This document shows, piece by piece, positions 1-36,477 of a stretch of 36,477 bases of DNA; position 1 is the first letter of the stretch, and each line of letters starts with the position of its first letter. Source of the DNA: a virus. The stretch spans positions 1-36,477 of IMG/VR virus record IMGVR_UViG_3300025483_000036; one strand, written 5' to 3'. A program made the position numbers and the translations under genes. The notes under the pieces are model-generated. The model made no database searches and was not told where the DNA came from. It saw only the letters and a program-made list of their open reading frames with translations.

Positions 1-104
1 AACAACTCTCTAACACTATCTTTCAAGCCAGTCAACTTCTTCTCACCAGATAAGGCTCTTTCAGCCCATTCTTCTTTAGAGGCGGCTTCGATCTTATAGC
101 TCAT
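1..104 (-). CDS. Unknown small protein, 3' end cut by window edge
   Basis: An open reading frame starts with ATG at 104 and runs off the left edge, giving about 34 visible residues that begin MSYKIEAASKEEWAERAL and are rich in Lys and Glu. It lies 21 nt after the stop of the preceding gene in the same orientation, and a GGATT-type weak ribosome site precedes the ATG. I do not recognise the family. Continuity with the cluster and the absence of a stop support a real, truncated gene. Confidence 0.5.
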   Translation of the reverse strand, partial: MSYKIEAASKEEWAERALSGEKKLTGLKDSVREL

Positions 105-125
105 TTAATAATCCAATCCATATGA

Positions 126-314
126 TCACTCATCGTCTGTCTCCCAATACCTACAATAGAAATGGTCACCGCAAGCATCAATCTCTGCCTGCGGATATCC
201 TTCGCTCACCAACCATGGAAAGATACTTTCGTCTTCTACCAAGGTGCTTGGCATTGGTTTAGGAAATCCATACTTCCAACCGCTTGGCGGATCACACCAA
301 TATACTTTACTCAT
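126..314 (-). CDS. Conserved small phage protein (62 aa), function unknown
   Basis: The protein begins MSKVYWCDPPSGWKYGFPKP, is rich in aromatic residues and acidic at its C terminus. The chosen ATG at 314 has an AGGAGAG ribosome site 5-6 nt upstream and overlaps the stop of the preceding phosphatase-like gene by 8 nt (ATGAGTAA). The longer upstream frame would lie inside that neighbour and has no ribosome site. The Pro-Pro-Ser-Gly-Trp-Lys-Tyr-Gly-Phe stretch looks like a conserved core and reminds me of small proteins in marine T4-like phages, but I cannot assign a function. Confidence 0.75.
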   Translation of the reverse strand: MSKVYWCDPPSGWKYGFPKPMPSTLVEDESIFPWLVSEGYPQAEIDACGDHFYCRYWETDDE

Positions 315-645
315 AACTCTCTCCTGTTTCACGGAAGAAGTTTTCACTCCAAAATGCTTTGTCGTCAATCCATACATCGTAGTTTTCTTTTTTGCCTACA
401 CTGAGTTCATGATACTTTGCACCCCATCCATCTAATTGGTTCTTGGTTAGGTCGTAATAGTCAACGCCACTAACACACCCGCGAGCAGTCATATACTTAA
501 TTGTATGTCCTGCATCATACAAAGCATTTACTCGTGCAATGCGTTCTGGCATTGGAATATGATTTGCATAATCCTTCTTGCCGCCGCTATCTGGAATAAT
601 TACTTCCTTGCAGATCGTACCGTCAATATCAATTACATACTTCAT
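307..645 (-). CDS. HAD-superfamily phosphatase-like protein
   Basis: This 112-aa protein carries the three visible hallmarks of a small haloacid dehalogenase-type hydrolase. Motif I is DIDGT with Asp6 and Asp8 (nucleophile and acid/base). Motif II is Thr53 in YMTARG after a hydrophobic strand. Motif IV is the acidic pair in VWIDDKA (Asp94, Asp95). The family hydrolyses phosphate esters through an aspartyl-phosphate intermediate with Mg2+; the substrate cannot be read from sequence. I start at ATG 645 (MKYVIDIDGT) rather than the upstream TTG at 657, because HAD proteins normally begin a few residues before motif I. It has no room for a large cap domain. It lies in the small-gene cluster with nucleotide pyrophosphohydrolase-like genes, so a nucleotide or sugar phosphate substrate is possible. 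Confidence 0.8.
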   Translation of the reverse strand: MKYVIDIDGTICKEVIIPDSGGKKDYANHIPMPERIARVNALYDAGHTIKYMTARGCVSGVDYYDLTKNQLDGWGAKYHELSVGKKENYDVWIDDKAFWSENFFRETGESYE

Positions 646-653
646 TATATCTT

Positions 654-872
654 TCAATCCTTATTAAAATTTACTACTTGAACATTTTCTTCTAAGTCCG
701 GAAGTGCAAATGTTCCAGCATACGCTATTGCTTCGTTAATATCATTAAATAACACAGGTTTTAAATTCCAGTCACAACTGCCTGTGTCTTCAGTAACAAA
801 AATCCAATCATCGTCTTCCTTATTTAAACATACCATTATTGCCCATTGGTCTTCAGTCATATCATTTATCAT
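654..872 (-). CDS. Unknown acidic phage protein (72 aa)
   Basis: A 72-residue acidic protein beginning MINDMTEDQWAIMVCLN, with a central DWIFVTEDTG stretch and a C-terminal NVQVVNF strand. Its ATG at 872 overlaps the stop of the preceding gene in an ATGA arrangement (869-872), which implies translational coupling. A second in-frame ATG lies four codons in. The stop overlaps the 5' flank of the phosphatase-like gene. I see no catalytic motif or membrane segment. The alternating hydrophobic pattern suggests a small folded beta-rich protein. Such small proteins are common in early clusters of T4-like phages; no function is assigned. Confidence 0.7.
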   Translation of the reverse strand: MINDMTEDQWAIMVCLNKEDDDWIFVTEDTGSCDWNLKPVLFNDINEAIAYAGTFALPDLEENVQVVNFNKD

Positions 873-1009
873 TCAGATACTTTCATGCCTTTACGAGCAA
901 ATTCCTTTGCTCTTTTATTAACTTCTCTATCATTGAGTTTGCCTTGTGCATACAGTTTTAGTTTCCAATCTCGAACTAACTTCTTACTGTCAGACTTTAT
1001 CTTCTTCAT
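869..1009 (-). CDS. Small basic protein (46 aa), function unknown
   Basis: Forty-six residues, strongly basic (MKKIKSDSKKLVRDWKLK then KRAKEFARKGMK), predicted helical and without cysteines or a membrane segment. I use the ATG at 1009, because the longer frame starting near 1090 lies inside the upstream gene. The chosen ATG overlaps that gene's end by 20 nt and has a GGGAAG purine stretch next to it. The stop is coupled to the next gene by ATGA. Basic charge would suit nucleic-acid binding, but that is only an inference from composition. Confidence 0.6.
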   Translation of the reverse strand: MKKIKSDSKKLVRDWKLKLYAQGKLNDREVNKRAKEFARKGMKVSE

Positions 1010-1184
1010 CTTCCCACTTAATTTTTTCAACAGTATATTGCTCTGCACCCCACAGTGCCGGCGAGCCAAACTTTCGCATTGTTTTTTCAATTACAACTGA
1101 TTCTTCGGCAGCATACTCGTATCCTAAAAATACTTCATTTACATGAACTTGCCATGTGCGTTGTCCTGCAAAAACACTATTCAA
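990..1184 (-). CDS. Unknown small phage protein with TTG start (64 aa)
   Basis: A 64-residue protein with the core RTWQVHVNEVFLGYEYAAEE, followed by a helix and an acidic tail (WEDEEDKV). An in-frame stop lies immediately upstream of the TTG at 1184 and no ATG occurs before residue 36, so TTG is the likely start; it overlaps the TAG stop of the MazG-like gene. The W-x-V-x-V-N-x-V-F-x-G pattern followed by a helix looks like a small alpha/beta domain I associate with T4-like phage hypotheticals. No catalytic motif is visible. Lack of a clear ribosome site suggests expression by coupling. Confidence 0.6.
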   Translation of the reverse strand: MNSVFAGQRTWQVHVNEVFLGYEYAAEESVVIEKTMRKFGSPALWGAEQYTVEKIKWEDEEDKV

Positions 1185-1458
1185 TTAATGTACTCCACTT
1201 CTTTAATTTTTCTCGTTTATAACTACTGCGGTCAGCCACGTCGTGATGCGATACAATTCCGTGATCAATCATAAGTTCAATCATACATTGCACATCGCCA
1301 ATTTCTTCAAGTAATTTTACACGTTGCTCATCTGTAATTTCTTCTTTGTACTTAAACTTGCGTACAATTTTTGAACAGCGTTGTGTAAGCTCTCCGCACT
1401 CTTCTGCGGTAATAATCATTAGTTGCTGTAATGTGTTAATAGGACTTGATTTTATCAT
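1177..1458 (-). CDS. MazG-like nucleotide pyrophosphohydrolase
   Basis: A 93-aa all-helical protein with the MazG/PRA-PH metal-binding pattern: AEECGELTQ (Glu19, Glu20, Glu23) and, about 30 residues later, EEIGDVQ (Glu51/52, Asp55). Enzymes of this fold hydrolyse nucleoside triphosphates to monophosphate and pyrophosphate using Mg2+ bound by EExxE and ExxD. Phage MazG proteins have been proposed to modulate (p)ppGpp or remove dNTPs. The ATG at 1458 overlaps the exonuclease stop by ATGA (1455-1458), which rules out the longer frame reading from within that gene. Length fits a single-domain MazG monomer that would dimerise or tetramerise. It is one of two proteins of this fold in the window. 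Confidence 0.82.
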   Translation of the reverse strand: MIKSSPINTLQQLMIITAEECGELTQRCSKIVRKFKYKEEITDEQRVKLLEEIGDVQCMIELMIDHGIVSHHDVADRSSYKREKLKKWSTLIE

Positions 1459-2000
1459 CGTGAGGTAACTCCAAAATGTTTGTAAGATTGCTGTACACAC
1501 TTTGCTTGATAAAAACAATCAGCAAGTGCATTATGTAAACTTTCTTGAATTGCTTTACGTGGATCACTCGGCATCATAGCGAACAATGTTCTGCTATCTC
1601 TAATTTGCCAGAAGTTCCACGGAACGGGTGTTTGTGCTTCTTTATATAGATGCTGTAGTATTACAAAATCAAATGTAGGACCTTGACACCAAATATAATC
1701 TAATCCTACACACCATTTGTTAAGTTGACGTAACATTTCTGGTACAGTAACACGGTCGTCATGATCGCCAAATGCTTCGTCTTGAATTGCTTGGTCCTGT
1801 CTCCCCCACCAAGCTAATGTATTATCGTCAATTGAACGATTAAAATTTTCAGTTTGATCCTCAATGTCACCTCGTAGATATAACGGGGTATGTGGTTCTG
1901 AGTCTTTAAATGGATCAAACTTAATGGCACCCAGAGTCATTACAACACTGTCAGGTTCTACACCTAACGTTTCTAAGTCTATCATTCCGTGTGTTGCCAT
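1455..2000 (-). CDS. DEDDh-type 3'-5' exonuclease (DnaQ/RNase T superfamily, DexA-like)
   Basis: A 181-aa single-domain exonuclease. ExoI motif: MIDLETLG with Asp8 and Glu10. ExoII: PTFDFVIL with Asp111. ExoIII: HNALADC with His156 and Asp161. This is the full DEDDh set that binds two metal ions and removes nucleotides from 3' ends. Its length and the MIDLETLG opening fit the Rv2179c/DexA-like branch found in phages rather than polymerase proofreading subunits. In T4, DexA acts on DNA; the substrate here is not known. The ATG at 2000 is preceded by TAGGAG, which sits in the 3' arm of a terminator-like hairpin, and the gene follows a near-consensus sigma70 promoter. It heads the 1-2000 gene cluster. 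Confidence 0.85.
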   Translation of the reverse strand: MATHGMIDLETLGVEPDSVVMTLGAIKFDPFKDSEPHTPLYLRGDIEDQTENFNRSIDDNTLAWWGRQDQAIQDEAFGDHDDRVTVPEMLRQLNKWCVGLDYIWCQGPTFDFVILQHLYKEAQTPVPWNFWQIRDSRTLFAMMPSDPRKAIQESLHNALADCFYQAKCVQQSYKHFGVTSR

Positions 2001-2001
2001 T

Positions 2002-2054
2002 AAAAAAACTCCTAATAATTTATACTATATTATAACGCATAAACTATTAGGAGT
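2002..2054 (-). terminator. Terminator-like hairpin with T tract, overlapping exonuclease RBS
   Basis: Arms 2039-2054 and 2008-2023 form a 16-bp stem; the single non-Watson-Crick position is a G-U wobble in the minus-strand RNA. A loop of 15 nt and then seven T's on the minus strand (2002-2008) follow. It comes 12 nt after the stop of the membrane-protein gene, as expected for a Rho-independent terminator of the upstream unit. The 3' arm contains the ribosome site of the exonuclease, so read-through RNA would also hide that site. The stem is AT-rich, so efficiency is uncertain. Confidence 0.72.
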
Positions 2055-2068
2055 CAAGTAGTTTTTTT
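2022..2068 (-). promoter_or_regulatory. Sigma70-type promoter nested in the terminator hairpin
   Basis: On the minus strand the -35 is TTGACT (2057-2052), followed by a 17-nt spacer and a perfect TATAAT (2034-2029), placing the start near 2021-2022. An A7 tract at 2068-2062, just upstream of the -35, resembles a proximal UP element. The -10 lies in the hairpin loop, so RNA started here lacks the 5' arm of the stem and leaves the exonuclease ribosome site free. Confidence 0.82.
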
Positions 2069-2255
2069 AATATTTTGTACGAAATTTTTCGTAGGCTAAC
2101 CAAAATTGCCAAACTACGGCTAATATTGTTGCTGTTACTATACCACCACCCATTAGTGTAATAATAACTAAAACTTGAAATACTTTTGCGAATATTGCTA
2201 CGACTAAAAAGTCGTACCATTCAAAGTCTTTAAATATTTCAAATAAATTGGGCAA
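2067..2255 (-). CDS. Small membrane protein (62 aa), function unknown
   Basis: A 62-residue protein with a continuous hydrophobic region from about residue 16 to 52 (FLVVAIFAKVFQVLVIITL, then GGGIVTATILAVVW). This is enough for two short membrane segments around a Gly-rich turn, and it ends with a basic tail (EKFRTKY). The only usable start is TTG at 2255, which overlaps the end of the MazG-type gene by 17 nt and lacks a clear ribosome site, so expression may be coupled. It is the last gene before the terminator at 2002-2054. A role such as a small membrane effector is possible, but nothing in the sequence shows it. Confidence 0.55.
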   Translation of the reverse strand: MPNLFEIFKDFEWYDFLVVAIFAKVFQVLVIITLMGGGIVTATILAVVWQFWLAYEKFRTKY

Positions 2256-2592
2256 GTTCAGGAGCCTTCCAGCCTTCTGGCTTTAGTACTTTTCCATCTT
2301 CACGTTTGCGAACTTTGCCTGTATCAGCGTCAATCTTTGCAAAGTTAGTATTCATTACTTCTTTCCAGGCTGCTTCTCCGTCCCAACCTGCGGCACGTAC
2401 TGCGCCCATAGTAACAACCAAGATGTCAATTAGTGCGTCGAGCTGTTCGACTTTGTCATCTGCTGCCACTGCTTCTACAAGCTCACCTACTTCTTCATCA
2501 ATAAGACTTAGATACATTTTGTAGTTTGCTTCACTTGCTGGTTGGTCACATGCTGTACCAAAGCGTTCAATATCTTCAAATGGGTTTGTCAT
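2239..2592 (-). CDS. MazG/PRA-PH-type nucleotide pyrophosphohydrolase
   Basis: A 117-aa helical protein with EEVGELVEA (Glu33, Glu34, Glu37), then DALIDILVV (Asp52, Asp56), the metal-binding helices of the all-alpha NTP pyrophosphatase superfamily. The tail GKVRKREDGKVLKPEGW is typical of phage and bacterial proteins of the PRA-PH/DR2231-like subgroup, which hydrolyse (d)NTPs. It differs clearly from the 93-aa MazG-like protein at 1177-1458 in length, N terminus (NPFEDIERFGTAC) and C-terminal extension, so it is not a recent duplicate. Start ATG at 2592 is preceded by AAAGAG. Substrate is unknown; nucleotide pool clean-up during phage DNA synthesis is the likely role. Confidence 0.83.
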   Translation of the reverse strand: MTNPFEDIERFGTACDQPASEANYKMYLSLIDEEVGELVEAVAADDKVEQLDALIDILVVTMGAVRAAGWDGEAAWKEVMNTNFAKIDADTGKVRKREDGKVLKPEGWKAPELAQFI

Positions 2593-2604
2593 AATTTTCT
2601 CTTT

Positions 2605-3012
2605 TTAGTTAGGATTTACAAATGAACCTGGATCAACAGTAGCATGATCGCCGTCTGCATACTCTGCTCCGATAGTTACGCCGTCTGGTTTTTTATCACT
2701 GTATGCTAATACGTTTTCGGGGTCTACTCGACGTAGCGTTTTTTCGTTGCCGTCTTCATTAAACAATATACCACGTGTCCAACGTCCATGTTCAATAAGA
2801 ATCCAATCTCCTACATCATACTCGTCTTTATTTTCAGGACCTTTGGCATATACTTTACCCCAGCGTGGGTAAATGCCTCTTGTTTCTCCGTCATCACTTC
2901 GTATAATTAATCCACTTTTAGTTTTTTGCTCACCAAAATGCATTTCTTCTACAAGTATATGATCTCTAATAGGCGTCAATGAGCCTTCTATTGCAGTTAA
3001 GTTAATTGCCAT
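2605..3012 (-). CDS. GroES-like co-chaperonin
   Basis: A 135-aa protein with the GroES beta-barrel signature: LTPIRDHILVEE near residue 12, KTKSGLIIRSDD with an intervening mobile-loop region, GKVYAKGPEN, then DVGDWILIEHGRWT matching the 'vGD.Vl...y.G' strand. T4-like phages encode gp31-type co-chaperonins that replace GroES to let GroEL fold the major capsid protein. This protein is longer than bacterial GroES (about 97 aa), with an extra C-terminal tail of about 35 residues (NVLAYSDKKPDGVTIG onward). Start ATG at 3012 lies 3 nt after the stop of the preceding gene, with AAAGGC as ribosome site. The fold assignment is fairly secure; the gp31-equivalent role is inferred from context. Confidence 0.78.
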   Translation of the reverse strand: MAINLTAIEGSLTPIRDHILVEEMHFGEQKTKSGLIIRSDDGETRGIYPRWGKVYAKGPENKDEYDVGDWILIEHGRWTRGILFNEDGNEKTLRRVDPENVLAYSDKKPDGVTIGAEYADGDHATVDPGSFVNPN

Positions 3013-3015
3013 TAT

Positions 3016-3408
3016 TTATTTGCCTTTTTGTACAAAGTTACCGTCGTCGTCTTCGACCCATTCATCTTGTTCGTCAAGTTTTTCTTGCTCAACTACTTTT
3101 TCTATATTAGTTTTAGGTTTTGCTGTTGAACGTGTTTTAGGTTTTGCTGCTACTTCTGCAGGTTTTTTAACAGGCGGTTCAACAACTGGATCTGGCACTA
3201 CTTCTCCTGATACTGCATTTGGACTTTCGTAGTATGCTTGAACATTGTCTTGTCTATTTTTAACAATTTTTCCGCCTGGGCCTAATTCGTCTCCTCGAGC
3301 GTTAACTCGTGAATTACCTACTGCTGGAGTAAGTTCGTTTCTTTTTCTTAGCAAGTCAATGTCAATTTGTTTACCTTGCATAGTTTGATATATTTTTTGT
3401 TTAGCCAT
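3016..3408 (-). CDS. Conserved phage protein with low-complexity acidic tail (130 aa)
   Basis: The first 60 residues (MAKQKIYQTMQGKQIDIDLL, then AVGNSRVNARGDELGPGGKI) look like a conserved core I associate with marine T4-like phages. The remainder is low complexity: Pro/Val-rich (70-85), Lys/Ala/Thr-rich with KPKTRSTAKPKT (88-100), then very acidic (DEQDEWVEDDDGN). Such a disordered tail is common in virion or assembly proteins, but the function is unknown. ATG at 3408 is preceded by AAGGAG at good spacing, so it is well expressed. It lies between the GroES-like and DnaE-like genes. Confidence 0.72.
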   Translation of the reverse strand: MAKQKIYQTMQGKQIDIDLLRKRNELTPAVGNSRVNARGDELGPGGKIVKNRQDNVQAYYESPNAVSGEVVPDPVVEPPVKKPAEVAAKPKTRSTAKPKTNIEKVVEQEKLDEQDEWVEDDDGNFVQKGK

Positions 3409-3429
3409 AATATTCTCCTTATAGTCTAC

Positions 3430-3960
3430 TTATCTTAAGAACTCTCGCCAATCCAGGCCAAACTGGATTGAATTAATTTTGTGTACACCTATCAAGTATA
3501 ACACATATGATGCTACAGAGCTACCTCTACCTACGCCCCATACAATGTCGTGCTCACGCATGTAGTCTACAAGATAGATCATATAACGTAGTAAGTCTTT
3601 CATGCCACGTTCTCTAAAAGCATCTAATTCTTGCCATATACGATCTTGTACATGCTGTGGACAGGGTGTTTCTGCTTTGCCTAATACGTATTCATATACG
3701 TTAATGTCTTTGTATTCGTCAGGCATAAACCATTCACTTTGACATACACCGTCAAATGTCTTTTGATCTACATCTAATGGGATATACTTCTGTAGCTTGT
3801 CAAATCCTTGTTCTTCCATAGCGGCGTTGAACTTGTCTACATCATCGTTTGCATCACATAGTACCACATGAACTTTATCCGCATGACCTGAATAGATCAT
3901 ATCGACTAAGTCTTTATTTGTAAATCGCGGAATACCGAGAGAGTCTGTTTTCATAAGCAT
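3430..3960 (-). CDS. Truncated DnaE-like (DNA polymerase III alpha) protein
   Basis: A 176-aa protein whose C-terminal half matches the start of the C-family polymerase palm: ELDAFRERGMKDLLRYMIYLV-type helix (111-131), then WGVGRGSSVASYVLYLIGV (141-159) and the 'FGLDWREFLR' end. In bacterial DnaE the equivalent GPGRGSAAGS motif is followed by ERFLNPER and the catalytic PDIDIDF aspartates. Here translation stops exactly before that segment, and no PHP domain precedes it. So this cannot be an active polymerase by itself. It might bind template or primer, or interfere with or recruit host replication proteins. Start ATG at 3960; a second ATG at 3954 is possible, and no clear ribosome site is seen. 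No downstream frame continues the polymerase, so a simple frameshift is unlikely. Confidence 0.75.
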   Translation of the reverse strand: MLMKTDSLGIPRFTNKDLVDMIYSGHADKVHVVLCDANDDVDKFNAAMEEQGFDKLQKYIPLDVDQKTFDGVCQSEWFMPDEYKDINVYEYVLGKAETPCPQHVQDRIWQELDAFRERGMKDLLRYMIYLVDYMREHDIVWGVGRGSSVASYVLYLIGVHKINSIQFGLDWREFLR

Positions 3961-3969
3961 ACATACAGT

Positions 3970-4203
3970 TTAACTGATATTAATCAGATTGTCAAGTCCT
4001 GATTCGCCTTGATTGTCCATTTCTTGCACTTTTTTCTTTGCAAGTCTTTCTTCTAATTCAATTTTATAAGTGTCTAATGTAATAATAATTTGATGCCGCA
4101 CTTCTTGATTGTGAGACATGTGATATGCTCTATTAAGTTTAAAAATCTTTTCTTCGACTTCGGAGTCTGACAGAGTATCTAAGTTACTTATTAACGGATG
4201 CAT
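3970..4203 (-). CDS. Small helical phage protein (77 aa), function unknown
   Basis: A 77-residue protein beginning MHPLISNLDTLSDSEVEEKI, mostly charged helices (residues 12-60 with heptad-like spacing) and a polar C terminus. Its ATG shares one base with the stop of the 205-aa structural gene (TAATG at 4205-4201), and AGGTG serves as ribosome site. The opening 'HPLI..L..L.D.E.E.KI..L...Y.M.HN' seems conserved among T4-like marine phages in my recollection, but no function is known to me. Coupling to a virion gene suggests late expression. Confidence 0.7.
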   Translation of the reverse strand: MHPLISNLDTLSDSEVEEKIFKLNRAYHMSHNQEVRHQIIITLDTYKIELEERLAKKKVQEMDNQGESGLDNLINIS

Positions 4204-4820
4204 TATGCACCTGCATTTGGGTCTATTGATACTGGCAAGTCAATATAACTGTACTTGTTAACGTATACAGTATTACCTGCATCATAACTATATAATTCTA
4301 TGATTGTTGGTTCTGTAACACTGTCTACTTGAATAGTTCTATATGATCCCCATTGAGCGCTATCTACTTTAATGTTACCACCAACGTCAGTGTTAACACT
4401 AACATTTAAAGCATTGCCGCCACCTACATTTTTAAGTAAGTGTACTATTACTCTACCATAAGTACCTGCATCTGGCCAATTAATAAATCTTAAATTTGTA
4501 GTAGGCGCACTAACTGTAATCTTGTGTATAGCAGCAAGTTCGTAGTCAACATCTACGTTTACTTCTTGGCTACCTTTTATTAGTACTTGTACTTCTTCAG
4601 ACACATCTTGTAAGATTGCTTTTTTAATTTTATTTTCTGCAAAATCATTATCTGCATTTGTTTTTGCTGTATTTGTTTGTAAAGCAGAAATTTCTGTAGT
4701 GGCTGTCTCTAATCCTGTTTTGATATTATCAAAATTAGTTCTAAACCCCTGACTATCGTTATCTTGGCCTGCAACTGGAAAGTCTGCATTTATATTACTT
4801 ACATTAATTTGACTTGTCAT
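4203..4820 (-). CDS. Putative virion (tail/baseplate-associated) structural protein, 205 aa
   Basis: The N terminus (INADFPVAGQDNDSQGFRTN, then FDNIKTGLETATTEISALQ) is a short form of the phage module seen at the start of three other fibre-like proteins here (polar loop followed by a helix 'F...N..I..GL'). The rest (residues 70-200) is beta-rich, Asn/Val/Thr-rich and ends in DPNAGA, as in small tail or fibre-attached proteins. ATG at 4820 is preceded by GGAG and a perfect T4-late-type TATAAATA box, so it is expressed late. No enzymatic motif. It is the last gene of the giant structural block. Confidence 0.72.
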   Translation of the reverse strand: MTSQINVSNINADFPVAGQDNDSQGFRTNFDNIKTGLETATTEISALQTNTAKTNADNDFAENKIKKAILQDVSEEVQVLIKGSQEVNVDVDYELAAIHKITVSAPTTNLRFINWPDAGTYGRVIVHLLKNVGGGNALNVSVNTDVGGNIKVDSAQWGSYRTIQVDSVTEPTIIELYSYDAGNTVYVNKYSYIDLPVSIDPNAGA

Positions 4821-4839
4821 TATAATTTAATCTCCAATG

Positions 4840-4847
4840 TATTTATA
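4840..4847 (-). promoter_or_regulatory. T4-type late promoter box (TATAAATA)
   Basis: Perfect TATAAATA on the minus strand, about 20 nt upstream of the 205-aa gene start and overlapping the stop of the 956-aa gene. T4 late promoters need only this box, read by gp55 with gp33 and the sliding clamp. Confidence 0.72.
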
Positions 4848-7713
4848 CGTTTAATTTATAGTCAGGAAATTTTAGATACTGTTCGTTGCTATTACCAACA
4901 GTACTATCTATTACATACCTATCTACTTCAAAATCTATATTCTTAAAATCAAAACTACTTGCTTCGATATTATTTAAAACTTGTTGACCTGTACCTGGTT
5001 TACAATAACACAAAGGAACTGCCTTTATGTAACCTAATTCTTGTAAACTACCTTCTTGAGCAGTTCTCATCCATTTAGGCAAGAACTCTCTTTCTGTAGA
5101 TCCAACATTACTTATTGCATCACGCATTTTTTGTGTGTTAGAAACATATCTTACTTGATCATTGCCTCTATTAATTGTTACAAGATTACTATCAACTGTT
5201 ATAGTATCACCCTCTGGACGTTGTCGTCTTGTTTCAGGACTACTATAATTTAAATTAATTTCTACGTCTTCTGGGTCATTTCTAACATCCAAACTAAAGT
5301 CATCAATCGGTACTAACAAACTTCCTGTTCTTGTAAAAATTTCTAAAACTATATCGTCAATAGTATACACAGGGTCAAAGTTTCTGCCATCAATAACAAG
5401 AGAAGTAATTCCTTCACCTACATTACTTTCATCGTCTATTGTTTCTAATTTCACCATATCAGCTGATAATTTTTCGTTTACATTTATGTAAAATTGATCC
5501 ATAACTGTGCCTGTTGTTGGCTCATTTGGATCACGAACTTCTAAGTATACTACTTCGTATACAATATTATCATTTGCATCTGTAGCAATTGCTTTTTTTA
5601 GATTGCCAAATTGCATTCGTTGTCGTCTTTTGTTTTTTGCCATAGCAGGAACATAAGATGATACTTGTTTAGTTTCGATGCCTGCATATACTAACATTTC
5701 TAATTTCTTAACTACACCAAAGTTGTTATCATCTAATCGATAAATTAGATTCGGATTAAAAATATTACTATCTTTAAAGAACGTGTTTAACTTATTACGC
5801 TGTGTTGACCTTAACATTGGTCTAAAATATAAATTACTATATAGTGCTTCTGAAGGATCATTTACTTGCAATGTAAACGTTCTTGTTGTTACATCGTATC
5901 CGTACTTGTCTCTTGCACTAACAGTAAATGTAAATTTTCGATCAAAAGATGTAGTTCCTGCATCAAATGTGGTACTATTACTATCAAAGAAAATTAACCC
6001 GTTTCGAGTATCAGTAGCAAATTGTGATGCTTTACCAATTATTTGCCCTAATTGATTAATAGCTAAACCCGGAGGCAAACTTCCACTTACTAAGTTATAA
6101 GCTACATTTGCATTAGGAACTGACGAAGTTGCTGATATTTCTAAATTACTTATGATGTTTGATCTAATAATTCCTAAATCGCTATCAGTGTTCCATACTA
6201 TTTCACTGTCTACATCTCCTAAGAATTTAATAGAAAATGTTTTACTATTGCTTATAGTATCCACTTCTATACCAGTATTAATAACTTGAGTGTACTCTTG
6301 ATTTTTTCTAATAACTGGAATTGTTTCTGCTGGATTTACTTCTGTTAATGGATCGTAAGGTACAATAGCCTGTGGATCAGCAAATATTACTCTTTCTTTT
6401 ATTCTTATTTCGTCGTAATTTTCATTTAGTGTATTAATAGAAAGAATTGTTAATGTATTGTTAAACGGAAATCTCCATATAGTTCCTATTAAACTTTGCT
6501 CAAGATCAACGTCATTAAGTTTATTAATCTTAATAAAATGTTCTCCTACATTAGATCTTATTGCAGGATATACATCTTCAAATATTGTAAAAGTAACATT
6601 TTCCAAAGATGAATTAGCTTTAAATCTTGTTGCTCTAACAGTAAATTTATAGTCTTCGCTAATAGCTGCTTGATATGGAGTACGTCCAGCAAGTTCTCCT
6701 GTAAGTCCGTCTAATTGTAATCCTGGAGGCAATTCACTTTTAGTATTGTCACCGTTTAATGGTAATAACTCGTAAGTTATTAACCCATTAGAATTTGCAG
6801 GATCGAGTGTTTCTAAAAATATAGTCATATAATTATTTGCTCGTCTAACACCTAACTTATCTGGTGTTAGCCATATAATATTTCTAAATGATGTCCCGTC
6901 AGCAGTAAATGTCCCACTACCTGCTGTCATTAATGTATTGTCAGCTTTAAGGAAGTCGTCGCCTACAACAAATATTTTAAATACTCTGTTTACTTCAACG
7001 TCACCGTCTGTAACAGTTACAATAAATTCATACGTCCTGTTAAGTTTTTTTGGTGCTTTATCTCTTCTTGACGAATCGTATTGATCAATGTCATAGAAAA
7101 AGCTATCAAATCCTTGTGTCGAAAGTTGAACACTATAATCATACGGTTGACTATCAAATGTTGTAATATCAAAATCACCATCGGATGCTGCTGCTGCATC
7201 TAATGCTAATAAAGGATCGATAATACCTTGTATTTTTCCGTCTGTACTTAATTTTAATCCAGGCGGTAACTCGCCGTTATTTGATTTTATATAATACTCT
7301 AAAACATCACCTGCTGGTAAATCGTCGTCAGTAGCAAATAATTGATAGTTAACTACACTATTATCTAAAATAAATGTAAGATCATTATTACCTACCGGAA
7401 GACTACCTGCATTAGTTGTCCAAACAGGTGAATCAGGACCTACAATAGTCATTGTAAATGTATTATCTTGAAACAGTACTCCAATTTGTGCTCTAATTAC
7501 AAATTTATAATCTGTAGATTTTATTACTTGCATCGGAGTACCGACTAAGTTAGTTTCATCTATTTTTATACCAGGGGGAATTTCGCCACTTATTTTTTTC
7601 AATACAACTTGTGTACTATCAACACTATCAGAAATAGGTAAAGGTAATTGAGAAATTGTTACTTCCTCAGAAAATGTACCTAAATTAACTTGATTTTCGC
7701 TCCAAAGATGCAT
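4843..7713 (-). CDS. Large virion protein with putative Ig-like (He_PIG) repeats, 956 aa
   Basis: The protein carries at least four copies of the 'G.(L/I)PPG(L/I)....G.(L/I).G' signature of putative Ig/cadherin-like domains: SGEIPPGIKI (near residue 45), NGELPPGLKL (near 150), SELPPGLQLDG (near 330) and SGSLPPGLAI (near 545). Each is followed by a strand such as YKFVIRA or FTVRA. Such domains form elongated, often surface-binding rods. A Cys-containing segment (VPLCYCKPGTGQQ) lies near the C terminus. Start ATG at 7713 (MHLWSENQVNLG) has an AAAGGA site 7 nt upstream and a GATAAATA late box about 17 nt upstream. No signal peptide or enzyme motif. Likely a tail-fibre or baseplate-associated protein that contacts the cell surface; exact position in the virion is unknown. 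Confidence 0.78.
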   Translation of the reverse strand: MHLWSENQVNLGTFSEEVTISQLPLPISDSVDSTQVVLKKISGEIPPGIKIDETNLVGTPMQVIKSTDYKFVIRAQIGVLFQDNTFTMTIVGPDSPVWTTNAGSLPVGNNDLTFILDNSVVNYQLFATDDDLPAGDVLEYYIKSNNGELPPGLKLSTDGKIQGIIDPLLALDAAAASDGDFDITTFDSQPYDYSVQLSTQGFDSFFYDIDQYDSSRRDKAPKKLNRTYEFIVTVTDGDVEVNRVFKIFVVGDDFLKADNTLMTAGSGTFTADGTSFRNIIWLTPDKLGVRRANNYMTIFLETLDPANSNGLITYELLPLNGDNTKSELPPGLQLDGLTGELAGRTPYQAAISEDYKFTVRATRFKANSSLENVTFTIFEDVYPAIRSNVGEHFIKINKLNDVDLEQSLIGTIWRFPFNNTLTILSINTLNENYDEIRIKERVIFADPQAIVPYDPLTEVNPAETIPVIRKNQEYTQVINTGIEVDTISNSKTFSIKFLGDVDSEIVWNTDSDLGIIRSNIISNLEISATSSVPNANVAYNLVSGSLPPGLAINQLGQIIGKASQFATDTRNGLIFFDSNSTTFDAGTTSFDRKFTFTVSARDKYGYDVTTRTFTLQVNDPSEALYSNLYFRPMLRSTQRNKLNTFFKDSNIFNPNLIYRLDDNNFGVVKKLEMLVYAGIETKQVSSYVPAMAKNKRRQRMQFGNLKKAIATDANDNIVYEVVYLEVRDPNEPTTGTVMDQFYINVNEKLSADMVKLETIDDESNVGEGITSLVIDGRNFDPVYTIDDIVLEIFTRTGSLLVPIDDFSLDVRNDPEDVEINLNYSSPETRRQRPEGDTITVDSNLVTINRGNDQVRYVSNTQKMRDAISNVGSTEREFLPKWMRTAQEGSLQELGYIKAVPLCYCKPGTGQQVLNNIEASSFDFKNIDFEVDRYVIDSTVGNSNEQYLKFPDYKLNV

Positions 7714-7730
7714 ACACGATTCCTTTATAA

Positions 7731-7738
7731 TATTTATC
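7731..7738 (-). promoter_or_regulatory. T4-like late promoter box (GATAAATA)
   Basis: GATAAATA on the minus strand, 18 nt upstream of the 956-aa gene. The surrounding ACGATAAATATTA then AAAGGAAT is nearly identical to the box upstream of the Fe-S carrier gene at 32417-32424, which supports a functional element. Confidence 0.68.
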
Positions 7739-7741
7739 GTA

Positions 7742-8479
7742 TTATACTGATACCAGTTCGCCTAAGTCTAAATCTATTGCTGAAGGTGAAGTAACACTAC
7801 CAAATTCAACATTAGATGTTGAAATTATTAAATCAAATACATTGTTGACTTGTATAGTGCTAAAGGATCCAAAATCGTATTCGGTAAGGTATGGAGTAAA
7901 GTCAGTTCCGCCTAATGTTCCGTCCACGTTGCCATAAAAGGTTTGTGTTTGGCTATCAATAATTAACGAACTATCGTCACTTGCATATATGTCACCTTGC
8001 ATATCTGCAACAACTCTATAGTCGTTACCTTGTAAATTGCCTCCTAAGGACGGAGACAAATCATTAACTAATGCTGTAGCTATTTTTAATTTATTATCTT
8101 CAATTGTAACCGTATCAACTGTGCCTACAGATTCGACTTTAAGTAGATTATTATATGTACTAATATCAGTTTGAGTTACGCCATCGCCTTGTACTGTAAA
8201 TGCAGGCTGTGTATTAGCAATAGTTATTGTTGTACTATCAAATGTTATGCCAACATTAGTTCCTGCAACAAGTGTTTTAAAACTTAAATTATTAGATGTT
8301 TCGCCAGCAAATATTTCAACTCCGCTACCTGCATTACTTGCAGTAGTTTGGTCAAGTGTTGCAACTTCGTTATTAATTAAATTTAAATTGCTATTTACTT
8401 TTACAAAAGCCTCTCGCAGATCATCACCTGTTCCGTCATTTGCTGAATTACCAATATTAATTAAACTTAAATCTGCCAT
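7742..8479 (-). CDS. Virion structural protein with NDGTGD N-terminal module, 245 aa
   Basis: Begins MADLSLINIGNSANDGTGDD and continues LREAFVKVNSNLNLIN, a phage attachment-like module (N-D-G-T-G-D, then a helix with 'AF.KVN.N') that also starts the 2763-aa giant. Residues 45-200 are beta-rich with GVEIFAGETSNNLSFKTL and 'LSPSLGGNLQGNDYRV', a 'P.LGGNLD' segment repeated in the 1159-aa fibre. ATG at 8479 has a GAGGAA ribosome site. Upstream, only a poorer CTAAATA late-like box (8498-8504) is seen. The size suggests a short fibre or connector carrying the common N-terminal docking module. No catalytic motif. Confidence 0.75.
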   Translation of the reverse strand: MADLSLINIGNSANDGTGDDLREAFVKVNSNLNLINNEVATLDQTTASNAGSGVEIFAGETSNNLSFKTLVAGTNVGITFDSTTITIANTQPAFTVQGDGVTQTDISTYNNLLKVESVGTVDTVTIEDNKLKIATALVNDLSPSLGGNLQGNDYRVVADMQGDIYASDDSSLIIDSQTQTFYGNVDGTLGGTDFTPYLTEYDFGSFSTIQVNNVFDLIISTSNVEFGSVTSPSAIDLDLGELVSV

Positions 8480-8500
8480 GTTATATTCCTCTTACAGTAT

Positions 8501-10102
8501 TTAGCTCTTCTTAAAAGTTACGTTGGTCATTACAATTGGTTTTGAACGTTGAAATGGCATATACGCAATTCTATTATTTCCGCCTTGAATACTATCTTGG
8601 TCGTCAAAATCGTCTGTAGCACCTTCGTATAATAACCCCGGTGTACTTTTGTCAATCATCCACTGCTTTAATTCAGCAGGAGTCATCCATGGATACAATT
8701 CAAGTACACATGCTAACATACCGCACACACTTGGCGATGCCATTGATGTTCCACTAATCTTCATTAAATAACTACTTGTGTCTAAAGCATTTTGAACTCT
8801 TGAAGGGCCACTGGCTTGTATATCATTTGTGTTTGCTGCATTATCTGTACTACTAACACTAAAAATATTTGTTCCAGGTGCGTATATATCAACACCAGGA
8901 CCACATTCGCTTGACTCTGCTTTGTGTTCTAATCCGCCTTGATATGTAATATCCATATTACCTACTAATATAGCATCTGGTCCTGCTGGAGAACTTCCAC
9001 GATGATAATACTCTGACCCAGTATTTGTGACTACTAAGTTATTCCAGTCTGTGCCACCTGATCGATCTACTTTATGATATTTGTTTCCTGCTGCAACACA
9101 AACATGAACACCTTCGTCTATAAGTTCTTGTAAATCTACATCTACAGAACTAACTCTGTTGTTCATTTTATAATTTTGACCAGCTGCTGCGCCACTTAGT
9201 GGAACAAGACCATAATTTTGATATCTATAATTGGCGTTTGGTTCTTGTGTAGTATTTGTATCAGTATGCGTTACACCTCTAAATGTTAAAGAAGTAACTG
9301 TGTTATAGTATAGTAAATATCCCCAACTCATGTTAACAATAGTAGGACGTTTATAACCTGTTGCAGGGTCAACTGGCTTTGCACGATGCCAAAGTTTAAT
9401 TTGATCAAACGCAACACTTGGAGATATTCCGCCACCTTCGGAGCCTGTAAGTCCAGCAATTTTTTGACTATAAATTGCTGAGCCTCTTGCCCATCCTACT
9501 GTACGTCCACATGCTGTTCCTGCAACGTGCGATCCGTGTCCGTCATAGTCAAGATAATGATTAGCCGGCATAGTTCCTGCTGTTCCGCTGGCAGTATACC
9601 AATCAAGTTCTACACACCTCGATACTCCATTTTCATCTGTAAATTCAACATCGTCAAAATCTACTCCGCCGTCTTGTATAACAACATCGACACCTTTGCC
9701 GGTTAAAGTATAGTTATATGTACCGTTGTAATTAGTTACACCACTACCCCATGGATCAGCATTGTTTATACTTCTACCTATAGTCCAAGGTAGTTCACTG
9801 GCTGTTATAGAACTTGTTTTTCTAAAATTGCCTGTTTGTGTTGCTTTATGTTCAATAACTAAGTCTGGATTATCTTCTGGTGGAATATGTATATCATATA
9901 CTCTGTCATCATCTTTAAGAGCAGTTGCTTCATCGTCTGTTAAGTTATAGTGTGTCATTCTATAACTACCTGGGCGAGCATTTGCAACACCTACTGTACG
10001 TCCGGGTATTGCACCTTCGCCAGTCGAAGCAATCATTTCTGTGTTAAATTGGTCGTAATCTACATCTTTGTTTAATATTACGATATATTCTTTTTCTGAC
10101 AT
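8501..10102 (-). CDS. Subtilisin-like serine protease (peptidase S8)
   Basis: A 533-aa protein with a complete catalytic triad: Asp144 in VVIQDGGVDF, His189 in DYDGHGSHVAGTA, Ser453 in SGTSMASPSV, and the oxyanion Asn340 in CVAAGN. Residues 1-75 (EYIVILNKDVDYDQF onward) look like an I9-type propeptide or inhibitor domain, followed by a linker. There is no signal peptide, so it acts in the infected cell or in the virion, not through the Sec pathway. It sits between structural genes in a late-type operon, with AAGGA before the ATG at 10102. Possible roles are processing of the neighbouring fibre proteins, or digestion of host surface proteins by virions. Family assignment is strong; role is inference. 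Confidence 0.92.
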   Translation of the reverse strand: MSEKEYIVILNKDVDYDQFNTEMIASTGEGAIPGRTVGVANARPGSYRMTHYNLTDDEATALKDDDRVYDIHIPPEDNPDLVIEHKATQTGNFRKTSSITASELPWTIGRSINNADPWGSGVTNYNGTYNYTLTGKGVDVVIQDGGVDFDDVEFTDENGVSRCVELDWYTASGTAGTMPANHYLDYDGHGSHVAGTACGRTVGWARGSAIYSQKIAGLTGSEGGGISPSVAFDQIKLWHRAKPVDPATGYKRPTIVNMSWGYLLYYNTVTSLTFRGVTHTDTNTTQEPNANYRYQNYGLVPLSGAAAGQNYKMNNRVSSVDVDLQELIDEGVHVCVAAGNKYHKVDRSGGTDWNNLVVTNTGSEYYHRGSSPAGPDAILVGNMDITYQGGLEHKAESSECGPGVDIYAPGTNIFSVSSTDNAANTNDIQASGPSRVQNALDTSSYLMKISGTSMASPSVCGMLACVLELYPWMTPAELKQWMIDKSTPGLLYEGATDDFDDQDSIQGGNNRIAYMPFQRSKPIVMTNVTFKKS

Positions 10103-10110
10103 ATTAATCC

Positions 10111-10380
10111 TTAAACAATATTAATTGTGTTACCCATACTTGCATGTACCGTACATTGATAGTACAGTGTTGCTGGTGCGCTCATTGGAACTACAATTGT
10201 AACCTGGCCAGTTTCGTTGCTTGATACTGTAGATACTCCGGTCGTATATGCTGCACCACCATTAGACACTCTAATTTCAAATGGGTGTCCCGCAGCATTC
10301 ATATCAAATGTGTACGCTTCTCCTCTACGCAAATACAATACAGGATTATCTTCTGCTGTAGGGAACCAATAATTGTTCTC
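10111..10380 (-). other. Cupredoxin-like domain at the fibre C terminus
   Basis: Residues about 1071-1159 of the fibre show 'LYLRRGEAYTFDMN', AGHPFEI and YYQCTVHASMGN. His1102, Cys1146, His1149 and Met1152 give the H...C-x2-H-x2-M arrangement of type I copper sites, with the same loop spacing as amicyanin. Copper binding is predicted, not shown; the beta-sandwich could also be used only structurally. Confidence 0.72.
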
Positions 10381-13300
10381 GTCTGTAAAGGTATATGCAC
10401 TTGCACCATTATTAGTTACATCAAAATAATGTGATGCTGTTGAGAAATAAGTTAGATAATTGCTTCCGTCATTCATTAACGGTCTAAGTCTTCCGTCTGT
10501 GTGTGAAGTCTGCGGTAAATATAAATCATATGCATCACCTAATGGTGCTGCTTTTAATGTAGTTGAATTACCGACGGATGGCTTTAATTCTATACCAGTC
10601 ACATTATTTAACGTATACGTTGCAACATCTAAGTTTGCACTCAACGTTGGAGATGTATCATCGGATACATTTGATATTAATCCTCCCCAACCTGAATTGT
10701 AAACAGTTAAACGGCTATCAGTTGTATTAAATGCAAGATCACCGTCTTGCGCTGTAAGAGCACCTAACTGTGTTGTTGTGTATTGTTTTAATCTTAGAAC
10801 ACTATTTGAAATTACAACAGCATCACCTGCATCTAAGTTTAAGTTAGTTGCTGCTTCAAGTGTTGCTGCACCTGTGCTTGTAGTTTCAAATGTGTCAGCT
10901 GTAACAGTTCCACTAAATGTACCTGCACCTGTTATGTTAACATCGCCAGTACCAGTAATATTATTTGAGTTTAAATCTAAGTTGCCGCCAAGCTGTGGTG
11001 TTGTATCGTCAACAACATCGCCTCCACCGCCGGACTGTGCTACCCAGTTGTAATCTGTGCCAGTCCAACTTAAGACTTCGCCGGCTGTTGCACCTGGGAG
11101 ATTCAAATGATTATCTACACCTGAAGTAGTTAAGTATCCTTGAGTAGTTACATATGATTGTGTTGCATAAGTTGATAATGCACCCGAAGTTACAAATCCT
11201 TGACCATTTACATAACTTTGTGTTGCATATCCACTTACAACACCGTCTGCATATGATTCTGTTGCAAATCCTTGAGAAGTTACATATGATTGTGTTGCAT
11301 AACCTGATAAATCTGATGATACAAGAAATCCACTATTGTTTGAAAGCTCATTAGTAGTTGTTGGAATATCAGCTACAAGTGCAACTTGACCAGTTGCGTT
11401 AGGAAGCGTAATAGTTCTATCAGCCCCAACATCTTCTGCTACAAGAAAAGTTTCAAAGTCATCAGGAGTTGCGCCTTCAAATCTAATCCCTGTTGTTGCG
11501 ATTTGTGCAGCCGCATCATCACCATTAGCAACTACTGTAGCCAAAGTAATAGATGCAATTAAATTGTTGACTGCTGCTGCTGTTAAAATTTCAGTATCAT
11601 CATAATTAGCTTCGTCGCTTGATCCAATTAATGTACCTGTTTCAAAGTCTGCTGTTGTAATTTCTTGTATATATGTGCTTAGGTCTGGTGGAGTATAAGT
11701 AAACACACCAGTTGCACTTGCATATGTAAGAGCCGCAGTACCAGCCGCTGCGGTGCTAACACTAATGTCTGTTAGTGCAATACCACTTGGTGATGATATC
11801 CAAGCATAGTCTGTGCCAGACCAACTTAATATTTCATTGCTGCCTGCACCACTTACGTTAAGATGTGTGTTTACATCACTATCTGTATATGCTGCTGGTA
11901 TATCAGATGTAAGAGCCAATGTGCCTGTGCTACCTGGAATGGTATGAGTATTCAATGTTCCTGCGGTAATATTACCTGTAACACCTAAAGCATTTGTATC
12001 AGGATCAAAGGTTACTCCTGCATCTGTGTAAATTGTTTCTGCGGCTGCTGTGATATTATCATCTGGAACAAATGTTAAGAAGTGATTACCTGTTCTTCCG
12101 CTCTGCTGTATTGTTTTAACTGTGTCAGCTTCGGTAGCATTTGCAACAGTTGAAATACTTGCACTAATTGTAATTTTACCTTCAGCGTCACTTGATGTTG
12201 TTACGTTTGTGCCGCCTGCTATTTGTAATACTTCTCCAGTGCCTATAATTTGTTCTGTACTATCGTCCGCAGCAACTACCAATTCTCCACCAAGTGATGT
12301 TGGTTTGTTTGCTAAGTTGTTATAGTTAAGAAAGTATGCACTATCAAAGCCATCTAATGTGTCTGCATCTGTGCCTGCACCGCCTGTTGTTGCATCAGCA
12401 CCTGGTGCCCAGTTTGAACCGTTCCATTTTAACACTTGTCCTGGTGTAGGAGGTGTTGTTACAGTATCTACATCACTTAGTGCATTAACACTTAGGCTTC
12501 CTATGCCTGAAATATATCCTGCATTATTTGTTAGTGAAGTTATGTTATCACTTGGTTGTACAGCAGAGTCTGCTAATGCACCCTGTGTAGATGTTGCAGC
12601 GTTTGTAATACCGTATCCTGCTATTGTTGTTGGCTTGTTTGTTAACGTACCAAATTCTCCGTTAAACGCATCTGTAATTCCGTATCCTGATATTGTAGTT
12701 GGCTTACTTGTTAGATCTGCAAAAGCAACAGTTGTTAAAAATCCACTGTCGTTTGTAAGATTGCTTGTAGCTGTAGGTACATCTGATGAATTAGCAAGCT
12801 CTACCCAATTGCCGCTATGGGCAAAGTAACCTTTACCGGTAGCATGAACATGTGCAAACATACCATGATATGTACTTGCAGTCGGCAAGTCTACTAAGTC
12901 AGCATACACATTTGAATATAAAATCTTATACGAACCAAAATCAATATCTGCGCCTGTTGTTATGTATCCTGCATCATTTGCAAGACCCGATACATTGTCG
13001 CCTGGCTGCACAGCAGATGTTGCAGATACACCTTGTGCAGATGTTGCAGCGTCCGTAATACCATAACCGACTAATGTAGTTGGAGCGTTATTAACCCTTG
13101 CCCATTCTAAAGATGAAGTTTGATCTAAATAATTTGCATCGTTAACAAACGCACTTACACCTGAAGGTTTAGTATATGATATAGTTATATTACCCTCAGC
13201 ATCGCTTGATGTTGAAATATCGCCGCCACCCGCAAATTTTATACTTTCGCCGCTTGTAACTTGACGTATAGTTGAATCGTCTGCTGCTACTCCAAAATCA

Positions 13301-13590
13301 AAATTAGCAAAGCCGTCGACACCGCCACCGCTTGCTGGTTTGTCAACGAATGTAAAGTTTCCGTTGCCATCTGTCTGTAGTATTTGGCCGTTGCTGCCGT
13401 CTGTTATACCTAAGTCTGACAATGTAGACGGTATTGTTGGTGTGCCTGTTAGACTTGCATATGATCCATCAAAGTCGCCTATTACTTCTATTGTTGTAAA
13501 ATTATTATTTACAGTAGTAAATGCTTCTCTAATATCATCCTCAAATGTTAAACTTCCTTTTGCAAACTTGTTGACATTTATATTTGCCAT
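10111..13590 (-). CDS. Tail-fibre-like protein with YGITDA and ATQSYV repeats and C-terminal cupredoxin domain, 1159 aa
   Basis: N terminus (VNKFAKGSLTFEDDIREAFT, then VNNNFTTIE) is the same type of docking module as in neighbouring fibres. Residues about 50-400 contain repeated 'PTT..GYGITDA' and 'AVQP.DN(I/V)..L.N.AGYI' units typical of phage tail fibres. Around 750-830 there are four ATQSYV/ATESYA stalk-like repeats, followed by 'TPQLGGNLDLNSNNITG'. The last about 90 residues form a cupredoxin-like domain (separate entry). ATG at 13590 shares one base with the stop of the 3366-aa gene (TAATG) and has AGGAG upstream. Likely a trimeric fibre expressed by read-through from the giant gene. The adhesin role is inferred from family. 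Confidence 0.83.
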   Translation of the reverse strand: MANINVNKFAKGSLTFEDDIREAFTTVNNNFTTIEVIGDFDGSYASLTGTPTIPSTLSDLGITDGSNGQILQTDGNGNFTFVDKPASGGGVDGFANFDFGVAADDSTIRQVTSGESIKFAGGGDISTSSDAEGNITISYTKPSGVSAFVNDANYLDQTSSLEWARVNNAPTTLVGYGITDAATSAQGVSATSAVQPGDNVSGLANDAGYITTGADIDFGSYKILYSNVYADLVDLPTASTYHGMFAHVHATGKGYFAHSGNWVELANSSDVPTATSNLTNDSGFLTTVAFADLTSKPTTISGYGITDAFNGEFGTLTNKPTTIAGYGITNAATSTQGALADSAVQPSDNITSLTNNAGYISGIGSLSVNALSDVDTVTTPPTPGQVLKWNGSNWAPGADATTGGAGTDADTLDGFDSAYFLNYNNLANKPTSLGGELVVAADDSTEQIIGTGEVLQIAGGTNVTTSSDAEGKITISASISTVANATEADTVKTIQQSGRTGNHFLTFVPDDNITAAAETIYTDAGVTFDPDTNALGVTGNITAGTLNTHTIPGSTGTLALTSDIPAAYTDSDVNTHLNVSGAGSNEILSWSGTDYAWISSPSGIALTDISVSTAAAGTAALTYASATGVFTYTPPDLSTYIQEITTADFETGTLIGSSDEANYDDTEILTAAAVNNLIASITLATVVANGDDAAAQIATTGIRFEGATPDDFETFLVAEDVGADRTITLPNATGQVALVADIPTTTNELSNNSGFLVSSDLSGYATQSYVTSQGFATESYADGVVSGYATQSYVNGQGFVTSGALSTYATQSYVTTQGYLTTSGVDNHLNLPGATAGEVLSWTGTDYNWVAQSGGGGDVVDDTTPQLGGNLDLNSNNITGTGDVNITGAGTFSGTVTADTFETTSTGAATLEAATNLNLDAGDAVVISNSVLRLKQYTTTQLGALTAQDGDLAFNTTDSRLTVYNSGWGGLISNVSDDTSPTLSANLDVATYTLNNVTGIELKPSVGNSTTLKAAPLGDAYDLYLPQTSHTDGRLRPLMNDGSNYLTYFSTASHYFDVTNNGASAYTFTDENNYWFPTAEDNPVLYLRRGEAYTFDMNAAGHPFEIRVSNGGAAYTTGVSTVSSNETGQVTIVVPMSAPATLYYQCTVHASMGNTINIV
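11103..11331 (-). repeat. ATQSYV stalk repeats inside the fibre gene
   Basis: Four near-copies of a 15-20 residue unit (YATQSYVTSQGF, ATESYADG, YATQSYVNGQGF, YATQSYVTTQGY) are encoded by near-identical DNA, with the plus-strand word gattgtgttgcat recurring. The pattern suggests a trimeric stalk and gives a substrate for slippage or recombination. Confidence 0.7.
12500..13110 (-). repeat. YGITDA-type tail-fibre repeats
   Basis: Three 'PTT(I/L).GYGIT(D/N)A' units and two 'SAVQP.DN' plus 'NAGYI' units occur within the 1159-aa fibre. The 'KPTT..GYGITDA' repeat is a widespread phage tail-fibre element. Confidence 0.75.
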
Positions 13591-16500
13591 TATAGAACTC
13601 CTACTGCTATTTCAATAATTTTTATTCCCGGATCGTTACTGGCTTCAATTGCTTTACCAATAACAGCACCGCCGATATATTCTTCACTTACCATTGCTAC
13701 GCCTGCTGTGTTACTTGCAATTAATAAGTCACCTTTTTCAACAGCTCCGATTACGTAGCACGGAACACGACCTTTTAATGCAATCGGTTGTCCTTCTGCT
13801 GCGCTGTTCATTAAGTATGCAGGGTCTGTTGATATAACTCCTGCTACTTTTCTTGTTGCCTGCGGATATGCTGCTGTAACTTCTTGGTCACCGCCAAACA
13901 TTACAACAGTACCTGGCTTGTATGTTTGATCAGTTGCATAAATTTCTGCCAAGTCAGCGTATTGTGCCGATGTTGCAGTACCGTAAACTGTACCCCATGG
14001 ACGACTTGACGAACCTAAGCTATATGCGCCGGATGTAGAATTAGGTATAATATCACTGTTTATTCTACCTGTTAATGTAGTTGTGTCAGTTGCTGCATCT
14101 CCTAATGTAGTAGTACCTTGCGTTAAGAAATTAGGAGCAGTAATAACAACGTTACTACCTTCGATACGCATTTTTTCACCGGTGTCAGTGGTGCCGTTTC
14201 GCAGAGTTCTAAATGAAATCTTACCAGCAGCAGTTGCACTGTTAACCACATCTGAAATAAACTCAATCTCAGCATACGGTCTCTCAGACTGAACGCTTGT
14301 TCTACCTTCAGCTAATATATTAAGTATTACATCGCCATTTGCCGGTGTAGTGCTGGATAACCTGGAACGAATCAAGCCGCCAGTGCTGCCCGAAGTATTA
14401 TTATACATATTGAGCGTTGTTGTGCCTGACCTGGACAATGTTAAGTTGCCAAACGTAGGAGTGTCAGCTGTGCCAAGTCCTTCTGCACTACCACTTGTAG
14501 TAATGACTCCTGTTGCACTTATTGATGTTGCTGTATCTAATGCACTTTGTGTAGTTGTAGATGCTGTACCTCCAGCTACTGCCATTGTGCCGCTGTTATT
14601 TGGAATATTAATTGTTCTATCAGCAGTTGGATTAACTACTGTTAATGTTGTTTCGTTTGCATCTGCTGATGATCCTTCAAATACAATTGATGTATCAATT
14701 GCAAGTGAACTAAATGCGCCGGTGCCGCCGCCTGTAATATCTGATAGCAATGCAACAGTACCACTTGCATTAGGTAGTGAAATTGATCTATCAGCTGTTG
14801 GTTCACCACCATCAAGTGTAGTTTCAAACGTATTATCAGTTGTACCTTCAAATCGAATATCTACTCCTGCTCCAAGATATACTTCACCTCTTGGAACTTG
14901 TATACCGTTGCCTACAACAAGACTGTTTGAAAAACTATTAGCTGAATATGTTGTAAATTGGAAACTACTATCTCTGGTAGTATTAGTAATGTCATCTGAC
15001 TCTACTTTAATACTTGCCCAAGTCTGTTCAACGTTACCACTGTCCTTGCCAAAGAATTCGATATCTGCCAAGTCGTCATTATCAGCTTCACCGGTAGTAG
15101 TTTTACCAATTCTAACTGTCGGTCCCTGCGCATCAGCATTTGAGTTTGTTAATGTAAGAACTGGTGCTGATGATGTTGCACTACTTAATATTAATCCACC
15201 AAACGTTGGCGTATCTGTTGTAGCAAGTCCTTCTGCACTACCACTAATTTGACCCGATGCACTAATTGCTAAATCAAGTCCGCTTTGTGTTGAACTTGTA
15301 CCAGCACTTACAGCAAACGTTCCGCTTGCGTCTGGAATATTAATTATTCTATCAGCAGTTGGGTTTACTACATCAAAACGTGTTTCAAACGTATTAGCAG
15401 TTGCACCTTCAAAACGTAGCGGAGTTGCACCAGCTAATGTTCCGTTAATAGTAACTGTGTCACTTGTTGCATTGCCAAGTGTTGTATTGCCTTGTACATT
15501 TAATGCACCTGTTAGAGTTAATCCAACAAACTGTGGACTATCTGTTGTAGCAAGCCCTTCAGCACTACCTGTTAAGTTTCCAGCTGCACTAATTGCTAAA
15601 TCAAGTCCACTTTGTGTTGTGCTTGTACCAGCACTTACAACTACTGTACCGTCTGCATCTGGAATGTTAATTGCTCTGTCTGCTGTTGGGTCAACTACAG
15701 TAATTCTTGTTTCAAAACTATTGTCAGTATCGCCTTCAAATGTAATTGCGTTTGTGCCATCTGTTAGCACAAGGCTTTCAAAAGTTGGTGTATCAGCAGT
15801 GCCAAGTCCTTCTGCACTACCACTAATTGCACCAGCTGCGCTTACACTTATATCTAATGCACTTTGTGTAGTTGTACTTGAACCTGCAACAGCAAACGTT
15901 CCGCCTGCATTTGGAATGTTAATTGATCTATCAGCAGTTGGTTCTGTTATTGTAATTGAAGTTTCAAATCCATTTGCAGTTGGACCTTCAAAACGTAATG
16001 GTGTTCCGCCTTGGATTGTACCAGTAAGTGTGATTAGATCTGCTGCTGCGTCACCAAGTGTTACATTGCCATTTAATGTTGTAGTACCTGATACTGTTAA
16101 GTTGTCATCAACTGTAACTGTACCGCCTGCACTGTCAATTGTTAAGTTGCCCGTGCTTGTGTCAATTTCATTATCGCCAGTTTGTCCAATTTTAACATTA
16201 CCAAACTTACCGCCTGTAAATGTACCTTCACCAAATACTACGTTACCTGCTGTACCACTAAACACTTCGCTTGTGTTAGTTGCATCTGGAATAAATGTAA
16301 ACACACTTCCACTATCGTCGTATCCAAAGAAACCTTTCTTGGCTGCTGTTCCATTGTGCCAGCGATATTCAATACCACGGTCTTTGTTGTCGTCACTTGC
16401 AGGAGCAGTATCACCACCTAATGTAAAGATTGGATCATCAACAGTTACAGTTGTACTATTAACAGTTGTTGTACTTCCGTCTACTTGTAGATCACCTTTG

Positions 16501-19500
16501 ATAGTTACTTTAGGTGAACCAGTAGTTGTAGTAAATACCATTAGCTCAACTGGTGTACCAGCATCGTCTTTTATTGTTAATGCGTCTGCTTGGTTAGTTG
16601 GAACAATAATTTGGTTAGTACCGTTTGTACCTTCAAAGTTTAAATTTCTGTTTAGGTAAATGTCTCTTGCTTGGTTAGTTGTATCACCAATATCATTGTT
16701 AGTATCAGTAAATAGTATGCTTGATGTAACCTTACCAGTTAGTGTTATCGTATCACTATTAGCATTACCAAGTGTTGTATTTCCGTTTACAGAGAAATTG
16801 TCATTAACTACAACAAGATTTGTAGCAGCGTCTAATTTTAAATCACCAGTTGTTGTGTCAATAGTATTATCATCAGTAACACCTACTCTAATATTACCTA
16901 AAATTATGTCATTACCCCATTCAGGTATTCCTGTACTACCAACTCTAAGTATATCTCCGTTAGTGCCAATAGCTAATTTAGATAATGTATCTGTGTTTGC
17001 TGCGCCAACTACTGCTCCAGCATATATTATATCACCTTTATTATATGATGTTATATATGTGCCACCTTTGTTAAGAGGTACTGCTGAAGTTAAGTTAATT
17101 GGATTTTGATAGAACGATCCTTGTCTTCCGTCAAGTGTATCAGAATCAATTGCGCCACCATCAGCTGCATCCTTTGTAGTAACTTTACCAGTTGAATCTA
17201 CATTAAAGTAATCAAAATCAAAACGTGCAAGTCCTAATAGTTCTTGTGGCGTTCCGCCTGGAGAACTTGTGCTTGCTACTTCGATTGATATTTCTGGCTT
17301 GTTGTAGAAACTAAATGTTCCCGGAGTAGCTGGTTCTTCGTAATTACTACCTTGCAGTGTAATTGGGTTTGTTTGTCCTGCAATTAATGCTGGAGTTTGT
17401 ATACCTTGAACAGCCTCAACAAACTGACTGTCGCCTCTTAAGAATGTTAAATTGTTTGCACTTCCGGTACCCAATCTCGAAGTTTCAATAACCCCACTAA
17501 TAATATTACCAGCGTCAATAGTTGCTGTACTTAAACTACTCCAATTTATATTATCTCGTCCACTGGTGTTTACAACATCCTTAACAACAACATTTTGAAT
17601 TTCAAGAGCTAATGATCCAGAACCAGTGTCTGCTAACTCTGTTGGTGCAACTTGCAATCCATTTAAACTTGATAATGCAGAGCCTCTACTTGTATGTACT
17701 TGGAAACTGTTTGTTGTAACTCCGCCAACAAATACTCTTTGTTCGTCAAATAATCCACTTGGTACATCTGTTCCGTCTAATCTTACAGCTTGCCCTGTAG
17801 TAATTCCGTGTGCTGCTTTATAAAATCTGTTTGATTCGGTATTTACTGTTTGTCTTTTTAAGAAGTGTGTACCAGTACTTGTACTTGAAATTGTAAGTTT
17901 TTGTGTAGTAACGCCATAGTCAGTGTATAGATCAAAATTGTTTACATCAATTACTTTTACAAAGTATGTGTTGCCGTTTGCAAGACCACCTAATGAAATA
18001 TTACTATTTGTATCGTATAGTACAGGATCTCCATCTGATAGACCATGTGATGATATGTTAAATCTACTATTAGCAGCATCAATGTTTCCGCCACTACCTG
18101 TATCACGAGCGTCAACATTAGTTGTTTGTTCAACAGTTAAATCTGCGATAGTAATAGTAGTAGGACTATCGTCAACTAAGAAGTCTGGGTTAGAGTCGCT
18201 CGGTGCAAACACAAGTCCAACTGCTTGATTTAACGTAGTAAATAATCTGTTCTGTACATCTGTAACAATAAACACTGCATCAGCGCCGGTACCGCCTTGG
18301 CCACCTAAACTTGAATCTGCAACACTAAGTTGATCACCAACAGCATAACCAGTACCACCTGTAATAATATCAACTGTATCAATAGTTCCTGCTACAACAT
18401 TCATATCTGCTGTTGCGCCACTACCACTACCTGTTATATTTGTAAAAGGAACGTTAGTTACGTTACCAGATGCTATATATTCAGTACCGCCATTAAATCC
18501 TACAAAGTTAATAGTAATCAATACACCAACATCATGCGATGTTACTTCACTAATTACTGCGCCGCTTACACTACCAACTAATGCAGTATCGTTTGCAATA
18601 ATATTTGTAAAATCATATGTAAGACTTTCGTCTAAGATCAACATTTGACTTGACTTGTTATTAGCAAGGAAGTAGTTGTCTGTTTCTGTAGTTTCAGAAC
18701 TTACAACAGTTGGGTACGGAGTACCTGTGATTGCTGCAATTGTGTCACTTGAACTATTACTAAATGTTCCAGCAACATTAACAACAATTAAGTTTGTTGC
18801 ATTTGTTAAGTCTTGTTTTACTTCACCTGTTGCTCCAGTATTTAACTGAGTAATAATAGTTCCTTTAGCAACAGTTGATGCTACACTTAAAGTAAGTGTA
18901 ACTTGACTATATCTCTCAACAGCAATATCACCTGCATTAAGTTTGTTTGGTGGAATTTGTAAGTGTAATTCAAGTCTACCTTCAAATTCGTCATCTTCAT
19001 AACTTGTAAATAATCCTGTTGGAGGAATAACATCTGGACTTAGTTTACCACTACTGTCTAACTGTGTAACAGCATTTGGCACACTGTTTGTACTGACGTT
19101 TTGATCAATAAATGCACCAAGTCTATTATCTAAGAATTTTCTTGCAGCTCGTTGTGTAACAAGTCTTGAATCTGATGCACCACCAACTTCGTTATCGCCT
19201 AATTCAATATCAGTACTAATTTCGTTAACTTCAACTCCTGATGACAAACTCAGCGCAAGTGAGTCAAGCAATCCAACTGTAACTTTGTTTTTAAATTCAA
19301 TGTTACCTGTTCTGTTAAATGCAACAACAAATTTACCAACTTTAAAGTCACCAAGTTCGTTTGTACCTGATGTATACACACGCCCTGGGAGTGTATCAAC
19401 TTGTTCATAGAATGAAATAGTTTGGCCGCCATTTTGTGGAAGTGCGTTATAGTCAATACCCGAACCTGCATATTCCCATGTGTGTGAAGATGAGTTAGTA

Positions 19501-22500
19501 ATACTTGGTCTGTGCAAGTTGAGCTTCTTACCAGGAGTACCAACTCCCGGAGCCATATTAGAAATATTTGATACTGCATTAGATCTTGAAGTTGCAACCT
19601 TAAATGTTGAAGTATAAAGATTATTAATAGCATTTACTGTTTGTACACTAACAGCACCGGCATTACCTATTTCTGCTGTAAGTATTTGATCACCTGGAGA
19701 AAACTTTCTTCTAACTTGTGTGACGCCTTCTTGTACAAGTTCGTTACTAACAATTAATGTAGGTCCACCTGCGCCTGCTGCATCATACGAAAGTATCGAT
19801 GCAACAATATTATCGCCGCCTACTGACGTTCCACTAATAGAGTCACCAATTACTGGCGTAAATGTTCCTGCTGGTAATACAACTTCTTGATAGTCATTGT
19901 GTGTTGAAACAACTTCTTGAATAATAATATGTTCGTATCCCTTACGGAATTCGTGTGTTCCCGAAGTGTTAGCAAAAGATAATCTTGTTACTGGGTTAGT
20001 ATAGTCTTCGTCATGATACAATCCAATTCTATTAGAAGTAACATCACTTACATAATATGTAAGTTCGTTATATATGCCGTCTGCTTCTGGATTTCCCTTT
20101 GCAAGATATGTAATTACATCACCATCAACAAACGGTTGGTTTGCTGGTGTTATGAAATCAGGCGCTGTATAAAACGACATAGTGTTTCCACTTATCAATA
20201 CGTTAGCTGGAGTAATTTGGAATGTAATGCCGTCTTGGCTATCAAGCGTAAAGCTATCAGTAATTCTAAGAGCATTGCCTTCTAAGTTAAATGATGTTGC
20301 ACTTGCATCAAAGACTTCTGCAACATAATGTTCTAATGCAGGCTCACCTAAACCAATAACAGTTAATGTTTGATTTGCGTCAATTGTACCTGTACCACTT
20401 ACTACACCTCTGTTAAAATCAAAACTACTTTGTGAATAACCAGAACTACGTAGAGCAAATAAACCAAAGTTTGATGCTGAGTTTGTAATTGATAGATAGC
20501 CGCCATTTTGTGTTAAACACCCTTGCTGTGTAAAGATAACAAAGCAACTAACAATCTGTGCATATGCATCGTTAACAACACGCCATGCTACACCGTCAAA
20601 TGACAGAATAGTAAATGCGTTACTAACCATTGACTTACCTTGCTCAGGTACATCGCCTATAGCTGGGAATTCAGCTTCTTCTGGGTTTGATGGAACATTA
20701 GGAGTATCAACTAATGTACCGTCTATTTCAACGCCGCCTGCACCAATAAACGAAATAACAGAACAGTTTTGTACATATGGTGATGTAAAGATAACTGCTT
20801 TTTCAACTGTTAAGTTTGTATATCCTGCTCTTGATACTGATGTATCAAAAGGACTGTCAAAACTTATACAGAATCTATGTGTAAAGTCTGGAATACCTGT
20901 ACCGTCTAAGTGGTCTCTAAATACTACTCCAGTTATATATGAACTGTTGCGTACTCTTACACCATCTTGCTGTGCGACTGCTGGACGAATAATAACTCTA
21001 CGCAAGTTATCACCTATAAGTGATACATTGTCTGCAAGTATAAATGTTTCTTCAGTATAGTCGCCGCTTGCAACTTGAATAGTAATTTGATTTTTAGTAA
21101 CATTTGTTGGATACACTTCAGTCGGTGCTGCACCTAAACTTGTAATTATATTAGACACAATATCAAAACTTGCACCTATTGCTGTTGCTCTTGATCCTGT
21201 CAAATATGTAACAGCAAGTGATTTAGCATATCCTACTGCTGCTGCTGTTTCTGTCTCTTGCCCACTAATATAAGTGTTTCCGTTTGCATCATAATAAAAT
21301 TTACCTGCTGTAACACTTCTACTATTTCCGCCAAAGCGCAAATCATAAATTGCACTGTCGATAATTTCTTTTACATCTCTATTACATTTTGCTTGATTGT
21401 ATGTTAAGGATGGGTATGTAGTGTTGATCCAAACTATTGTAGCATCTGCGATAGTTTGTGCTGCTGCTCTTAGTGCTGCTGTTTCTGTTTCAGTTGTAGG
21501 ATCAGTTGTTGTTGGAGTATAAACCAAACTTGTTGCAATCTGTGCTGCACGTTTGATTGTTAATGTTGGTGCTGTAATGCCGTCATTGTCGTCACTACCA
21601 AGTGCTTTACTTACATAAACACGGTTGCCACCAAACGCATCTGGATTAACAAATGTAACAGCTCCTGCACCATCAGTTTTCATCATTTGATTTACTGTAC
21701 CGTCTGCTGTTGGCATAGTGTAATCATTAATTGTAACATCGTCTGTAACTTGTATACTATCAATATATGCTGTTGCCCATCTTTCTGAGTCAGTACCTAA
21801 ATCGCCTGCTGCATCAGTTTGTGGTTTTACATTACCAGTAATTTCTAAGTTAGAACCATCGTATGTTAAATTTGCATTATCAGTAAGTGATCCGTTTGTG
21901 CCACTAAATGTTATTCTTGTGTCTGTTAAGTCACTAACAGTTAAACTTGGAGTAACTACTTCTCCTGTTCCATTTGGAGTAATATTGATGTCGTCGTTGT
22001 TTTCAAATGTACTAATAGTGTTTCCACTTAATTGTATTTGATTAATTTGAGTATCAACATCAACATCAAAAAGTGTATCACTTAGTGTTGCTTTTAAATT
22101 ATCTTGTGTATAAAATCTAAGTTCGTCATTGTCAGCACCTGGTGAAGTTTCTGCACTGATATATGTATCTTGGTCAACATCTTTGACGCCACCTAATGAT
22201 CCCCAAGCAATGCCATCGTACCCTTCAAAGATTGTATCTTCTGAGTTAAAGCGAACCATACCTATTGTGCCTGCAGGTCTTGATGCGTTATTACCTAATG
22301 GTAATATCAATCCTTGATCGCTATCTATTTCTACATTGCCAGTTCCGGCTGGTCTTAGGATAAGACTTGCATTAGTGTTAGTTACGCTAATAGTATCGTC
22401 GTCAATTCTAATTGAATCTAAGTCTAATCTACTTGCATTTACTTGACGCCATTTAAGTAAATTATTACCTAAATCATATGTGTCATTTAATCCTGGTATA

Positions 22501-23690
22501 ATATCAGAAGCAATAGTAGCATTAAATTCTGCACTTGGTTCTGCAGCCTGTCCTAAAACAAATGCTCCTTCAACTGATATTAATCCTGTTACATTAACAT
22601 TGCCTTGTATTGTTTGATTGCCGCTAACTACACTGTTACCACCTACATAAAGATTTTTTCCAATACCTGCTCCGCCTACTGTAGTTAGTGCTCCTGTTAC
22701 TGTAGAATTACTTTGAGTTGTATTTGTTTGGTTAACAGTACCGTCTACTACTATGCCGCCTGCAATGCCTACGCCACCAGCAACAGTCAACGCACCTGTT
22801 GTTGAAGTAGTTGTTGCTGTTGTTGCTTGAAGTATTGTATCAACATTTGAATCTAACGCAAACTGTGTTGACGATAGTGTTGCACTTCCTTGTCCGCCAG
22901 TAAAAAATTGTATTGTGTCTTCATCAGACCCTGACGAAACTTCTGCTCTAATAAATGTATCTTGGTCAACATCAACTACGCCGCCTAAGCCTCTCCAATT
23001 AGTGCCATCGTACCCTTCAAATACGCCACCTTCTGTATTAAATCTAATTCCGCCTTGTATGTCTACTCCACGTGCCAATGTATCACCAACTGGTAAAATT
23101 AAACTGGTAGCACTATTAATTTTTAAATTTTGTCCAGAGCCTGGAATAAGAACCATGTCAGCTGCAATAGTTGCCATTTGATTAGCACTGTAAGTATACG
23201 ATTGAATTGCACTTAGTGTATCAAATTCAAATGTTCCATTACCGTTAGACTTTAAGTATTGATTTGCGCCGCCGTCTTGTATACCTAAGTCAATAAGTGT
23301 TGCAGGTATTACTGGTTTATTTACTAAGTCGTTATAGTTACTAACTGTGCTTTCGGCAAACGAAAAGTTACCATTACCATCAGTTGTTAATACTTGTCCG
23401 TCTAAGCCATCAAGAATATTTAAATCTGTTAATACTCCTGGTATAGTTGGCTTATTTGCTAATTCTGTATAATCGCCACTAAACAAAACTGGCTTGTTTG
23501 CAAGATCATTGTAATCGCCACTAAATGTATTGTATGCTTCACCGGTGTTTGTAAAAATTGTACCGGAAACATATATGTCATTAACTGCTGATATGTCACT
23601 CCCAGTTAAATTTAAATTGTCACCTGTTGGTAATTCTGAAATTTTGTTTTCGTTTGTAGTATCAATTACAAGTGGAAATCTATTTGCCAT
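13590..23690 (-). CDS. Giant virion structural protein (tail-fibre-like), 3366 aa
   Basis: A 10.1-kb uninterrupted gene. N terminus: MANRFPLVIDTTNENKISEL followed by two 'GDYN(D/E)LANKP' repeats and 'LTTDGNGNFSF'. Around 690-1150, 'VYVSKALGSDDNDGITAPT' and 'TIQVASGDYTEETFIL' resemble a right-handed beta-helix (pectin-lyase-like) region. Around 1460-1540 lies a segment shared with the 2763-aa giant (FKVGKF then AARKFLDNRLG). Residues about 2560-3085 hold five 'RFEG...N.FET...PTADR.INIP' repeats. The last about 130 residues are the C-terminal module shared with the other giant. ATG at 23690 has AGGA upstream and a GATAAATA late box about 26 nt upstream. Probably a fibre or whisker component. 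Its mass (over 340 kDa) is exceptional for a fibre. No enzyme motif that I can confirm. Confidence 0.85.
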   Translation of the reverse strand: MANRFPLVIDTTNENKISELPTGDNLNLTGSDISAVNDIYVSGTIFTNTGEAYNTFSGDYNDLANKPVLFSGDYTELANKPTIPGVLTDLNILDGLDGQVLTTDGNGNFSFAESTVSNYNDLVNKPVIPATLIDLGIQDGGANQYLKSNGNGTFEFDTLSAIQSYTYSANQMATIAADMVLIPGSGQNLKINSATSLILPVGDTLARGVDIQGGIRFNTEGGVFEGYDGTNWRGLGGVVDVDQDTFIRAEVSSGSDEDTIQFFTGGQGSATLSSTQFALDSNVDTILQATTATTTSTTGALTVAGGVGIAGGIVVDGTVNQTNTTQSNSTVTGALTTVGGAGIGKNLYVGGNSVVSGNQTIQGNVNVTGLISVEGAFVLGQAAEPSAEFNATIASDIIPGLNDTYDLGNNLLKWRQVNASRLDLDSIRIDDDTISVTNTNASLILRPAGTGNVEIDSDQGLILPLGNNASRPAGTIGMVRFNSEDTIFEGYDGIAWGSLGGVKDVDQDTYISAETSPGADNDELRFYTQDNLKATLSDTLFDVDVDTQINQIQLSGNTISTFENNDDINITPNGTGEVVTPSLTVSDLTDTRITFSGTNGSLTDNANLTYDGSNLEITGNVKPQTDAAGDLGTDSERWATAYIDSIQVTDDVTINDYTMPTADGTVNQMMKTDGAGAVTFVNPDAFGGNRVYVSKALGSDDNDGITAPTLTIKRAAQIATSLVYTPTTTDPTTETETAALRAAAQTIADATIVWINTTYPSLTYNQAKCNRDVKEIIDSAIYDLRFGGNSRSVTAGKFYYDANGNTYISGQETETAAAVGYAKSLAVTYLTGSRATAIGASFDIVSNIITSLGAAPTEVYPTNVTKNQITIQVASGDYTEETFILADNVSLIGDNLRRVIIRPAVAQQDGVRVRNSSYITGVVFRDHLDGTGIPDFTHRFCISFDSPFDTSVSRAGYTNLTVEKAVIFTSPYVQNCSVISFIGAGGVEIDGTLVDTPNVPSNPEEAEFPAIGDVPEQGKSMVSNAFTILSFDGVAWRVVNDAYAQIVSCFVIFTQQGCLTQNGGYLSITNSASNFGLFALRSSGYSQSSFDFNRGVVSGTGTIDANQTLTVIGLGEPALEHYVAEVFDASATSFNLEGNALRITDSFTLDSQDGITFQITPANVLISGNTMSFYTAPDFITPANQPFVDGDVITYLAKGNPEADGIYNELTYYVSDVTSNRIGLYHDEDYTNPVTRLSFANTSGTHEFRKGYEHIIIQEVVSTHNDYQEVVLPAGTFTPVIGDSISGTSVGGDNIVASILSYDAAGAGGPTLIVSNELVQEGVTQVRRKFSPGDQILTAEIGNAGAVSVQTVNAINNLYTSTFKVATSRSNAVSNISNMAPGVGTPGKKLNLHRPSITNSSSHTWEYAGSGIDYNALPQNGGQTISFYEQVDTLPGRVYTSGTNELGDFKVGKFVVAFNRTGNIEFKNKVTVGLLDSLALSLSSGVEVNEISTDIELGDNEVGGASDSRLVTQRAARKFLDNRLGAFIDQNVSTNSVPNAVTQLDSSGKLSPDVIPPTGLFTSYEDDEFEGRLELHLQIPPNKLNAGDIAVERYSQVTLTLSVASTVAKGTIITQLNTGATGEVKQDLTNATNLIVVNVAGTFSNSSSDTIAAITGTPYPTVVSSETTETDNYFLANNKSSQMLILDESLTYDFTNIIANDTALVGSVSGAVISEVTSHDVGVLITINFVGFNGGTEYIASGNVTNVPFTNITGSGSGATADMNVVAGTIDTVDIITGGTGYAVGDQLSVADSSLGGQGGTGADAVFIVTDVQNRLFTTLNQAVGLVFAPSDSNPDFLVDDSPTTITIADLTVEQTTNVDARDTGSGGNIDAANSRFNISSHGLSDGDPVLYDTNSNISLGGLANGNTYFVKVIDVNNFDLYTDYGVTTQKLTISSTSTGTHFLKRQTVNTESNRFYKAAHGITTGQAVRLDGTDVPSGLFDEQRVFVGGVTTNSFQVHTSRGSALSSLNGLQVAPTELADTGSGSLALEIQNVVVKDVVNTSGRDNINWSSLSTATIDAGNIISGVIETSRLGTGSANNLTFLRGDSQFVEAVQGIQTPALIAGQTNPITLQGSNYEEPATPGTFSFYNKPEISIEVASTSSPGGTPQELLGLARFDFDYFNVDSTGKVTTKDAADGGAIDSDTLDGRQGSFYQNPINLTSAVPLNKGGTYITSYNKGDIIYAGAVVGAANTDTLSKLAIGTNGDILRVGSTGIPEWGNDIILGNIRVGVTDDNTIDTTTGDLKLDAATNLVVVNDNFSVNGNTTLGNANSDTITLTGKVTSSILFTDTNNDIGDTTNQARDIYLNRNLNFEGTNGTNQIIVPTNQADALTIKDDAGTPVELMVFTTTTGSPKVTIKGDLQVDGSTTTVNSTTVTVDDPIFTLGGDTAPASDDNKDRGIEYRWHNGTAAKKGFFGYDDSGSVFTFIPDATNTSEVFSGTAGNVVFGEGTFTGGKFGNVKIGQTGDNEIDTSTGNLTIDSAGGTVTVDDNLTVSGTTTLNGNVTLGDAAADLITLTGTIQGGTPLRFEGPTANGFETSITITEPTADRSINIPNAGGTFAVAGSSTTTQSALDISVSAAGAISGSAEGLGTADTPTFESLVLTDGTNAITFEGDTDNSFETRITVVDPTADRAINIPDADGTVVVSAGTSTTQSGLDLAISAAGNLTGSAEGLATTDSPQFVGLTLTGALNVQGNTTLGNATSDTVTINGTLAGATPLRFEGATANTFETRFDVVNPTADRIINIPDASGTFAVSAGTSSTQSGLDLAISASGQISGSAEGLATTDTPTFGGLILSSATSSAPVLTLTNSNADAQGPTVRIGKTTTGEADNDDLADIEFFGKDSGNVEQTWASIKVESDDITNTTRDSSFQFTTYSANSFSNSLVVGNGIQVPRGEVYLGAGVDIRFEGTTDNTFETTLDGGEPTADRSISLPNASGTVALLSDITGGGTGAFSSLAIDTSIVFEGSSADANETTLTVVNPTADRTINIPNNSGTMAVAGGTASTTTQSALDTATSISATGVITTSGSAEGLGTADTPTFGNLTLSRSGTTTLNMYNNTSGSTGGLIRSRLSSTTPANGDVILNILAEGRTSVQSERPYAEIEFISDVVNSATAAGKISFRTLRNGTTDTGEKMRIEGSNVVITAPNFLTQGTTTLGDAATDTTTLTGRINSDIIPNSTSGAYSLGSSSRPWGTVYGTATSAQYADLAEIYATDQTYKPGTVVMFGGDQEVTAAYPQATRKVAGVISTDPAYLMNSAAEGQPIALKGRVPCYVIGAVEKGDLLIASNTAGVAMVSEEYIGGAVIGKAIEASNDPGIKIIEIAVGVL
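13593..13990 (-). other. C-terminal module shared by both giant proteins (copy 1)
   Basis: After 'LGSSSRPWGTVYG' come AQYADLAEIYATD, YKPGTVVMFGG, RKVAGVISTDPAYLMN, LKGRVPCYVIGAVEKGDLLI and a final IIEIAVGV strand. The same series ends the 2763-aa protein. Placement at the extreme C terminus after a variable shaft suggests a trimerisation, capping or self-cleaving chaperone domain; the peptidase G2-type fold is one candidate. This is inference. Confidence 0.7.
14430..16000 (-). repeat. Five-fold ~85-130 residue repeat inside the 3366-aa gene
   Basis: Units start 'RFEG.T.N.FET', pass through 'PTADR.INIP(D/N)A.GT', then 'TQS.LD.A(I/V)SA.G' and 'GSAEGL.T.DTPTF'. At DNA level the plus word ccttctgcactaccact recurs near 14485, 15225 and 15808, with a variant near 15553. 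High DNA identity between units suggests recent expansion or gene conversion. Confidence 0.8.
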
Positions 23691-23715
23691 TAGTGAATAT
23701 CCTATCTATTTTTAG

Positions 23716-23723
23716 TATTTATC
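23716..23723 (-). promoter_or_regulatory. T4-like late promoter box (GATAAATA)
   Basis: GATAAATAC on the minus strand, in the 44-nt gap between the two giant genes and 26 nt upstream of the 3366-aa start. It allows the giant to be transcribed independently of its upstream neighbour. Confidence 0.65.
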
Positions 23724-23734
23724 AGAACGCAAAA

Positions 23735-26700
23735 TTATGTTCTGCCTACCATTATTTCTATCACTCCCTTATCTTGAGAGCCTTTATTTTCTAAAGATTT
23801 ACCAATTACTCTACCTGGTTTTGCATCATTGTTAACAATAGCATATCCAGGCATTGCACTCGTAACGAGTAAATCGCCTTTCGCAACAATTCCAATTACT
23901 TTACAAGGTATACGTCCTTGTAATGCAAGGTCAACAACGTTATCACCTATTTGATTTTCATTCATAATAAATGCAGGATTTGTAGATACTACTCCTGCAA
24001 CTCTGTGATCATCTTTAGTAGTAGTTGTTGTAACATCATATTCTCCGCCCAGTACTAATACAGTACCCGGTTCGTATGAATTATCTGCTGTATATTTTTC
24101 TGCCAAGTCAGCATATGTAGCATGTAATGTACTACCCGAAGTTAATGACCAGTCACCTTCTATGTTTCCTGCTACATTGTTACCGCCTGCTGAAAGAGTT
24201 TGAACATATGCTGTTCTAAACTTTCTACCTGCTGTTCCAAGATCCTGCTCACTACTTCCAGATGCTTGATCACTGTCTGGCTCAATATTACCATTTATAT
24301 GTAATTCATTCCATGGTAATGTGCTTGAGCCTAAGCTGCCTACTGCGGAAGAATTTGGAATAAGTCCTGTATCAAAACGACCGTTTACACTAACGATATC
24401 AGCAGTTCCGTCACCAATGTCTATATTTTTTGCTTTTAGTTGAATTGATTCATCGTCAATTATCATTTGTTGAGTTAATACTTCTGAACCAGGTGTACTA
24501 TTACTTCCATTTCCAGTTGAAGCTAATGTGCTAAATGTTATTTGGCCTTTACCTTGCGTACCTAACACTGTTGCATCTGTAGATTTTGCAGTTACTTCAA
24601 TAGATGCAAATCTTCTTTTAACTTCTTGCTCATCTTCTTGACTAAATGTTGCAATGTAAATCTGATCACCGTCTGCACTTGATCCTGCATTGTCTGATCT
24701 ATCTTTATAGAAAGAATGTATAATACCTTGAGCATCACCTGATTTATAATTAAATAATGTTTCTTGATTTTCAGTTATAAGCCTGTTAGTAATACTTGTA
24801 TCGTCATCATTTGTAGTAATTCTTACGCCGCCGCCGGTAATAATACTAATTTTTGAATTACCAACAGCAGTTGTTCCAGCATTGTCAAATCCTGTACCTG
24901 CACCTATTGCTATACCTGTACTTGATAAGTCTTTTTCGTCTGGTGCTTCAATGAATGAACTATAAATCCAACGTGAAGCTAATGCACTCTTCTCAACAGT
25001 TCCGCCAGCACCACCACCAGCTGAGCCATAAGCACTTGCTGAATGGAAATTACTTTCTTCACTTGTACCTCTGGTAATATCACCAACTTCTATATTGCCA
25101 GATGTAGCAAGTTTAAGTGGATATTGTGTGGACACACCATTTATACTTTGTGTTTCTCCAGTCGCACTTGTTAGTATTTGACCATTTGTTGCACTATTAT
25201 TGTTTAGTACTAATTGGTCGCCATCGAGATACATAACAACTGCACCACTTTCAGATAATTTTACTCCAGTAGTAACAATATAACCATTGCCGTCTCTTAG
25301 TACAAATCCGTCTGCAAGGTCGCCTGCACTTGCTGGTATAGTTTCTACAGATCTTAATGTTGTATTATCATTATAATTAATTACAGCAACGTTGTATTGG
25401 TCTGGATTAATATTGCCAGCATCTTCAGTAATTCCTAAATTAATTAAGCCAGTTCTTAATGTGGCTTCCATAGTAACATTAGCAGGTTGTGCTGTAGCAT
25501 CTGTATTATTACCAATTAACGAGTCAGCTGCTAATGGTAAGAATTTATCGTAACTTAGTGACTTGTCTTTTATATTAATAAAGCCAGTTCTTTCTACTCC
25601 GTACAAATTATTATTTGGTTCGTTAGCCATAATAACTAATGTTGATACAGTGTCATTTACAGATAATGTTTCGCCTACTGCAAATGTGTCAGCAGTTCTT
25701 ATCTTAAATGATGTAGAGTTTGATACAGATGAAACAACATAACCTAAACTTCCGCCAGCATTAGTAATTTTATCGCCTGCTGCTAATGTACCACTTGTTT
25801 CTGTTCTTATAAGAACATCTTCAGCAAAACTTTCGTATTCAAATGCTGCAAGACCTCTATTTGCCTGTCCAGTGTCTTCAAGAGCAAATCCTTCTAAACC
25901 AGTACTATCAGTAAGCACCCCAGCACGTTCCATATTTAATTTACTTTGTATTATGCCTGCGTTTGAGTTAACCATTCTATTAAGGATTCGATCATCCTTA
26001 ATAGTTGTAGTGTATGTTGCACCAGATGCCACTCTACTTAGATCAATTTGAATATCTCTTACACTTCCGGTTTCCTGTTTTCCAAGAATAATTTCGTCAT
26101 ATGCGCCATCAGTATTGATGTCAGATACTATACCTGTTACTGCTCCAACGGAGTCTTGGTATACACTACCAACAAGTGTTTGTTGTGTAAGTTGTCCGTC
26201 AGTATTTGAAAACACTGTATCAAAGAATGTTCCAGGAGTTGCAGGATCTTCAACTTTTCCATAAGTTATAAGAACGTATGTAATACCGTTTGCGCCTAAG
26301 AATGATCCTCTATCTATAACTACACCTTTAGAAGTAAGGTTGCCTGTTACAACTACTGGCGGAGTTCCTGGGTCACCATCGTCGTCTATCGGAACACCAC
26401 CGCCTCTAAATACATCACCTACCTGGAAACCTGCTCCGGTATCTTCTGTTAAGAATAAACGTAGTCCTCCAGTTGCAAACATAATATCTGTAGAATCTAC
26501 AGGAACGGTGTTGTCAGATTCAAATTGCCAAATCTTATCTAAAGTATTACTATTACTAACTTTTGATAATACATATCCTTTGTTTACAGCGTGATCATCT
26601 GGAGATGCATTAGGTCCAGTATCAATTGGCGTAAAGATGTTTGTAATAGTATTAAGTCCTACATTTAGATTTCCTGTCATTTGGAAATCGTCACCGCCAT

Positions 26701-29700
26701 CTAACGGAACAAATCCTGGTCCAATTTTAGTAGCACCAATTGCAGTACCATTCTTGTCTGCACCTAAACGTCTGTTCAAATATGTGTTAACAGCCAACTC
26801 AGTTGGAACTGTTTCGTGATTTGGATTAGAAAAACTACCGTCTGTACTAAATTCTCTTACAACAGCACCGCCTGATTCAAATCCTAATCCTGTGACTTGT
26901 GTAAAGCTAATTCTGCCGCCAAAGTCAAGTTCACCAGTACCTTGGTCAACACTAAAGAATTTACCTACACGGAAGAATCCGTCTTGGTCTGAACTTGTAA
27001 AGAATACTCGTCCTGTTGATCTTTCTTGTACTTGTGCTTTTGGATTAACACCTTGATCGTCAACTACGCCACTTCCACTTACAGGTGAATTCTCGTCTGA
27101 CGGTATACCGTAAATTTGTTCTGGATAGTTACTTTGATTGTAGCCGCCAGTACCGATATCAAGGAAGTCATGTGATGTAGCACGGTTAGTACTAATTCTA
27201 ATACTAACGTCTGCTTCACTGGTAGCTTGTAACCCTGCTCTAATAATCGGTCCTGCGCCAGTACCTACGTTAGTAGTGTATGCAAGTCCGGTAGCACTAT
27301 ATGTTCTACTTGTATCGTCGTCAAAACTAATATCACTTGTGCCACCAACATCAGTAAAGTTAACAACATCAAATGCTACATCAGTTGTGTCTACTGTAGT
27401 AATTGTATGTAATCTACCTTCCCAAGCAAAAACAAAATTGTTTCCAGATGTTGTAGCATTGCTAATATCTTCTAACACTAATGCTGATAGTTTTGCAACT
27501 GCTAAAGCACTGTCGCCTTGCTCACCACGACCTGAGCCAATACCAGCAAGGGCAACAGTCATAGTAAATATGTTTAGCCCTGTGTCAAAACGTGTTGTAA
27601 TTTCTTTTGGTGATGTGCCTTCAATTAATTGGAAGTTGATTGTTCTACCAGTTGTATTAGGTAAGTCGTCAAATACAATAGCAGTACTTGGACGAATTAC
27701 AAGTTTATCAATTGCTATTGGATCTGATATATCTTCTGTTATAACGTGTGTGCTTCTGTTATGGAATGTAGCCGTTGTACCGTGCGTGAAAAATTGTTTT
27801 AGTTTATTATCATCCGAACCACCAATACCAGCAGTAAAGTTTAATCTATAGATAACATTGTCTCTATCATATGTTCCGCCGCTGCTACCTGCAATGCTTC
27901 CAAATGGTCCAAACACTGGATCTTCGTCACTTGCATTTACAATAGTGTATGTAACATATCTATCAAGGTTTGAATGATATAAACTTATTTCACTGCCGTT
28001 CTGTGGGCGTGTAGCAAAGTCAAAAGCAAAACAGAACGCATCGTTTTGATTAGATGTAAATCCGTCTTTTACAATTCCTAATACTTGTGCTGCTGTAACT
28101 GTTGTATTTGCACCTGTTGTATCAAATTGTAAATCTGCATCAATAAACACACCGCCAGTAACATTTTCAAGATAGATAGTATCACTGTTTGCTAAAGTAA
28201 ACGCAACAGTACCAGTTACTGCACCTTGTGTTACTGTTTGTCCTTTAACATTATTCAGTGTAATACCATCTAATTGTATTTTAGTATCAACATTATAAAT
28301 TTGACAACTTTGTGTAGTATTATCTCTTAAGGTTACTGGAGTTGGAATCTCGTCTGGGTCATTACCTGATGCAACAAGACCAAATTTACCATTAGCGTTA
28401 GATCCATTAAGCGATCTAATTTGCCCGCCATTGTGTGAAATATAAGCAATGTGACAATAGTATGTGAATACACTAACCATTTCAGCAAGTGCGTTGTTTG
28501 TGACAACTAACCCGTAGCCCATGTCGTTAACTTGTGTAAAGTCATTGCCTAATAAACTTCTGTTACCAGCTGTTTGCACAACAATATCTTGAGATAATCC
28601 ACCTGTCCAAGGCGTAGTTTCATTAAGGTATAAAACTGCTGTTCCTGTAGCTGCATTATAATCACTTATACTGTCAACTGTAAATCTATCACCACCATAA
28701 TAAAACGGAAATGGTGTCTGTGGTTTTCTGTATCTTAGTCCGCCTTGTACTGCGCTACTTGTAACTGTAATTTCTCTATAGCCACCACCGTCTGCAACAT
28801 TTTGTGCAGTAACCGTTGTTTGAAGATTACTTACATAACCGTCATTAAACATGCCGCCGCGGAATTTTTTCTCAACACCTCTAAATGGTGTAAACGAATT
28901 TGAACTACTTGTACAAGTTTGTGTATACGGTGATCTTGTAAGTATTTGTCCTTCAGGATCCATAACTTCTAAGAACCCGCCATGACGAGCGCCTGTTATA
29001 TTTCTTATAACAGTTGAATCGTTTAACAACAGTACGTCAAGTACCGAGTTATCTTTAGCTGGGTTGTATGTAGTTCTTACGGCTAATGTACCTGTGTCGT
29101 ACCAATAATTACTAAGGTCAACTAAGTTATTGATGATAGCTGTAGTGCCTGCTTCTCCATTTATAGATTCTATAACTCTTACAGTATCAGTTAAGTTTAA
29201 AACTACATAAGTATCGTCATTTGTTGTTACTGCTTCTATAACAGTTTTAAGCCAATTAATTACAGTATGACTTTCTGCAGCCTGAGAAGTAATTGTATCT
29301 GTTTGCCAAAATCTTTTCTGAGCTTTAAGTACACCGCTATTTAAACCTGATACAAGATCGTCAGCAAGATTATCTATTAATAATCCGATTCGATTTCTTA
29401 GTGTTCCTTGCTGAGTATAACTTGGATAATTGTTTATGATAAATTGATTAGTCTCAGCAAGTATAAAAGCTCTGTTTGCTTTTATTAAATCACTTGCTTG
29501 AGTGTAACCGCCTTGATTAACAATGTCAGTGCCTATGTCACGTGGCTTAGTAGGATCTACTAAGTAATGGAACCCATATGGGTTACAAGCATACACTTCA
29601 AATTCTGTGTTTGCATTTGCATTTGTGTTTAAGAACGGAGTTGTTATTATAACTGTTGCTGTACTTCCGTCTACACTTTTTACATATGCTTCGGCACCTT

Positions 29701-32026
29701 CATTTGTTCCTCCTGTAATAACAATAAATGAGCCAACCCAACTTGATGGAACTGTGCCACTACTAAATGTTATTACGGATGTTCTTTCATATCCTGTTGT
29801 TGCTTCGTTAGGTGTTAGTGTTGGAGTACCAGCTAAATCTGCTTTAATACTTGCGCCATGGTAATCTATAAGACGAATATTATCAAATACTGGGTCTCTA
29901 TAGAAGAACGATGCTGTGTATGGACTTGTACTTGCACCAGGCTTTGGATAAACTAAGCTACGTCTAAACTCGTCACCTTTGATACTTACATTTGGCGGAA
30001 CACGAATTGGTAGTTCTTCAAAGTATTCACCTGATTCAATAAAGATTGTAATTTGTGAAGTTTTTACAAAAGCACCGTATTCTATTTCTTCGCCTGCAAG
30101 GAACTCTGTAGGTTCTAATAATTGTAGATACAAGTCATCGTTATCTCCTGACCTATCATACTTAATAATTTTACCTATAGCACCACTTGTTCTACCTCGT
30201 AAAACTTTACCTGGTAGTAAGTCAGTTGTTGTAACAAGACTATTAGGATCAGTTTGTTCAATACCCTGATCAACTGATACAGCTGACCCGTCTGTAATTT
30301 CTACAAGATACTGTATACCTTCAACTACTGTTAGTGCATCTGTGTAAGGTAAGCCTAATAACATTGCATCTTTGTGTATGTCAAATAGTGGATCGTCAAC
30401 TCCGATATCCCCAACAATGTGATCTTTTATTGCATTTTCTGCAAGTTGAGATCCAACAAATTGTACATAAGGTAACGTAGAAACATCACCTGGTGTTGCT
30501 GGTGTTTGAAACACATTACTATCATCAATTAATACGTTTTGGAAAACCAAGTCTGTTCTTGTTTTTGCAAAATTCATTGCAGCATTCCATTGTAAACTTT
30601 CACGTCTGTGATTTCTTCGTAACCTTAACGCTGTTAATATAGATTGATCGTTTGCAAGAACACCATCACTACTAATTAAATCAAACAACATACCATTCAA
30701 TGCTGTTATTAAATCAGTTCTCCATGTTTGTTCGTTGTAATCAAACAAGTAAAAATTAGCAACTCCGGGTGCAGCTGGACCTACAGCTTCTGAAATTTGT
30801 GCATCTGTCCAGGCTAATGTTTCTTCTGTTATAAATCTTAAATTGTTTTCTAATAATTGTTTTGCAATAGGATAGTTTGTAGTTACCCAATTTGCAGCTT
30901 GTACTGTACTATTATCATTTCCGTTATCTATTGTAACTGTTTGTAAATACGGCCCTGGCTGTACTTCACTAACTCTTATTTCTTCGTCAGCAGCTCGTGC
31001 AGCAGCGTTGATAGAAGCAAATGCTGTAGCTTGTGATCTACCTTCTTTTCCTGGAGGAGAAGTTCTTTGACTATCATCACCTTTGGTGCTTACAAAAATG
31101 TTATTACCTGAAAAGAAACTACTTCTGTCAACATACAATTTTGTTACTGCTTGTAAATCATCAGGCGCACCGTCATTACCAAATCCTGCAAATGTACCTG
31201 GGTGATCACCTAAGTTAAGTAGTGCGCCAGTTTCCATACTATCGCCTGATCTTTTTACAGCTTCGCTAACTTGTATTGCTTGAGACGATACTGTGCCTAA
31301 GTTTACCCATTCGTTATTGGCAAATAAATTTTGTGAGTTTGGAATATCCGTTGCTGCTTTATAAAAGTTGTTATCTCTTGTAACTATGTCGCCTTCGGTG
31401 TATACTACTCCGCCGGCCCATGCAGTATAACTGGTATTACTCGGAATAACAAGCGGACCAGACATAGTATCGCCGTCTACGTTTGTATATGTTTGATCAG
31501 TGTATCCTTTTGGTACTAAAAATTTAGAGGGATCCATTGCTTGCTGACCGTGTGTTGCACGCCATTGTTCAACAAGTCCAACACGAGTTGGTTGTAAAGG
31601 ATCATCACCTTGATAAAATACTTCATTAACTAAATCATTGTATGTTAAATCATTGTAAGCAGCGATACCAGAAATCTTAGTTGCAGCAGCTAATTCTGGA
31701 CTTGTATCTAAACTAATAACAGATGCAGTATTTTGTAATTTAATTACAGTAGGATCAGTAACAGTGTCAACATTAATACCGCCTTCACCAACAATAGTTT
31801 TGTAAACTACTTGTGGATTTGCAACATCATCGTTCCATGTTAATACAGCATTTTGTACTGGAGTGTCTGCAACATCGTCAAGTCCTACTAAACTAATGCT
31901 GCCGCCCAATCCAAATATACCAAATAATGTATTGAAGTTATTATTAACTTTTGAAAACGCTTGACGAATACTATCTCCGGTACCATCGTTTCCTTCAACT
32001 CCAATGTTAATAATTTCTACTGCCAT
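23735..32026 (-). CDS. Giant virion structural protein (tail-fibre-like), 2763 aa
   Basis: An 8.3-kb gene. It opens with the docking module MAVEIINIGVEGNDGTGDSI followed by RQAFSKVNNNFNTLFG. Around 310 'NNIFVSTKGDD' and around 660 'ITIFIESGEYFEELPIRVPP' parallel the beta-helix-like region of the 3366-aa giant. Around 1690-1770 'FRVGKFFSVDQGTGELDFGG' and 'VNTYLNRRLGADKNG' parallel its FKVGKF / DNRLG segment. The C terminus repeats the shared module. Thus the two are mosaic paralogues. ATG at 32026 has TAGGAG upstream and lies 9 nt after the Fe-S carrier stop, so both may be transcribed from the late box at 32417-32424. Likely a tail-fibre or collar-whisker component; the adsorption role is inferred. 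Confidence 0.85.
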   Translation of the reverse strand: MAVEIINIGVEGNDGTGDSIRQAFSKVNNNFNTLFGIFGLGGSISLVGLDDVADTPVQNAVLTWNDDVANPQVVYKTIVGEGGINVDTVTDPTVIKLQNTASVISLDTSPELAAATKISGIAAYNDLTYNDLVNEVFYQGDDPLQPTRVGLVEQWRATHGQQAMDPSKFLVPKGYTDQTYTNVDGDTMSGPLVIPSNTSYTAWAGGVVYTEGDIVTRDNNFYKAATDIPNSQNLFANNEWVNLGTVSSQAIQVSEAVKRSGDSMETGALLNLGDHPGTFAGFGNDGAPDDLQAVTKLYVDRSSFFSGNNIFVSTKGDDSQRTSPPGKEGRSQATAFASINAAARAADEEIRVSEVQPGPYLQTVTIDNGNDNSTVQAANWVTTNYPIAKQLLENNLRFITEETLAWTDAQISEAVGPAAPGVANFYLFDYNEQTWRTDLITALNGMLFDLISSDGVLANDQSILTALRLRRNHRRESLQWNAAMNFAKTRTDLVFQNVLIDDSNVFQTPATPGDVSTLPYVQFVGSQLAENAIKDHIVGDIGVDDPLFDIHKDAMLLGLPYTDALTVVEGIQYLVEITDGSAVSVDQGIEQTDPNSLVTTTDLLPGKVLRGRTSGAIGKIIKYDRSGDNDDLYLQLLEPTEFLAGEEIEYGAFVKTSQITIFIESGEYFEELPIRVPPNVSIKGDEFRRSLVYPKPGASTSPYTASFFYRDPVFDNIRLIDYHGASIKADLAGTPTLTPNEATTGYERTSVITFSSGTVPSSWVGSFIVITGGTNEGAEAYVKSVDGSTATVIITTPFLNTNANANTEFEVYACNPYGFHYLVDPTKPRDIGTDIVNQGGYTQASDLIKANRAFILAETNQFIINNYPSYTQQGTLRNRIGLLIDNLADDLVSGLNSGVLKAQKRFWQTDTITSQAAESHTVINWLKTVIEAVTTNDDTYVVLNLTDTVRVIESINGEAGTTAIINNLVDLSNYWYDTGTLAVRTTYNPAKDNSVLDVLLLNDSTVIRNITGARHGGFLEVMDPEGQILTRSPYTQTCTSSSNSFTPFRGVEKKFRGGMFNDGYVSNLQTTVTAQNVADGGGYREITVTSSAVQGGLRYRKPQTPFPFYYGGDRFTVDSISDYNAATGTAVLYLNETTPWTGGLSQDIVVQTAGNRSLLGNDFTQVNDMGYGLVVTNNALAEMVSVFTYYCHIAYISHNGGQIRSLNGSNANGKFGLVASGNDPDEIPTPVTLRDNTTQSCQIYNVDTKIQLDGITLNNVKGQTVTQGAVTGTVAFTLANSDTIYLENVTGGVFIDADLQFDTTGANTTVTAAQVLGIVKDGFTSNQNDAFCFAFDFATRPQNGSEISLYHSNLDRYVTYTIVNASDEDPVFGPFGSIAGSSGGTYDRDNVIYRLNFTAGIGGSDDNKLKQFFTHGTTATFHNRSTHVITEDISDPIAIDKLVIRPSTAIVFDDLPNTTGRTINFQLIEGTSPKEITTRFDTGLNIFTMTVALAGIGSGRGEQGDSALAVAKLSALVLEDISNATTSGNNFVFAWEGRLHTITTVDTTDVAFDVVNFTDVGGTSDISFDDDTSRTYSATGLAYTTNVGTGAGPIIRAGLQATSEADVSIRISTNRATSHDFLDIGTGGYNQSNYPEQIYGIPSDENSPVSGSGVVDDQGVNPKAQVQERSTGRVFFTSSDQDGFFRVGKFFSVDQGTGELDFGGRISFTQVTGLGFESGGAVVREFSTDGSFSNPNHETVPTELAVNTYLNRRLGADKNGTAIGATKIGPGFVPLDGGDDFQMTGNLNVGLNTITNIFTPIDTGPNASPDDHAVNKGYVLSKVSNSNTLDKIWQFESDNTVPVDSTDIMFATGGLRLFLTEDTGAGFQVGDVFRGGGVPIDDDGDPGTPPVVVTGNLTSKGVVIDRGSFLGANGITYVLITYGKVEDPATPGTFFDTVFSNTDGQLTQQTLVGSVYQDSVGAVTGIVSDINTDGAYDEIILGKQETGSVRDIQIDLSRVASGATYTTTIKDDRILNRMVNSNAGIIQSKLNMERAGVLTDSTGLEGFALEDTGQANRGLAAFEYESFAEDVLIRTETSGTLAAGDKITNAGGSLGYVVSSVSNSTSFKIRTADTFAVGETLSVNDTVSTLVIMANEPNNNLYGVERTGFINIKDKSLSYDKFLPLAADSLIGNNTDATAQPANVTMEATLRTGLINLGITEDAGNINPDQYNVAVINYNDNTTLRSVETIPASAGDLADGFVLRDGNGYIVTTGVKLSESGAVVMYLDGDQLVLNNNSATNGQILTSATGETQSINGVSTQYPLKLATSGNIEVGDITRGTSEESNFHSASAYGSAGGGAGGTVEKSALASRWIYSSFIEAPDEKDLSSTGIAIGAGTGFDNAGTTAVGNSKISIITGGGVRITTNDDDTSITNRLITENQETLFNYKSGDAQGIIHSFYKDRSDNAGSSADGDQIYIATFSQEDEQEVKRRFASIEVTAKSTDATVLGTQGKGQITFSTLASTGNGSNSTPGSEVLTQQMIIDDESIQLKAKNIDIGDGTADIVSVNGRFDTGLIPNSSAVGSLGSSTLPWNELHINGNIEPDSDQASGSSEQDLGTAGRKFRTAYVQTLSAGGNNVAGNIEGDWSLTSGSTLHATYADLAEKYTADNSYEPGTVLVLGGEYDVTTTTTKDDHRVAGVVSTNPAFIMNENQIGDNVVDLALQGRIPCKVIGIVAKGDLLVTSAMPGYAIVNNDAKPGRVIGKSLENKGSQDKGVIEIMVGRT
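23738..24130 (-). other. C-terminal module shared by both giant proteins (copy 2)
   Basis: Same order as copy 1: LGSSTLPWNELHI, then TYADLAEKYTADN, YEPGTVLVLGG, HRVAGVVSTNPAFIMN, LQGRIPCKVIGIVAKGDLLV and a final IEIMVGRT. Copies are diverged in sequence but collinear throughout. Confidence 0.7.
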
Positions 32027-32035
32027 TTTAAACTC

Positions 32036-32401
32036 CTATATAGCCGGTACGGCTAATTTATCCATATCAAAATTTACACTAACGCCACAGCCACACGCTG
32101 ATTGGGCATTAGGATTTTTTATCTCAAAGTTAGAACCAACTAAACTTCTAACGTAATCTACTTCTGTTCCTATTAGAAACATTAAACTATGTGCTCCAAC
32201 TACAAACGCACATCCGCTTGCTGTCTTTACTAATGTATCATCTTCTGCTAAGTCTGTTGGACTTGCAATTGTGCCCCATTCATATTCAAATCCAGCACAT
32301 CCTCCACCTTTAATGTTAAGTGTGATGCCGTAGCAATCGTTTTCTTCACTTATAAGGTCAATCTGTTTTTCTGCTGCTGAGGTTAAAGTAAGTATGCTCA
32401 T
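32036..32401 (-). CDS. A-type Fe-S cluster carrier (HesB/IscA family)
   Basis: A 121-aa protein with the full A-type carrier signature: Cys35 in GGGCAGFEY and Cys103/Cys105 in SACGCGVSV, the three ligands used to hold and pass on Fe-S clusters or iron. The 'FEIKNPNAQSACGCG' C-terminal motif and length match IscA/HesB/ErpA. No signal peptide; cytoplasmic. ATG at 32401 has AAAGGA upstream and a GATAAATA late box. It sits directly upstream of the 2763-aa giant (9-nt gap). Fe-S carriers are known as auxiliary genes in marine T4-like phages; the target enzyme is unknown. Late placement suggests supply of clusters late in infection, or a virion-linked use. Confidence 0.9.
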   Translation of the reverse strand: MSILTLTSAAEKQIDLISEENDCYGITLNIKGGGCAGFEYEWGTIASPTDLAEDDTLVKTASGCAFVVGAHSLMFLIGTEVDYVRSLVGSNFEIKNPNAQSACGCGVSVNFDMDKLAVPAI

Positions 32402-32416
32402 AGTATTCCTTTTTAA

Positions 32417-32424
32417 TATTTATC
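32417..32424 (-). promoter_or_regulatory. T4-like late promoter box (GATAAATA)
   Basis: GATAAATATT on the minus strand, about 16 nt upstream of the Fe-S carrier gene, with almost the same flanks as the box at 7731-7738. Confidence 0.68.
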
Positions 32425-32433
32425 GTATTGTTT

Positions 32434-32439
32434 TATAAT
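32434..32439 (+). promoter_or_regulatory. Candidate -10 element for the plus-strand gene
   Basis: A perfect TATAAT lies on the plus strand 18 nt before the ATG at 32458. The hexamer 17 nt upstream (TTTTAA, 32411-32416) is a poor -35, so this is a weak or activator-dependent promoter at best. It sits in the 56-nt divergent gap with the Fe-S carrier gene. Confidence 0.4.
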
Positions 32440-32457
32440 CTTAATGTAAATATAGTT

Positions 32458-32745
32458 ATGTTTATAAAAGAATTTAAAAAGCAAACCCGGCACGTTCGCA
32501 AAAGCAAAACCGGCAAGGAACACTCCTACAAGCGTGAACAGACTATATGTGTATTTAGGTGTGATAACTGTGATGCAGAGTTTGAGCGCACAAGAGGTAG
32601 CATGGATCCAAAGCGCCTAAGTAATTCCTACTTTCACGTATGTAAGAATTGTGATAGCAAGGTTTTTGCTCAAAAGAAGGGTGTAGAAAAGAAACAGATA
32701 TGGAATGTATCTGCTTCAAGTAATTTAGATATTAGTAAATTATAG
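32458..32745 (+). CDS. Zinc-ribbon-like small protein, only plus-strand gene
   Basis: A 95-aa basic protein starting MFIKEFKKQTRHVRKSKTGK, with two CxxC knuckles, Cys35/Cys38 (CDNC) and Cys62/Cys65 (CKNC), separated by 23 residues. It fits a zinc ribbon for nucleic-acid binding. The segment 'FERTRGSMDPKRLSN' between the knuckles resembles the zinc part of some phage HNH-type or recombination proteins, but no nuclease motif is seen. I start at ATG 32458; the TTG at 32428 would extend into the divergent promoter gap. It ends exactly one base before the end of the oppositely oriented 54-aa gene. Its opposite orientation suggests independent regulation or insertion as a single-gene unit. Function unknown. 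Confidence 0.75.
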   Translation: MFIKEFKKQTRHVRKSKTGKEHSYKREQTICVFRCDNCDAEFERTRGSMDPKRLSNSYFHVCKNCDSKVFAQKKGVEKKQIWNVSASSNLDISKL

Positions 32746-32910
32746 TTATTCTTGCTTCCAAATAGTCCAAGCACCGTATGCAATAGCACCATATGCTGCC
32801 AACTTAGCAAACGGTCCTGCTATTAGAATAACTAATCCAACTGCAATTAATACAGCGCCATCTAACGATGTGCGTTCATCTAATCTATTTTTAATCCATT
32901 GTCTAATCAT
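32746..32910 (-). CDS. Small membrane protein (54 aa), function unknown
   Basis: A short gene: MIRQWIKNRLDERTSLDGAV followed by a hydrophobic stretch LIAVGLVILIAG and a second partly hydrophobic stretch AAYGAIAYGAWTIW, ending KQE. It has one or two membrane segments with a basic N terminus facing the cytoplasm. ATG at 32910 overlaps the stop of the upstream gene (ATGA, 32907-32910) and has an AGGAG ribosome site 6 nt away, which strongly supports translation. It converges with the zinc-ribbon gene, stop to stop. No known family is assigned. Confidence 0.75.
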   Translation of the reverse strand: MIRQWIKNRLDERTSLDGAVLIAVGLVILIAGPFAKLAAYGAIAYGAWTIWKQE

Positions 32911-33203
32911 GATCTACTCCTTACGAAAGTGTCTAAACTTTCTAACGTTTTTGTTTGTCTTGCTTGTTTACGTTCTAAAACTGTAATAGCTGCACGTTGT
33001 TTACGAATTTGCTCTTCTAAACTTTGTACATACCGCTGTGTAGGAATTTGGTTCTCAGCACCATCTTCACTAACCATAACAACATGGTCAGCGCCCTGCG
33101 CACGTAACCCACCTGCTACACGATTAGGATTCTTATCCGAAGCCGATGAACTCTGGGGTTGTTGTTTCTTGCGTCCGTACATGCTCTTTAAGTTGAAACT
33201 CAT
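32907..33203 (-). CDS. Conserved phage protein with C-terminal coiled coil (98 aa)
   Basis: Begins MSFNLKSMYGRKKQQPQSSS, then 'NPNRVAGGLRAQGADHVVMV', then a helical stretch from about 56 to 90 (YVQSLEEQIRKQRAAITVLE onward) with heptad-like spacing. I believe similar proteins occur in many marine T4-like phages, but no function is known. ATG at 33203 has an AAAGGA site and a perfect TATAAATA late box about 18 nt upstream, so it is late and possibly virion-associated. The longer frame to 33236 would pass through the promoter. It overlaps the uvsE 3' end by 71 nt in another frame, which is unusually long here. Confidence 0.78.
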   Translation of the reverse strand: MSFNLKSMYGRKKQQPQSSSASDKNPNRVAGGLRAQGADHVVMVSEDGAENQIPTQRYVQSLEEQIRKQRAAITVLERKQARQTKTLESLDTFVRSRS

Positions 33204-34236
33204 TATCTTTTCCTTTGTAATATTTATACAAGTCAATACTTGCTAAGTTCTTACATTTGCTTTCGCACATGATATCTGTATAAGGCAAGAAACTTAGTGC
33301 ATAGTCATTAACTGCATTGTTAGGATAGTAATCACTGTGCGCTCGTAGCTTGCCTTTCTTGTGTCCTGCTTCTAATAGTGCAGGAAAGTCTGGCATTGTA
33401 TCGTGTGCAAAGCCTTCGGGTAGTGCTGTATCTCTGCTGTAGCTGTAATGCATTGCAGGACGTACACCACGCCAGCTATCAATTACACGTTTAAAGTCAT
33501 CTGACTTAGGATCAATATAATATCCTTCTCTACACCAGAAATGATGCACATCTAACACCAAAGCGAGATCGTCTGCAAGCTCAAGACTGTCTTCGAGTCC
33601 CCATTTGTTTTCGTCGTTTTCGATTGTAATAGTGTTTCTTGCCTCCGGTGAGAGACGTTTAAGCGCGGCTTTGATACCGGTTGGACCTTTGCGGCCTGAG
33701 ATGTGTACGTTGCACTTAAAGTCTTGGAATTGTCGGCCGTAACCCATATAGCGGATGACATCGGTGTGATATTCAAATTCTTCTATGCTCCTATCTACAA
33801 TTTCGGGGGTGTCACTTGCGAGGACTGTGAACTGACCTGGATGCATCGATAGTCGCACATCAAGGGCTCTTGCCGTGGCACCGACTTCTGCGAACGCTCT
33901 CTCACAGTACGCAACCACGTCAGGCTTACGCCAGTAATAACACCAATCCCGCTGGGTATAAACAGGAAGAACATCAGAACCGAGTCGAACCATCCGAAGT
34001 TCAGGTGGAAGACTTCCCACATATTCAATCAACCTTTTGTATGACGCAATGTTGTGAACCATAAGTTCCCACAAGCGTTCTTCAGCAACATCTACAGTTT
34101 GCCTGTTGAGCCACTGTACAGTTGTGCTACGAGTATTTAGCGGGCGTTGAATCTCTTCAAGCAGTTTCTTTTTCTGCGATTGGTCTGGATGCATGTATTT
34201 GCAAGCAAAGCCAATACGCTCTATTGGTTGATTCAT
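33133..34236 (-). CDS. uvsE: UV damage endonuclease UvsE
   Basis: A 367-aa TIM-barrel UVDE-family endonuclease that nicks DNA 5' of UV photoproducts such as cyclobutane dimers and 6-4 products. Motifs in order: IGFACKYM (8-15), RLSMHPGQF with His132, FKCNVHISG with His178, TIENDE with Glu206, LVLDVHHFW with Asp229 and His231/232, AMHYS with His263, and CESKCKN with Glu325. These are the metal-ligand positions known from the family. I choose ATG 34236 over ATG 34269, because the sigma70 promoter upstream would start RNA at about 34268, on top of the earlier ATG, and the family starts a few residues before 'IGFAC'. The gene likely gives light-independent repair of phage DNA in sunlit water. Confidence 0.9.
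   Translation of the reverse strand: MNQPIERIGFACKYMHPDQSQKKKLLEEIQRPLNTRSTTVQWLNRQTVDVAEERLWELMVHNIASYKRLIEYVGSLPPELRMVRLGSDVLPVYTQRDWCYYWRKPDVVAYCERAFAEVGATARALDVRLSMHPGQFTVLASDTPEIVDRSIEEFEYHTDVIRYMGYGRQFQDFKCNVHISGRKGPTGIKAALKRLSPEARNTITIENDENKWGLEDSLELADDLALVLDVHHFWCREGYYIDPKSDDFKRVIDSWRGVRPAMHYSYSRDTALPEGFAHDTMPDFPALLEAGHKKGKLRAHSDYYPNNAVNDYALSFLPYTDIMCESKCKNLASIDLYKYYKGKDNEFQLKEHVRTQETTTPEFIGFG
33221..33228 (-). promoter_or_regulatory. T4-type late promoter box (TATAAATA)
   Basis: Perfect TATAAATA on the minus strand, inside the 3' end of uvsE and about 18 nt before the 98-aa gene. It lets the downstream genes be expressed late, separately from uvsE. Confidence 0.72.
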
Positions 34237-34274
34237 ATAGTCACCGCATGTTGTAAATTTTAAATCCATACTTT

Positions 34275-34303
34275 ATTATACACTCTTTATTTCCAGTTGT
34301 CAA
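34275..34303 (-). promoter_or_regulatory. Fully consensus sigma70 promoter for uvsE
   Basis: Minus strand TTGACA (34303-34298), spacer 17 nt, TATAAT (34280-34275); predicted start near 34268. The -35 lies in the last codons of the glycosyltransferase gene. All twelve core positions match consensus. Confidence 0.88.
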
Positions 34304-34985
34304 CTACCCAGGGGTCTCGACATTCTTTAGGGTTAGGATCTCCGTGAAATACTGCTATACAATTATCTTGTTGTATAACTGGTTCACCAATCGTTTTAAA
34401 GTTTCGTTTGCCGCCTATAAATGTCATATCAGGCTTACCACGCATTTCCCACTTATAACTGCGTATCCAATCATCTGGCCAAAATTCAAATTCTTTATCC
34501 TTTGTTTGTAAGAATATCCAGTCTTGGTCTCCGTGTAGACGTTTTGCTTGAGCAGGATTATAAATAAAATCATCATATACATGACTATGTTGACCAGTTT
34601 GAATTCGAAATACACTTGAATTCATTTTATTCCAGTCTGGACGAACATGTCTATTAAAGTCTCTTATTATACAAAACTTTTCTGGCTTGTAAGTAAACAA
34701 TCTATCAATATTTTCAAAAACTACTACATCAAGATCCATAAAAAGTATGGTACCCTTTAAAGGAAGATCTTTATTAAAGAACATTGGTTTGTACCACCAG
34801 CCAGTCATATCTTTAATATCCGGTAATGGTAAAGTTTTTATTATAGGTAGAAGGTCAGTAGTATTTTCTGTAAAACAAACAAATTCAAAAGGAACTGTGA
34901 GATTCCTTTTGACCATATTGTACAGATTATTTACATAGTCTGAACTATACTTGTGTCCGTGTTTTAAACATACGACATAGTTCAT
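34287..34985 (-). CDS. Glycosyltransferase-like protein (DxD, GT-A type)
   Basis: A 232-aa protein with 'YVVCLKHGHKYSSDYVNNLY' at the N terminus, a hydrophobic strand into MDLDVVVF (Asp84-x-Asp86, the metal/sugar-nucleotide DxD motif), HGDQDWIF around residue 150, and 'AVFHGDPNPKE' near the end, as in GT8-like enzymes. The fold should transfer a sugar from a nucleotide sugar; acceptor unknown. No membrane segment. The ATG at 34985 overlaps the queD stop (ATGA 34982-34985), and there is no independent ribosome site, so it is translationally coupled to queD. Possible acceptors are phage DNA bases, virion proteins or host surface polysaccharide; the link with queD makes a modified-base substrate conceivable but unproven. 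Confidence 0.78.
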   Translation of the reverse strand: MNYVVCLKHGHKYSSDYVNNLYNMVKRNLTVPFEFVCFTENTTDLLPIIKTLPLPDIKDMTGWWYKPMFFNKDLPLKGTILFMDLDVVVFENIDRLFTYKPEKFCIIRDFNRHVRPDWNKMNSSVFRIQTGQHSHVYDDFIYNPAQAKRLHGDQDWIFLQTKDKEFEFWPDDWIRSYKWEMRGKPDMTFIGGKRNFKTIGEPVIQQDNCIAVFHGDPNPKECRDPWVVDNWK

Positions 34986-35458
34986 TCAGCAAATGTTGTT
35001 TTCTGTATTGTAAACGGTGTATAGATTGCACTGTTAGATCCATGCTCTGCACATTCTGCTGACTCGCACCAGCAACGTCCATCTGACATTTCACGTACTA
35101 AGTTATCTGCAAAGCGCCAGGCGTGTTCTGCAAACTTCTCTGCACCAACACCGTCAAACACTCTCATTTCAATAATGTCTTTCTTTTGCAATTCAAGGAA
35201 CGTATCCATGTGCGGATCGTTTCTGTCAATTGCTGTCTTATGATCAAAGTGATCTTCAAGCCAAGCCTTAAGTGGTTTTAGTCCACCAAAGTCTACTGCC
35301 CAGTTTTTATTATCTAAGTCTGCACAACCAAATGTAAATTTAAATTGTAAGCTATACCCATGCAGTAAGTGGCAATGTGAATGATCTGCGTTTGGTTGAC
35401 GGAACACCGCTGATAATCCGATGTTGTGTCCATATGTTTTTGTGCTATAATAAGTCAT
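34982..35458 (-). CDS. queD: QueD / 6-pyruvoyl-tetrahydropterin synthase family protein
   Basis: A 158-aa protein with the family core: FRQPNADHSHCHLLHGYS (histidines 26, 28, 30, 33 and Cys29 around the zinc site and catalytic Cys), 'WAVDFGGLKPLKAWLEDHFDH' and a C-terminal PFTIQKT strand. QueD makes 6-carboxytetrahydropterin from dihydroneopterin triphosphate, the first QueD-specific step to preQ0/preQ1 and queuosine. Canonical HGH is HGY here, a variant I recall from alphaproteobacterial and marine phage relatives. An acidic/Cys-containing insertion (CWCESAECAEH) lies near the C terminus. ATG at 35458 has AGGAG 6 nt upstream. The 65-nt leader follows a consensus sigma70 promoter and can fold into a pseudoknot. 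The other queuosine genes are not in this window. Confidence 0.85.
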   Translation of the reverse strand: MTYYSTKTYGHNIGLSAVFRQPNADHSHCHLLHGYSLQFKFTFGCADLDNKNWAVDFGGLKPLKAWLEDHFDHKTAIDRNDPHMDTFLELQKKDIIEMRVFDGVGAEKFAEHAWRFADNLVREMSDGRCWCESAECAEHGSNSAIYTPFTIQKTTFAE

Positions 35459-35474
35459 TTATACTCCTATGTAG

Positions 35475-35516
35475 AGTGTGCGGAATATTTAAAGAGGGGC
35501 GAACACTTAGTCCTCT
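35475..35516 (-). promoter_or_regulatory. Potential H-type pseudoknot in the queD leader
   Basis: On the minus-strand RNA, AGAGG (35516-35512) can pair with CCUCU (35497-35493). Inside that loop AGUGUUCG (35507-35500) can pair with CGCACACU (35482-35475), with one mismatch. The two helices interleave, giving an H-type pseudoknot ending about 8 nt before the ribosome site. preQ1-I riboswitches are H-type pseudoknots, but the A-rich CUA tail and conserved loop bases of that class are not matched. Confidence 0.35.
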
Positions 35517-35529
35517 GTATCATACTTAT

Positions 35530-35568
35530 ATTATACTAAATTTCATGTAGTTTGTCAAGAGTTTTTTT
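35530..35568 (-). promoter_or_regulatory. Fully consensus sigma70 promoter for queD and glycosyltransferase
   Basis: Minus strand TTGACA (35558-35553), 17-nt spacer, TATAAT (35535-35530), predicted start near 35523, with an A7 tract at 35568-35562 resembling a proximal UP element. It lies in the last codons of the GNGES-motif gene, whose stop directly abuts the -10. Confidence 0.88.
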
Positions 35569-36138
35569 ACAGCTATTTTTATGTTTCCACATATCAGGCA
35601 TTTCCCAGTCTTCATTATTATAAAATATAAATTGCTGATTAGGAAAACATTCAATTACTTTTCCGATTTGATGTATCCAGTAACTCGGACCTACTGCTCT
35701 ATAATTATCAACTTGATAATTTTTTGTTCCTTTGTACATGTTGTTTATAAACCGTTTGCCATCACCTGCTCCCCAACAGTCAAATCCTATTAAGTGATTG
35801 TCATCGTCGTTAAGGCAAGCACCGAGCAGTACTGCATACGGTCCACTCCCCCATTGAAAGGGTTCGTCTGGTCGTATTGTTCTTTCGGTGTATGGCAAGT
35901 CAGGAAACACATTGATGTTAGTATCGTGTCGGAAGTACCTTAACCAGTCAGTACGTGTATAGATTGGTGTAGACAAATTTATCTTAGATTGTACAGCCTC
36001 TTGTACCATTCGTCGATCACAACAACTTAGGTGGTCAATTTTAAAGTCTCTAAAGATAGCATTACAACCAATCTTTATTCCTTTTATTTTATTAATATCG
36101 AGACCGTGTCTACTCTCACCATTACCAAATACAAACAT
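35536..36138 (-). CDS. GNGES-motif protein, possible glycosyltransferase-like fold (200 aa)
   Basis: Begins MFVFGNGESRHGLDINKIKG and continues with 'IGCNAIFRDFKIDHLSCCD', then 'EPFQWGSGPYAVLLG' and 'LIGFDCWG'. The 'GNG.S' loop followed by a 'CN' strand and 'IGFD.(W)G' recalls DUF115/GT42-like transferases (for example Cst-type sialyltransferases with GNGPS), and I believe similar proteins occur in marine T4-like phages. Function is not established. I start at ATG 36138, 8 nt after the preceding stop, because the core motif begins at once; the longer frame to 36222 overlaps the upstream gene by 76 nt. No clear ribosome site is visible. Its 3' end hosts the queD promoter. Confidence 0.68.
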   Translation of the reverse strand: MFVFGNGESRHGLDINKIKGIKIGCNAIFRDFKIDHLSCCDRRMVQEAVQSKINLSTPIYTRTDWLRYFRHDTNINVFPDLPYTERTIRPDEPFQWGSGPYAVLLGACLNDDDNHLIGFDCWGAGDGKRFINNMYKGTKNYQVDNYRAVGPSYWIHQIGKVIECFPNQQFIFYNNEDWEMPDMWKHKNSCKKTLDKLHEI

Positions 36139-36146
36139 AGAAATAT

Positions 36147-36477
36147 TTAGCGTGGCTCTACTTTTAAATAGATGTTTGCGAACTCTTGTATTTTGTGTGT
36201 TTTGAATATCAAGTGTACGCATTCAAACTCACCAGTCATACTAACACGATATTCGCCACCTTTAGCCATATGTTCAGGTACAGCCATATGCCAGCCATTC
36301 TCTACTCTATCACCTGGTGCTGTGTTTTGCACATAGCGTTTTGTAAATGTGTTTAGATCATATGAGTGTGAACCGTCTACAGCATGTGCTATGCCATATG
36401 CGGCTGTGCTGTTGCATTCATACTTCTTTGATCCTACCATAAAGAACTGTATATCTTTATCTTTTGTTACCGGATTA
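36147..36477 (-). CDS. Unknown protein, 5' end cut by window edge
   Basis: The frame is open to the right edge: codons upstream of the ATG at 36440 read NPVTKDKDIQFF without a stop, so the true start is outside the window. About 109 residues are visible, including VGSKKYECNSTAAYGIAHAV, 'ENGWHMAVPEHMAKGGEYRV' and a C-terminal strand 'EFANIYLKVEPR'. The His/Trp-rich middle and alternating strands suggest a small beta-rich domain, but I recognise no family. It is 8 nt upstream of the GNGES-motif gene and likely co-transcribed. Confidence 0.6.
   Translation of the reverse strand, partial: NPVTKDKDIQFFMVGSKKYECNSTAAYGIAHAVDGSHSYDLNTFTKRYVQNTAPGDRVENGWHMAVPEHMAKGGEYRVSMTGEFECVHLIFKTHKIQEFANIYLKVEPR

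Follow-up and report, generated by a model that had tools for sequence, protein, structure and literature searches.

A cupredoxin-like module with a predicted type-1 copper ligand set at the C-terminus of marine phage tail proteins

The window analyzed here, a 36,477-nucleotide stretch of the IMG/VR virus record IMGVR_UViG_3300025483_000036, encodes a fibre-like tail protein of 1159 residues (10111–13590, minus strand; identified from the ORF and PHROG matches). Its last 107 residues (1053–1159; 10114–10434, minus strand) almost certainly fold as a cupredoxin, based on AF2, Foldseek, and profile matches. Because four ligand residues in this domain are kept or lost together across hundreds of marine phages, the sequences point to tail proteins of viruses as carriers of bound copper. 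The module very probably binds metal, and the reading we lean towards is that it holds one type-1-like copper through His1102, Cys1146, His1149, and Met1152 and serves as a generic, metal-locked contact module at the fibre end. A conserved cupredoxin module with type-1-like ligands on phage tail proteins is apparently undescribed: our search of the literature, which left aside subscription journals, preprints, and InterPro/Gene3D annotations, found no published account of one, and others may have seen the cupredoxin fold before.

Predicted fold and ligand positions

AF2 modelled the domain from an alignment of the window sequence and 21 phage relatives (A1) with a pLDDT of 95.3 and a pTM of 0.86. 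Foldseek matches of this model in the PDB were overwhelmingly cupredoxins (probability 1.0, best E 1.8e-4). In this structural comparison, of a kind that a preliminary description of the DNA had proposed, the top matches were three-domain Cu nitrite reductase (Cu-NIR), rusticyanin, plastocyanin, pseudoazurin, AcoP, and the CuA domains of cytochrome oxidase, with moderate TM-scores to solved cupredoxins (0.5–0.6). The Greek-key β-sandwich that defines the type 1 (blue) copper cupredoxin superfamily was recovered at that confidence (AF2 pLDDT 95, Foldseek probability 1.0). Pfam returned nothing significant for the C-terminal domain, and no part of the window matched PF00127 Copper-bind at its cut-off; among the phage relatives PF00127 matched one at E 0.0016. 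When distant relatives from phages, as low as 28% identity, were added to the profile (A2), it matched Cu-NIR (5e-6), rusticyanin (6e-4), and amicyanin and plastocyanin (~1e-3) in the PDB, and all of the matches listed were copper proteins. The NCBIfam amicyanin model (TIGR02657) matched five members (best E 6.6e-5). BFVD models of tail proteins from P-SSM5, P-SSM2, and S-SCSM1 have the same fold and bear no copper or cupredoxin name.

The predicted structure, Foldseek, conservation, and the A2 profile thus agree on the cupredoxin-like domain with a type I-like ligand set that had been proposed. The domain is C-terminal as described but begins about 15–18 residues earlier than the boundary of 10380 given before (10114 to ~10434). 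The amicyanin-type assignment held for the loop spacing, whereas sequence and fold place the domain among cupredoxins generally (rusticyanin, Cu-NIR, amicyanin). Ten phage copies in A2 also resembled PF25489, the plant At5g54830-like family (best E 2e-4). The protein after which that family is named has DOMON and cytochrome b561 parts, and the plant domain may itself be an undescribed cupredoxin.

The C-terminus of the window protein reads ...AGHPFEIRV...YYQCTVHASMGNTINIV, and the ORF translation confirmed all four proposed ligand positions exactly. His1102, predicted copper ligand 1 (10285–10287), lies in GHPFEI, aligned to GHSFDI of rusticyanin. Cys1146 (predicted ligand 2, 10153–10155, at the end of a model strand), His1149 (predicted ligand 3, 10144–10146), and Met1152 (predicted axial ligand, 10135–10137, replaced by Gln in relative L113), all on the minus strand like His1102, were assigned from the A2–rusticyanin alignment and conservation. 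In that alignment the four phage ligand residues fall on GHSFDI and YYVCQIPGHAATGM, which carry the rusticyanin copper ligands. In model numbering, His 50 sits just ahead of strand 52–55, Cys 94 is the end of strand 89–94, and the loop preceding the last strand contains His 97 and Met 100, all as in cupredoxins. Sequence spacing, model strands, and the rusticyanin alignment all gave the superfamily arrangement of a His before strand 4, a Cys ending strand 7, and a His plus axial Met or Gln in the next loop. Cys1146 is the sole Cys among the 1159 residues, so a disulphide or zinc-finger reading is ruled out. Across the six-frame ORFs of the window, 20,907 aa in total, C-x2-H-x2-M turned up a single time; the chance of finding it in this protein, given the protein's composition, is ~5e-5, which together with the ligand conservation and co-loss described below rules out a chance motif.

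The module shares with the cupredoxin domains of rusticyanin and Cu-NIR both its fold and the profile-aligned G-H-x-F-x-I His and C...H...M ligands. Unlike them, it is part of a virion protein, has an amicyanin-length C-x2-H-x2-M loop, and has no known electron-transfer partner. Amicyanin (TIGR02657) shares that ligand loop and a weak profile similarity, but it is a free-standing soluble protein, secreted and encoded beside a mau operon (methylamine dehydrogenase), with ligand 1 in PHN, whereas the phage domain is fused to a fibre among tail genes and has GHPF. A copper protein that cyanophages encode is plastocyanin, from the petE gene (PMC2984593), which is a soluble auxiliary metabolic gene in contrast to a domain of a structural protein. 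A horizontally acquired petE plastocyanin is ruled out, as the domain belongs to a tail protein and reached no plastocyanin Pfam cut-off.

Distribution and architecture among phages

The module was matched in 363 phage records (E below 1e-3), nearly all from Synechococcus or Prochlorococcus phages and mostly from marine T4-like cyanophages, under the labels hypothetical, gp9 baseplate wedge tail fiber connector, tail fiber, and minor tail protein. It has gone unlabelled so far because Pfam misses it and databases say 'hypothetical' or 'gp9'. Among 12 complete phages, it was present in syn9, P-SSM4, S-SM1, P-SSM2 (four places), P-HM2 (four), S-SSM7, and S-TIM5, with intact copies in the cultured cyanophages syn9, P-SSM4, S-SM1, and P-SSM2, S-PM2 had a fragment, and at E 0.01 it was absent from T4, P-SSP7, HTVC008M, and the freshwater S-CRM01. 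A scan of 84,980 prokaryote species with a pattern biased by containing the Cys and His gave only five loci, each from a metagenome-assembled genome or a bin.

In 171 of 278 matches no more than 12 residues separated the module from the end of its ORF; in the other 107 it was internal. Some relatives (e.g. L043) have T4_gp9_10_N at the N-terminus (E 3e-9) and the cupredoxin at the C-terminus, which puts the module opposite the end that presumably anchors in the baseplate. T4 gp9/gp10-type connectors correspond to PF07880 and PHROG 677 (baseplate wedge tail fiber protein connector). The window protein had no significant T4_gp9_10_N match; its best-matching stretch to PHROG 677 was residues 730–1159 (E 1.7e-34), a stretch that is partly the shared cupredoxin module. 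T4 lacks the cupredoxin, and cyanophage baseplate connectors gain a defined C-terminal module missing in T4. The predicted structure of a whole gp9-like relative reached a pLDDT of only 40, too low for use. The module had been placed at the very tip of the fibre; its C-terminal position is certain, but its distal position in the virion is one that we infer.

Within the window clade (A3), the module was more conserved than the preceding stalk of the same proteins in 151 of 153 pairs (65% vs 24% identity). These identities argue against a hypervariable receptor-binding tip and weigh against a host-specific receptor role; by sequence, the domain is a mobile unit whose stalks change, which sets it apart from receptor tips that evolve fast. 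This bears on a metal 'Trojan horse', in which the copper-loaded module would dock on a host outer-membrane protein for copper acquisition or handling and aid adsorption. By analogy such docking is conceivable, as the module is C-terminally exposed on appendage proteins with conserved ligands, the window fibre has a conserved His-rich HxH motif too, and iron offers a precedent: metal-bearing phage fibre tips bind iron at HxH sites, the basis of the Ferrojan Horse idea (PMC11705849). The T4 gp37 sites described there likewise place His-bound metal on phage appendages, but they hold iron along the trimer axis, whereas ours is a predicted mononuclear His-Cys-His-Met site in a cupredoxin. We consider this role unlikely, since the conservation exceeds that expected of a receptor-binding tip, the module occurs on many different appendage proteins and sometimes internally, and no receptor is known.

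Ligand conservation and the bound metal

To sample copies independently of the ligands, we used an HMM with the ligand columns masked and a DNA pattern for VPxxAPxxLYYQ with the ligands left out. All fetched copies fitting VPxxAPxxLYYQ were counted, and H-C-H-M was kept in 161 of 172 distinct copies, a percentage that leans upwards because some of them were first found by other scans, one of which had the Cys and His in its pattern. The 11 exceptions were RCYM (two), FATM (two), NSDL (two), YCQM, YATM, MNDA, MCHM, and ESTN; in one of them a single ligand is gone, in the other ten two or more. Apparent losses of the first His (SCHM, ACHM, LCHM) were rejected as register shifts with the His present (e.g. 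SHSIRF, THAIYF). Natural copies whose ligands were lost together include L030 and L031 (RCYM), L226 and L168 (NSDL), L159 (MNDA), and the second copy in L049 (NNNV).

Co-loss was strongest among the ligands themselves. Across 630 pairs of conserved columns, ranked descriptively by phi because related sequences are not independent, Cys and the second His (H2) ranked first (0.90), the first His (H1) and H2 second (0.79), H1 and Cys fourth (0.69), Cys and Met fifth (0.67), and H2 and Met eighth (0.60), so five of the six ligand pairs were in the top eight; H1 and Met ranked 30th. H1 and Cys reached fourth place despite lying 45 alignment columns apart. On a tree from which the ligand columns had been left out, and after correcting the register shifts by eye, the losses amounted to ~8 independent events. 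None of the nine copies without the ligand Cys has any Cys (9/9), and 170 of 171 HCHM copies contain just a single Cys, so a disulphide inside the domain is excluded. At the 28% identity reached in A2, the ligands are three of only five invariant positions. Frequent ligand loss in homologues would have spoken against the site; with 161/172 sets intact and the losses concerted, the evidence points the other way. The ligands are conserved or lost as a set, as in the superfamily, and from these sequences constraint is on the four ligands as a unit.

The same patterns bear on whether the domain is a metal-free relic, an Ig-like structural β-sandwich whose ligands persist by descent or packing. Phage fibres commonly use β-sandwich decorations, and ligand-less copies exist in which the domain is kept. 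Packing would not, however, predict that the strongest couplings include the joint loss of residues 45 positions apart, nor does it fit three ligands among five invariant positions at 28% identity, and we give this reading little credence.

Still less probable in our view is a redox-active site that would trigger infection by electron exchange with a partner on the host surface or in the periplasm, or by sensing redox state or light. The type-1 ligand set is intact with a short amicyanin-type loop, and the relatives come chiefly from phages that infect cyanobacteria, for which light-dependent adsorption has been reported. No partner is known, however, and psbA was not found in relatives of the window, namely on the 236–257 kb phage contigs that carry them. 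S-PM2, reportedly a phage named in the light-adsorption literature, had a single fragmentary match that ends in CATQ and lacks the second His, and this degenerate copy gives no support to light-dependent adsorption via a copper site.

Instead, a different metal (Zn, Cu(I) alone, or some other soft metal) could be held by the four residues with no role beyond stability, as C/H/H/M sets can bind various soft metals in vitro, but this is the least probable reading, since the fold and the alignment of the ligands to blue copper proteins favour copper, as does a Met-to-Gln variant. Axial Gln was found as HCHQ in L113 (residues 153–267 of its ORF) and as VCHQ in the partial L234; stellacyanin uses Gln as its axial ligand.

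The bound ion would accordingly be copper in the generic contact module that we favour, one per protomer. His1102, Cys1146, His1149, and Met1152 would hold one type-1-like ion, presumably taken up from the host cytosol, the lysate, or seawater. The metal would lock the C-terminal β-sandwich into a form that resists proteases and dissociation, and would shape a conserved contact surface, directed toward a neighbouring virion protein or a common feature of host surfaces. Most likely, then, the domain would act as a generic end module of the tail appendages of marine phages, and probably as neither an electron-transfer enzyme nor a variable specificity determinant. Copies without any ligands would have a structural role only; eight lineages or more kept the domain after losing the site, so the metal is not always essential. 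More tentative, and in our estimate rather doubtful, is the broader claim that marine phages, including most T4-like cyanophages, carry a widespread and functionally required type-1 copper module on tail or baseplate proteins, for instance for copper-dependent attachment or as a redox trigger of infection; in that case viruses would also hold a marine store of organically bound copper.

To our knowledge, the metals described on phage tails so far are for the most part the iron of HxH tips and structural ions. A real copper site would mean that abundant ocean phages build a metalloprotein module capable of redox chemistry into their virions. It also raises the question of how a virion assembled in the cytosol gets copper, since cytosolic copper in bacteria is very low and loading is not obvious.

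Neighbouring genes and the source phage

The fibre gene lies among tail genes. Two giant tail-fibre genes (13590–23690 and 23735–32026) are upstream, the 10-kb one having no near DNA match that we could find, and a weakly gp9/10-like protein (7742–8479) is encoded downstream. Residues 212–269 of the 1159-residue protein matched PHROG 9729 (tail fiber). Residues 242–258 (12817–12867, minus strand) form the His-rich motif HGMFAHVHATGKGYFAH, whose HxH was kept in 9/9 distinct copies found with a pattern that left both His open; ORFs with the conserved motif mostly also bear the cupredoxin, and the motif is a candidate second metal site of the iron type.

Directly downstream of the cupredoxin fibre, after an 8-bp gap, is a subtilase (S8, PF00082, E 2e-27; 8501–10102, minus strand) with the Asp-His-Ser residues present, consistent with an intact triad. 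The pair was found again in ~25 related loci, many of them close relatives. In P-SSM2 a subtilase gene adjoins the cupredoxin gene, and the PHROG 9158 profile has a subtilase at 4–551 and a cupredoxin at 578–695, apparently in one polypeptide. A virion protease linked to the cupredoxin fibre is possible from this gene order. The subtilase was rejected as an obligate partner: a same-strand subtilase occurred at only 40 of 254 cupredoxin loci, mainly in a close clade.

A UV-damage-endonuclease-like protein (33133–34269, minus strand) had its nearest matches in phage NCTB and in Dickeya/Erwinia phages (~254–267 kb). As relatives of the window fibre also sit on phage contigs of 236 and 257 kb, the window probably represents part of a large phage genome. 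A 176-residue protein (3430–3960, minus strand) matched only the start of a DNA polymerase III alpha NTPase domain and would be a short or split polymerase gene. A GroES-like (Cpn10)/head morphogenesis protein is encoded at 2605–3012 (minus strand).
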